A stretch of DNA of 64,000 nucleotides from Antedon bifida (Eukaryota > Echinodermata > Crinoidea > Comatulida > Antedonidae), in contig OY727094.1 of NCBI GenBank assembly GCA_963402885.1, positions 7,814,501 through 7,878,500 on the forward strand. Direction: 5' to 3'. Below, in pieces: positions 1 through 64,000 of the stretch (the stretch's first letter is position 1; each line of letters starts with the position of its first letter). The position numbers and the translations under genes are program-made. Below the pieces are notes generated by a model. That model saw nothing but the letters and a program-made list of their open reading frames with translations. It did no database searches and was not told where the DNA came from.

Positions 1-295
1 TTTATACTAGGACAAAATAGATTGATGATCAATTAAAAATATAATACAATACAAATAAACATATAACAAAACCCATGACGGTGACAAACAAAAGCAAACT
101 TAATTGCTGCAAAAGATTCTCTGCAAATTTTATCAAAGACAGTGACAGCATAAAGTGTTATCCTATAGTTTTAGAATGAAAACTTTTTTAATTTCTTTTG
201 TTTTATGTAAGAAAAATGTATGTTTATCTACTATCATCGATTGTTTTATATGGCTTTTTTTATGACAAACTTTAAAAAGAAATGGAGAAAATTAC
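1..295. other. ELYS intron 2 (partial)
   Basis: This is AT-rich intron of the ELYS gene running off the left edge. I see no exon or recognisable repeat in it. Confidence 0.6.
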
Positions 296-540
296 CTTGA
301 ATGGAAATGAAACTTGGGTTAAAATCTGCGAGGTGACAACATCAACAAGGCACAGCATACCACCATTTTGCACATCCAGTCCGACAAGAAGTTGAGACGA
401 TCCTGGGATGCAGTATTCCTTCACGCTTGTGATCGTACACCTCTTTTCACTTTGAAAACAAAACGAGGCCAAGCGTTGACCCGATGATGTTCCGATGACC
501 TCAAGTACTTGCCCACGTACAAGCCAATTCCACTTGCCAT
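296..540 (-). CDS. AHCTF1: ELYS coding exon 2 (first propeller blades)
   Basis: The acceptor is AAATTTCAG|ATGGCAAG and the donor is TTCAAG|GTAATTTT. The exon is 245 bases and ends at a codon boundary. It carries the conserved LLVGLD...MLCLVD propeller segment that identifies the gene. Confidence 0.87.
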
Positions 541-1032
541 CTGAAATTTAAATTATTTACAATTGTTATGTACCGTATTGTGGTATCAAGTATTATGTTT
601 TAAATTAATGGTGAAATGCAAATTAAATGTTACATTTTATTACAACAAAAATGTAAAAGTACTTCTTGGTTTTGTCATAAACTAATCAGAATTTTAAAAT
701 GTTCTGATTAGTTTTAGAGTCATTATATCTGTTGATAATATTATGAATTGATTGGATTGTTTCAACAAAAATGTACAAAAGTACTTCTTGGTTTTGGCAT
801 AAAACTAATTAGATTAAAAATTAAAAATGGTCTGATTAGTTTTAGAGTCATTATATCTGTTGATAATATTATGAATTGATTGAATATAAAGAAACTTACT
901 GTCACTGGTTCCACCATAAATAGATGCCCCTACATCGCTGCCTTTCCCTAACTGACGTTGTAAGCTCTGGAGCGAAGCAGAGTTGAATGGAATTAAAGTG
1001 GAGGTTTGGTCAGCAAGCTGCTGCGCCCTCAT
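296..1032 (-). CDS. AHCTF1: AHCTF1/ELYS-like nucleoporin, N-terminal two coding exons (partial gene)
   Basis: ELYS is a large nuclear-pore and chromatin-binding protein that recruits the Nup107-160 complex to chromatin after mitosis; its N-terminus is a beta-propeller. Two coding exons are visible, 1032-900 and 540-296, encoding the first 126 residues. The joined protein contains GKWNWLVRGQVLEV, then VKEY, LLVGLD, GGMLCLVD, which matches the human ELYS N-terminus (GKNGLACLACGPQLEV, VKEF, LLIGLEE, GSVLCLYD) in order and spacing. The start ATG at 1030-1032 has an in-frame TAA 30 bases upstream, so it is the real start. Exon 1 leaves one base and exon 2 begins with two, so the phases fit. The 3' part of the gene lies beyond the left edge. 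The identification is from remembered family sequence. Confidence 0.85.
641..889. repeat. Tandem duplication of about 120 bp inside ELYS intron 1
   Basis: Two adjacent diverged copies (about 641-760 and 761-889) share, in order, ACAAAAATGTA, AAGTACTTCTTGGTTTTG, TCTGATTAGTTTTAGAGTC and ATTATGAATTGATTG. The second copy runs to within about ten bases of the exon 1 donor. It looks like a local segmental duplication, not a transposon. Confidence 0.85.
900..1032 (-). CDS. AHCTF1: ELYS coding exon 1
   Basis: This exon begins with MRAQQLADQ and encodes 44 codons plus one base. The donor reads GACA|GTAAGTTT on the minus strand. It is followed by a 359-base intron. The residues are weakly conserved, as is usual for the first residues of ELYS before the propeller. 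Confidence 0.8.
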
Positions 1033-3416
1033 TATAATTTTTGTCCGAAATCTACCAAATTAAAAATAATAAATGCATTTTAACCAAAAAGATGGCGTTA
1101 TTATTAAGTCCTGGAAATAAAATAAATATTACCAATACAGTACTACTAGGCCTAGTTTGTTAATAAATAAGGAATGCAAATTAAACCTGTAGTATTATCT
1201 AGCTAGGCCTGCTATGCTAGGCCTTTTACAAGTGTGGTGTAACTGTAAGTGGAAAAAATATTAGGCTAGTTAGCCAATTTACCAGCTAGGCCTACGTAGA
1301 AGGCATTCAAGGAATCTCTAAATATTTCATTCCAATTTTCAATGCAAACAATAATATAATATTTGTTGGCATCAATCAATCATCAATTATTTGATTTAAA
1401 CAATTTTATTTAAACAAATTCCATTTAGGCCTAGGATATTTTAAAATTATTTTTAATGAATGATTGATTTATTGTATTGTATATAAATGTGTGATAGTAA
1501 AACAAGCAACTACAATTTAGCAATTCATCTGGGGCTAGCCCTCCATGATCATTTCTTGAGTTGACCCAACTGCAACTAGGCCTAGCCCTACACGGTGTGA
1601 CACATGCAATTGGCAAGGTGGCCACGCCGACGAGAGAAGAAGTCCAGCCCAGTCGGTCGGCACATTTATTTACGGTTATTAGCCTAGCAAATTATAGGGT
1701 TTTATTAACAACTCTATCTGTTTATAATGAATTATAACTACACAATATATTAAATAATTTTGTAGGTATACAAACTCACATAAACCAGTTTTTATTCTAT
1801 CGAACAATTTGAATTCACGTTCTCTATAAAAAATCCCGCGATCCGCTCTTTAATCGGCCATGTTTAAATTTGAATTGTATCTAAATGGTATTACATAAAC
1901 TATTTATTCTGTAGAAACATTATAATATTTCTAAATAAATTAAATATAGTATCAATAGTGTATTTTATTTTAAAGAATATATATTCATTTGTAATTTAAA
2001 TTGAATAAATATGAAGTAAGAAATTAAACTTGTCTTAGTTTTTGCAACTTTGTTGAGGGCGCACTCTTTGTAAACAAAAACAATAGAATTTTTATAAATT
2101 AATAATAAAGTTGAGAAAGTTGAGGGTAGGATTGAATGTGTATTGACAAATCAAACAAAGGTTTTACTATTAATAATTTGCGTTAGATAGAACAACGCGT
2201 TACTCTCAATAATTAAATATTATTATTATTATATTTAAAAGGTAAGCTTCTATTCTCAATTATTAGATTATTAGGTATCTAATCTTAATCGATTTTGGTG
2301 CAGTCCGATACTTAGTACCGACATGTATTTTTAGTCAGCGTCGAACTGACGCAAAAACGCTAAATTGTATAGTAATTAGTATTCAGTATATGTTGTTTCG
2401 CTTAGACATTGTTGTAGTAATTTTTCTGTCCGTAATATTGTTACTTTCTAGTTTTATAGCGTTTTATTACCTTTTATTTTATTTTTGTTTTACCGGACCA
2501 TCGAACCATGGAGGTAAAACTAATGTTATACCTCCATGATCGAACGATAAGACCCATAGGCCTACCAGGACAATATAACGATCAACGATAAGTAAATAAT
2601 GCATTTTTCCTACCTAAAACAAAAGAAATCGACATAGTGTTCATCCTAGGTCTAAATATTAACCATTTATAATGCTCCCTTTGATGGAAATAAGTCCAAG
2701 TACAGATGATGTCATGATTGTAAGTGCAAGTTATTGACCACGACGTACAGTATACAATACGATATTGTTCTTATTTATCATTACGTCTTTTGATTTGATT
2801 GAATTCAAAAAATATTAGGCCTATTTAAAAATAATTTTTTACACTATCTTCCTTTGCTTTATGTAAGAAAAATGAATATAAATCCTAATCGTCGTTCGTA
2901 ATATCATGATATAGAAAACTGATGTCCAGTGATGGACATCAGAAATTATTATATTTGTTAAAACATATATAATAATCTGCTTTGATATATAAAAATATGA
3001 ACCAAATCAAAATATTTTATATTTTTAATAATTTTACATGAAATGTGCTATAGGCCATTGAACTGTGGCTGTGCGACGACCCTGTGTTGTACGTATCTAT
3101 AGCCTACCCTGTACTTGATAACACTATATAAATAATATGTATACAGGTTAAAGTACAGTTGGCCAAGTTAGCCTTGGTTAGAATAAACAGTATTTAAGCT
3201 CTGACATGACGTGACCCAAAGACATGTTTTAAATTGTTTTTTATCTTTATTTGCGACATTCAGGTCTTGCATTTTAAGTTTGAGGTAAGACTAAGAAGGA
3301 TGGAAGGATTATAATTGATACTGGCGCTGGACGCAGATTATTGAAGTATTTTGTTGAAGAAAGTTTGATGTTCTGAAGGCTAGGCCTGACGTATCAATTA
3401 AAATCAGTCTTCAGCC
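1033..3416. other. Divergent intergenic region between ELYS and GPR157
   Basis: About 2.4 kb separates the two start codons, which are transcribed away from each other, so both promoters and any 5' non-coding exons must lie here. The relatively GC-rich patches at 1540-1670 and 1830-1865 (with TCCCGCGA, similar to an E2F site) are candidate ELYS promoter parts. TAGGCCTA recurs at about 1148, 1290, 1426, 1578, 2558 and 2817. I see no coding exon. Confidence 0.5.
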
Positions 3417-4043
3417 ATGGCAGAAAATGTAACCTGGTTTCCGGTACATCCTGTTCCATCATCATCACCAATACAAATCGATGAATGGATAGAAAGTTTA
3501 ACTGTGACGTCATGTATTCTGTCAGCAATTGGATCCATATTAATTATTTTAACTTTTATTATTTGGCGCGACCTCCGAACAAAAACACGTGAACTTCTTG
3601 TTTATTTATCAGTTACGACCTTCTTTGTATCGGTTAGTTATGCCTACGGGATAATTGAAGATTTCCATTCCAATCCTATCGGATGTACTGTACAGAGTGC
3701 CATTACAACGTTCTCCGAGACCAGCTCTTTTTTCTGGACTGTTGCAATTGCGATTTACCTCTATGCGCTAGTGGCACAGTCCAGTCAGGTTGTGATGAAT
3801 AGGCTGGTGTGGTTATTCCATTTTGTCTGCTGGGGTGTTCCACTTATAACAGTGATTGTTGCAGTATCTTTTGGTGCTCTGGGGTACGATGATTCGTATA
3901 CATCCGTAGGGTGGTGCTGGGTCGACTTGGATGTGAAGCACAGGATTATGTGGATGTTGTTGGTTGGTAAAATGTGGGAAATCGCTTCATATTTCATCCT
4001 ACCTCTTCTCTATATCTTAATCAAGAGAAAGTTCAAAAGATTT
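3417..4043 (+). CDS. GPR157: GPR157 exon 1
   Basis: This exon encodes 209 codons, from MAENVTWF to the end of the fifth membrane segment and the basic KRKFKRF. The donor is TTT|GTGAGTAA. Reading past the donor gives only a short unrelated extension, which supports splicing here. Confidence 0.93.
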
Positions 4044-5087
4044 GTGAGTAAATTTATACAATTATTGCTAAATTGTAAATGAATCTCCATTAAAAATAAT
4101 ATAATCAGTAATAACGCTCTATTAAACTGAACGAAATAATTGGCAAAACCTTACAGAGACCGACAGAGGGCGCCCAATTAACGTATTAGTCCATGTTGAA
4201 GATACAGATAACTCGAGATTTTGTGATGTCATCATATATCGATTTTTCTTGAAAATCAATTGGTAGGGTCTACGGTACAAAATTCAAAACAATTTTAGGA
4301 CGAACGAACTCTCACTTTTAAAAATTGCAACAATGTTTATAATAATTATATACAATTTTTTTTACAACGTCCAGGTGTCCGACCAGAACCAAGTGACGGT
4401 GATTTCAAACCAGGGATTGGTTACGACAGTCACTCTTAAGATTGATGTCAAGCTGACGTTTATTCCAATAGTGTTTCTGGTGTTACATATCTGGAGTACG
4501 GTCCGATTCGTTTTAACGGTTTATGATAGTAGTGCTGTTTCCAACCCTATTCTAATTCTGTTACATGTAAGTAATTTCATCAAGATTTTGTTATGTTAGG
4601 GTCAGGGGTCAGAGAGGGAGACCAATATTTTTGGGGAATCAGCCATCCAATAACATTTACTTTTCTGTCACCTGCACATTCAAAATGAGAAGTCTTCCTA
4701 ACACCAATGAATATGGAGTATAACCAAATAAATAGGCCTACACTGAAATTGTCTATCCACTGTTGAGAAACTGTATCAATTTCTTTGTCAGAATTGTAAC
4801 TTTACTTTGGATATTCTCTCAAATTACAAATACAAATTACAGATATGTCTTTTCAACAATTTTAATTTCTTATATTACAGGGAATAGGCAATAGTTTCCA
4901 AGGAGCGGCCAACTGTATAATGTTCTGTCTTTGTAACAACAAAATCAGGCATCGTTGTAGAAGAGCCTGCAGGCGGTTAACAATAGGCTGCTGTACGTTG
5001 AAATGCTGCCAGCGTCGTAGAAGAAACGAGGACTCTACTGGTATAATTGTGAATACGAATACGGACAACGCCTTCCAGCAACCGTAA
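3417..5087 (+). CDS. GPR157: GPR157-like orphan G protein-coupled receptor, complete, three exons
   Basis: This is a seven-transmembrane receptor. In vertebrates GPR157 is an orphan receptor reported on primary cilia and linked to Gq signalling. Exons are 3417-4043, 4375-4566 and 4881-5087, with all junctions at codon boundaries, giving 341 aa against about 335 in human. Matches to human GPR157 include SSFFWTVAIAIYLY, WGVPL, SVGWCWVDL, WMLLVGKMWE, HIWSTVRFVLT and, in exon 3, GIGNSFQGAANCIMF. Exon 1 carries about five helices, exon 2 the next, and exon 3 the last helix and a Cys/Arg-rich cytoplasmic tail. The start context is CAGCCATGG. The two introns are 331 and 314 bases, and no retroposed features are seen. 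The match is strong along the whole length. Confidence 0.93.
4375..4566 (+). CDS. GPR157: GPR157 exon 2
   Basis: The acceptor is CGTCCAG|GTGTCC and the donor is TTACAT|GTAAGT. The 64 codons include LTFIPIVFLVLHIWSTVRFV, the sixth helix. Both ends are phase 0. Confidence 0.92.
4881..5087 (+). CDS. GPR157: GPR157 exon 3 (C-terminal)
   Basis: The acceptor is TATTACAG|GGAATA. The 68 codons start with GIGNSFQGAANCIMF (human GIGNTFQGGANCIMF) and end in a Cys/Arg-rich tail finishing NAFQQP, then TAA at 5085-5087. Confidence 0.92.
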   Translation, partial: GIGNSFQGAANCIMFCLCNNKIRHRCRRACRRLTIGCCTLKCCQRRRRNEDSTGIIVNTNTDNAFQQP

Positions 5088-7005
5088 AACGTCGCTGAGA
5101 AGTGATTTTCGGGCGCCCTTAATTTTTGCGATCATTTGTCTGTCGCGAAAATAAGGGCGCGCGAAATCGCAAATTTCCCAGTAAATAGTTGCTGTATTCA
5201 TGAACGGTTCCTGTTTTTCTAATGGCTCGAGTGAAACGATTCTATCTATACGACCAACCGCGATGTGGACGTCCACTTGATATACAAACACCCTCACTAA
5301 CTGGGGGTTATCTTTTTATGGGATATGGATTTTTTAAATATTTATTTCAACAATATTTAATGATGGTGGTCCCTCCAGCCGATGTTGATTATAGGACCCT
5401 GGGTAGCAGCACCTTTCACTCTCGGCTTGCTATGGTGGAACACCTCATACAGACCTCCCAAACTCTCCCGGCAATGCCGGAAGTCTCACAATAAAATGCA
5501 ATTTCCTCCCGATTTTGGATAAACAAAAAAATATCCCGATAATCTAATATCTATTATTCCAGATGATAAAGAAAGAAAAGAAAATATGTTAAATATCAGT
5601 TCGCAAGATGTTTGTATAAACAATTCATGTATTGTTTAATAAGTGAAATAATGAGTTGGCATCGTCCCATGTTTACTATTATAAATACCAATACCTTTAA
5701 TTTTCTAATAGCGCCCTCTATAATTTGATGTATTTATCAAATATTATAGCGCCCTCTATAGTTTGGACATGATGTCGTAAATCCTTACGATATTAATTTT
5801 TTCCAAGTCTAGATTGGGAGGTCTGCTTATATTATGCAGAGTAAACCGCGAGCCAAAATGCCTTTCATCCCCGTATAAATTGTTTGAATAATTGGTTTAT
5901 CCAGTAGAACCAATCCTTTGTGGGAAAACTTTCCCGTTAATAGGCCTATCGCTACGGCGGCCAGAGAGTTTGGTCCCGAAGGTGTGTCTAATCATGGTCT
6001 AATTAATAGGATGGTTTCATGTATCCTACTCATGGTGGTACTTTATAGCCTAAATTTAAAGTCTGTGAAGCATATTCTTCATATTAATCCGCTATCGACT
6101 TTCCACAAGTAGGCCTATGTCATGGCAAACGTACCACTACCTTAAATCTCCATTCATCCGCGGGCTTAACTTGCATCCTGTAAGAAATGATGAAGAAAGT
6201 CATTGTCTGATAAATTTATTTGTAACATCAATAATCAGTTTGTGTAAACTTAGAAAAGTCGGAACTATTTAATTATATCTTTTCTAAATATAGAAAGCAC
6301 AAACTAAACTAATGAGTCGGAGATGATTGATCAACATAAATTGTTTTATTTTCTAAAAATTAGCCTCTAAAGTGTATATTAATCCGTTGCGTGGGGTAGT
6401 AATGGATTTTGTAAGAAATCCATTTTGAAATGTTGGGCCGGGCCGTCTTTTATATTAATTTATATGTAAAAAGAAAATATGTAGTGTGCTGATTTTGTAT
6501 TTTTACTGTGATTATTGGATCAATCAGAAACAAATTGTATTTTTTGTATTTTGTTGACCTACTTTTAAAGTTATTTCTAATTATTTAACGGTTGTTTATA
6601 ACGTGTTTATGGCTTATTTTAATTTCTTTTTTAACTAGCGTAAAGTGTTCTGAGTGCGCAGGCGTATGAGAACAAAAAATTGTCTAGACACACACACACA
6701 CACAACACCCAAGAGTCTCTATCTAGACCAATTACTCAGTCAAATTCTGTAAAATAATCTAAATTTGATACTTTATAAATTATGTTTTTTGTTATGTTTT
6801 TTTGATGGATTCGGTTTAAAAAAAAAAATATTTTACTGTAGGCCTAATTGTGATTTGTTTACTGACAAAAAAAATTCCCAGTATAATGAAAAAATACATA
6901 TAAAATATATTTAAATATATAGTAATCCTAGATTCAATTGTAGCGGTTTACGTTTATGTATTTGTCCTTCAATATGAAAAATAAAGATGAATGAAATAAA
7001 ACTTT
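5088..7005 (+). other. GPR157 3' untranslated region and downstream DNA
   Basis: There is no coding exon. Candidate poly(A) signals are AATAAA at 5490-5495, after a small CCGGCAATGCCGG hairpin, and at 6980-6985 and 6995-7000. Two copies of TATAGCGCCCTCTATA-like sequence lie at about 5709-5765. A short CA run is at about 6690. Which signal ends the transcript cannot be told from sequence. Confidence 0.45.
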
Positions 7006-7892
7006 AAATAGGCCACTTTTCCATATAACAAAAACATAATAAAATAATGATTTCACAAAATGAACAATTAAATTTAACCCGTAATGTTTTTTTGTTCGAT
7101 CTAATTTTTGATCAAATTGAATAATTATTATGTGACATTAAAATCGCATACACAAAGTGTAAAAAATATTTTTTTTTTCAGCAGGACAATATATCAGATG
7201 TCAGAGTGTAATAATGAAAAATAAAACTCTATTAAAAAATACACTTTTTCGTCTTTTCTTGTTATCTCAACTAGACTACAGAACATCCACCATTATATTT
7301 TAAATGCTAAGTAAATATAAATGGTTGTTTGAGGAAAGACTTAAGTTTTTCTAGAAAAAGTATTGGCCTAAGCAGCAACAGTTTTGACAATTGTATTAAT
7401 GGTATAGAGAGAGCGATAGAGAGAGAGAGGTGGGGAGGGGGGGGGGGAGAGAATGAACATTTTGTTAACCACTTTTGCTTTGACCAACCACGATTGAGCC
7501 TTGACCTTGGGTTCGGAGGCGAGGCACTATGATACACGGCCACTAATTTATCTAGGTCGTGATACGATATTCATAACAAAGACGTTCTTGTTTTCTCAGC
7601 TGGTATCTAATAGTTCGATAATTAAAATTGCTAATTAATTGCATGGTTGATTTGATTAATATTTCTCGGAAATCCGAATGTGATTCTGCTTTATCTGGTC
7701 CTAATTAATAATGTTATCCCATCTGTAGGCCTACACCTCTGGTCATCCAGCCTTGCAGATAAACAGTTACAAAATATACATTAGGCCTACTAGTCTTAAA
7801 ACTAGTAAAATGTTCGCAGGTATACGGCATTGTCCGTTCTTTAACACAGCCTTGGCTATTAGGACGAACTTTAGTTTTTAATCTAATTTTGT

Positions 7893-8232
7893 TTAAAGAT
7901 ATATTGTCCCCTTGAAAAAATAATTATTTAAATTTTTGTTGTTGAATATGCTATTTTAATGTCACATAATAGTTATATACTTTGAAAAAAAATTTAATCG
8001 AAAAAAAAAATATTTCCCTGAAGAAAAAACTGTAATTTAAAGCAAAACATAGTCAAATTGGCTGCCAGCCAATGGGTTTTTGGTTGAATTTGACTATTTA
8101 TTTTGTCATTTTATATGATAACATTTTTTTTTGACGGAAGGGAATAACTTTATTAAAACTACAAAATAACCTATTCAAAGTCTGATTAATTAATCTTCAT
8201 TTTTCATGTTTTTGGGGACAATACATCTTTAT
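7893..8232. mobile_element. Family D element (ATATATTGTCCCC ends)
   Basis: The left end is TTAAAGATATATTGTCCCCTT and the right is GGGGACAATACATCTTTATAA. The core is GGCTGCCAGCC in a TTGGCTGCCAGCCAATGGG palindrome, followed by ACTTTATTAAAACTAC. About 340 bp, non-coding. Confidence 0.85.
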
Positions 8233-8865
8233 AAGATGTTTATAATTGTATTTTAATATACTTATTAAGCAGAAGTCTCAATTGTAGGGTTACATGAGTT
8301 TCTCAATGAGATAAGACTTTCGGCACGTAGCATAATTATTTTAAAACTGATGTGAAAATCTGTACTTCAGAATTATGTATATATCCATCCATACGCGCCT
8401 CCTCCCAAAAAATAAGTATTTTGTATTCTATATACAAATAACGAATAAACAAAATTCAATGTAGTATGCACGTGGATATTTGGCTAGGGGTTTATCGTTT
8501 GTTGTATACTGTCACTTCCTCGAAGACACTGTTATGTATTATTGTTGCCAAGTTAACGGTTTTTTCAGGACAAAATAGCTTAATATTAAACAAAAGTTAA
8601 TATCCGGGATTTTGTCGGTATTGGCAGCAAAATTCGATGCCAAACGAGAAATATTATGTAGGTCTCAAATCCTTTCTCACTGGTCGATATTACTATGTTT
8701 ATCTCTATTATTATTGTTTCTATGTTAACGATTAACAGACTATTACCGGCATATATTGACAATCTGTGAAAGCCGAGTTTTGACGGTATTGCGGTAATTG
8801 ATAGTTCGATGCCAAAAAACATGAATATTTGCATGAATTTATAGTTGGTTGTAAAAGTGGCGTAA

Positions 8866-9046
8866 CGCAGACGTTTGTTTAGGAACCCTAAGTGGCCTTC
8901 CAACGCTGGAAGCCTCGGGCGTTATTAGCCCTTTTCGCCATATCTTCAAGTCTTTTTTCCTCTGGGTACTGCTCAGGGGCCCCCATATAAGCTCCGGGGC
9001 CACTGGCGGGTTTAGCCAGTGAGCGCTCATAGCCGTTACGCCACTG
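8866..9046 (-). mobile_element. Family C element with CAGTGGCGTAAC ends
   Basis: AGTGGCGTAACGCAG on the left and CGTTACGCCACTG on the right. The interior has the shared GC-rich segments CCCTAAGTGGCCTTCCAACG and GGGGCCCCCATATAAG. The ends and non-coding interior suggest a hAT-like non-autonomous element. Confidence 0.8.
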
Positions 9047-9325
9047 AGTTGTAATGAACAGGCCTACAATGAACTTTATTTGTAATATTTTTTTTCCGTT
9101 AGATGACGTCAGAAACCTGACTGAAATCAATAGTTACGAGAGTTACTGAAATAGCATAAATGTCATCCGGTGAAAATGCGCATAATAAGCGGCACGTAAT
9201 TATTCATAAAAAAGAAACGAAACTAGTAATGCGTAGGTCTTGGGATGCGGTTGTGCCGCACTGAATCTTAAATGAGCTATAACTCGAATGCGAGTAGCTC
9301 CCCATTGAAACATTATTAGCTACAT

Positions 9326-9526
9326 CCATTGGCGTAACTGCTATAAGCGCTCGCTGGTTAAACCCAGGGGCCCCGGATCTTATGGGGGCCCCTGAGCAGT
9401 GTCCAAATGAAAAAACAGGCATTACAATATGTCGAAAAAGGCTAAAAAAAACCCCCGAGGCCTCCAGCGTTGGAACCCCAAGTGGCTCTCCAACGATGGC
9501 CTCCCGGGCGTCTGAGTTACGCCACT
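9326..9526 (+). mobile_element. Family C element, opposite orientation to its neighbour
   Basis: CCATTGGCGTAACTGC on the left and GAGTTACGCCACTGG on the right. The interior has GCTCGCTGGTTAAACCC, GGGGCCCCTGAGCAG and CCTCCAGCGTTGG. It lies about 280 bp from another copy in the reverse orientation. Confidence 0.82.
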
Positions 9527-9570
9527 GGCTAGCCTACATCTCTGCTCTGAAATGTAATATTGGCTCTAAT

Positions 9571-9704
9571 GCTTGGTTCTCACTAGTGACGCAACACAAC
9601 GACGCAACGCAAGGGATTTGACCAATCACAAGCGATGAATTTATTTGACGGTCGCTTGTCATTGGTCAACTGGTTTGCGTTGCGTCCTAGTGGGAACCAA
9701 GCTT
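9571..9704. mobile_element. Family B inverted-repeat element
   Basis: GCTTGGTTCTCACTAGTGACGCAAC on the left is the inverted complement of GTTGCGTCCTAGTGGGAACCAAGC on the right, about 134 bp in all. The centre has GACCAATCACAAGCGATGAA. No coding capacity: a MITE. Confidence 0.85.
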
Positions 9705-10022
9705 AATGCGCCGCACTGAAACGTAAAGTATGTGACACCAAAACATGTCGCTCTCTACTGCAACCACCGGCGCAATCATGAAGAGTGATGGTTGACACAA
9801 GATTGTAAAAATCGGCAACACCAGTCCTAAACAATGTGTGAAAATATCATAATCAACTGTACAATTAGTAGGCCTATAATCTTAGGAAGCGGACCAGGCT
9901 GAACCATCTTCGGCCTTTTCTTCCCTTCTTACTCCAACCCTTCCTCCCTACTGCCGTAACCCCATCCCCAACTAAGCGGATACAGTATTCGACTGCATAC
10001 GTTCATTCAAACTGCACCTCTA

Positions 10023-10110
10023 AAGCTTGGTTCCCACAGTTCGCATAATCCATCGCTTGTGATTGGGCAACTCACGTCCTTGCGTTGCGTCCTAGTGTGA
10101 ACCAAGTTTT
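10023..10110. mobile_element. Family B element, short internally deleted copy
   Basis: AAGCTTGGTTCCCAC on the left and GCGTCCTAGTGTGAACCAAGTTT on the right enclose a shortened core with CATCGCTTGTGATTGG. Confidence 0.75.
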
Positions 10111-11242
10111 AGCAGTGCATTTCGAGACACATGCGAGGGCAATGAACATACTAAAACAAAAACAAGAATAAAGTTAATTAAACCGAATTTAATAACAGCT
10201 TAACGTATAATCAATGATAATTGTCTATCTCATGAACTGATATAATCAGCAGTTATAAAACAGACGGTAGACGGTACTGTTAAATCTACCTTATATTAAA
10301 ACATTAGTGAATCTCATTGCTAAAATTCCAACTGCAATATAAATTCAATCAATGTTCATTTCGTAAATTTGCCAACTTCGTTTTCTACCACGCGTTCTAT
10401 CGACCAGTATCCGATCCACGGATTAAAACAACGGAATAATCACCGTATAGTACTACAAACTAATAATTCGTGGCCTAGCTAGCTTTAATATCTATACGCC
10501 CACTCAATCCGTTAATTTCATCTTTGTCTTGTTTAAATTGATTGAAGTAACGGCGTTAATTACAATATTGAACTCTTATCGTCCGTAAATGATATTTTAC
10601 TGAGGCTACTGATGATCGGATCGTTTATTACAATTTTAAAGTTTATAGTTTCCAGTATATAATATGAAGCACTTGCATCATGCGCGGCTACCCAGTTTCA
10701 TGCCGATACCAAACCATGACGATCGGACCTTCAAATTTAAAGAATTCCCGACAACTTTTGTATAGTTATTCCGTTTCTAAGTTTACAACAACGCTTATTC
10801 ACATTCTTAAACGTCGTTCTCGTCATGCACAGCGTACTCATTGCAAGTTTAATTTCTTAACACTTGTCCACATTACAGGAGCTTGGATTAGAACAAATCC
10901 GTTTGATTAGTAAAACTTCGGCTTGTCCACACCAAACACAATTAATTTAGGCCTAGTAGTAGGCATAAACCATCTTATTTTTTATTACGCGCGCGCGTCA
11001 ACACAATTTTGAGCGCGTACGTGTGTACGTGAACACACGTCATATTATTATCCTTGCTATTCATTGTACCAAAGACAAGTTTGGTTCACATGATACAAAA
11101 CGACATGACCGAACTAATTTGCAAAATGTTCCGTTGCTCTAATACGTGAATATAAACCACGTGTATGTAATGGCAATTAAGGTTATGCATCGTAATTACG
11201 GACGAAACTGCTAATTGGCTAGATCCAAGGCGACCGGTAAAC

Positions 11243-11284
11243 TATAAGTACAACAGCTCGTAGATTAGTTATTACACTCAGACT
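11243..11284 (+). promoter_or_regulatory. Candidate core promoter (TATA and initiator) of the orphan secreted-protein gene
   Basis: TATAAG at 11243-11248 is followed about 35 bases later by CTCAGACT (11278-11285), a good initiator. A 5' exon with a perfect donor begins just after it. The spacing is slightly long for a TATA box, so the exact start is uncertain. Confidence 0.45.
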
Positions 11285-11402
11285 TTTAAGTTCGCTATGT
11301 TTATCTTGTCTTAAAAGTTACTGTAGGCGTGTCAAACAATATTTGCTGTTAGAAAAATAATATTGTTGATTGAAAATCTATTTGGAGTTCGTTTAGAAGA
11401 AG
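11280..11402 (+). other. Probable non-coding first exon with short upstream ORF
   Basis: It runs from the initiator-like site to AGAAG|GTAAGATA (donor at 11403). The next coding exon starts exactly after an acceptor with no upstream ATG of its own, so a separate 5' exon is needed, and this is the best candidate. It contains ATG-TTT-ATC-TTG-TCT-TAA at about 11298, a five-codon upstream ORF that could lower translation. Confidence 0.5.
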
Positions 11403-11930
11403 GTAAGATATTTATTTTTCATTTAGTAATTCTTCTAATAATTTTTAGTAATTTTTATTTTAACAATTTAATTTTTTGGCAAGCAACCGAGATACAATCG
11501 ATGTTGTTCAATATACGACTGCGATTTCACACTGGTGTTTGTATGAATGTAACCTGTACTTCTATTCTAACAATATTTAGGTAGATCAGTACGTTCGCCT
11601 AATTTACGGGCCTGATTTTTCGTGAATTATTGGGCTACTGTCCCTGTGTTACAATTTAGACTGTATTTTTATGTTAGTGAAATCACAACATTTGAGATAT
11701 TGTCCCTCCCTACGTGAGCGCAGTCTGTCGATATTACTTTAAAATGGCAAACATTATTTATTATAAAGAAGATTTTTTTAATGCATTGCATATTATAATC
11801 TCTTCGTGTAAATTGTACATTGCTATCAGAGTCTAGTAATTTTCGTCGCCTTCATCAATCTTTTTAACGTACCGTATATTTTAGTAGAACCCATGTAAAG
11901 TTGACACCTTTGGGCTCAAAACAAGTGTAC

Positions 11931-12143
11931 AGCTTGTTTCTCACTAGGACGCAATGCAAGTTCGTAAACGCAACGCAAGGACGTAAACGCAACGCAACGC
12001 AAAGACGTAAACGAAACGTAAGGACGTAAATGCAAGTAATTTGACCAACAAAAAGCGATGGATTATCTATCGCCGAACAAACCGCTTGCGTTGCATTTAC
12101 GTCATTGCGTTGCGTCCTATAGCGCCAGCGGGAACCAAGTTTA
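11931..12143. mobile_element. Family B inverted-repeat element, 55 bp upstream of a coding exon
   Basis: The left end is AGCTTGTTTCTCACTAGGACGC and the right end is GCGTCCTATAGCGCCAGCGGGAACCAAGTTT. Inside, CGCAACGCAAGGACGTAAA is repeated several times. It is non-coding and sits in intron 1 of the secreted-protein gene. Confidence 0.75.
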
Positions 12144-12198
12144 AAAACATTACCCTTCATTATTGTCACTACACTGTTATATATTTTGTTTTATTTAG

Positions 12199-12288
12199 AT
12201 GGCTTCAGTATATTTAACAACAATTATTGGGATTGTCTGTTTCTTTGGAAAGTTCTTGTCAATCTATGGCGCTCCTACATACACTGAG
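12199..12288 (+). CDS. Secreted-protein gene, coding exon 1 (signal peptide)
   Basis: The acceptor TTTTATTTAG directly precedes the ATG. Thirty codons encode the signal peptide and end APTYTE. The donor GAG|GTAAGAGTATG is the first unit of a tandem array in the following intron. Confidence 0.75.
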
Positions 12289-15200
12289 GTAAGAGTATGT
12301 GTGAATAGGGCCTACTAATGTAGACCTCATACATTGAGAGTAAGAGTATGTGTGAATAGGGCCTACTTAATGTAGACCTCATACACCGAGGTAAGAGTAT
12401 AGTATGTGTGAATAGGGCCTACTTAATGTAGACCTCATACACCGAGGTAAGAGTATGTGTGAATAGGGCCTACTAATGTAGATCTCAGTCACTGAGGTAA
12501 GAGTATGTGTGAATAGGACCTACTAATATAGACCTCATACACTGAGGTAAGAGTATGTTTGGATATGGCCTACTTAATGTAGACCTCATACACTGTGGTA
12601 AGAGTATGTGTGAATAGGGCCTACATAATGTATAGTAGCACAGCTCAGCTCTGTAGATGTCGAGTTGTTTTAATCGACTCACTTAAAAAGCAAGGATTTA
12701 TAACGGTTATACAGCGTGTAATATTTAGTAAAGTACCGGTAGTCCTTAAATGGAGCATCGTCTCTTTAAATGTTAAGTTCTTAACACATTCACTTAGCGT
12801 ATTAATTTCTTAGCGTATTAATTTTTTAAACATATTCATTTCTTAACATTTAACAATTTATTCTTATTCAGCCCGAATATGGTACCGTATTACGGAACGT
12901 TCTACTCTCGGCACATAAAGCGACGAACAGACAAATGCTACCAAACAGACAACGGCCAGTTATGATTAACTCTGGACTAGAACCCCAACATCTGACTAAA
13001 GGAGGATCAAACCAGATTATTAAACCGTCATTAGAATCCATTTCACTTCTTTCGTCTATGTTGGAAGAGAAAAACAAATTAAAGAAGATGCCACCAAATA
13101 TTATGCCGATGCCACCAAATATAATGTCGTCACCACCGCTGAGTAGCCCGGATCTTCCTGGACCACTCTTGCCTTCTATGCACGCCTTCCCAAAACCGTT
13201 GGTAAGAATGGAAGTTAATTTATATATTTTAAAATTAATTACATTCTTTTTTTTAGCTTATTGCCGTTATTTTGAATTATTGCATTGGGGAGGGTTTGCT
13301 TTGATTTCGCCCAACTGTACCCAAGAATCGAATGAGGAAGCATATTCAAATGTTCCTGCATGCGCAAAATGAACGAAACTAGTTCCTATCGAAATCTCTC
13401 TATTGGGATAATAAAACAACTTAACACCGTTCATTGTAGTCACTATCTGTGCTTTTACAAATTTGTTTTATTCTTTTTGTATTTTCACTCCTTTTATCAT
13501 ATATGTACAAAATGTTTGACTTAATTTGTTATTTTACAATAAGTTTTAAAGAATTCTGTAAGCATGTTTTAACCTTTTATTTTCTATAAACAGGACCATA
13601 TGTAAAACAGGTGATACATCTATACCTGATATGTTTTTATCCTGTATAAATATGTTTTTAAATAAATAAATAAATAAATTAGGGAGGTTTCGATTTGCGA
13701 AGACCGACGACTTAAGGGTCAATCGATGTGTTTTCGGCCGTCACCTGGACTTAGATAAACCATCAAACCTGTGTCGAGATGCGCACCATGAATGATCGCC
13801 TAGAAAAAAAAAGTCTCTACGCATGCGCATACATAATGAAAACTTGTGTTTTTGTTTGGTTACATAGTCAGATGTTTCGATATCAGTAATCACTGCTCTG
13901 CCGTCCACATCACGGACGTTCAGCTTCGCCGTGCCACCAATGTTCAATACAATGAGTCTTCTAAGTCGCTTAGCCATCAATTTCCAATCTGAAGAACCAA
14001 CAAACCGTGTACCAGTAATATTAAAAGAAGCAACAGGAACGTGTCAGGAAATCGATCAACTTGGACCGTTGACGTCACACAACGACGCAATAACCATAGA
14101 AATTATAGATACTGAAAATCGAGTAAGTAATGGCCAATCAATTCATTACCGCTAAAGTAATTATAAATAATCGAATGATCTGTAAAATTAGTAGCAGTTT
14201 AACAACAAAAAGAAGGTACCAGTATAGCTGACGTCATCAGCAATTAAAATACTTGAGTTTGAATGGTAACCTCAGAGTTTAATTGATAAATTGGTTCGGT
14301 CATGTGAACGCACCTTGAAATAGCCTTTAGGTATTGTTCTAATAATTATATTCAATTTCATACGTCAATAACAATTATTATTAATAAATAATAGTCTTCT
14401 TCTGAAGCTGTACTGGCACTTAAAAATGAATCGTTGTGATAATTAGACATATGGGACCAACAGCATAATATTCATTTTGAAGGACGATATAATGATGATA
14501 AGAAGGTCAGAAATGACAGTACTCACGCGCGCACCTAGACAATTACAAATTTCTGTATAGAATTAAATTGAAACCGTACTTCGTCCTCGCACCAACTATA
14601 GAACTCAGTTCAAGTTTGGTACGGTATTTTATTTATAACAATATAACGCTGCAAAACATGCGTGTCCGTCCCCCGTGCTCTTAATATTCAACATCGTTCT
14701 TTCCATTTATTAGGCCTACATCCAATCCATTTTGTATCTCTATGGATTTTTCCATCGCTGTTTCTTGTTATCCTAATATTTAAAGATATATTCTCCCCTG
14801 AAAAATTAGTTGTTTTTATTTATTATTATTGTTGTTGAATATGCCATTTTAATGTCACATAATAGTTATTCACTCTTTGACCAAAAATTGAATTGAAAAA
14901 ATATATATATTTACCTGAAAAACTGTAATTTAAAGCAAAAAAATATTCAAACTGACTGGAAATCAATGTGTTTTTGGTTGAATTTAATCGTTTAATTTGT
15001 GATTTTATAAGTGAAAACATTTATTTTTTCGAGTTTTTTTTCCAACGGAACTGATTAACTTGGTTAAAACTACAGCATGGCCTGTTCAAAGTTTGATTTT
15101 ATTAATCTCATTCTTCCTTTTTCATGTATGACAATACATTTAAATTTCGGTCGATATGTCGTTGGTTACCTGTGCATATGTCTCAAGTAAACTCCGAAGA

Positions 15201-15350
15201 ACAAATATCAATTTCTTTTTCTTTTCCTAGGTTCTCTGGGACAATGAGTGTCTACCAGAAGACACACTGTACATCTTGCCTGGCTATAAAGTAAAATTCT
15301 ACTCTGCTTCAGATGATGACACAGATCCAAGCTACTCATTGTCTAGCTGA
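12199..15350 (+). CDS. Unrecognised secreted protein, 264 aa, four coding exons
   Basis: Coding exons are 12199-12288, 12872-13201, 13868-14122 and 15231-15350; all three introns are phase 0 with canonical sites. The protein starts with a clear signal peptide (MASVYLTTIIGIVCFFGKFL, likely cut near IYGA). Residues 31-140 are low-complexity, with basic stretches and a repeated PPNIM (KKMPPNIMPMPPNIMSSPP) followed by Pro/Ser-rich sequence. Residues 141-264 look like a small beta-rich domain with only two cysteines (TGTCQEID and DNECLPED), ending YSLSS. No membrane helix follows the signal peptide, so it is probably secreted. I do not recognise the family. The last domain faintly resembles a degenerate CUB-type sandwich, and a precursor processed at KK or RR sites is another possibility. 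Confidence 0.75.
12289..12640 (+). repeat. Tandem array (about 50-bp unit) that repeats the splice-donor sequence
   Basis: About seven units each begin GTAAGAGTATG and continue GTGTGAATAGGGCCTAC, with ATGTAGACCTCATACACTGAG before the next unit. The first GTAAGAG is the donor of coding exon 1, so the repeat unit includes the exon end (CACTGAG) and the donor. Units differ by small substitutions, and the third has a 5-base insertion. Confidence 0.9.
12872..13201 (+). CDS. Secreted-protein gene, coding exon 2 (linker with PPNIM repeats)
   Basis: The acceptor is TTCTTATTCAG|CCCGAA and the donor is CCGTTG|GTAAGAAT. The 110 codons include RNVLLSAHK, a basic segment NRQMLPNRQRP, the PPNIM pair and a Pro-rich end. 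Confidence 0.75.
13681..13880. mobile_element. Family E element, right end overlapping an exon start
   Basis: The left end is AGGGAGGTTTCGATTTGCGAAGACCGA. It shares CAAACCTGTGTCGAGATG and GCATGCGCA with the element at 19895-20085. The comparable right end would fall on TTTGGTTACATAGTCAGATG, that is, the 3' splice site and first bases of coding exon 3. The right boundary is uncertain. Confidence 0.55.
13868..14122 (+). CDS. Secreted-protein gene, coding exon 3
   Basis: The acceptor is GGTTACATAG|TCAGAT and the donor is AATCGA|GTAAGTAA. The 85 codons include FSFAVPPMFNTMSLLSRLAI and one cysteine. The acceptor region resembles the end of a transposon family; see the element at 13681. Confidence 0.72.
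14780..15142. mobile_element. Family D element in intron of the secreted-protein gene
   Basis: TTTAAAGATATATTCTCCCCTG on the left and ATGACAATACATTTAAAT on the right, with the shared GAATATGCCATTTTAATGTC and GGTTAAAACTACAGC. It fills about a third of intron 4, ending some 90 bases before the last exon. Confidence 0.8.
15231..15350 (+). CDS. Secreted-protein gene, coding exon 4 (C-terminus)
   Basis: The acceptor is CTTTTCCTAG|GTTCTC. The exon encodes 39 residues, VLWDNECLPEDTLYILPGYK and then an acidic ASDDDTDP segment, ending at TGA 15348-15350. Confidence 0.75.
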   Translation, partial: VLWDNECLPEDTLYILPGYKVKFYSASDDDTDPSYSLSS

Positions 15351-15383
15351 ACAGTTTGTCTATCTGTATAAATATAATTGTTC

Positions 15384-15389
15384 AATAAA
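15384..15389 (+). promoter_or_regulatory. Poly(A) signal of the secreted-protein gene
   Basis: AATAAA lies 34 bases after the stop codon and is followed by a T/GT-rich stretch, so the 3' untranslated region is very short. Confidence 0.7.
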
Positions 15390-15664
15390 GGCTAATTTAT
15401 TATGTATAATATTAACAAAATGTATTTACAAAAAAAAAAAAATATTAATTTATATTCAAGTGAAAATATTTATCTAATAATGATATGTTGTATTGTCAGT
15501 GACGATTTTTGCGCACCCACACCAATTGACCCCGATTAAACAATGGGAAAATGATTTTACTGATTGATTTTTTAAATAACGTACGTAAAAATGCAACTAA
15601 TATTAATGGTACTTTTATACCCGCGCCTTAAAATGCACATAACTGAACATTTAAATACAAATAA

Positions 15665-15835
15665 ATGGTACTTACTTTTGAACGCGCGCGTCCAAATAAT
15701 AATGATACTTTTGAACGCGCGCGTCAAAATGAGGACGACACATTTGAACGCGCGCGTAAAAATGAGGATGATACTTTGAACGCGCGCGTAAAAATGAGGA
15801 TGATACCTTTGAACGCGCGCGTCAAAATGACTATA
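15665..15835. repeat. 32-bp minisatellite with alternating CG core
   Basis: Five to six units of TTTGAACGCGCGCGTCAAAATGAGGATGATAC type. The core ACGCGCGCGT is self-complementary and could adopt Z-DNA. It lies just downstream of the poly(A) signal of the secreted-protein gene. Confidence 0.88.
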
Positions 15836-16084
15836 TGGTCAACGCGTTGACTTGTATATTCATATCATTTTGGTTCATTCTCATTGCAGGGTATAGAATA
15901 ACTTCATAGCAGTAGGTCTATAACGCCAACTATATTAATATTGTAAAATCATTTGGAAAGAAGAAAAAATACGCAATGATTACAGAGTAGGCATTTAGGA
16001 GAAAGATTTGTTATTACTGGTTGGATAAATCAATAAACATAAATTAAAAATGTTATAAAAATGTATTATTGTATTTTACTAACA

Positions 16085-16190
16085 ACGTAACAACGGCGGT
16101 AACAACGATGACGGCGGCAAAAAATGACGACGGCGATGTATGTAACAACGGTGACAACGACGACGGAAAATATATATGAAAACGAAGACG
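16085..16190. repeat. Degenerate ACG/ACA trinucleotide tract
   Basis: AACAACGGCGGTAACAACGATGACGG-like sequence with imperfect three-base periodicity. Confidence 0.6.
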
Positions 16191-16648
16191 AAAATATAAT
16201 TTCAAATGTTTTCGAAATTTATTTACATACAATGATCTGAAGGCCTGTTGATAGTTCGTTGTAAAATGTATAAACGTGTTTTACAAAATATATTGTTTAC
16301 TGTCTTCATATTCCTTCTAATAACATTCTGTCACGATTTCAACAACACAGTAAGCTACTTATAAAATAGAAATTCAAGAATTTAAATTAAATTTAAAAAA
16401 TAGCATTGTTTAAGCTAAAAATACAAAAACTAATTTTAACACAACGAACAAAAAACACGTTTCAAAACAGGAAATATTTTAGTAGCTACAGTAAATAAAA
16501 AAGAGAATCAATAATGGAATATCCCTCTAGTATTTTAACTGTATACATAAATGACAAATTTATTGTATTAACTTGAATAATATATTCTAAACAATATATA
16601 TATATATATAAGTGTATATACCCCAATGTTTAATAAGACAACAAACAG

Positions 16649-16915
16649 TTAAAGATAAAATTGTCCCACTGAAAAAAAACCTTTAGGTCATTTTAATGTC
16701 ACACAAAAATTATTCACTTCAACAAAAAATGGTACCGAATGGGAAATGGTAAACCAGAAGTCTATTGCCTGAAAAACAACAAAAATATGGAGCGGGGTTG
16801 GTAAAATCTGTCCATAATAGGGGCTAAAGATTAAATGTAATATTTATTGCGTCTTTTTATAAGCGAAATCAATATTATCTTAAGTTATGGGGAACAATAG
16901 TCCCTACTTTGATGT
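16649..16915. mobile_element. Family D element, diverged
   Basis: TTAAAGATAAAATTGTCCCAC on the left, CATTTTAATGTCACACAAA inside, and TTATGGGGAACAATAGTCCC on the right. The centre is lost or rewritten. Confidence 0.6.
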
Positions 16916-17449
16916 AGAAACTGCCCAGTTCTGTACGGTAGGTCTATATACACAACATATAAACACAACTGGCTGGATACATTAAATTGTTAAAATTATC
17001 TGAAGTAGGCCTATGCCAAGTGCTTTCCAAAAAGCAAAAAATACAGTATAGAGTAAGCGATTGTTTTTATATAACTATAGAAGTGCAACAATAAATGTAT
17101 ACATTATCATGAAAGATTTCGCGGCAAGATGACAGATAATATTGAGAAGATAATACGTAAATTGCTTGCAAGATATAGGATATTCGAGAGAAAAAATCAA
17201 CCAAAAATTGATTACCAGTGTTTCAAGCACTAAAGTTGTCAAGTGGAGTGAGGATATAATTTACCACCACCCAGACTTTACCAGCTTACCACCTCAAACT
17301 CCGTCTATCCTACCTACATTCTTGAATACAAGGATATTTAGCTACAATACAAATTGGTTTTAAGAAACAATAGGCCTATATAAAAAAAAAATTCAAAACA
17401 ATATATGGCAATTGAGCCATGTACAACCACATCATTCTTATGGAAATAC

Positions 17450-17640
17450 TTCTCCGGTATCATAGGCAAATTCCGAAATACAGAATCCCATATGCTTCAC
17501 ATGTGATGTCTATCATGGTTACAGTAGGTTAAACGGTTCATTAGGGTGTAATGCTACTTTGTTATACATGTTTCACTTATGATGCTGTATCACTGAGTTA
17601 CTGGGGAAATTTGGATACAGTCCTGATAATTAATACAGTA
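17450..17640. mobile_element. Family F repeat, diverged
   Basis: TATCATAGGCAAATTCCG and TGCTTCACATGTGATGTCTAT resemble the copies at 56 and 58 kb. Partial and weakly bounded. Confidence 0.4.
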
Positions 17641-18239
17641 CAATTAGGTACACTCACGTAGTACATACCAGCCATTTTGTGTCATTTTAAGATCATTAAT
17701 GCAGATGTCATATGTGGAACATTATACTGTTTATTTTTTCATATGTAGATTCGTGACTGCTGAGATACAATACAATTAATTAAATTAATAATTTCTGTAC
17801 ATTTTCATGTACACGTTAAAGTATAAATTTATGTATACGATATCATTATTTACAATTTTTATATTTTCATTTTGATAGCCCAAATGTTATAACACAGCAA
17901 ATATGCTGAATAATCATGAATAGTGGTATTAAAAACAATCGATAAATCAACATTGGATCTAGAATTCAAAATTGAATTCAGTCCCTCCAATTAAACGTTT
18001 TATACACTAAAGGGCCTAATTAATCTGTGTATTTCTAGTGCTTATAAACCAGATATATCTCTATTATGATGTCTAACCATAGATTAACAGTTATTGCATC
18101 ACTGTTGACTAATTGACTATCTGGATACTGTCGTAGTAACTCTATGTCTATAAATAAGCATATACACAAACACATGAATCATAATTTTCATTTGTATTGA
18201 TTACAATTGGTTGATATGAATATTAACAGCATTTCATTG

Positions 18240-18650
18240 AATATATCATTTATTATTCTGATTAACCAACATTTTACCAATACAATCAATATATTGATAT
18301 CAATCAATAATAATCAATAGTAATCAATATATTGATATCAAAAAATAATAAATATATCTATACCAATCCATATATTAATAACAATCAATATATTGATATC
18401 AACCAATAATCAATATATTATTTTCAATCAATATATCAATACCAATCAATATATAAATACCAATCAATATATCAATACCAATCAATATACCAATATTAAT
18501 CAATATATCAATATCGATAAATACAGTAATTCCAACAAATTATCAATACCAATCAATATATCAATACCAATCAATTATCAATACCAATCAATATACCAAT
18601 ATTAATCAGTGTATTAATACACATCAATGTATCAATAATCAATATTCATA
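18240..18650. repeat. AATCAATATATCAATACC satellite-like tract
   Basis: About 400 bases of near-tandem CAATCAATATATCAATAC units about 18 bases long, highly AT-rich. The short open frame through it is an artefact of the repeat. Confidence 0.85.
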
Positions 18651-19894
18651 TATTGTACAATCTTAACAAAGGCATAGGTCTACAATAAATGTAACATATT
18701 TTTTACATTTGGTTGACATTTATTACACTAAGTTTACAAATCGAATACTGACATATATACAATATATGTCTTTTACATATCTACATATTACATAGCTATT
18801 ACTATAATTAATATTAAAGATTTACATTAATTAACTTAAGTACAAATAATTTGATCTTATAAACTTTTGTATACACACAATAATTATTATCTTATTTTAT
18901 ACAGAGTTGATTATAAACAAATTCAATAAATAAAATGTAGAAATTATGTAACATAAGTTAATAACCATACTAAATATAACATTCTTATATACCTAATTAT
19001 ACATAACGTTCCCTACAATAATTTTTAAATACAAATTGTGAATATAAACTGAACCTTATTTCAGTTAAAATATATTATATGTTTAGTATTTTATAAGTTT
19101 AAAATGAATTTTCTCATTGTGGAATTGTTGATTGATGTGTGTACACTGTGAGGTGGCATTTTTCATTGCACATAATCAAAATTCATCGACCATGTCTATT
19201 TTTTCTTTCTTGTAATAATATTTCAATAAGAAAATGAATATTGTACAATTTACAATTTTTTATATGTACAAGAGAATTATGAAAATATTAGAATAGTGAA
19301 ATAATAAATGAGAAGTACACATTGTATGTAACAAATTAGAATCAATAGTAATGTGTGAAACACTTGTGTATACTAATGTCCAAGAGATTTGAAGTTGGAA
19401 ATATATAAACAGTATATACATCTGTTTTTAGTCCTCGTTTTCAGAACCATTTTTTCTAATTGCTCTACATATTTTTTTGGTAGAGTACTAGGTACTACTT
19501 TTAAGAGCCACGTCCTCCTAGATAAAATGCAGGAAAATCAACTCTCAGCTAAATCTCATATCCATGAAAACATTAATAGACACATTAATTTCCTAACTAT
19601 GGAGATCCAGTCCCATTGACCTTTGACATGCATTTTAGTAGGCATAAATGCTAAGTAGTAGCTTATTCTATAATTAAATGAAAAGTACAAAAGAGACAAC
19701 ATAAGGCATTTTACACATATATATCATACACATCCTGGGTCAGATTGATCAAATGTGCTTAGCATAAAAATCATCTAAATTTGAGTAAGCTATTTTGCTT
19801 AAGTTATGTTTATTACTAACTCTATTAGTAAATATGTTTGCTTATTTTTCTGAAATCAAAGATGACTTTTTCTGATAATCAGAAAAATACAATA

Positions 19895-20085
19895 AGGAGC
19901 TGACTACCAACCTAGGTCAGGCCAATCAAGGTGTCATCGGTTGTTGTCTGAACCTACCTGTAGAAACCATGAAACCTGTGTCGATGTGGGGTCCAAGGAC
20001 ACACATCCCATTCTCTCCACATGCGCACAATGAACTAACATGAAATAGTTTGGTTGTCAGTCTTTGCAAATCAAAAAGCTCCCTA
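19895..20085. mobile_element. Family E element
   Basis: The right end GTCTTTGCAAATCAAAAAGCTCCCTAA is the inverted complement of the left end seen at 13681. The interior has GAAACCTGTGTCGATGTGGG and CACATGCGCACAATGAAC. The left end is degraded. Confidence 0.65.
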
Positions 20086-20200
20086 AAGCTCTATCTTCAC
20101 TATCAAACTTTATGTGACAAAAAAATGATGTCATATCACTACCATTTTTGGTACATCACGCATTTTTTGTCAAACTAGTTTGATAGTGTAGACGAGCTTA
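20086..20200. mobile_element. Family A element (AAGCTCTGTCTACACTATCAAACT ends)
   Basis: AAGCTCTATCTTCACTATC on the left and TTTGATAGTGTAGACGAGCTT on the right are long terminal inverted repeats. The interior has GATGTCATATCACTACCAT. Compact non-coding MITE directly abutting a family E element. Confidence 0.85.
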
Positions 20201-20485
20201 ATAGTTTTTCTCAGGAACAGCCGAGCAAAATTAACACACAATCGTGGTCCTTATCACCATAAAGATATTATAACATCTTTATGTTATCACTTATGGACAA
20301 CTTTCCATAGTTCAATGTGAAAATTGTTTCTGCTTGGTCGTATCTGCAGGTACAAAGATAACAAGATCTTTTGCAGTTGAAGAAAACCTCTGAACTTTGA
20401 CATAACTGATGATTCTTTAGGTTCAACTTGTCCATCCTGGTTTATCATTAACAACAAAGTCGCAGCCTGGACAAGATAGAAGTAT

Positions 20486-20537
20486 GAACATATATATAAT
20501 ATATTATACTGTGAACATATATATAATATATTATACT
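20486..20537. repeat. 26-bp tandem duplication
   Basis: GAACATATATATAATATATT is present twice in direct succession, ending ATACTG each time, in the 3' region of the RhoGEF gene. Confidence 0.85.
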
Positions 20538-20684
20538 GGCTTGAGAGCAAGTGGTACAAATATAGTCCCAGGGATCCCAAATTACTGTATACTTAGAGTC
20601 TTTAACTTGTCTTTTTGAAGTTGTCTTTATTGGAGGCAAAACATATATTATACTTACATACTGTTAGGTGTCACTGCCCATCTT

Positions 20685-21674
20685 TTATGGAGTTTCATCT
20701 TTGTTCTTTGTCCTAAAAACTGACAATACTTTACTTTTACCGCTGAGGGTCTTGCTTAGTTTACGCGCTTTCTTCTTTTTAGCATCATGAACTGGTTTTG
20801 GGGAGGATGTAATAACCGTCTTCTGCGGTGAGTTATTCTCATTTACTTTCTCATTTACTTTCTCCGAGCTGGTAAAAACGTCATATTCCACAGCATCGGA
20901 TCGAGTCATCGAAGCTCTGTTTTTCTTTTCGTCTTTTTGTTCTTCGATTTTACCGTTGGACACTTGACCGTTTTTTACCGGAGAAGTGGGAGGGGATGGA
21001 GCATCATCGCTTAAATCAGCGTCTTCGTCGCTACCTGATCCAGGGACGTACACGGCTTTGAATTGCCCGTTAATTAATTCATCTTCTTCGTTAACGCTGC
21101 TCGGTGACTCCTCTGTCACTGATGTTATGGATGCAGATGGTTCCGATATCACGCCTCTTGATTTAGCCAACACGTCCCATCTTTGTTGCAAAATTGGATT
21201 TTCAAATGCGTTATCATTCCCTTCTCCTTCTACATTTGCTGAATCAAGCGAAGCAGTGAGCGGTAATTTGTTGCGCTTTTCATCTGTTTCTCGATCACCT
21301 TCACTCTTATTACGGCACGTTTTGAAATCAGCTTTTGCTTGAAGCGATGTAGGTGGCACGACTGTTCTATTAGGAATGAATGATTCTGGTTCGCTAGTAT
21401 CGGAGTAGTCGTCATCATCGTATGATGACGGAAACATAATATTTCCACTGTGCGTTGGTAAAGGACTTGATTCAGAGGAAATACTGTATTGTCCCAAGCT
21501 TGAACTGTCGTCTAAACCAATATTCGGTGTCACAATGACTGTGGGAAGCGGTTCTGATTCCAGGAACTGATCTGGCGTCTTTGGATCTGAACTGTCTGGA
21601 ATTACGGTTGGAACTTTCGTGACCGATTCATAAATCTCATCAGCATCTTTGGTACATACGTCTTTATACATTTG
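20685..21674 (-). CDS. PLEKHG5: RhoGEF last exon (329-residue tail)
   Basis: The acceptor is TTTCTATAG|CAAATG, phase 0, then one open frame to the TAA at 20685-20687. The region is acidic and Ser/Pro/Thr-rich (for example YDDDDYSDTSEPES) and so probably disordered, with a basic end (KKKKARKLSKTLSGKSK). It ends NKDETP, so I do not see the C-terminal PDZ-type ligand of human PLEKHG5. An AATAAA on the minus strand about 55 bases past the stop (20626-20631) could be the poly(A) signal. Confidence 0.9.
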   Translation of the reverse strand, partial: QMYKDVCTKDADEIYESVTKVPTVIPDSSDPKTPDQFLESEPLPTVIVTPNIGLDDSSSLGQYSISSESSPLPTHSGNIMFPSSYDDDDYSDTSEPESFIPNRTVVPPTSLQAKADFKTCRNKSEGDRETDEKRNKLPLTASLDSANVEGEGNDNAFENPILQQRWDVLAKSRGVISEPSASITSVTEESPSSVNEEDELINGQFKAVYVPGSGSDEDADLSDDAPSPPTSPVKNGQVSNGKIEEQKDEKKNRASMTRSDAVEYDVFTSSEKVNEKVNENNSPQKTVITSSPKPVHDAKKKKARKLSKTLSGKSKVLSVFRTKNKDETP

Positions 21675-24600
21675 CTATAGAAAAAGGAAATAAATTAATT
21701 TATAAAACATGGAGCTATAAATTTCTGTTCACACTTGGGAGACAAATTCACAACACATAAACATCTAAAAGAAATTCCTATCAATAACACTGTATCGCTT
21801 TTCTTTAGTTTTTATTTAGTGACAATGTAAAAATTATTCTACTTCAGTTACTACATATTTTTACTACAATAAAATTTTATTTGTTACAATGAAGACCAAA
21901 TGTATTTTATTCAAGGTCCTCAAAAAAGCTTGAAATAATTGCAAAACAGGTTAAAGAGTAAACAAAATGTAGTAAACTGAAGTTGAATAATTTTAGTAAA
22001 CACCTGTGTCATATTTACTTAAGCTTAGCATTACTCTAGAAGAATGTTGAAGTATAATAACCAAAATGTTGAGACATCCACAACTTTACCCCTATTTCCC
22101 AAGGAACTAACCAGGATAAAAATCGAGTTGACTTCCAGTTAACAACTGTACATAACAACCAAAATTCTAGTTATAAATTGGTTTTAACTGTAACTTGTTA
22201 AATTTAACTAAATTAGAAATTTACTGGAAATGTTTAAAATACCAGTTAAAACTAGTTATTTACTAGAATCCAGTTCTACCAGTTGAATTAACTAATTTTA
22301 ACTGGAATTTTATAACTGGTTTAACTGGAATTTTATAATTGGTTTTTCAACTGGAATTTCCACCAGGGTATGTTGTACTGTGAACCTTACCTATAATAAA
22401 TTAATATGACTGTGGTTTGGTTGAATTATTGGGCATTCTCTTGATATATAAAAACACATTTTTTCAAGTCTACCTATCTACCTATGGTTTCATGCAACGT
22501 ATGTTGAATAGTGGTAACATCCTTGTTGCTTGTGTTTGCAAACATATGCTCCATAACTCCAAAATGTATTGTAGATGGAGAAGCATTCTATATACTTAAG
22601 TTTAGTTTTATGGTTTATAAGTTTATTAATATGGATGATATTTCCGAAATAAAATGAAATTGAATTGAATTGAAAGTACCTTTGCCTTCTTGATACATTC
22701 CAGCCATTGCTTCGTTGCTAACCCTGATTGCACAATAAAAGCTGACACTGCACATCCATACTCATCTTCATACACCACCGCAAAACCACCTAAAATACAT
22801 TGTTTACAACAGAAACATAAGTAAGTTGACTGTCACAGTTTGGACAACAATGGAAGAAAAAAATGCAGGAGACAACCGTGGAAAAAGAAATTCCTCTGGA
22901 AGTGACTGTGTGACAACAACCTTAGTTTTTTATTGAATTAATAAATAAAAAAGTACCAATATTATTACAATTGCAAAGCTCTGTCTACACTATCAGACTA
23001 GTTTGTAATGTGCCCAAATATGGTAGTGATATGCCCAAATATAGTAGTGACATCACCATGTCCTTATTTGAGCACATCACATTTTTTGTCACATAAAGTT
23101 TGATAGTGTAGATAGAGCTTAAGGATACATTTACTCTATTCTGTATATTGTACAGTATATATGCTGCGAAGGATGAAATAAAATTTATCTGTTTCTGTAT
23201 ACTTACTTCCATCTTTCAGAATCATAGTCTGCAAACGATCGATTCTCATTGGTTGTTTAATGACCTTCATTTTAACACTGGTTCCTTTCTTCAGAGATTT
23301 CTTTGTGACAAGTAGCATATCAGTAAAAAGTAAACCTGTGGCATCCACCTATCAATACAATGTTTTCATTTAATTCATTTAAATTCCATTCATGCACTAC
23401 CAGTGGCGTAACGCAGAGGCCTTAGGCTCCTGGTTTAGGAACCCCAAGTAGAACACTGGAGGCCTCAAATGTTTTTAGCCTTTTTTGACATATTTTAATG
23501 CGTTTTTTTCCTCTAGGCACTGCTCAGGGGCCCCCTATTAGCCAGTGAGTGCTCATAGACGTTACGCCACTGTACATTACTACCTCTATGTTGCATTATT
23601 AAATGTACAGTATCAACGTACGTGAAATCAAGAACTTGTATTGGGTAATCATCAGGAATAGTCCTGAACAGCGAGATGAGCGCCCCTGCCCACCGATGAG
23701 TTTCGGGATCCCTTTGACCCGGAGGGAGAGTACCCGTCAGGGTCCCTACCAAGGGTTACAGGTCCCACGATTTTAATTGTTTTTAAAATTAATTAGTGTT
23801 CCATGACCTTCTCATCAAAATTAACGTCTCTCATTGTTGTGCTATGTCAACATAATGTCAATGACGGCGAAATGTCCCCAACAATGGGGATAGCTATGAA
23901 AACAAGTAAGTAAGTATGTATTATTTATACCTTTTTGTTTTCCTGGTCTTTTATCTTCAATGGTCCCTCAAGAATCAACCATCTTACTTGGTCTGGCATT
24001 GCATTTGGCATAGCTGACTTCAGATTTAAGGCTTTCAGTGCCAACAACTACATAAGATAAAGAAATATTTTATTATATTTATTTTAGCCTCTCTATGTAT
24101 AGAGATTTACACACTTTATTATGTGATATATAAAACTAGCCATGTTTTACTTAATTAAGCCTGTTTTCTACTAGGCAAATTGAAAGCATCAACTAAAAAA
24201 AACAAATTGTAACCAAGTTTGCATAGTGTGAAAACAATTTTGAGGAAAATCTTTAGAGATTTCACAGGGGTCCCTTGTGAAATGTTGAGAAAAACACACC
24301 AACTAGAGGCTGCGTTTTTTGTTTAAAGATGTCCCGATTCAGTACTACAGTATATGCATGTGTAATTGCTCTGGTAAATCATAGTAATCAAATAGTGCCC
24401 AACTATAATTCCTCTTGGTCAAAATTGTTACAAGTTCTAACAATTTGTGAAGATGTGAAGGATATACTATATGCATGTTTAGTACCAAATCCATTTCTGC
24501 GATAAATTTAGGTTCCTTCGGTCTGAGATTGATACCAATCCAATTACTAGAGCTGTTCTGCCGTACCATGCTAAGGGTGTTAGAGTCGCTATCCAATCGA

Positions 24601-27600
24601 GTTTGAACAATACCATGAAAGCCCCAGTGTCTAATGGTTAGGAAATCTGCATATCAAGCAGAAGGTTCCAGGTTCAAATCTCAATTGGGGTGACTTTTTC
24701 TCATTTTCACAGGTTTCCTCATCTTTATTGTATAAATTAGTAGACTAATATTCAGTATATCACAAGCGGTTTAGATTTTGTTTAATGCCTGTTAATTTGC
24801 ATATGTTACCTGAGTCAACTCATCAGTATTGCATGAGTCAACGATATCGCATGACTCGATTCTTGAGGCGACTTCTTCAAGACGTTCTAACTCGTGATCC
24901 TTGCGGACTTCGTGGTTTACAGATCGGATGAACGAACCTACTTCTGTCTCCTTGAGAAGAAAATGTTGTTTAATATCATATGTATTATGAGAAAATGACT
25001 AAAGTTTATTAAACTAAATTTCCCAAGGCAATTACAGTATCACACCATCTATATTTTATATTATATATACTTCTTAATATAAATAGTGCCCTGGAAAAGT
25101 AATACTGATTGCTTATTATTGTTTTTAAATCTTAAAATTCTCCTTATCCAATTTTTCTAATCGTCAAATCTTTCAAATCATCAAATCTTTCTAATTATCA
25201 AGTTTTTCAAATCATCAAATCTTTCATAAAAAAATAATCAAATATTTAAAATCATTTAATCATCAATTTATTTTAAATTCTAATCATCAAATCAGTTTAT
25301 TCATCAAATTTTCAAATCTTTCTAAATCATCAAATCATCATTTCTTTCAAATCATTATTTTATAAATTCATTTTAACCATCAAATCAATCTAATCTTTAA
25401 ATCTTTCAAATCATTTCTAATCATCAAATCTTTTCTAATCTTCAAATCTTTCAAATCATTTTTAATCACCAAATCTTTTCTAATCTTCAAATCTTTCAAA
25501 TCATCAATTCTTTCAAATCATTTCTAATCATCAAGTCTTTCAAATCATTTCTAATCATCAAATCTTTTCTAATCTTTCTAATCATCAAATCTTGTTAATC
25601 ATCAAATCATTTTTACCCTTTGCTTCACCAGATCCTGCACATCTTGGTCCTCTTCCTTCTTGCCGACAGCACCTAACAACAGTGGATACTTTGTTAACCT
25701 TTGCATAGGTGATACAAGTAACTCGGCTAAGGACCGCCTCTCACTTTTTGTATGCTGTTCACACCACTGTGAAAAAACAAAAACAAGTTGCAAATGGCTA
25801 CAAGCAGATATGAATATTCTCTACTCTATTACAGTATTTAGGGTAAACTTTCCTGTGAAACGAACGAGGGAAAATGTATATTGTAACAAAACGGCTAACC
25901 CTTATTCAGGACACTGCCCTATTAATATGAAACTTTCCTGTGATATAAGCAAGGTGTTAATACATGTTTTAACATCTATTCAAGGGACATCCCTAAAAAG
26001 GCCATGTACTGCCGTAAGACCAGTTTACACAGACAAGTGGCAACGGTAAGCGGAAAACCATGTAGGTTGCCCCACGTAGAATCTGTATCTATCATGAGTG
26101 GAAACCGCCCATCAGCTCCGCGTTGTGTAAATGGTCATAAGGAATAACATAGATAATATATTTTTATTACTGTTGTCTATTGCATATTGCTCTTTCTGCT
26201 GATTTCAATGTAAATTACTTACGTCTACGAACAGTTTAAATGCGTCATTCTCTTTTTGTTTTTCCCTGTGATAGTGCAAACATTTTTCTTCTTCTCTGCA
26301 AAATTTATTATATGGGTAAAAGCGTTCCTGGAACTATGAATAGAATGAGAACATGATTTAATTATTATTTCAGAAAAAATGTCAGTAACAGTAGTAATAA
26401 TAGGAAACTGAGTGAAATATAATATATCAGGAAAAACTATATTTGGAGAGAGAGGGCTCACTACTTAAAATTATTGTTAAAAGAATACAAAGGGGGTGCT
26501 ATTTAATATCTCGTATGGAAGATTTTGAATGCAACTCTTACTGTTTCAAAGGCTTTGGCAATGTCGACGGGGGAGAGAAGACTTTTTGCTGTTCTGGCAT
26601 TTAGGAGTACATCATGAAGACACTCTTTGTAAAATTTAATATGCAAATCCTGAATATCTCGTATATTACTGAATAACTTCTCTGAATCGATCTGAGAAAA
26701 TAAAACAACAACGAAATCTCAAAGCTAAAGAAATATTATGCATTTCAATACAAAATGTAATGAAAAAAGGAGAGTTTTGAAATCTTCAAATACTCTAACC
26801 ATTGTGAAAATAAAGTTATGGGTGTAGTGTATGATGGTTTAGGATGATTTATAATCGAATAATAGGAAATAAAAAACAAATTAAAAGATGAAGGTATAGT
26901 AATTTCATCATAGAGCTTAATTGAAAACTGAGGAAATTCGGATTAAGCCCTCTATGGACCCACAGTAGCCAGCAGTGCAGCGCCTACCAGATCAGCAAAC
27001 CGGGAGACAATATCCTACTTTTTTTGAATAGCGAATGTACTAAGTTCAGCTCATGCCTATCACATGCTAGTCCAATGTGATTATCATTACATCATTACTC
27101 TATGGCACCTGAAATAATATTCCCATTGCTGAACTTCTGTGATATGACGAGAACTGGTGTTTCAACGCAGTATGGCCGTATTATGACTTGAAGATAAGTT
27201 TATTTATTAACAATAAATCAATTAATTTTGGTCAGAAAAAACCCTCAAAACTTACCTCGCACAAAATTAAATGCTGTTGTACATTTAGAAGAACTGATAA
27301 AAAAAGCTAAAAGTTAAAAAAAAAGACAATTATGTTACTTTAACTTCATATTTTCAGTTATTTAAAATTTAAGATATGGTTAATGAATATTATAGTTAGG
27401 TGAAACATACATGTCACTTAAACTTATCAAACTTTATGTGACAAAACAATGTGATGTACCCGTATATGGACACAATGATATCATATCACTACCATATTTG
27501 GGCACATCGCACCTTTTTGTCAAACTAGTTTGTAGACAGAGCTTTAGAAACCTTAAAGATGTATTGTCCCCCTGAAAAAATAATTCTTAACAAAATTTTT

Positions 27601-30600
27601 GTTGAATATGCCATTTTAATGTAACAAAATAGTTATCCACTTTGACCAAAAATTGGATCGAAAAAAAAAAGGTATTTACCTGAAAAAACTGTAATTTATA
27701 GCAAAAAATGGTCAAATTGGCTGCCAGCCAATGGGTTTTTGGTTGAATTTAACCATTTGTCATTTTATAAGTTTTTTTTCTACTGAAGTGATTAACTTTA
27801 TTAAAACTACACAATAACATATTAAAAGTCTGATTTAATTAATCTTCATTTTTCATGTTTTTGGGGGACAATATATCTTTAAGTTTTAGACACCTTTATG
27901 CACACTGCCTGCATCGTTCAGAATATTCATATTTTTCTGTGATTGTGAGAAGAAATTCATGAAGGATGTTAAAGACAACACTTACATCCACAATAATGTT
28001 CAATTTCTTAAGGTACGATGCCTCGGTAAATATAATTTCCCACATGGCTTCTTGTTGATCTCGTTGTTGTTTGGTTAACGCTGTTGGGTCTCCACTATAA
28101 ATCTCTTTCCAACTCTCCTCCTTAAATTTAGAAATTAAGAATCTTAAAAATGTCCACCAAAAAAGAAACGGCAGAGAGATTGACCTCATACTTTTCTTGA
28201 AAGGTTGCCTAAATTTCTAAAAATTAAATTCATTGCAATACTAGCTAGCTAATTCATCAAGCTATACACTTATATTATTTAAAGTTACAGATAAGATAAA
28301 CAAAAGAATATCTACAAATTACTCAGCCAGGCTCTTCTCAACGAGCTACACTAATGCATCTAAAAATTAATGATGCGTGTCAATTAGAATAGCCACAGTT
28401 GAGCCAAATCGAGAAGTGTCATTGATCTCAAATGAGATTCTGTAATCTGAAATAATTTTTCAATTGCTGCAAATCCTTTTATGCCCTCATTGGAGGATTC
28501 AAATTATTATTGTATATTTTATTGTTGCTATAGTGATATATATAAATATTTTTGTTATCTAGATGGATATAGAACTAGATTGGCACCTTCAACTTGAATT
28601 GTGAAAAAAAAAAATTATATTTATATTATATATATATATATATATTATATTGTTCTTCATCAGGTTTCTGTTATTATTTTTATATTCTAAATTGAACAGA
28701 TAGTGGACATTTTTTAGAGTCTCTGTCCTGTTGACATCACATCATGGTCACCTAGTTCTTAGTGTGTCTATGGTTGTCCATATTTTAGATTATTTCTATA
28801 TAAATTACAAATTAAAAGACGTTTACTAAGTAATTTCAACGTTTCGGTATCGAAATGTCAATTTTTTTTCTTTTTGTTAGTAACTTTTGCATTAACAATA
28901 TTTTTATATACTAAATATATATATAAATCCAAAGGCAAATTACTGAAAAAATGACAATGCTGTGGGTATCAGTGGCTGGATCTCAATGGAGATACAAAAA
29001 AAAGCGAAAAGCAAAACGATAAAGTAAAACAGCCAGAAAAGTTAGCAGAGCTTTCGGGCAATATATCAACAGATACAATGGTCCCTGTTCTATTGGAATC
29101 ACTGCATTGACTAGTTTTCCATGTCTATGGTTTATATAAAGTGCGGTACACCGTAAGAAGTCTTAAACAGCTTTCATTGTCATCAGAAAAAAACAAACAT
29201 TTATTCGTCTTGTATTTTTACGGAGACGAATAAACTTTCTGGTATGTAGTTTTGAAAAGCTTATTGAAGTTTCAGTCAATGCTTTCATCAGGATAACAGT
29301 AAAAAAATAATACATTGATAATTTTGCAATTTTCTTACAAGTTCTAAAAGTCCTGAAATGTCTTCTTTTTTCCGGTTGAATGAGAGCAATGCCGGAAATT
29401 CCGGAAGACCTTCTTCCATATAAAGCTGAAGCTTGTCCTCCAGCTCTATAAGGCGAATATCCTTAACTTCCTGAAAATTCAATTCATAATTCTTATTAAC
29501 ATAGGGAGTTAGTGGACTATTTTTTTAAAAATCATCAAAATAGTTGTCAGTTATGCCATAGCAATGCAACAGGAATGAATATTGTTAGCAGATTTTTACA
29601 TAAAAAAATATATCATAATTTCAATTAAAATGCATAAAAATACAAAAATGCAATCTCTGGTAATATTCTAACCATATATTTTTTACAAAAGATGAATTAA
29701 ATCATTTTGATTGTCATTTTCCATCACTTTGCTATTGGCAAAACAAATTTTAAATTAGAATAAATTTAAACAAGTAGCATTAAATCAATTTAAATAAATT
29801 TATTCATTTTAAAAATCAAAGAATATATTATCAGCACGATGTTACATACTTACTATTTCTTCTGAATCAAGTGTAAATTTGTTAATTATCCCATATTAAA
29901 TTAGTCGATTAAGTTTTCTAAAATCTAACCACATGCAAAGTATTTTTTTTTAAATTTAGAAGTTAGTTATTATTTTACCAAATGGAAAAAAAATTATTGA
30001 AAATATGTGCATTAGTTTTATTAGGAATCGCTCTAAAATATTAGTCCACCAAAATACAAACCTGTCAATTAAACCGATTTACGCAGTAGGACACTGAGCA
30101 GTTCGCACTACTTTTTTTAAAATTTATTACAATTCTTTTTTTTTTTCAAAATAAAATTTTTTAGTTAACAAGATTTTATACAAAGAGGTAAAACAGAAAA
30201 AGCTTCAAAATTTGTACGTAATTGTAACATTTGTGTACAATTTAATTTTGGAAAGGTACATACTTAAATGATGGGTTTAGAGACCCAACAAATAAGGTAG
30301 GCTTTCACATGGATAACGTAAGAAATACTGTAGTTTTAATGCATGGATAAACAACATTTCTAAAAAACAATATTTTAGAAATATCAATATCAAAATATTA
30401 AATCTCAAACCTTGCCATAGATAAATATTTTCCAATATAAAATATTTTGTAAACTATTTGGGCATTTATTAAATTTTAACCAGCGCAATACTTTAGTATT
30501 AACTAAAACAGCCTATGATACAAAATTATTAAACTATATGACTACTTTGTGCAGTGGAAAATAAAAAGTGTTGGCATGCTGTGAGAAAGTGCAGAAAAAA

Positions 30601-33600
30601 CAAATCTTTGAATTTAACGAAAAATGAAATTGACAATAGAAAAACAAAAGTAAACATAATTTGTACAAAAACAGTAATGAAAACATCATAATAAATTAAA
30701 ACATGACAATGTTTTGTATCTCAATTTAAGCAATCAGTATTTCATGTTTTTATGTCTGGATTTTAAAGTCTAAAATATTTCACAATAAATGTTATTAACA
30801 TTACTCTGGATATCAAAAGTCTGGATATTCTAGGCTAGGGTTGAAGTACCTGGAAAGATAGGTATGTAACTAAACATACCACATGAAAAAAACATCTTTA
30901 ATTCATATATAAGTTTTTGAAAATAACACAATTTTGCTTGTAAAAAGTGATTTTATTATATATTTTTTATGCTTTAGAGCAGACAACACTAAAAAAAAAG
31001 CAACATTTTATAAACATATCAAGATGTGCTTTTTGATAATATAATAGCAAAAGTCAAATTTCATTATTGATTTTAAGCTACCAGATGCACTAATATGAAA
31101 AATCAATCCCAAGCAACTATTCATAGCCGTAGGAAGTATAAGCATTGAGGGCGATTTGCAGTAGATATTTAAAGCGTAAATTTAGTTGGAACTGAAGAAT
31201 GACTTGAGTTTTAGATCTGTGACAATTAATTCTAAAGAAAAGTTTGATGACGTCGTAACATGATGCATAGAGTATGTGTAATCCTAGGACATAAAATCTA
31301 ACAAAATTCTGTTAACACAAAAAATACTGACCAATCACAATGAAGAAAATTTAGACATCAATTGAATAAAAATGTGCCTATTTTACGAGTGTTAGGCCTA
31401 CTTTCTGTTGGTCCTTTGCTCATCTAGCCAGATGTTCCAACTTGGAAAATATTGGGAAACTTTTTAAAGGCTGTAATCAATGCATTTTTTGGCTTTTATA
31501 AAAAAAAAATCAATAAAGCTTGGTTCTCAGAATACAATGCAGGGACGTAAGAGCAGTGAAAATTTGAAAAATGCCACCGCCCATCATGATTGGTCAAATT
31601 ACTTGTATTACTCTTATATCCTTATGTTGCATCCTAGTGGGAACCAAGCTTTTGTAGAATTTAAATATAGTTAATACATGGTTGTAGATTTACTAGTTGT
31701 CACGGATCTAAAACTCACTGCCATTTCAACAAGAAGCCAGGATATTTTTCCCCACGGCTACGTAGTATCTTTAAAATGTAAAGTGCTATATGGCGAGTTG
31801 CGAATGATAAGATATGTTATCATGAGAACATCCGGTGCTGTTAGATTTTTTTGTTTTTTTGTATTGTTTGAGGAGCTATCGGTACAAACCTTAGGGGACG
31901 AATTGCTGGAAAAGTTCAGAACAGGGAGTGAGACTCTCCTAACTGCGGGGGAGTTGCTTTCTGGGACTGGCAATGAAGCGATGGAAATTGTCGACATACC
32001 AAGATGGGTGAAGATGTCTTTTCTATGATATTGTTGCTGAAATGTAAGACAGATATTGTACTACATGCTAAGAAAACAGACAAACTTCCTATTTATAAAG
32101 TAATTGTTCATGTTTTATGGATTATACTTGTATTCTGCAATGTAATCTTTTAAATTAATTGAACATCCTCTCAAATTAATGTGGTAAAAATAAAAACAGA
32201 AGAAAAAATTATTAAATACAAAACTACAGCACACCTATCTTATTAATAAATTCATATTTATAATATTTATATACAGTATTATTAACATTTTCCAATTTGA
32301 AAAAAAATGGTTTTTCTGCATAAGGAATCAATTTTATTTAAAAATCTAATTTATAATATTGCAATTTGTGTCCTTGCCTTTGTGTTTATTTCATCTGAAT
32401 TTAAAATTTCTAGAAATTGAAAAAAAATAAAGATCGGTGGTTCAATAATGACGATATGTTTTTGCTTGATGTTTATACCAAACTTATAACGATATTTTAA
32501 TAATATTGAATATTTTCAAATTAAATTATAAGGTTTAAGAATGTAAGTACCATCGTTGTAGTGTGGCTCATATTTTTCAGCCTTTTTATTTTGGATTTGG
32601 ACAGCAATCAATTTCAAATGTGCAATTGTATTTACTAAACTAAAATGCTATATAGCTTGATTTGAAACCATAAAGATTTTGAAGAATTTTTTTAGGCCCA
32701 CAAAATTGTTAATTCTTAAAGTTTGTCTGTTTTCATAAAGAACAAGATTAAAAAAGGATATCTGAAATGAAAAAAATCGACATAATCCAAAGAAATGAAG
32801 AAAATGATATAAAAGACGGTATAGAAAAACATCATAGGAAAAACATAAGTATAATATATATTCCACAGCACAGCAAGACTAATTGATGATTTGGAGTAGA
32901 GGAAGGTGGTCTGCACGCATTATTTTTTTCTCAACATGTTATGGAAAAATCATAAATAACGGATGAACATAATTATTTTCATGTAAGAATCGCAAGATAG
33001 CTTTATCTACCAAATAACTATCAACATAGCAAACCTACTCAGCTCTAATAAAAACGGCATATGAGTTTAAAACCCGGGTGTCAGCTTTCATTAACATTAA
33101 CCATTAAGCAAACTAGCTGCTTGCAAAAAAGCGTTCTCATTACGTAGGTCTGAGCGCCCTCTGTAATCTATGCCATTTAGAAAATATTTATGTTCATTCA
33201 TTATACTGTTCATGTTTTTTGGTTGTTTTGCCTCAACATGTTGTGAAAAAAAACCCAATATATTATATTGATTTCACATCTATAATCTAGGCAAGAATAA
33301 TACTTTTTTCTTCAGTAGATAATCGCTAAGGCAGATCCCAATGTAAAGCCAATTATTAAAACCATGAATATTGATTTTTTTAAAAACTTATTTTAAAAGA
33401 AATTTGTAATAAGATATAATATTAAAGAGCTCAAAGTTTTAATTTGAATATCATAGTAATACTTCCAAATAACCTATATACCAAGAAAACCAAGATATTA
33501 AATTTATTATTATAATAAAAATCCTTAATGTAATTAACATTTACCCAAACTATACCATGTAATATAAAAACCACAAAAAAAAAAAAAATGAAATAAATCC

Positions 33601-36600
33601 TTAAATATAATTTTGATTTTATAACACAAAAAAAAAAAATTGTAAACTATTAGATTCATAAATATTATTAATAAAAAACGGTGGTATTGTGTTTTTGTTA
33701 GATTGCATTTAATATTTCTATGTTAATAGAATACAATTACATGCAATTTCATTAACGATGTTACGAGTGAGTGCTACAAACTTGTGACCCAACTATAGGC
33801 TTAATTTAATGCAATTTGAGTCACATTACTACTAATTGGTGAGAAGATATCAGATTATTAGGTTCTAATATTATTGAAGTATTAATTAACTTATCTACAT
33901 AATTAAATTTGTATAAACTAATATAAAATATTAATTTTTAATTCTACCATGCATGCTTAATAAAAAACTATATTAAATACAAACATCATTACTATAAGTA
34001 AAATAAAATGTTTAACAATTTCTGAAATATAAATCGCTAGACTTTTTATTTTCCACAAAAAATTACTAAACGATGTATTGAATTTAGAATAACAAAAACT
34101 TTTTCTGTAGCATGTTTCTTTAATGCTCATGACCAAAAAATATGGTATAAAAACATGGCTTCAGTTCAGTAATGTCTGAAATAAAGGCCATGTATTAATT
34201 TTGAAATTAGGCAACTCTGCCTCCGGTTGGCTGAAAAAAAATCTAGGCCACAGGAAAATTCAAAAAGTATTTAATCTCAACACAAAAAAGTAAGCAGAAA
34301 ACCTTTTAACTTAATTTTACAGAGATAAAATCACTCTGGTCTGAACACAAGTTTTAGATAGATATAGATTATTTTCACATTTATTGGAATATACAGAATG
34401 TACATTAAATACCCAATATACACACTAAACAAATTCTTGTCATTTGATTGGATGATTGAGGATCACATGGCATGCAATAATCAATATTAATTTTTTGCTA
34501 CTGTTACATTTTTGTTATTCATATTCATTTCATTTCATTCAGGCAATTGGTGAATTTTATTTTTATGTTATATTTCATGCATTTGCAATATGAGAACTAC
34601 AGTACAGAACTAGATGGTTTAAAGAGTAGCTCCGGATTTTCTATTATTTTATAAACCTTTCTAACAACATGATGATGATAGCCCAACTTATTTTTCGACA
34701 GCAATGAAGCCAAACAATTATGAAAACAATATATATATATTGTTTTCTTAATTTTATATCAAAAGAATTTAAATTAACATTTCATTGTACTTGCCGAAAA
34801 TAATTGGGGTTACTATCATTTGCAATGGTTTAGATTATATAATAAATAATAGAAATCTTAAACTTGGAGACCATTTAAGAACTTAAACAAATTTAAAAAG
34901 ATGAATCCATATATATATATATATAAACCTCTTACTCTAATATTAGTATTTAATTATGGAAAAAAAAAAGATTAAGAAAAAAAAAATTTCGAAAAGTCTT
35001 ACTGCTGGTGGGGTAATTCCGAGATGGCCAAAAATATCTTTTCTGAATTTATATTCTTGACCATGGTCAAGCGACTAGTTAGAAAGGAGAGAAGAGAGGA
35101 AAACAATAAATCAATTCCTTTATTATGGAGAAGAAACATTATAATTACAGTACAAAAAACACTGTTTAAGACAAATTAAAATCCTTTGGAATATTCCAAC
35201 CAAAAGTTGTAAACAAAATTTGTTATAATTTTACATTATAAAGATTTTAAGAACTTTTAATTAAAAAAATAAAATTTATATTTTTTAAAATTGCAGGGCA
35301 ATACTGTACTTTTAATATTACTATTAAGACAATGGAGAAATTTTACAATCAAGGTGGATTTAAAGGTATGTGAAAAAAGGGGAATATAAATAGAAAAAAA
35401 ATAATGGAAAAGTAATTAGGAAAAACCCGGAAGGAGATGCAGGGATAAAGTTACCTGACAGATACTGAGATAATTAAAAACTAAAATTACATGGAATAAC
35501 GATTTGGAACACTACAATTATCCGGGAGGAGATATTGGGATACACCAATTTTCAGGAAGGAGATACTGGGATAAACCAATTATCCGGGAGGAGATACTTG
35601 AATATCACAACTATTTGGGAGGATATTTTGGGATACACAATTAACCGGGAGGAGATATTGAAATACACAATTATCCAGGAGGAGATATTGAAATACACAA
35701 TTATCCTGAAGGAGATACTTGAATATCACAACTATTTGGGAGGATATTTTGGGATACACAATTATCCGGGAGGACATATTGGGATACACTATAATTATTG
35801 GGAGGTGGAATGCACAATTATCCAGGAGGAGATTTTGAGATACAGTACCATACAATCACCTTGAAGGATATACTAGGAGGCACAACAAAAACTACCCCAC
35901 ATCAAAAAACCCACGGCACATTTTCCTCAAACAACACACAAATTACATTACTATTCTTAAATTACTGGGTTGGGTATGGTAAAATCAAATATTATTTTCA
36001 AACTTTTACCAAAACAAGAAACTTCACTTCAGTATCACAAGAAACTTCACTTCAGTATCACAAGAAAACATCTTATATCTTTCATGATCATTATTATTTT
36101 TTTTTAATTACCAAAACGAAAAAAAAATCACAAAATGTCCACTGCATACAACTCTCTGATAAGTAAAAGCAGAACATACCGCATGCAAAATATTTTTATA
36201 TACCAAGGATAATTGAATCAACAATAAAAAAAAAACAAAAAAGAAAAATAATAATGAAGATGATAAATTTGAATACAGTATGCAAAATGATGAATTTATT
36301 TGTGACAAAAATAAACAATACATACATAAAATGTGTATGGAAAAATAAATAAAATAAAAGAAATACCATACTTTTAAATAATTCTTGTTTGATTTAATTT
36401 AAATTTATAATATTTGTTACATATTGAAATTAAATAATAAACATGTAATGTATAAATTGTATTGTTCTGAGGATAACCAATGGACCACTTTCATTAAGTG
36501 TAGTTGAAATAAAATGAAAATGTTTAAAAGAACATAAGAATATCAAACACACAGCAATGCACACACACACATTTGGTACAGCATACATGCAGGCAGTACA

Positions 36601-39600
36601 AACACACATAAAACATTTATGTTTAAAAAATCACTGCAAATCATTCCCAAGAGAATAAAAAAAGTGTGAGAAAAGGTTGTTCAACTTCAAGTATGAAAGT
36701 ACTGTAAACTCCAAATATGTGGGTATCCTTTGATCATTTGATTGGCTAATTTTTTGTCTAATTGCCATTTGATTGGCTGACTTTTTGTATCCTTGCCATT
36801 TGATTGGCTGACTTTTTGTATCTTTGCCATTTGATTGGCTGATTATTTGTATACTTGCCATTTGATTGGCTGATTTGTTTGTATCCATGACATTTGATAA
36901 AATGACTTTTTGTATCGTTGTCATTTGTTTGGTCGATTTTTAGTATCTCGACGTACCATGCATTATTTTCTTCCAAGTTTTGCTATTTGTAAATACTTTG
37001 AGCGACGCGATTGGTTGGTGAATAATGCACAACCAATCTGTAAAGCTTGGTTCTCACTTGTACACAACAATGTAGGCACAATGCAATTGAGTTGACCAAT
37101 CACAAACACTGTGTTGAGTTCACGTGGGAACCAAGCTTAAGGGATCCACCTCATGGCAAATTTCAGAGAGCATTCGACAACAATCGTTTCAAGAGTGAAA
37201 TGCCGGATCAATTGAATAAAATAATTTACTTAAGGATAGGTTTGTAAAATAATATAAAGTTATATTTTATATTCATTGAATGGGAATAATATTTTCACTC
37301 ACTGAAAGCCTGACTGCTCTATTAGTCTGGGTGTATAATCCTTCACCTCATGAAAATATTAATTCTATTCAACTTTAAAATACAAACATCCACGATGGTA
37401 TTTTTTTCATTTATTGGAGTATGAATATACTTTTGTACCTGAAGTTTAACCACATTTTTATTTTTTGAGAAATCTTGATGGAATAGCTTGAAAAAAATTG
37501 TGTTAGAATGAAGATATTTTAGAAGACAAAAAAGAACTCTTACAGGATGTGGTGCGATACCAAGATGACCAAAGATATCCTTTCTGTATGTTTGACCGAA
37601 CTCGGAATCTGACTACATTGAAGAAGAAGTGAAGAGAAGTATATATACAGTGAATTATAACAAATACAACAAATATTAGTACATTTCATATAACACCTAA
37701 CTAAAGTCCTGTTATTTGATTGGACGATTGAAATATGTGTGCAATGGTACAAATAATTGCATGAAAGATGAACTTGGAAATAGAATTTCATCTTTCATGA
37801 AATTATTTGTACCATTGCACTCATAAACATTCAATATTTGAATACAGGTGCACTCTATAAATAGGGACATTTTAATTGCATGAAGTGTCAGGAGACTATT
37901 GATGAAGCAACAGGGTATAATGAATTTCTTTTTAATTTCTGTGCGTCATGTTTTGCATATCAATGCATGTGTACAAGTCAGGTTTGTATAGATTTCCATT
38001 GCCATCACATCTATGCAAACAAATCAAGTTGTTATTTGTTGTTGATTAAGTGATGAAGACCTATAACAACACTAAATTGACTTGCACACAAGCCTGTACA
38101 AAAATGTTTACTGGGGTTCTTTTTTTCCACAAAATGGAAAACATCGTAAAGAGCTGGACTAATTATTTAACATCTCTTTAGTTTCAGGAAAAACGAAGAT
38201 TTGAACACTCGAACCCCAAAATCTCTTTGTATAGTCTCTTTTGGTGAACTCCATCATGCAATTAAAATATCCTTAATAGCATTACCATACCACAACATCT
38301 GATGTTTTCACAAAATGTGGTGATGCCTGGTAATGAATGCTACAGCATACTTTATTAGTGAGTTTAGGCCTATAGGATTTATTGGAAATTTGTTAATAAC
38401 TTGGCCTGGTGCCAAATTGAAATAAATCAGTCAATAAAGAATTTAAATTGGATTCTTTATTAATAGCTGAAAATGCCTTCTTGCAGCCAATTACTGTAAG
38501 GAAATTTTAAATTTAATATTCATGTAATATAAATTTCATTAATTAAAAACAAAATTCCTCACTATAGGCCTAAATTGTATTATTTACCATCACAAATACT
38601 TTGATATTAGTATACAAAGCCATATTTTAATTCATTTATCTTCATATTATTACCAGATAAATAAAAGCATTACAGATACAGTAGAACTCCTCATTTGGGA
38701 CACCCGTTATTTCTGAGACACCTCTATTTAAGGGCCAACCTCTACTCAAGGGCCAACCTCTACTCAAGGGCCAACCTCTATTCAAGGGCCAACCTCTATT
38801 CAAGGGCCAACCTCTATTCAAGGGCCAACCTCTATTCAAGGGCCAACCTCTATTTAAGGGCCAACCTCTACTCAAGAGCCAACCTCTATTTAAGGAACAA
38901 CCTCTATTCAAGGGTCAACCTCTACTCAAGGGCCAACCTCTATTTAAGGGCCAAGCTCTACTCAAGAGCCAACCTCTATTTAAGGGCCAACCTCTATTCA
39001 AGGGTCAACCTCTACTCAAGGGCCAACCTCTATTTAAGGAACAACCTCTATTCAAGGGTCAACCTCTACTCAAGGGCCAACCTCTATTTAAGGGCCAAGC
39101 TCTACTCAAGAGCCAACCTCTATTTAAGGGCCAACCTCTATTCAAGGGTCAACCTCTACTCAAGGGCCAACCTCTATTTAAGGGCCAAGCTCTACTCAAG
39201 GGCCAACCTCTATTCAAGGGCCAACCTCTATTTAAGGGCCAAGCTCTACTCAAGGGCCAACCTCTATTTAAGGGCCAAGCTCTACTCAAGAGCCAACCTC
39301 TATTTAAATGCCAACCTCTATTTAAAGGCCAACCACTATTTAAATGCCAACCTCTATTTAAAGGCCAACCTCTATTCAAGGGCCAAACTATATTCAGGGA
39401 AATTTTGTTGGGCAGGTGTAATTTTAATAGAAGTTCTACTGCACAAAATATACTGGTATTTGAATAATAGCTGTTATAAAAAAAGCTTTTGTTAATTACA
39501 GTCATTTTTTAAAAACAATATGGTAAACATATTTAAATCAATACAGACATTTTTGTTTGTATCTGGTGGCTGTTGAAAGCCATTTGTTTAATATTTAAAT

Positions 39601-42600
39601 TAAATATATATATTAAAAAAAAAAAACATTATTTATGATGAGAATAATAACAATGTTAGATCATCTAACAGTTATTGTTATTAATGTATGACAGTAAAAA
39701 ATCTTTGAGAAAATTGAAATTCACATAATCCTTTGGATTACTATATTTTACAAGTTATATGTGAAAGGCCCAGTACAACAAGGATCTAATATATTTCAGT
39801 GGCAATCATTATAGTAGGTTGTTCTACATGTTCATAATAACATTGTTTAATGTAGTACATTAATTTGGCTGTCAGTGAGGAGGCAGAAGCCTGTAGTTAA
39901 AAGGATGATGCACATCATTTCTCCGAGAGGTTGACAAATTTCTTGGATGCTACGATTGCAAACGGAATACAATTTTGAATTTAATTTTACTAGTTTCAAT
40001 AATTCTGTACATGATATGTAGGAACATGTTAGGAAAATGAACCCAGATATCAATGCTAAATTTGCGAGTGAACCCCTTCTTTGTATAACCCTATTCAGGG
40101 GACTACCAGTAGTGAAGAGGGAATGCTTTAAAAACTACCTACGCCTATTACGAGGACACCCTGTGATGATTTGGGGAAATCTTCAACCTCAATTCAGAGG
40201 ACATTTGTTGGGTCCTGAATGTTTCCCCTGAATAGGGGTTCTACTATACAATTTTGCAATTCCAGATAAATCATTGGATTGTCTGGATTCAGACAACATT
40301 CAACACCATGTCTCAATAACCGACTGAAACTAACTGTCACTTTGTATTAAGTCTGTATACATAACACACTTTCATAATGACTTGGGTAAATAATTGTTAC
40401 AGATATATACGTATGGTCCGCAAAAGATGCCACAAAAACAGTGCAAACATTATGGTAATTTTATTTTAAGAAAGCAAACATAGAGACAGCAATTGATACG
40501 ACTTTGGTGTATATTGTGATTAAAACAATACACTATTCAGAAAATGGTGTCAGTTGCAGAAGCTATCATGACGTACAGTACATTGTATATTTGGTACATA
40601 ATAATGATATTACAATCAATTCTTTTGAATAGTTACATTTTATTAGGGGGGGTGGGGGGTTGGGGGTAGAGCAGAGTGGTCTCCCACACATCTTTTTTAG
40701 GAATATTTGTAGGAAACTTTTTTTTTATTTACCGTAACTCTATTTTAGATTATAAAATATAAAAAAAAACGGCCATTTATGCATACAAAACAATACAAGG
40801 AAGGTTACCTACGCTAGACAATCAATTTCTATCTACATTAATAAACAAGATTACCATTATTAATATAACCGTAATGACGCTACAATGTTGTATACAAATT
40901 AACTGATAGTGGTATCCAGCCTCATCAATTATAAAATAATAATGAAAATGACATTTTGTTTCATTCTATAATCTAGGCAAGATAAATTTATAACATTTTC
41001 ATAACCAAGATTTAATTTACGTGGCAAATGAGTTGGAAATTTTTTTTGCGACTAACATTGATAATCTATGCAAGTTTTTAATAAACTGGAATTAATTTTG
41101 ATATATCAATTTAGAAAATTTCTTAGAATACTATGAGTTTCATCCCATCAGTAATAATCGTTTGTTAATTTATTAATAGGGAGCCTTCGGTTTGAATGAC
41201 CTAGGACCTACGCATATCGTGAAGTTGGTAATTGTCTAGACTTAAAATCAGTCAAAAATATGTCAAGGAATTTAGTGAAGAAGCATGTGCCAATGTCGCT
41301 GTAAGCGCATAATAATTTAACACAGTTTTCGTAGGTCGTAGGTAGGTGCAAATACCTATCAACCTATTAAACAGAAAACCCAATCCATCAATTCCAAATA
41401 AATAAAATACATTGATTATATACATTTTGAATTTATAAAAAAAACATAGATTTCATCTTTTAGGAATAAAATTTTGGTTAGATATAGGATTTATAATTAA
41501 TATTGAACATTAACTTGCATATAAAAGGCAATTAAGTACCAGAGAAGTATCCAGGATTTTTTAAACTGTGAAGCATGCACTCAAAGAGCATGCTTAGCAC
41601 ACCCCTTGGATCACCCCTAAGTGCCATAAATTTGAGGGTAGGACTTATATATCTAAAGTACTTATATTTGAATCAGAAATGCCCAAAACATGTAGCATCA
41701 TTACATCATCATCATTAGTAGTATAGCAATTGGATTAATATTTTAAAAATAACTTATTCCATTAAATTAAAAAATTAAAAACAATTACTACAAAAAAGCT
41801 CTATTAATTAACCATACTTACACAAAGCAAATAATATTATTAGTAAAGAAGAAAAGTAGAACAACACGAAAGATAGGAATTGATATCTTAACGACAATAG
41901 AATTATAGTGTATGTATGATATGAATTATTCATCCTTGTTGATATGTTCACACCTATTGTGTTTTCGTAGCCAACAACAAACAAAAATTATTATTATCAA
42001 GTAATTGAGTAGTATACTGTATATTCTATTCCTCACATAAAACACAACAAACTCATTTACTTACTTCTCTAATTTGTTTTATGATATATTTTCAATCAAA
42101 ACAAAAACAAAAACGATGAATAAAATCAAACTTTTTTGTTTTTTTTTAAAATAAATAAAGTAACTCTCTTTTTTCAATCCAACCCCTTCCCCACTCCCCT
42201 CACCCAAACATAAAAAAACCACACAATCACAAATAATGAATGTACAAAAAGTGATAAAAAAATTATTACATAAAACCAGAATCCTTGTCTTAAAGACATA
42301 ACCCAGTTTACTATATATTCCTTTAAATTATTAAAACAAATTTTAATCATTATTTTTCCAGGGTGAAAATATATCTTTAAACATTTTTTTTTTTCATAAA
42401 ATGATTTAAATTTACTATTTTTTTAATCTGTACTACTCACCGCTTTGAAACTAATATTGTTTCAAATAATGTTTAAGGTAAACAGACATTTTCTATTTAT
42501 CAACTGGGTAATCAACAAGAATGAATGAAACGGATAACAGTCAATGTCATTCAACACAAATGTTTTTCATCCGCTGGCTAAAATCTAATCACAAGAAAAT

Positions 42601-45600
42601 TTATCTGTGTTGCAGGGAACATGTAATTTGTTAGAAGATCTAAAAATAACAATAAATGAGATTTTTTGAATGATTTGAGTCTATGTGCAAATAGGATTTC
42701 TCTTTTAATGTTATTGGAGATGTAATCTGATGTTTTGTTTACTTCAAAAGATTCTAAGTACATTTTAAAATTGAAGTTTGACATAAAAAAAAAGTTCTTC
42801 TAATAACAGACCTACAGCAAAGAATAAATAGCAGATTCCATTCATATTGTGTATACTGAATTCTTGAAAAGAGTAAAACGATTTCATCATGATACTTTCT
42901 GATATCCTTTTATTGGTAGAACCTTTGTTTTATTGAAACTTTATTTTTCATTCAAAATTATAAAATGTATACAATATTTGAAATCACTCACAATACTTTT
43001 GTCAGTGTCTCAAATCTCAAATTTAAAACCAAGAAATATATTTAACAAAATTAAATAATTTAAAAAATATTAATTATAATTTAGTACCTTTATACTTCAT
43101 TTTAAAAATGTTCACAACTTAACTTAGATATCTATACTGAATATCATTTGCATGCTATAAACCATCAAATAAACTGAATATATCTAATTAATGTTGAGTT
43201 TATTCTACTGCATTTTGGAGGTGCTTTGGATAACTTTATACCGAAGTGTGTGATTTGGTGTGGAGTTACACACAGTACCAATGTTAGTCCCATATTAATT
43301 TGTATTTGAACAAAAATTTAGTCAACAACAACAATTCATCAATGTTAACTGTTTGTCTTATAATACTTAATGTAATATAATTGTAAAAAATGAAATAATA
43401 AATAACATTATGTGTAAGTAAAACTTAAATAGAAATTATTTTTATTGATACTATACCTAACACTAAATTTTTGGTTGTGCCAATATATATCTACTTATAT
43501 TTATTATTATTATATAACTATTGTCTACTTACTGTACATAATTCAAGAAATTGAATAAACTAAATATAAGTCAAATCATCTATCTTAACTGCTTATTTAA
43601 TTTACAGGGTATAAAGCAATAATTATTGTATGTGTGGTGATAAAACTAAAAAAATAACTTTATATTGTATTTTTGCTAGATAATAATTATAAAATAATAA
43701 TTATTAAAATAAATACAATAATAGCATGGAGTAAAAATCCTTTACTTGATGATAATAATTTAAAATTCTGAAATGCAAGTAGAAGTTGTTATATATGATA
43801 ATAATCTGTGAAAAAAAAACCAAATTAAACTTGATTTTATATATTTGAAATAAAATCTAAAGAAAAAGTAATTGTTGTACTTACGTCCTTATCATCCCAG
43901 GCCTTCATGTTGCGTAGAGCTCGTGGCCCGACTGTTCGTCGTCCGTCACCTATTGCGGAATCTTTCCTTTTAGCTGAGAACGAGTATAAAAATATATGTT
44001 TTCAAAGATTTGCTACTAGCAATTAGACATTGTCTCTGTATGTTCATTTTCTTTTAACGAAAATATGCATGTTCTGATATAAATGGTAAAATGGTATTTT
44101 TCTGTTTTATTATTGATACCAATACACCATAAATATAAATTGTACAGTTTTTACAATGTATTACAATTCTTATTTTCATAAATCTATATGTCCATAAAAA
44201 TGTAGTTGTGGTAATTTCTTAAAAGCAACATTTGTTATTATTGTGACATGAACAATTATGAATGCAAGTTTTTTTCCTAATAATACGAAAGTCGTGCAAA
44301 AACTTCAGTAAAATAATGAAAACATTATTATTAATAAATCCGATTTTGAATAGGCAATTTTGTAGTTTTAATAATGCAGAAAAAAACCCCAAACTAATGT
44401 TTTCACTTAAAAAAAGACAAAACAAAATTCAACCAAAAACCCATTGGCTGACAGCCAATTTTGTTATGGGACAAATTAAAATGGCATATTCAAAAAAAAT
44501 AATTTAAGCAATTTTTTTTTCATTTATTTTTCTATTGAAGTGAATAACTTTATTAAAATTGCAAAATGGCCTATTAGATTCTGATTTTATAGATTTTTAT
44601 TTTCCATGATTTTTGGGAGTCAAAGGGAGGAAAAGTGTGCATGCCCTATAATAGTTCTCCATGTCCATAATAGTACGCTCAGACTCGCGCAGTTAATCTA
44701 ACGATGATGATCATTGGTCTTGCTGACATTATGTTTAGTAACTTACAGCGAATGTATATCTTTTGACCTCCAAGATGATAGCTGGGAATTTCCAATGGTA
44801 GAGGTGAGGATGAAGACTCCAGAAACACTTGTATATTGTTAGTGTTGATTTTACGGGTCTCGCACAACGGTTGAATGGCTTCCCTTAAATAATGGAGAAA
44901 AAAAAAGATCACGTAAAAAAAAGATATTCACTTTGATTAAAACAGTAATTGGCAAAAAAAAAAAACTGTAAGCCTAAAAATGAATAATGTTATTGGACAA
45001 AACACAAAAACCTGTGGAAACAACCATCTATTCTATTATAGCCATTTCAAGATATAAAATAACACTGTATTGGAACTCTTCCTCGCACGGCAGCCCAAGT
45101 ATATAAAATAACTATACTGTACATCCATGGCAAACATGGAATACTCTGTCTACACTATCAAACTATTTTGACAACAAAAATGTGATATGGTAGTGATGAC
45201 ATCATCACATTTTCATTTTTTGTCAAGATTTTAATCATATTTTTTTCTATGCAATATCTTGAATGTTGAAATAAAGAATTTTGTTTACTGAAAGAAACAA
45301 GTTAAAGATTTTCTTGCATGAGGTCAAAGGTTATTTCGGAAGACTTTCAGTGACAAATCCATTTGCCCATTATGCTCGAGGGCACTGTAAAGTCAGTAAT
45401 TTACAATTTAGAAAAAGATGTCATTAGCAACATGTTATAGTCATAGGCATGCCATTAAACACCTATGGAACAGTGATTAAAAACCCCCGAAGTGGAATAA
45501 TGAAGTATAAATACGCACATTCTGGATGCGAAAATCATGCGGTGACCGACGCGTAACTGGGTGAAAAATGACATTCAGCACGGTCTTTAATCATCTAAAG

Positions 45601-48600
45601 TATGTATTCTGTTTGAACATGTCACTAAATCATCTTAATGAGTACGCTTCATTCTTCACGACTTTAATTCAAAACAACGCTTTACTAACTGTTTGATGAG
45701 ATTACATGATTTTCTTGGATTTTTGTAGGGCACGTTCTACCAAGATGCGTAGCTATAACAAACAGAAGATTGGCTATTCACAACAACATGGTTAATGTAT
45801 CGCCCAAAATAGGAACTTAAATTTACAAAATTACTTAATTAGTGATCTGGTTGCTATTTATAGACAGTCTCGGGTCTATGTGTAAACAAATAGTAAAAGT
45901 GCAAATCTTTTTTTGCAATTCTTTCATAGTAATTCCTTTCTATTTTTTTTTCAATACAACTTTTCGTTTTCACAATGCGCCCATTGTACAACTCTACCAC
46001 GAGATTTGATATTCTCGTCTTTCTGACAGGTACAAGATAAATTAAAGACACAAGAAAGAATCTACCTTTTAAAGATTAATTCTCTTTATATGTAAATCGT
46101 TTTGATTTAACTTTTCGCTTTATTTTTGTATCTCCATTGAGATCCAGCCACTGATGACATTTCTTCAGTATTTTGCCTTTGGATTTATATGTAAATGTAA
46201 TGAAACTTTTCCACGAAACAATGAAATTTGTAAATCAACTTTACGATCGGTGAATGTTGACCTTCACTATCGAGTCTCATTTATCAAATCAAAGAATAAA
46301 AAAATGTTTATGTAAATCCAGCGATAATCTCCAAATGCATGCTTTGTGCAAAAGCGGATATGGCAATTTCTGCTATTTTAACGATGAAACAGCTTATAAA
46401 TTCTCATTGAATTAATATAAAAAATTTAAATAAAAATATAAAATGCAACCAGACATTATTATTATGAAATCAATTTTTCATGAATGAAGAAATAACTTAT
46501 TTTAAATTCAATTTAGAAACTATTAATTTTTAAAATGGTATGGTTCAGTTTTAACTTTAACAGAATTTTAATTTTAAATATTGATTTGATATTAATTGTA
46601 CTGTAAGATTGGATTTCTAGCCTAGAGATAAATATATCAAAAAAATATTAGCTGTTCATTTGAGCATAATTCATATTTATTTGAGTTGAGTTTTAGTTTC
46701 TCAGGGTCTTGGGTTCAAATCCCGCCAGATGCCACCTTTTTCTTTTCTCATGACACAGACTTTTTAAAGACTCAAAGTTAGAACATACTTGAACTATTAG
46801 AGCCTGTCCAGACCTACAGTACAGTACAGGAGCTTTCATATTAAATTTTACAAGGAAAATATGGAATCCACCTGCTAGGTACAATATTTACAATATGAAA
46901 GTCATGCATCAACGATTTTGACCAGCCAGTCACCAACCATTCAAATTTATTCCAACAAGTCAGATTGTTTCCTCGATCATCAACACTTTAGTTTTTAACG
47001 AAAGCGTTATAAAATCAAATATAAAGAACATTTTTCTGTTACGAGACTAATTATAATGTGACCTTGCTTTACGATACAAAACCAACTGTATGTTTGAATG
47101 TACTCTTTAATCAATAGATTTTTCTTCTGAATATCTATATATCTGGAGATAAACATAATTGTCTAGGCCTTGAATAATAGCTTGGTTTCATTGTGACTCC
47201 ACATAAGAAGGGACAAGCAGAGCTAACAGTACTTAACCTCAAATCTTAAGCTCTTAGATTTAAAACCTCTTAGACCTACAAAAATTATACCCTGTTGATT
47301 TGTCCAAGGAGAAAGGAAATGAATGTCGGACAAATGAATGACTTAATAATTAATACATTATTTGAAACACTTTTTAAGCATTTAACCTAACATTACCAAT
47401 GATTTTAGTGTTTTTCTAAGTTTTTCCCAAGTGTGCCATAACTAAAGTTGTTTGTCAGCAGTCAATAAAATGTTACTTGTTACTATACCATTTTACCTGA
47501 ACAACATTATCAAAATAAAGATTATTATTTTGAGAAAATTGGAGAAAATGTGATGGTGGAATAGAAACAATTTCAGTATGAACTTCTGAATCAGCCACCC
47601 CATAACCTCCACCACCCAACCTTAAGCTCTGTCTACACTATCAAACTAGTTTGGCAAAGTGTGATGTGCCCAAATATGGTAGTGGTATGCCCAAATATGG
47701 TAGTGATATGACATCATCATGTCCATATATTGGCAAATTACCTTTTGTTGTCACATAAAGTTTGAAAGTGTAGACAAGGTTTTACCAGCGTACATGCTGG
47801 TTATGTATGTGAAAGAAGAAGAAAAAAAGAACCCAACAACCACCAACCTGAGAGATTTGTTTTTTATTGATTGGACTTTCACGACTTCTTTAGCTCCCAA
47901 GATTTCAAGGTCCACATGGAAAAATTCTCTCATACGCTAGAAAAAAAAGGTCGTAAAATGTCATTTTAAGAAAAAAAAAATCAAATTTAATGAAGAATAT
48001 ACTTATTCAAAAAAGTGTATAAATTGTTCATGAATTTTAAGCAAAATGCGTCTAATGTGTAATTATGGATTTTGAAAGTATAATTTCATAATAGTCAAAA
48101 TGATGAAAAAATGGTGCAGATTTATGTACCTGGCTAAACATAAGCAGAAAAATGACAATAATTTGCAACTTTGAAAATTAATTGTAGTGATTAAAAAATA
48201 CATTGACAAATATGATTAATTGAAAAAAAAATGAATTGATTATTATTATTATTATTTTTTGAAAAAGCATTTAAAAAAAATGTAGTTACTTTTGTTTATT
48301 TGTTATATTATAAATTAATTATATTTTAAAAACTATATATATGATTCATATTAAAACCTCTATATTTTTTGTAAATTGTCATTAATTTTAATAGGTTTTT
48401 TTTATCCAGAATAAGATAGTTTGATAGTCAGATATAAATTGTAAAAAAAGTTATTAAAATCAATTTATTTACAAGTTTATAATAAAATTCTATACATTTA
48501 AAAAAATTATTTTAAATCATTTTATATTTAGAACTATCTTTTTTTTTTTAAATTAATATTATATTCTGTACCTTCTGTACCAGACATTGAAATATTTTAT

Positions 48601-51600
48601 GTTTGCTATGTTTTGTTTTTAAACCTTCCTTAAAAGTTTTTTTTTATATTGGTTCTAATTAATTAAATTGAGTTAAAAAACAAATGGCCACATGGTGATT
48701 GGAATGTGATCAATCAACCAGGCTACTAAATTATTCTGTCTGTTCCATCAAAAATAATAAAAACTAAATCTTTCTGAGATACTTGAGGTTAATAGGTTGA
48801 TTAAAATTACATGAGCATATCACGATCTAATTATGGCGTCAAATAAATACTAGAAAACAATTCTTCAATTAGCGACACAAATTTGAACTTATAATTTGAA
48901 ACCATGCTGAAATAATCCTTCAATTAGTAAGCCAATCATCAATCAATCTATCAATCACATGGTTTGAGGTTAACCAATCAACTCCCAATTTATTTCATTA
49001 TATTCTGAAGTTTGACATTTCCTAAATGTGTGTGTGATTTAATACATTATTTGTTTTCATGTAAATCACATGTTAAACATTATTTATTGTAATTACCAGC
49101 TGAGAGTTTTATTAATACAAAACATGTTTAGTGCTTAAACCATTAATAGTCAATAAACACAGGGTATTTTATTTTAAGTTTTTATTCTAAACAAACTCAA
49201 TTGAGGTTAAACGATTCAGAGACATTCATCTCACATTTTTAAATTTTTTTAAATGGTTGTTTTTTTCCCTGTATCATGTATTGTTGTTAAGGAGATAAAT
49301 TAGTCTAAGATTTATATTTTGTAAGAATTTGATTTAATTGGTCCTGCTTCTACTGCACTACCAAAATACAGGTAACTTTCAATCTACACTTCAGACTGTA
49401 CCATTTATGGAAAGGGGTGTTCAATGAATTTATATCTTGCTCTTCAAGGAGAAAAGAATATTATCAGCTTTTCCAGGTAAGATTGGCACAAAATAGACTT
49501 AAACTAGATTTACATATTCAGTACCATGCAGTGTAGTACACTTTTTGTGATTGATACCTTGTCAGATTTTGGGCTACCCACTGGGGTCTTCTGTCCCAGT
49601 GGCAGGGATAACCTGTTTTTTATCAGATCTTTGTCGTCTAGTTGTATTGGAATCGGTATCGGCTTCTTTCCCTAAAAGCAAAATGCAAGAAATATGGCAT
49701 GCAAAAAGAAAAATGAGAAAATTTAAGAAGAAAAACAAAATCATAAAACAATCAATAATAAGAAATTCCCAGAATTCATTGCAAATATAATATAATGAAT
49801 ACACCGTCTCTAAATTTCAGTTCTTGATTTAAGTCAACCAATAAACATACAACAAATAAAATAAATAAATCTGTACAATTTTAATGTTGTTTAGGAGGGT
49901 ATTTGGTTGAAATTGTCAAGGGTTGTAGGTCTATTATTTTGTTTGTCAGATAACTACTGAGTACCATATATAGAGTCCAATTAGACTGAACTCTGCTAAG
50001 CTATACAGTATTTAAGATCAGCGCTGTACATATTACCCTGGTCATTTTTGGATCAAATATGTTTGGAAACATACACCCATAATGCAGTTACTGTAGTAAT
50101 CATGGCAAACTTGTTTCTTGACCTTATCAGGTACCACAGTATTTGTATACCTGGGTGGAGACAGAGGCAAATGTAAGTAAAATGTCTTGACCAAGGATAC
50201 AAGCAATGCAACGAGCATTGGATTTGAACCCACGACCAGTAGTCCAACGGCCAACACGCCCTTATGATTTAAAAATTTGTTTGTACAGTTATTTTGCACA
50301 CCTTTTCCCCCAATGTTAGTTGGTTAGTTAGTTGCCCCTCCCTCACCCCAATGATGCGCCATTGATGTACTCTTATTCATGTTTAGGGATTATAAAACAA
50401 TAAACAGATGCATTCTCAAAATCATTTTAGCTGATTACAATTGCTTTATACAGAATCACATCTTGCCACATAAAACACAAGAAATTTAGTCACCTTGAAT
50501 TATATCTGAGTAATTTATCAAGATAACTACGACGTGCAATGATCATTATTCTTATGCTGATTGCATTTTAAGACAATAATCTTTTGTTATAATTTGTAAT
50601 TTGCCCGTAGCAGATTGAATTTGAAGTAAAATCATCATTTTAAATATTGGAAAGTGATGTTTGAAATATCTCATTGAAGATTCATGATATCAGAGGATTC
50701 ACGATAAAAAAGGTCATGTAAAAAAAATGAAGCAAACATAGAATATTTTTAATAATTATTTTCTAAGATATGATTTTGATTTCCTCATACAGTTTTTCCA
50801 TCTTTCGTATTTGTAAGGGATAGGTTGTCAACATAGTGATGAGTTGGTAGGTGAAATTATATTAACTCTACACTTTCATCCAAAGTACAAAGGACATTGG
50901 CTGACAGAACTATATACGTCTGAATGCCCAAGATACCCAGGGATATTATATAGGCCTATATATAACACATATGATTGGTGAGCCTCAATTAAGCAAGGGA
51001 CAGTATTTGAGTTTGAAATTATACAAGGGGCTATATTTGAGCCTGGTATTTTTTTTATCCGGTTTATAATAAAATCTTTTAAAATAATAACTGTAAGGTT
51101 AAATCTCAGAAAGGCACTTGAACAATATTAATTCTTACGCTTAGTTCCCACTTGGGCGCAACAAAACTACATTGACACAACACAAGTGAGTTGACCAATC
51201 ACAGGTGGTAGTTTGGATGATGGTCAAAGTACTTGTGGAGAACTTACATCCTTGCATTGCGTCCTAGTGGGAACCAAGCTTTAAACCAATGTTACTACAT
51301 TTATTACTTGACTAAAATAAAGAACAACGTAATCACATGTTTATAATGTGCGTAAAAACTGCGAGACGAGAACAAATCTCGCAAAATATTGCAATGAATT
51401 CTGAGAAGGTAAGTCTACTAAAGAATAAGATGCAAATAAAGTATAATGAACAAAAGCAAGGGATTATGTGAGATTATTAACATCGCAATGGATTAAGACG
51501 AGATTAAGTACATCACTATACTAAAATGCATGCAAATGGATACGGATTATCAAGGATTTATCTATCCTTTGCAATAAAATATTTATGTTTAATTATTTGT

Positions 51601-52583
51601 GTAATATAAAATGCAAAATAAAATGTAAATAATAATGTTTAATCATTTTTCTAATTAACTAATGCAGCTCAATTTACATATTTATATAAATATGTATAAA
51701 ATGTATTTTAATAAACCTTTAATGATATCAATTTACATAATTTATTATCTACATTATAATTATAATTTATATAAATAGTTAATAATTTGGGTATATAATA
51801 TAAAATAAATGTAACTTTATCTAACTAATAGTGATTGTTGCATATTTGTAATCTACATATCTAAATAATAAATAGTTAATTTGCATATATTAATATTGAT
51901 GATGATGAATGAATATTTATAACATATAATGTATGTAATACATGTAATAATATGTAACATATCTATAAATTATATAAATATTTATTAATTCTTATATTAA
52001 ATGCAATAATAGAACTGAAAGAAATTGAAATAAATTCATATTAACGAAAATCCACATTTTATAATTAATAATTTCCATTAAGATGTGCATTAATATATGT
52101 TTTTATTTATTTTTACATACACATCGCAAGTTAATTTGTTTAATTCAGTAAATATTTGCTGTAATGAGGGAATGTTAATTTATATGTACAAATAATAGAC
52201 TGTTTGAAAATGAATATTTTATATTTAAAAAAAAAATAGATATAGACACATTTTAAATAAAAATATTTGTCTAGTCTCCACTCCACATAAATAAAATAAA
52301 AAAACTAAATGCACATAGAATTCCCGATAAAGATGTTTTATAGTAGTGATATTTAGCTAACATTCAGTTCCAAAAATACAATGTAGGACACACAGTCATG
52401 CTGACAAAAAGATATTTAAATCTTGAAGAATTAGTAATACAATAAATTAATAATAAATAATAAATTAACACAAAACAAGACAAATATATAATTTATGCAC
52501 ATACCTCGGTATTACGCCTCTTAATCACAGCTTTGCGTTTTAACTTTGAGTCGGACCTTGTAATGTCGATGGGCTTACTTTCC
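20685..52583 (-). CDS. PLEKHG5: PLEKHG5 (Syx)-like Rho guanine nucleotide exchange factor, 19 exons, 5' end missing
   Basis: PLEKHG5 activates RhoA through its Dbl-homology (DH) domain with an attached PH domain; in vertebrates it acts at cell junctions and in motor neurons. On the minus strand the visible exons join in phase to about 1007 residues if all are used (human about 1060): basic linker 1-64; ubiquitin-like/RBD-like domain about 65-145; linker with three RKDIFxHLG exons 170-265; DH about 330-555, with QQEAMWEIIFTEASYLKKL and the QRLTKYPLLL signature; PH about 575-675, with LLFTDMLLVTK and the terminal tryptophan in KQWLECI; acidic, Ser-rich tail 679-1007. Human PLEKHG5 matches run in the same order throughout, including SLGEVLLPVFE in the N-terminal domain. 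PLEKHG7 and PLEKHG6 are weaker matches. The initiator exon was not found, so N-terminal residues are missing. Confidence 0.88.
21675..22679 (-). other. RhoGEF intron with AACTGG repeat
   Basis: About 1 kb of intron before the last exon. Apart from the AACTGG-rich block I see nothing. Confidence 0.75.
22090..22370. repeat. AACTGG-rich inverted and direct repeat
   Basis: AACTGGAATTTTATAACTGG, CCAGTTAAAACTAGTTA and related words recur on both strands for about 280 bases. It may be a small foldback element ending in CCAGTTGAAA-type sequence, but I could not fix the ends. Confidence 0.6.
22680..22789 (-). CDS. PLEKHG5: RhoGEF exon, end of PH domain
   Basis: It encodes GFAVVYEDEYGCAVSAFIVQ and KQWLECIKKAK, matching human FLLIYLNEFHSAVGAYTFQ and RGWVDTIYNAQ. 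The C-terminal PH tryptophan is present. Confidence 0.92.
22975..23121. mobile_element. Family A element in RhoGEF intron
   Basis: AAAGCTCTGTCTACACTATC on the left and GATAGTGTAGATAGAGCTTAA on the right. The interior repeats ATGCCCAAATATAGTAGTGA. It ends about 85 bases from the exon at 23207. Confidence 0.87.
23207..23348 (-). CDS. PLEKHG5: RhoGEF exon, PH domain
   Basis: It encodes VDATGLLFTDMLLVTKKSLK and IKQPMRIDRL, matching human YCFLFTDLLLVTKAVKK and IRPPLLVDKI. The donor GGAA|GTAAGT leaves one base. Confidence 0.92.
23349..23930 (-). other. RhoGEF intron with family C element and GC-rich block
   Basis: Besides the family C copy, 23660-23770 is unusually GC-rich for this window (GAGCGCCCCTGCCCACCGAT, GACCCGGAGGGAG), perhaps another old repeat. 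No exon seen. Confidence 0.7.
23401..23572 (-). mobile_element. Family C element in RhoGEF intron
   Basis: CAGTGGCGTAACGCAGAGG on the left and GACGTTACGCCACTG on the right, with GGTTTAGGAACCCCAAGTAG and GCTCAGGGGCCCCC inside. Confidence 0.85.
23931..24047 (-). CDS. PLEKHG5: RhoGEF exon, DH-PH junction
   Basis: It encodes LLALKALNLKSAMPNAMPDQ then VRWLILEGPLKIKD, matching human LDLTAPIPG and RQLLLEGSLRMKEG. It opens the PH domain. Confidence 0.88.
24048..24809 (-). other. RhoGEF intron with SINE
   Basis: The only recognised content is the tRNA-like SINE on the plus strand at 24620-24760. Confidence 0.7.
24620..24760 (+). mobile_element. tRNA-derived SINE, tRNA-like head
   Basis: GCCCCAGTGTCTAATGGTTAGG with a closing TTGGGGT makes a seven-pair acceptor-like stem, TCTGC/GCAGA an anticodon-like stem with a 7-base loop, and AGGTTCAAATCTC is a polymerase III B box. 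The T stem does not pair, so it is not a working tRNA gene. A T run follows the head. Confidence 0.65.
24810..24950 (-). CDS. PLEKHG5: RhoGEF exon, end of DH domain
   Basis: It encodes ETEVGSFIRSVNHEVR and LERLEEVASRIESCDIV, matching human SVERFIHHVNACMRQ and RLAAVVSRIDAYEVV. 47 codons, phase 0. Confidence 0.88.
25130..25616. repeat. ATCATCAAATCTTTC tract next to a splice donor
   Basis: About 480 bases of degenerate direct repeats of TCATCAAATCTTTCAAATC. On the minus strand this is the first part of the intron after exon 25617-25766, so the repeat abuts the 5' splice site. Confidence 0.85.
25617..25766 (-). CDS. PLEKHG5: RhoGEF exon, DH signature
   Basis: It encodes WCEQHTKSERRSLAELLVSP then MQRLTKYPLLLGAV. 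The QRLTKYPLLL block is the most conserved part of Dbl-family DH domains and lies at the Rho contact. The donor is AAAGG|GTAAAA, inside a repeat tract. Confidence 0.93.
25767..26222 (-). other. RhoGEF intron with transposon-like repeats
   Basis: AAACTTTCCTGTGA occurs twice (about 25848 and 25931), and CTTATTCAGGACACTGCCC resembles family G words. It is probably a degraded element; no exon seen. Confidence 0.5.
26223..26333 (-). CDS. PLEKHG5: RhoGEF exon, DH domain
   Basis: It encodes FQERFYPYNKFCREEEKC and ENDAFKLFVD, matching human LFKPYIRYCMEEEGC and DNDLFRAYI. 37 codons, phase 0. The acceptor is TTCATAG|TTCCAG and the donor is GTAGAC|GTAAGT. Confidence 0.9.
26542..26691 (-). CDS. PLEKHG5: RhoGEF exon, DH domain
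   Basis: It encodes IDSEKLFSNIRDIQDLHIKF and continues to VDIAKAFET, matching human AERLFSNIPEIAQLHRRLW. 50 codons, phase 0. The acceptor is TTCTCAG|ATCGAT and the donor is GAAACA|GTAAGA. Confidence 0.9.
26692..27255 (-). other. RhoGEF intron
   Basis: 564 bases with a GC-richer patch near 26960-27000. I see nothing else. Confidence 0.65.
27256..27306 (-). CDS. PLEKHG5: RhoGEF 51-base DH microexon
   Basis: It encodes LFLSVLLNVQQHLILCE, matching human LFLCCLLNLQESGLLCE. The acceptor is ACTTTTAG|CTTTTT and the donor is TGCGAG|GTAAGT. Found from homology; it is too short to stand out as an open frame. Confidence 0.88.
27421..27545. mobile_element. Family A element, left end truncated
   Basis: It begins inside the left repeat (ACTTATCAAACTTTATGTG) and ends AGTTTGTAGACAGAGCTTTA. 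GATATCATATCACTACCATA is inside. Confidence 0.78.
27552..27883. mobile_element. Family D element in RhoGEF intron
   Basis: CTTAAAGATGTATTGTCCCCC on the left and GGGGGACAATATATCTTTAAG on the right, with the full TTGGCTGCCAGCCAATGGG core. It ends about 100 bases from exon 27986-28120. Confidence 0.87.
27986..28120 (-). CDS. PLEKHG5: RhoGEF exon, start of DH domain
   Basis: It encodes ESWKEI, TKQQRDQQEAMWEIIFTE and ASYLKKLNIIVD, matching human DSWRELI and QQEAVWELLHTEASYIRKL. First conserved DH helix. The donor is GTGGAT|GTAAGTG. Confidence 0.9.
28121..29338 (-). other. RhoGEF intron with retroelement-like pieces
   Basis: It contains repeat H copy 1, CAACGTTTCGGTATCGAAAT at about 28838 and, on the minus strand near 29269-29291, CTGATGA followed by GAAAC. 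No exon seen. Confidence 0.6.
28925..29030. repeat. Dispersed repeat H, copy 1
   Basis: AAATCCAAAGGCAAATTACTG and CAGTGGCTGGATCTCAATGG, then GAGATACAAAA and AAGCGAAAAG, occur inverted at 46.1 kb. Confidence 0.75.
29339..29470 (-). CDS. PLEKHG5: RhoGEF exon before the DH domain
   Basis: It encodes EVKDIRLIELEDKLQLYMEE and GLPEFPALLSF, matching human EVDKMEQLEGKLHTY and GLPRLPRGLRF. The acceptor is TTTCAG|GAAGTT and the donor is GAACTT|GTAAGA; phase 0. Confidence 0.86.
29471..31889 (-). other. RhoGEF intron, 2.4 kb
   Basis: Very AT-rich. One family B element at 31517-31652; otherwise I see nothing. Confidence 0.7.
31517..31652. mobile_element. Family B inverted-repeat element in RhoGEF intron
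   Basis: AAGCTTGGTTCTCAG on the left and GCATCCTAGTGGGAACCAAGCTT on the right, with CATGATTGGTCAAATTAC in the centre. It lies in the intron between exon 31890-32036 and exon 29339-29470. Confidence 0.82.
31890..32036 (-). CDS. PLEKHG5: RhoGEF duplicated exon C (RKDIFTHLG plus Ser/Pro linker)
   Basis: The acceptor is ACATTTCAG|CAACAA and the donor is CCTAAG|GTTTGTAC. Its 49 codons (phase 0) start QQYHRKDIFTHLGMS and continue with a Ser/Pro-rich stretch containing RRVSLP, a possible basophilic kinase or 14-3-3 type site. Third version of the motif. Confidence 0.8.
32037..35002 (-). other. RhoGEF intron between duplicated exons B and C
   Basis: About 3 kb, very AT-rich, with short TA runs near 34730 and 34910. 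I saw no further RKDIF-type exon by eye. Confidence 0.65.
35003..35074 (-). CDS. PLEKHG5: RhoGEF duplicated exon B (RKDIFGHLG)
   Basis: The acceptor is TCTAACTAG|TCGCTTG, after a long pyrimidine tract, and the donor is CCAGCA|GTAAGACT. Its 24 codons (phase 0 at both ends) read SLDHGQEYKF, RKDIFGHLG, ITPPA. Nearly the same motif as exon A, but with many silent differences, so the duplication is old and selected. Confidence 0.82.
35510..35870. repeat. 30-bp minisatellite
   Basis: About eleven units of CCGGGAGGAGATATTGGGATACACAATTAT type with frequent substitutions. It lies in the intron between the two short RKDIF exons of the RhoGEF gene. Confidence 0.88.
36725..36945. repeat. 30-bp minisatellite rich in inverted CCAAT boxes
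   Basis: About seven units of TTGCCATTTGATTGGCTGACTTTTTGTATC type. Most units contain TGATTGGCT, which on the other strand is AGCCAATCA, a good NF-Y (CCAAT) site. Confidence 0.88.
37042..37139. mobile_element. Family B element, short copy
   Basis: AAGCTTGGTTCTCACTTG and CACGTGGGAACCAAGCTT are the ends, with GAGTTGACCAATCACAA in the centre. It is near, but outside, a CCAAT-rich minisatellite. Confidence 0.8.
37544..37612 (-). CDS. PLEKHG5: RhoGEF duplicated exon A (RKDIFGHLG)
   Basis: The acceptor is CAATGTAG|TCAGATTCC and the donor is CATCCT|GTAAGAGT. Its 23 codons (phase 0 at both ends) read SDSEFGQTY, then RKDIFGHLG, IAPHP. It can be skipped or included without changing frame. A strong hairpin lies upstream in the intron. 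Confidence 0.82.
37739..37820 (-). other. Near-perfect hairpin upstream of a duplicated exon
   Basis: The arms at 37739-37772 (starting GTGCAATGGTACAAATAATT) and 37787-37820 (ending TGTACCATTGCAC) pair over 34 bases with one mismatch, around a 14-base loop. On the minus strand it lies about 130 bases before the 3' splice site of exon 37544-37612. It could be a splicing-control structure, a miRNA-like precursor or a foldback element remnant. Confidence 0.9.
38680..39446. mobile_element. Family G-like element enlarged by an internal minisatellite
   Basis: CAGTAGAACTCCTCATTTGGGA at the left and AGAAGTTCTACTGCAC at the right form inverted ends around the 18-bp array. CTATATTCAGGGAAATTTTGTTGG just inside the right end resembles the family G copy at 40.2 kb. 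Confidence 0.6.
38718..39392. repeat. 18-bp minisatellite, about 37 units, with higher-order pattern
   Basis: The unit is AAGGGCCAACCTCTAYTY. Variants (AAGAGCC, AAGGGTC, AAGGAAC, CCAAGCTC) recur in the same order, for example from about 38941 and again from about 39085, a period of about eight units. Because 18 is a multiple of three and the unit has no stop, long frames run on both strands (RANLYS repeats on plus, NRGWPL on minus). Inside the RhoGEF intron. Confidence 0.92.
40036..40250. mobile_element. Family G element (AGAACCCCTATTCAGGGG ends)
   Basis: TATAACCCTATTCAGGGGACT on the left and TCCCCTGAATAGGGGTTCTACTAT on the right are inverted repeats. The interior has ACGAGGACACCCTGTGATG. 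The short frame through it is not a gene. Confidence 0.65.
43885..43973 (-). CDS. PLEKHG5: RhoGEF exon 5 (linker)
   Basis: The acceptor is TTCTCAG|CTAAAAGG, completing a Ser codon, then KRKDSAIGDGRRTVGPRALR and NMKAWDDKD. The donor is AAGGAC|GTAAGTAC. It ends phase 0, as the following duplicated exons require. Confidence 0.82.
43974..44746 (-). other. RhoGEF intron with rearranged family D element
   Basis: The family D copy at 44390-44630 is the only feature recognised. Confidence 0.65.
44390..44630. mobile_element. Family D element, internally rearranged
   Basis: The left half (CCATTGGCTGACAGCCAAT, then AAAATGGCATATTCAA) is in reverse orientation relative to the right half (ATAACTTTATTAAAATTGC, then CATGATTTTTGGGAGTC). 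In the other copies these halves have the same orientation, so part of this copy is inverted. Confidence 0.65.
44747..44883 (-). CDS. PLEKHG5: RhoGEF exon 4 (ubiquitin-like domain)
   Basis: It encodes EAIQPLCETRKI, NIQVFLESSSSPLPLEI and YHLGGQKIYIR, matching human GEVLLPVFERKGI, KVDIYLDQSNTPLSLTF and YRFGGHYLRV. The donor is CGCT|GTAAGTTA. Confidence 0.88.
45141..45230. mobile_element. Family A element, right end lost
   Basis: CTCTGTCTACACTATCAAACT begins the copy; TGTGATATGGTAGTGATGAC and CACATTTTCATTTTTTGTCA follow, then the match ends. Confidence 0.75.
46105..46195. repeat. Dispersed repeat H, copy 2 (inverted)
   Basis: CTTTTCGCTTTATTTTTGTA, CTCCATTGAGATCCAGCCACTG and TTTTGCCTTTGGATTTATATG are the reverse complement of copy 1. 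Nature unknown; perhaps a retroelement fragment. Confidence 0.75.
46695..46770 (+). mobile_element. SINE fragment with B box
   Basis: TTGGGTTCAAATCCCGCC is a B box, followed by CACCTTTTTCTTTTCTCATG, similar to the sequence after the tRNA-like head at 24.7 kb. The 5' part is missing. Confidence 0.5.
47623..47782. mobile_element. Family A element near a RhoGEF exon
   Basis: TAAGCTCTGTCTACACTATC on the left and AAAGTTTGAAAGTGTAGACAA on the right, with two tandem copies of CCCAAATATGGTAGTG inside. It ends about 65 bases from the donor side of exon 47848-47936. Confidence 0.85.
47848..47936 (-). CDS. PLEKHG5: RhoGEF exon 3 (start of ubiquitin-like domain)
   Basis: It encodes RMREFFHVDLEILGAKEVV and IKNKSL, matching human ECFTLKFDLNVDIETEIV and KKKSL. 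The donor is CTCAG|GTTGGT; it leaves two bases. Confidence 0.85.
47937..49557 (-). other. RhoGEF intron, 1.6 kb
   Basis: AT-rich; I see no repeat with clear ends and no exon. Confidence 0.65.
49558..49671 (-). CDS. PLEKHG5: RhoGEF exon 2 (linker)
   Basis: The acceptor is CTTTTAG|GGAAAG and the donor is GACAAG|GTATCA. Its 38 codons (phase 0) start GKKPIPIPIQLDDKDLIKN and end GSPKSDK. Low conservation; it may be alternatively used. Confidence 0.65.
50020..50263 (-). mobile_element. tRNA-derived SINE
   Basis: On the minus strand GGGCGTGTTGGCCGTTGGACT carries an A-box-like head, and GTGGGTTCAAATCC is a B box (50220-50231 on plus). The tail has GTATGTTTCCAAACATATTTG and GATCCAAAAATGACC, shared with a truncated copy at 60.3 kb. 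Confidence 0.7.
51138..51282. mobile_element. Family B inverted-repeat element
   Basis: CGCTTAGTTCCCACTTGGGCGCAAC on the left and GCGTCCTAGTGGGAACCAAGCTT on the right enclose GAGTTGACCAATCACAGG. Confidence 0.8.
52505..52583 (-). CDS. PLEKHG5: RhoGEF exon 1 visible (basic linker)
   Basis: The acceptor is TCATAG|GGAAAG and the donor is ACCGAG|GTATGT. One base completes a codon from an upstream exon, then ESKPIDITRSDSKLKRKAVI and KRRNTE follow. Other frames hit stops. It parallels the basic stretch before the N-terminal domain of PLEKHG5. Confidence 0.75.
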
Positions 52584-52936
52584 CTATGACAAGAAAAAAC
52601 AAAAAGAAACCAAAAATTATAAAACCACATTGTCAGGAAGAATAAAACCATGTCATTGGCCCAATCATTAAAACAAATTCTGTAGACCATTTAAGTTTGT
52701 GTATAAATGTCTATCAGAAAACCACATTGTACTGTAAAAAAAAAAAAAATAAAGCCATTTATTTTTTTAATACCACAATATTTCGCAGACCATTAAAGTT
52801 TGTGCTTTATGTCTGATTTTACAGGAAGTAGAGTTGAGGTAGGCATTGTTACACTTAAAATTTTTAGAATTTATACATTTTGTCAATTTAATTCTAGTAA
52901 ATATATCTATAAAACATTGAAAAATGAGGTAGTTTT

Positions 52937-53119
52937 TTTAACGCAGAGGGGTGACGCCCCTGGTTTAGGGACCATAAGTGGCCCTCCAACACTAGAGGTC
53001 TCTGACGTTTTTAGCCTTTTTCGACATATTGTAATGCCTGTTTTCTTCCTCTGGGCCCTGCTCAGGGGCCCTCATAACCTCCCGGGGCCTCGAGTTTAGC
53101 CAGTGAGCGCTCATAGCCT
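52937..53119 (-). mobile_element. Family C element, degraded ends
   Basis: TTAACGCAGAGGGG, GGTTTAGGGACCATAAGTGG and GCTCAGGGGCCCTCATAACC, then CCAGTGAGCGCTCATAGCC, align with the other copies, but both CAGTGGCGTAAC termini are damaged. Confidence 0.75.
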
Positions 53120-53624
53120 GTAGTTGTGTAGAAGGTATGTGAGAAACAGAATAAAGTTAAACATAAAAAATGTTATAACAAAATAATTTAAACTCCAATT
53201 ATTGGAGGAAATATGCCAGACGTGATCGCTGTTTAAGATAGCAAAGTAAACAAATAAAGGGTTTACAATGCATAAAAGCATACAAAAAAAGGAAAATGGT
53301 AAAGGTGAACCTTTCATTTGAACTACTTTATAGCAGCCTCTTGTGTAAATAACACATCTTATTTGTAGCATTGTGCAAGATTCAACAACACATTAAAAGG
53401 GGATTTTTTTTATTCACAATTTAGACATTTTATTTATGCTTAATCAATTATGGTTAGTTGCGTTTTTATTCATGCTCCTGCATAAGAATTAGGGGAGCAC
53501 TAGGGGTGAGCGCACCCCTGCCTGTTAAAAAATAAAATTATGAACTTAGATATCTGTGACAGATTATTAATATTATAATGTTTAGTATTCTACTGTGGAC
53601 TCCAATGCAGCAAAAACGTCCCTA

Positions 53625-53842
53625 AAGCTCTGTCCACACTATCAAACTAGTTTGACAAAAAAAGTGTGATGCCCATATAATGGTAGTGATATGCCCAAAT
53701 ATGGTAGTGACAAAAAAGTGTGATATACCCATATAATGGTAATGATATGCTGAAATATGGTAGTGATATGACATCATCATGTCCATGGGCACATCTCATT
53801 TTTTGTCGTTCACATTAAGTTTGATAGTGTAGACAGAGCTTT
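53625..53842. mobile_element. Family A element, enlarged copy
   Basis: AAAGCTCTGTCCACACTATC on the left and GATAGTGTAGACAGAGCTTTA on the right. The inner unit (ATGCCCAAATATGGTAGTGA with AAAAAGTGTGAT) is repeated, making this copy longer (about 218 bp) than the others. Confidence 0.87.
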
Positions 53843-55982
53843 AGAAAAAAGATTCTCACTGATAAACAAATTATAAAGAAACTGAATTGTAGCAGGTGAA
53901 AGCTTTTTAATGAGACAATTGCATTAATTTGTCACTATATTATGTGACATTTATAAGTAATTTGTCATTACAGCTACATTTTGTCCTTGTTAAACCACCA
54001 CAGGATATTTCTGTTGGCATGGTTACGGTGATTGCAATTACTCCATTGACCAACAGGTTTCATTTCCGTTTCAAATAAATATTTTTTTTTTAAATAAAGA
54101 TTAAAAAGCAAGATTTTTTACCATATCTCGATTTTTTGTAAGTTATTTCTCAACAAGAATAGAATAATACTGTACTTTAAAACAAATTTTATATAATTTT
54201 TTTTTTGATGTTGCACCAATGTGAGCGGTCAGAGATAAGCTAAAAAAAGCCTTCAACGGCAAGTATTGTACGCAAGACAAATGGATAACTATAAATGTGA
54301 TTTAAAATAATATGGTTGGATTTGTATGACCATTTGTAAAGATAAATGAGTTTATTTATAGATGATGGGGAGTATGTACATATGAAGGGGTAAAGGTTGC
54401 TGATAACAATGTAAAGATGTAAAGAAACAAGTTTATATAATATTTATAGGCTATTATAGAGAAATCTAATATTAAAGAAGCAAGCTTTCATTTTTGTTAC
54501 AGGAGCAGAACATCCTTGGACGTTGAAATATATGATTTTGAAATAGGGGGAGAGGGGTGTGGATGGCCCTTTAAATTGAACTTCTGACCCTACACAAAAT
54601 TGCTCTACATTGTGCATTGTGTTCATAGGATTTGTGGAGGATGGATACACCAATGCTACTTGTAGCACTATCTATAGAGTACCTCTGTTTTATTTCTTAA
54701 ATACTATTTATAGAATGAATATCACTTTAAGTAATACTATGATGTATAAAATTCAGTTAGGCAAACTTTTAATATTATTAATCGTATTATACTTAATTAC
54801 AAATTAATTTCATGTATTTATCATACATGATTTTAATACATACATTTAATCTGTATAGTGGCATATCACTGCCCATGCTATTTCCAGTTCGGAGACATTA
54901 TTCACAGTATGTTGTAGTAAACACCTATACACGTTTGGGCGATTACGATAACACTATCTAATTTGCATATCAAAACTTTGGTCATGCTTCATCGGTTTAG
55001 TGATTTAAATCTAATAACTATCGGTGTTTACATAGAGGATTAGAGTGGGAGGAGTTTAATTGGTTAATTGACATTCTTTATGGTGAAACATTGATTTTAT
55101 GTATGTTGGTAAATGTTAATAATGATGTTAAGAAAACATGGACCTATAAATTAGAATCATTTATCAGTCCATGGATAAACTATTTTTAAAAATTTATAAA
55201 ATTATATATAAACACAGGTTATTCATTATTTAGTAATTTATAGTTTAAAGAGAGTACTGTATTTGGGACAGTAATGATGACATTCCACCAAAATAAATTT
55301 GTACCATGTACCCTAAAAAACACATACAACATTTATAAATCTCATTGTAGGCGAACTAATGTTGCTAACTAGTCATTCATTCACTTTATTTTCGCATCAT
55401 CATTTGATTGCCAGAATGTTATGTTAATCAGCATAATAGTATATATTGTAGGTTTAACCCAATTTTTAATTAATTTTTTTTAATGGTAAAGCACAATGAT
55501 CCTCTTATAGAGTAATTAAAGGTAATTAAACGAGTTAATTACGTGAGTTAATTAGCTTTGGGTTAACTTCTAGCCTGCAGTAGGTGTGAAAATATAATTT
55601 AAAGCTATTGGCAAACTAAATTATATATCAATCTGAATAAATATATTGTATTTAAACTGACATACAATACACCTTATTTTGGCAGTTTCTCTTAGTCTTT
55701 TGCTAAAAAATTAACTATTATATTATAAGGCTTAAGACACCACCAGCATAATATTCCATTCAAAGGACACAGCAAAAGAGTTACAACCTTTTATTTTACT
55801 TTATTACTCTTTCAGTGAAGAAAAAAAAAATATACAAAAATAAACAACTGCATTTTGCCTAAGGGCATACATGGAATGATACAGACAGGTTTCTGATTCT
55901 TTTTCAGCAGAGCCATCTGCTATCTTAAAGTGTTCATAGTGTTGCAGTTGTCTATTACAAAAAGTACTGTTGAATGAATATT

Positions 55983-56185
55983 AGCAGATTCTTGGTACCT
56001 GTATCCATAATTTATACAGGATCACAGGCAAATACTGCAGCACAGTGTCACAGTATGCATCACATGTGATGCGTCTAAGCCCAACCTTAAAATTACAGGT
56101 GCCATATGTGATACATACTGTATGTGACACTGTACAAGTATTATAGAATTTGCTTATGATTCCAGACATGATGCTATACACGTAT
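55983..56185. mobile_element. Family F repeat (CACATGTGATG core)
   Basis: AGCAGATTCTTGGTACCTGTA starts the copy; then CAGTGTCACAGTATGC, ATCACATGTGATGCGTCT and ACAGGTGCCATATGTGATAC, with further inverted pairs (TGTATGTGACACTGTAC). Partly palindromic, non-coding. Confidence 0.65.
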
Positions 56186-56249
56186 CACATAAGAGGGGGT
56201 TGGGGGGAAATGTCACAGAAGGGGGATTTTCGGGGGAAACCAGCCATAC

Positions 56250-56385
56250 TGTAAAATGTCATATTTATACCTATGATGCATATATCATAGGATATTAACC
56301 TTAATAAAATACAGGCATTATATGTGATACATATGTGATACTGTATTACAGAATTTTCCTATAATACCTATTACATTAATGGCAT
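56250..56385. mobile_element. Family F repeat, second fragment
   Basis: ACCTATGATGCATATATCATAGG is palindromic, and ACAGGCATTATATGTGATAC, then GTGATACTGTATTACAGAAT, parallels the neighbouring copy. Confidence 0.5.
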
Positions 56386-57534
56386 ATGCAGAGACAGTGA
56401 CGAATCTGGTGATATAATAGAAACCATCTGTTTATTCTAGTGGATGATTTCTTTATGAGCAAATACCTAGTAGAAATCTAAAGAACATAAAACATTGTAC
56501 AAATTAATGACAAGAGTTTGATGTTTATTTTAGCAGTAGACAATTTGTTCCTAAATTTAGAATATTATGATGTTGTTACATCTTTTTATGTACCATATCG
56601 ATTTCCAACAATATCATTTTGATATTTATATATGCAATTAAACCAAATTGAAATACATCATTTCACAATTCCCAGTAAAGGTGAAAAACATAAAATACAC
56701 CAAAATTGACAACTAAAATCGAAAGAAACAAATCAAAAGAAACAAGAGATATATAAGAATGCTATAAATAGTAAATGTGAAACCAAAATTTATTAGTTTT
56801 CAACGTGTTCTAACCCTCGGCATTTAAAAGCGATTAAACGAACATTGAAAAATATGCATCTTAACAAAAATCAGCATTTTATACTTGGGAATTTGCGTAA
56901 AAACAAATTCCGCAAATTGTTCACGATTTTTTAACTAATGTAAAAGTAGATATACTGTAGGTAAACATCTATCTTATATACAGTTAGAGGAAAAATAACA
57001 AAATCAGCACTGGTCATGTTTACAATCAATACACACTATCTGATTGCTGTATATCTTTAGGTATAATCCCGCTTCGGGTTTATAATCCCACCCCCTAGAT
57101 TATGTCTGATTTCACAATCAGGCATATCAGTGGGTATAGTCCCAGTATATTGACTTTTGTTCTGGTAAGTAAGTCTCTCTCCAGCCAGTTCATATGAGTT
57201 TTTACAAGAAATGCTTAACAATCATTTTTTCCCTGAACCAGGCTTTCCCCAGATGTAGTCCACCCCACAAAATTGAGCCCAATTTCATGTTCGAGGGGGA
57301 GGGGGAAAGGTAGATATTTACAGAAAAGTCGAGACACTGAATAGTTCTTGTCACAATACATGGTGTACCGCAAACAGAAACTGTATATCAACATATGTCT
57401 TGAGATTATTTTTTTTGTAGATTTCATAATTGAGAGGGCGTTTGAGTCCGTTTTGTTTCCATTTTACACCTAAAAAATAATGCCTCCCCAAATAAATGTC
57501 CATCCTAAAAATCTACCTGAACAATTTGACATTA

Positions 57535-58032
57535 GGGAGGTTTTGCAACCTTACGAATACGATAACGAAAACGGATACGTCACACATTTGTGAAACTTTT
57601 GAGCTGATCCCCATTTCATATTCGTAAAGCGTATTCGTGTTGAAGAATATCACCACATATTCGTAACTACAAAACGAGTATAGTTTTTGATATATTTTGT
57701 ACATTTTGCATTTAAATCAGGAATGATTCATGATTATAGATTTATTGAAAATAATTTACTAAAGTAATTTACTAAAATGCCAGGTCAATTTTGATAAATA
57801 GCAGTTTTTAAAGTCCTCACTCGCTTTGATGTTATGCTAGGCCTAGGCAGCTAAGCACCAAGCAACACGTACCTGCGCTTCGCTCAAATTTACCGCAGTC
57901 ATATTTTGGACGGCGCCCTCAATATTTCGTTGCCGTGCGAAGCAGGTTTTTACTGGCTTACGAAAAACGAATACGTGTGTGTGATGTATTTGTTTTCGTT
58001 ATCGTATTCGTAAGATTGCGAAACCTCCCTAT
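57535..58032. mobile_element. Long inverted-repeat element with GGGAGGTTTTGCAA ends
   Basis: GGGAGGTTTTGCAACCTTACG and ACGATAACGAAAAC on the left are inverted on the right (GTTTTCGTTATCGTATTCGT, then GCGAAACCTCCC). TA flanks both sides, so a TA target duplication is possible. The core (57840-57960) is GC-richer, with CTGCGCTTCGCTC and GGACGGCGCCCTC. No coding frame. The terminal GGGAGGTTT is shared with family E. Confidence 0.85.
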
Positions 58033-58424
58033 TAACTCAATTTTGTTTCAATTCTTCTGAGTTTCTTTCAAATTTTGATTCCTTCTACTACAGAATTATC
58101 ACATAGGAAACATTTTTACAATATGGAAAAAAAATTATATTATATAATAAAAATCATCAAAACCATGTTTTTCTTTCTGAAATCTGAACCATACAGTAAT
58201 TGTTCTATAAGCAATATTTCTCTACAAAAGTAAAACTATTGTTTTTTAAAGAAATAAAAGAAATGCTCTAAAAAATAAAAATAACATTTCTCTCTTTTTC
58301 AATTTTCTTTCTGCGCAAAAAAGATACATTCCAATATTACATTAATTTATACTTGTTATGTTTAGAATTGATATCATAAATATAAAAATATTTTTTCATC
58401 TAAATAAATACTAAATAGCTGATT

Positions 58425-58585
58425 CTTGGTACTTTGTCAAATATTATGGCTAATTTTATAATTCACAGTGTCACACATGTATCACATGTGACGTCTGGAC
58501 CATTAACTCCTATAAACTCTACCTATGGTGTAAAAATTTACAGGTGCCACATATGATATATGACAATGTTATTACAAATTGTGCG
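58425..58585. mobile_element. Family F repeat, third copy
   Basis: GATTCTTGGTACTTTGTCAAA, CAGTGTCACACATG, ATCACATGTGACGTCTGG and ACAGGTGCCACATATGATAT follow the same order as the 55983 copy. Confidence 0.65.
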
Positions 58586-60254
58586 TTGATACAGGCCCAC
58601 AGATGTGAAGATTAAAGAAAATCTTAATGTTTATTTATTGCGAAATGTGGACATCAGAACAATCTTTCCAATGCTTTGTAACTGTACAGTACTGAATATC
58701 TAAAACTATCAAAACATTGTTTTCGTTTAATTGTTGATTTTAATTGTTACAGACAGTATAATAACCTCTGTTTATATACTTAAACTGAGTGTTTTTACAA
58801 ACTATTTATCATTAAAACGTTTAAAAGAATAAAATATACTACATACCCAACAAATAAACACTTTAAAGCGAAAAAGACATGGCTATGAGGCTGGCCTAAA
58901 ACAAGTACTGTATGTTCAACAGTGAATCACAGAAAAAAGGTGCAGTCAACACTATGCTAGAGGCATGGTAACCATCAGGGGGGCTAACCAATTTAGTATT
59001 CAGTGACCTAAGCCATAAAAAGGCTTCATTGTGACTGGTTGATGGTCCGTCTATAACCTACTTGTAATCATTATTTCCAGGGCACAAGTGCACCAGTGGT
59101 AAATGAGAAAATATTGATGGAGCAATGTAATAGAATTAGACAAATTCATACACAGCTTGTTTGAATAACAAGTAATGTTTTAATTGCATGAGAACTCATG
59201 TCCCTGTCGCACTTGTTGAGTGATGGTAAAGAAACAAAGTTACAGATCATTAATTAAGAAAAGCAAAGCAGAAAAAAAAATTGCTTCAAGTGTCATTTCA
59301 TTGAAAGGTTAGCTAATGAAGGAAAAAAAATCTTCAATAAGTGACCTCCTTTCTGTTGAGTAGTAATTCATTACTTACAGTTCTAGTTTTCCAGTCAAAT
59401 TGAGAATTTATGCTGTATGTATGCTGCATTCTTAGAATTTCTATATTTGATTTGGGACGTAAAAATTCCAATAAATATAGAATTTATGGTTACCAGTTAC
59501 CAGTCAACTACTATAATTGTAGAAAATGTAATTTAAAAAAAAAAAAAATTATCATGTTGTCTTTAGTACTATACATATATTTATTCATAAAAAAATGATA
59601 AAACCATTACATTATGAATAGGGATGTATAGTAAAGAATTCTATCATAAATCTCCCTCTAAAAAGTAAAGGGTATTGTTTGTTTATCCAGGTAAGTTAAG
59701 CATAACAGAGGAAGTTATTCTTAACATTTTTTCAGAGAAGCAGGAGAGGGGGACCAAACAAGGGGTTGAGATGTGGGCTTATGGAAACAATACTTTGTGG
59801 TACTTTTTATAAGTGTATAGTTAATTGTTCTTTTTAACTCTCCACCTTTCCCCTCCTCAAATTAAGGTCATTATCTGAATGCATTATGGGATACATAAAG
59901 TAGAACGCTTCCTAGACACACTTTATGACATGATTACCTTTAACAGCATATTTGCCAATTAAATGTCTTCGTCTCGTACGTTTAATTGTCTGATGGGCTT
60001 ATGAGCTGCGAAACTTGATACAGTTATTACGATGCTTTTGTATAACATGTCTAACATGAAAAGATAAACAACCACGTCTGTGTTATTAATTTTTGCCTTT
60101 ATAGCCATATTGGGACTTTTTATCTAATTTCACTTTATTGTACTTATAGCTATATGGTAGATTTTATGCATACATCGTGATTATCTGATAATTAAGGGCT
60201 TCTAATGCCTCGTTGGGGTCTTTTAAAGATAATGATAAATAATAATATGTCATT

Positions 60255-60350
60255 CTTATGTAGCGCTTAATGCTCAAAGCTTTAAAGCGCTTTTCACATT
60301 ATCACCCTCTGCCATTTTTGGATCAAACACGTACATGGAAACATACTTCC
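60255..60350 (-). mobile_element. 5'-truncated SINE, same family as the 50-kb copy
   Basis: CCATTTTTGGATCAAACACG and ATGGAAACATACTTCCATAATG align with the tail of the 50.0-kb SINE. AGCGCTTAATG and AAAGCGCTTTT are at the tail end. It directly precedes the 60.4-kb minisatellite. Confidence 0.6.
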
Positions 60351-60369
60351 ATAATGTTGCATCTAGCAA

Positions 60370-61025
60370 TTGCCTATAGAGGTCACCTGATGCCCTAGTT
60401 GAGGTCATCTGATGTCTAGTTGAGGTGGTCATCTGATGCCTAAGTTTGGGTCACATAATGTCCTAGTTGAGAAATTGATGTCATCTAATAATTATGTCCT
60501 AAGGTCATCTAATGTCTAAGTTGAGGTCATAGGTCAGGTCATACTATAAACTATAAGTTAAGGTTTTTATGTCTTTAGACCATAATACCAAGTTTTTATG
60601 TGTTAGAGGTCATCTGATGATTAAGTTGAGGTCATACTGCAAACTAAATTAAGGTTTTTATGTCTTGAAGGTCATCTGATGGCTAGTTGCAGTCTTCTAA
60701 TGATGCCTAAGATATCTGGGTCACCTGATGCCTAACAAGTTGAGGTCATGATGCTGATGCCTAAGCTGTTAGTTGAGGTTAATTGTTGACCATGTTGAGG
60801 CCATGTTGCTGATGCCTAAGCTTGGTCATCTGATGCCTAACAAGTTGAGGTCATGATGCTGATGCCTAAGTTGGTAGTTGAGGTTAATTGTTGAATACGT
60901 TGAGGTCATGTTGATGATGCCTAAGCTTGGTCACCTGATGCCTAACAAGTTGAGGTCAGGATTCTGATGTCTAAGTTGTTAGTTGAGGTTATCTGTTGCC
61001 TAAGTTGAGGTCATCTGAAGTCTAA
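60370..61025. repeat. Complex minisatellite (GAGGTCATCTGATGCCTAAG)
   Basis: About 650 bases built from TTGAGGTCAT, CTGATGCCTAAG and TTAGTTGAGGTTA modules in variable order; one longer block (from about 60740, CCTAACAAGTTGAGGTCATG) recurs every 100 bases or so. Confidence 0.85.
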
Positions 61026-61234
61026 GTATTAATTCTATTTAGGAGGACTGGAGTAAGGTACTGTACTGGTTTTTACACTTGGATTCAATCCACCAACATT
61101 CCATGATTCATTGTAATATGATAATCAATATTTGTTGAGCTTTATGAACGAGACACAAGTGCAACAAAATAAAATCAATAACTGTTAGTATGAATATTTG
61201 TACAACATACATAATATTTTGATGTCATACTAGT

Positions 61235-61465
61235 ATCAATGGACTTGTAGCTTGGGGCTTTGGAAGATTGCCAGTCTCAATCTCATGGGCTTGGGTTCAA
61301 ATCCCTGTCTCTTACACACAACTACATGTGTAGTGTACTGCGGTTTTGTATGTCACTTCCTGTTAATATTTTGAGGTGTAAACTGAATTGGGGTTGGAAC
61401 CGGACTCTGTGACAGTGATTTAATTAGGTTGACACCTGGTCTCTGCAATTCAGTTTTAAGTAAAT
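61235..61465 (+). mobile_element. tRNA-derived SINE, different family
   Basis: TAGCTTGGGGCTTTGGAAG is an A-box-like head and CTTGGGTTCAAATCCCTGTC a B box, at normal tRNA spacing. A unique body of about 150 bases follows, ending near AATTCAGTTTTAAG. Confidence 0.65.
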
Positions 61466-62024
61466 ATTAAAAAAGACCAAATAATAATGATTTGAAATTC
61501 CTGATATTGGAGGATTTAGAGAGGAAGGGTTTGTGAGGAGGGGATGAAGTAATTTGACTAATTTTGACCAATGCAAAACATAGTTCAAAACTGAATACCC
61601 TGATTATGCAAATCGTACCGTTTATCTGACTAACTTATTAGTTCAAATGCGTAATGTTCTATTCTGTCATTATGATTGATGTTGAAACATTCCGTAGTAG
61701 ACCCACAGGTTTTACATCTATTCTTGTTAATCTTAAATTATATTTATTTATTTATTCTAGGAAATGATTCATAAACTAAGGTAAGATTCGTCGATTAGTC
61801 ATCTATTTTACATTTTCCAATACACAAATCAAATTAATATGTCATCTATTTTACATTTGTTCTTTCATCATTCAATCACTTTATATAATATACAAAATGT
61901 CTTATTATTATTTATTTTAAAATCGATAAAATAAAATCCTTCCTTCCGTTGTTGACAGCCCTAATAAGTTTTAAAAACAAATTAACTGTGTATGAATTAA
62001 AAATCATGTCATTTGTATGCATTC

Positions 62025-62312
62025 AAATATTGTCCCCCTAAAAAAAAAATTTTTTTTTTAAATGTTTTTTTTATGCCATTTATTCACTTTGACCAAAAAA
62101 TTGGAGAAAAAAACAATTTACCAGAAAAAACTATAATTTAAAACAAAAATTAGTAAAATTGACTAGAAGTCAATGGGTTTTCAAAGATAAGTGAAAACAT
62201 TCATTTTTTTCCCTATGGAAGTGGTCAACATTATTAAAACTGCGAAATGGTATATTGAAAGTCTTTTTAAAATCAATTTCCATTTTCATGTTTTTGGGGA
62301 CAAAAACACAAT
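62025..62312. mobile_element. Family D element
   Basis: ATATTGTCCCCCTAAAAA on the left and CATGTTTTTGGGGACAAAA on the right, with ATTTACCAGAAAAAACTATA and CATTATTAAAACTGC inside. The ends are damaged. Confidence 0.75.
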
Positions 62313-64000
62313 TAAGCTGTTTAAACTTAGAGAACTACGGTAAGAAAATATGATAAATAATGAAACATTTTAAAACCTTTCCCATGACTTAAACAATTAT
62401 AATATAATTATCTATTTTAATTGAACAATTTCTGAGATTAAACAATCAGTCTTATATAGTCCTTAAATGTCAAATTGTTCTGATATCCTATATATTGAAC
62501 TTTTTTAATCAAGGAATTTCTAAATGAATGAATGAAGGAAGGTCATCATGAGGTCATTCTAAATCAATTTCCCAGTTAGAGCAATTTATGACATCATCAA
62601 TAATAGAGACAATACAGTGTAGTCATACTGTACTTAAAATATTGAATACCATACCCAGAATTTACAAGCGGATTTTCATCATCTTGTTCAACATTCTGCC
62701 AAATGTGGACTAAGGCCCAAATTAGGTTTGCGAAAGATTTTGTAAGGGCTACAGGGCAGCTTGATAAATTGAAGAACAACATTTTAGCATCATAAGGGCC
62801 TTTATTTTAAAGCAATATGTGTTCTAGTAATCGCGATATAATGTAAAATATCCTACAGTGTCATAGTGTACGTGATTTCACAAAAAATCACAAATTTGAT
62901 TCTGAGTGAATGAACATTTACAAAAAGATGTCATAACAGGAACGAAAGCAACCTCATTAACTCTTATTTTTCTCAATACACCATCAAACGTGAAGCTTTG
63001 TTTATGCAAACGTCTGTACCCTGTGGGAATAATGATTCCTTCATCATGACTGAAATTCTATTAAAAACGAGACAACATTGAGAATAAACGACTTACGACG
63101 CTTGAGGAAAGAATGAAAATGAATTTCTTCTCTAGTGAGAGGCTAAATGTAGATATTAATGAAAGTACTACATGAAGCTGTCTTAAATCCTATATTGGAG
63201 TTAGTGGTCTAAATCTGTACTGATTAGTGGACCTTTCGCAGTTAGAGGGCAACTTTTTGGGCAGTATACAGTAAATTTATAAAATTGGATTATTGCTAGG
63301 GAGTCATAAAGTTATAAAGCTAGGGGTCCCTAAAGCTGTACTTACTTTACTTGATAGTGGACCTTTCACTACTAATGTTAGAGGTAAAAGGGGGTAATGG
63401 TGATTTTTTAATCAATTTTATAAAGTTGTAATAACAGGTAGTCATTTTGATTATAAAGCTAGGTGGTATACTAGGCCTCTAAATCAGAGAAATATTGTAT
63501 AATTATACAAATTTAACTATCAAGGAAAAAAATAGAGTATTATGAGAAATTCCTGGTTAAGCACAATGATTCTATTGGTTTTTCCCTGAAGTATAAAAAC
63601 AAAGTGTAGTAGCAAATAGAGACCTTTAACAAAAATCTCATGCTCGGAAACATGCTCGTGCACAGAACGCACAACAAAAATAATACAATTTTTGTAGACA
63701 CACCGAAATAAATTATAGCAGCTGAGAATTATTACTAAATTAAAATAAAGAAAGATCAGTGAATTCATAGCTGCGCTATTTAAGTTTAGTATTGTTTTAA
63801 GTTTAATTTGAAAACCAGGTCTCATGTTTAAAGAATTTACAATTAAACCTACTTTAAAGGTTTTACTAATTTCATGATTTCTTAACTTAAATTGTTGTAT
63901 ATGTCACTTAACATTTAAATAGCTTTATTTTATTGCCCAATAGGAGAGTTTAATTGGTTTCAGAAGGAGAGAACGACCAACGGACTTTGCAACCAAATTA

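Follow-up and report, generated by a model that had tools for sequence, protein, structure and literature searches.

Organisation of the host gene

The window, by which we mean the whole 64,000-nucleotide stretch of Antedon bifida DNA that was analysed (contig OY727094.1, positions 7,814,501 to 7,878,500), carries on its reverse strand a PLEKHG5-like RhoGEF gene, in agreement with the first-pass annotation. Pfam recognises in the joined exons a Raf-like RBD (PF02196, E 1.2e-7, 31.9 bits, cut-off 25.7) and, downstream of it, a RhoGEF (DH) domain (PF00621, E 2.5e-33, 116.2 bits, cut-off 27.6), and the exons located by tblastn are collinear with human PLEKHG5, for which here and below we used what we take to be its sequence. 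The PLEKHG5/Syx/Tech family has the same arrangement, in which a Raf-like RBD akin to the one in RGS14 is followed by a linker and a RhoGEF domain. The best PDB match of the RBD is 1wfy (RGS14; E 0.00076), and the closest solved DH domain is that of ARHGEF11 (E 4.9e-9, obtained with a shorter, hand-joined query). As expected of an animal gene, the DH segment has no relatives in prokaryotic contigs, nor has motif exon C (described below) in viral contigs.

The most upstream exon considered (52505..52583; all exons are on the minus strand) is basic, contains KLKRKAVIKRRNTE and has splice sites; we infer its membership in the gene from its position and join phase, and it resembles what we take to be the human PLEKHG5 stretch preceding the RBD. 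To the first half of the RBD (RMREFFHVDLEILGAKEVVKVQSIKNKSL) we assigned the exon 47848..47936 (donor CAG/gttggt, splice sites unscored), the joint top candidate of a targeted search with a presumed human fragment (score 26, next 23), and its addition raised the Pfam RBD match from 19.5 to 31.9 bits. A variant of this exon ending at 47833 shares the score of 26. The second half of the RBD (44747..44883; tblastn E 0.001, Pfam RBD) is followed by the linker exon KRKDSAIGDGRRTVGPRALRNMKAWDDKD (43885..43973), which ends in phase 0 and can therefore be joined in frame to any of the three motif exons. On the other side of these lie a pre-DH exon beginning with EVKDIRLIELEDKLQLY (29339..29470, phase 0/0), for which the tblastn match is weak (E 2.5) and which we take to be collinear with human KMEQLEGKLHTYS, the first DH exon (27986..28120, EESWKEIYSGDPTALTKQQ..., tblastn E 4.1e-9, Pfam RhoGEF, acceptor placed by eye) and further DH exons at 27256-27306, 26542-26691, 26223-26333 and 25617-25766, supported by tblastn and Pfam RhoGEF. 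All the modelled joins from exon 43885-43973 through to the DH domain are in phase 0.

The PH region (22680..24941) was modelled as three exons with approximate boundaries, ~24810-24941, 23208-23348 and 22680-22790, the first two supported by tblastn (E 0.015 and 0.005) and the third placed by eye; with this approximate join the best Pfam PH match, SOS1_NGEF_PH, reaches 17.0 bits against a cut-off of 27.7. An acidic, Ser-rich exon (20685..21674) ending in KNKDETP and a stop codon was assigned to the C-terminus from its position alone and matches nothing in Pfam up to E 0.1. Human PLEKHG5 ends in the PDZ ligand SEV and C. elegans RHGF-2 in the class I PDZ ligand SDV, whereas the exon read here ends in ETP, which is no class I PDZ ligand, although further 3' exons are possible.

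Three exons with one motif

Between the RBD and the DH domain, where the first-pass annotation had placed them, three small exons each encode a variant of the same ten-residue core. Exon A (37544..37612; 69 nt, 23 codons; translated SDSEFGQTYRKDIFGHLGIAPHP) reads SDSEFGQTY, RKDIFGHLGI, APHP; exon B (35003..35074; 72 nt, 24 codons; translated SLDHGQEYKFRKDIFGHLGITPPA) reads SLDHGQEYKF, RKDIFGHLGI, TPPA; and exon C (31890..32036; 147 nt, 49 codons; translated QQYHRKDIFTHLGMSTISIASLPVPESNSPAVRRVSLPVLNFSSNSSPK) starts with QQYH and RKDIFTHLGM and continues into a Ser/Pro-rich linker. The claim that these are phase-0 exons standing in a row 2.5–3 kb apart was borne out: translation at these coordinates yields stop-free frames, each with AG directly before it and GT directly after it, with phase 0/0 joins, and the A-B and B-C introns measure 2469 and 2966 nt. 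The flank [YF]-x-RKDIF that had been ascribed to all three is present in C (YHR), and A (TY-R) and B (KF-R) depart from it; a looser pattern, [GQ]Q-x-Y-x(0-2)-RKDIF-x-HLG-[IM], with variable spacing before the core, is common to them all. If A, B and C were all included, the motifs would be spaced by 24 and 18 residues.

Among all AG and GT dinucleotides of the same strand, the acceptors of A, B and C stand at the 97.3rd, 99.3rd and 97.5th percentiles and the donors at the 94.2nd, 93.6th and 92.1st, the donor of C (AAG/gtttgt) being weak; these scores lie within the range of the gene's other exons. A strict exon scan of positions 22000-64000, in which both splice scores had to be >=3, listed four places, and A, B and C were absent from them, as were most of the DH exons. 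No Pfam domain was found in the linker that carries the motif exons, which is probably disordered or flexible, and exon A gave no match in the PDB up to E 10 (phmmer).

Constraint on the core and age of the duplication

The triplication of the motif is far above chance. A degenerate DNA pattern for RKDIF-x-HLG has three matches in the whole genome (315,563,634 bases), namely A, B and C, while the reversed control pattern has 0. When a profile was run over all six frames of the window, the three motifs scored 50.3, 50.3 and 46.7 and the next best site 22.0, and in 20 simulated windows the 9-mer occurred 0 times and RKDIF alone once. A chance match was rejected on these grounds.

The cores of A and B differ at six nucleotides over ten codons, that is at 6 of the 10 third positions, and all six changes are synonymous, which upholds the earlier suggestion that selection has acted on the peptide. 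In 200,000 random-substitution trials all residues were retained in a fraction of 2.5e-5, a value that overstates the case because the ten codons were picked for matching. Exon C keeps 8 of the 10 residues relative to either A or B (random-substitution fractions 0.011 and 0.0025, to be read with the same reservation). Outside the core exons A and B are poorly conserved, and the residues common just before it (GQTY, GQEYKF, QQYH) suggest that the three units share one origin.

These features suggest a tandem duplication of a small exon that is probably old. In 15 pairwise comparisons of the 200-nt flanks of the exons no similarity exceeded the best of 60 shuffles, and the 29-nt repeat family D6 ends at the limits of the motif, so that the duplication looks ancient; a recent duplication of exon and introns together was rejected on these two observations and on the divergence of the third positions. 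Compared directly as whole introns, the linker-A intron with the B-C intron and the A-B intron with the C-DH intron each exceed 20 of 20 shuffles, and a repeat of 44 nt and 77% identity (D5) lies both upstream of A and within the B-C intron. This similarity, D5 and the excess intron pairing described below are probably, though not provenly, due to dispersed repeats.

A proposed array of docking motifs

We consider it somewhat probable that tandem exon duplication put the same linear motif into three coding exons of this gene, and that the copy number sets the binding strength of the linker. According to this proposal, a single small exon of a PLEKHG5/Syx-type RhoGEF gene would have been duplicated in tandem long ago to give three motif exons, every copy of the motif lying in the probably flexible RBD-DH linker. 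Since every join is in phase 0, transcripts could carry one, two or three motifs; most of them may contain all three exons, or else keep C and use A and B as optional cassettes. The number of motifs would then determine the avidity for one binding partner. This partner would be a protein or else a surface within the same molecule that contributes to the coupling of the RBD to DH activity. We infer the inclusion of the exons in mRNA, valency as their function and the existence of any partner; to read the repeated core as a docking motif is plausible. A bolder version, in which the core is an undescribed linear motif of PLEKHG5-type proteins that is single in some animals and was expanded here to a splice-tunable array gating Rho activation, from which cells would select one, two or three motifs and so adjust how strongly the linker binds, is put forward only tentatively, as a rather improbable extension.

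The first-pass annotation had noted one weakly similar human site, and RKNMSEFLG is indeed the best and single candidate in our presumed PLEKHG5 sequence, although its score is equalled in 356 of 5000 shuffled linkers; the linker has one weak candidate site in human PLEKHG5 as against three exons here. No such motif exon is described in the titles and abstract openings of the literature on PLEKHG5/Syx or on tandem exon duplication, among the matches listed, and the matches listed for RKDIF are, by their titles, word noise.

In vertebrate Syx, Rnd3 binds the RBD and restrains the activity of the protein, and intramolecular autoinhibition between the N- and C-termini has been suggested (PMC2928299), which makes the RBD-DH linker a credible control point. 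The motif might accordingly be itself an autoinhibitory element that binds DH or PH within the same molecule, its duplication strengthening or grading the inhibition. The position of the motif exons between RBD and DH and the restraint of Syx agree with such a role, and the authors of the C. elegans RHGF-2 study considered an N-terminal autoinhibitory region (PMC3282746); one intramolecular site, however, normally needs one motif and not three, and we hold this explanation to be unlikely.

The locus is significant because it singles out a precise segment of ten strongly constrained residues, in a PLEKHG5/Syx-like region without a Pfam domain. This region adjoins the RBD by which Rnd3 holds vertebrate Syx in check. 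A lineage in which the segment is tripled is a natural experiment that shows where the partner should be sought, and the motif copy number per transcript is measurable. The question of the partner apart, the locus is a tidy example of exon duplication in a known gene family.

Joint inclusion or mutual exclusion

In being adjacent, homologous and alike in phase, the exons resemble the tandem duplicated exons catalogued for human (PMC5740500, PMC9741552), which are often mutually exclusive. A and B, or all three exons, might likewise exclude one another, so that each protein would have a single motif and the unlike flanks (SDSEFGQTY/APHP in A, SLDHGQEYKF/TPPA in B) would allow tissue-specific tuning. 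A and B, being homologous, adjacent, alike in phase and in length (69 vs 72 nt), have the profile from which mutual exclusion is predicted (PMC5740500); exon C is twice as long. There is also potential for RNA structure, namely a hairpin of 42 nt and 93% identity about 120 nt upstream of A, the inverted repeats I4, I7 and I14 with arms flanking B, and pairing of the whole A-B intron with the C-DH intron (45.0 against <=40.5), which was the one of five pairs tested to beat 20 of 20 shuffles. This last pairing, however, encloses B and C as a unit, and the dispersed AAGCTTGGTT element takes part in it. The B-C with C-DH pairing was reached by one of 20 shuffles, the three remaining pairs by 9-18 of 20 (A-B with B-C by 18), and none of the 15 pairs of 200-nt flanks paired above shuffles (z -0.8 to 1.1).

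Among the familiar devices of exclusion, competing RNA pairing over a distance is conceivable in view of the A-B with C-DH pair. Steric crowding and frame or splice-type incompatibility find no basis here: the introns of 2469 and 2966 nt speak against crowding, all lengths are multiples of three and all sites are GT-AG. Inclusion of A together with B stays in frame and leaves no nonsense-decay safeguard, whereas 60% of human mutually exclusive clusters include exons not divisible by three; 87% of the regions encoded by such human exons lie within secondary structure (both figures from PMC5740500), in contrast to the probably disordered linker here. With identical cores, the choice between A and B changes nothing within the core. 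The three copies, the two identical cores and the reading frame that joint inclusion would keep further set this locus apart from the human cases as described there. Phase symmetry is not special in this gene, whose modelled exons from 43885-43973 up to the DH domain are joined in phase 0 throughout. Taken from the DNA, then, the exon lengths, the long introns, the unpaired flanks and the identical A/B core incline us to joint inclusion or optional cassettes, and mutual exclusion appears quite unlikely.

Other readings of the motif

Each core contains D-I-F-[GT]-H-L, and the repeats might be Atg8/LC3-interacting (LIR/AIM) sites. All three cores fit the pattern [EDST]x(0-2)[WFY]xx[ILV] and are its sole matches in the linker string tested, and vertebrate PLEKHG5 is tied to synaptic autophagy, which counts in favour of this assignment. 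Shuffled motifs fit the pattern too, in 10.3% of cases, the presumed human site RKNMSEFLGEA does not, and the conserved RK before the core and G after it are left unexplained; the one listed paper that names both PLEKHG5 and the LIR motif is a general secretion review. We regard LIR function as very unlikely. That one or two of the motif exons are unused relics of the duplication is the most improbable explanation, since, for all the weak exonic side of the donors and the failure of the strict scan to list A, B and C, frames and splice sites are intact and strong silent divergence with an unchanged core is not expected of a relic.

The PP1 RVxF, general MAPK docking and 14-3-3-like patterns were also considered, and the cores do not fit them. 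A loose D-site pattern, basic and then hydrophobic, fits the cores.

Results and Discussion

The minus strand carries three short stop-free stretches, each flanked by AG and GT, and translation at these positions agreed with the coordinates, lengths, phases and spacing proposed in the first-pass annotation: exon A at 37544-37612 (translating to SDSEFGQTYRKDIFGHLGIAPHP), exon B at 35003-35074 (SLDHGQEYKFRKDIFGHLGITPPA) and exon C at 31890-32036 (QQYHRKDIFTHLGMSTISIASLPVPESNSPAVRRVSLPVLNFSSNSSPK). All three lengths are multiples of three, and the intervening introns measure 2469 nt (A-B) and 2966 nt (B-C). The flank [YF]-x-RKDIF that had been ascribed to all three exons occurs in C, but not in A or B. 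In a direct-repeat search the motif-coding parts of A, B and C grouped into a single 29-nt family that is restricted to the motif; its copies show 76 and 79% identity to the reference.

The three motif matches are well above chance expectation. When the window was scanned in six frames with a motif profile, A, B and C scored 50.3, 50.3 and 46.7, the next best site reaching 22.0, and RKDIF-x-HLG was absent from 20 simulated windows. The genome of the same animal comprises 315,563,634 bases in 27 contigs; a degenerate DNA pattern encoding RKDIF-x-HLG matches it exactly three times, at A, B and C, and the reversed control pattern not at all. With the exon A protein as query, the sole hit in this genome at an E-value of 0.001 or below was exon A; since B and C also go unreported there, that search is insensitive to diverged copies.

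Splice sites were scored with a generic matrix of hand-set frequencies and ranked against all AG or all GT sites on the strand. The acceptors of A, B and C fall at the 97.3rd, 99.3rd and 97.5th percentiles and the donors at the 94.2nd, 93.6th and 92.1st, the donor of C being the unusual AAG|gtttgt. The gene's other scored exons, leaving aside the acceptor of the first DH (RhoGEF domain) exon and exon 47848-47936, span 94.9-99.9 for acceptors (70.8 for the pre-DH exon) and 91.9-100 for donors. A stricter scan of 22000-64000 (both scores at least 3) returned four places, just one of them a DH exon, with A, B and C absent, so splice strength alone is insufficient to find them. Some 120 nt before the acceptor of exon A, the intron contains a near-perfect hairpin (37734-37825; 42-nt arms, 93% complementary, 8-nt loop), possibly a small mobile element or a splicing element.

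The assignment to a PLEKHG5-like RhoGEF gene, with the motif exons between the ubiquitin-like (Raf-like RBD) and DH domains, was upheld by Pfam RBD and RhoGEF (E 2.5e-33) matches and by the modelled exon order. A provisional human PLEKHG5 sequence, used as tblastn query with only minus-strand matches considered, gave collinear matches amid weaker scattered ones. These cover the RBD (44742-44888), parts of the DH domain (starting at 28120, 27306, 26703, 26333 and 25766) and two later stretches (24941 and 23348). In a targeted search with a provisional human fragment, 47848-47936 was the top candidate for the first-half RBD exon (score 26, shared with an extended form of this exon, against 23 for the runner-up), and its addition raised the Pfam RBD match from 19.5 to 31.9 bits, over the cut-off of 25.7. 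Pfam gave no confirmation of a PH domain with the approximate exon join used as query. The nearest solved structure to the RBD is RGS14 (1wfy, E 0.00076), in agreement with the closest kinship to RGS12 and RGS14 reported for the Syx region in PMC2928299.

The gene thus modelled runs, on the minus strand, from a basic exon (52505-52583) through the RBD (47848-47936 and 44747-44883), a linker exon (43885-43973), A, B, C and a pre-DH exon (29339-29470) to the DH domain. All modelled joins from the end of the linker exon into the DH domain are phase 0, so that A, B and C could each be kept or skipped without frame change; phase symmetry is a feature of the whole linker-to-DH region and is not peculiar to these exons. 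Human PLEKHG5 ends in a class I PDZ ligand, and C. elegans RHGF-2 carries one (SDV) at its C-terminus, whereas the Antedon C-terminal exon (20685-21674, minus) as read ends ETP* and lacks it; the ligand has either been lost or is encoded further 3', on another exon.

Within the ten-codon core (RKDIFGHLGI in A and B, RKDIFTHLGM in C) all six nucleotide differences between A and B are silent; C differs from A at seven positions and from B at eight, and in each of these two comparisons two residues change. These silent A-B changes speak for the earlier proposal of selection on the motif peptide. Random substitution (200,000 trials per pair) retained residues equally well in fractions of 2.5e-5 (A-B), 0.011 (A-C) and 0.0025 (B-C), values biased by the choice of the core for its identity. 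Residues flanking the core are poorly conserved. Third positions differ in 6, 5 and 6 of the 10 codons (A-B, A-C, B-C) and the 200-nt flanks are no more similar than shuffles, so the duplication is probably old, with the core held. The resemblance among GQTY, GQEYKF and QQYH, which precede the core, points to the copying of a unit larger than the core. Direct similarity of whole introns (linker-A with B-C, A-B with C-DH) beat 20 of 20 shuffles in both cases; repeat families D5 and D14 and scattered GTGRGAACCAAGCTT-like ends suggest dispersed elements as its source.

In PMC2928299, the vertebrate Syx RBD binds Rnd3, which restrains activity, and N- to C-terminal autoinhibition is suggested. In the modelled gene the linker joins the corresponding RBD to the catalytic domain, and its repeated motif most likely acts as a docking site whose copies would add avidity. 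That the motif is itself an autoinhibitory contact seems rather unlikely. The best-scoring site in the whole provisional human PLEKHG5 sequence, RKNMSEFLGE, lies within the matching linker, but of 5000 shuffled linkers 356 reach at least its score. It is plausible that the ancestral protein had one such motif.

Slightly more doubtful still is that A and B are mutually exclusive. The ungapped pairing of the A-B with the C-DH intron (45.0) exceeds all 20 shuffles (at most 40.5), so that distant intron pairing may occur, but such pairing would enclose B and C as a unit, and inverted repeats I2 and I8 between these introns belong to a dispersed GTGRGAACCAAGCTT-like element. The A-B and B-C introns pair unremarkably (18 of 20 shuffles reach it), as do 15 pairs of 200-nt flanks (z -0.8 to 1.1). 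Introns of 2469 and 2966 nt, exon lengths divisible by three and uniformly GT-AG sites give no sign of the usual mechanisms of exclusion. According to PMC5740500, 60% of human mutually exclusive clusters include exons whose length is not a multiple of three, steric interference is a potential factor in 9%, and 87% of the encoded regions fall within secondary structure. A choice between A and B would alter only the flanks, because both carry the same core, which favours joint inclusion or optional cassettes that would set motif number. An Atg8-family (LIR) site is improbable, since the LIR pattern that matches all three cores also fits 10.3% of shuffled ones.

The GTGRGAACCAAGCTT-like ends are probably a MITE-like dispersed element, also present within introns next to the motif exons. 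Allowing up to 2 mismatches there are 10 matches against 0.04 expected, several in inverted pairs, at 9569-9583, 9690-9704, 10023-10037, 10095-10109, 11930-11944, 31516-31530, 31637-31651, 37043-37057, 37124-37138 and 51267-51281. The A-B intron holds two minisatellites (35514-35789, 30 bp x 9; 36735-36947, 31 bp x 7), and the intron upstream of A a large 18/90-bp tandem array (38720-39396), which is free of stops in several frames (276 aa in one plus-strand frame, for example), probably because of the repeat unit alone. On the plus strand, 3405-4079 is a seven-transmembrane receptor exon (7tm_2, 4.2e-13; cAMP-receptor-like, 5.8e-11), which we take to be GPR157-like.
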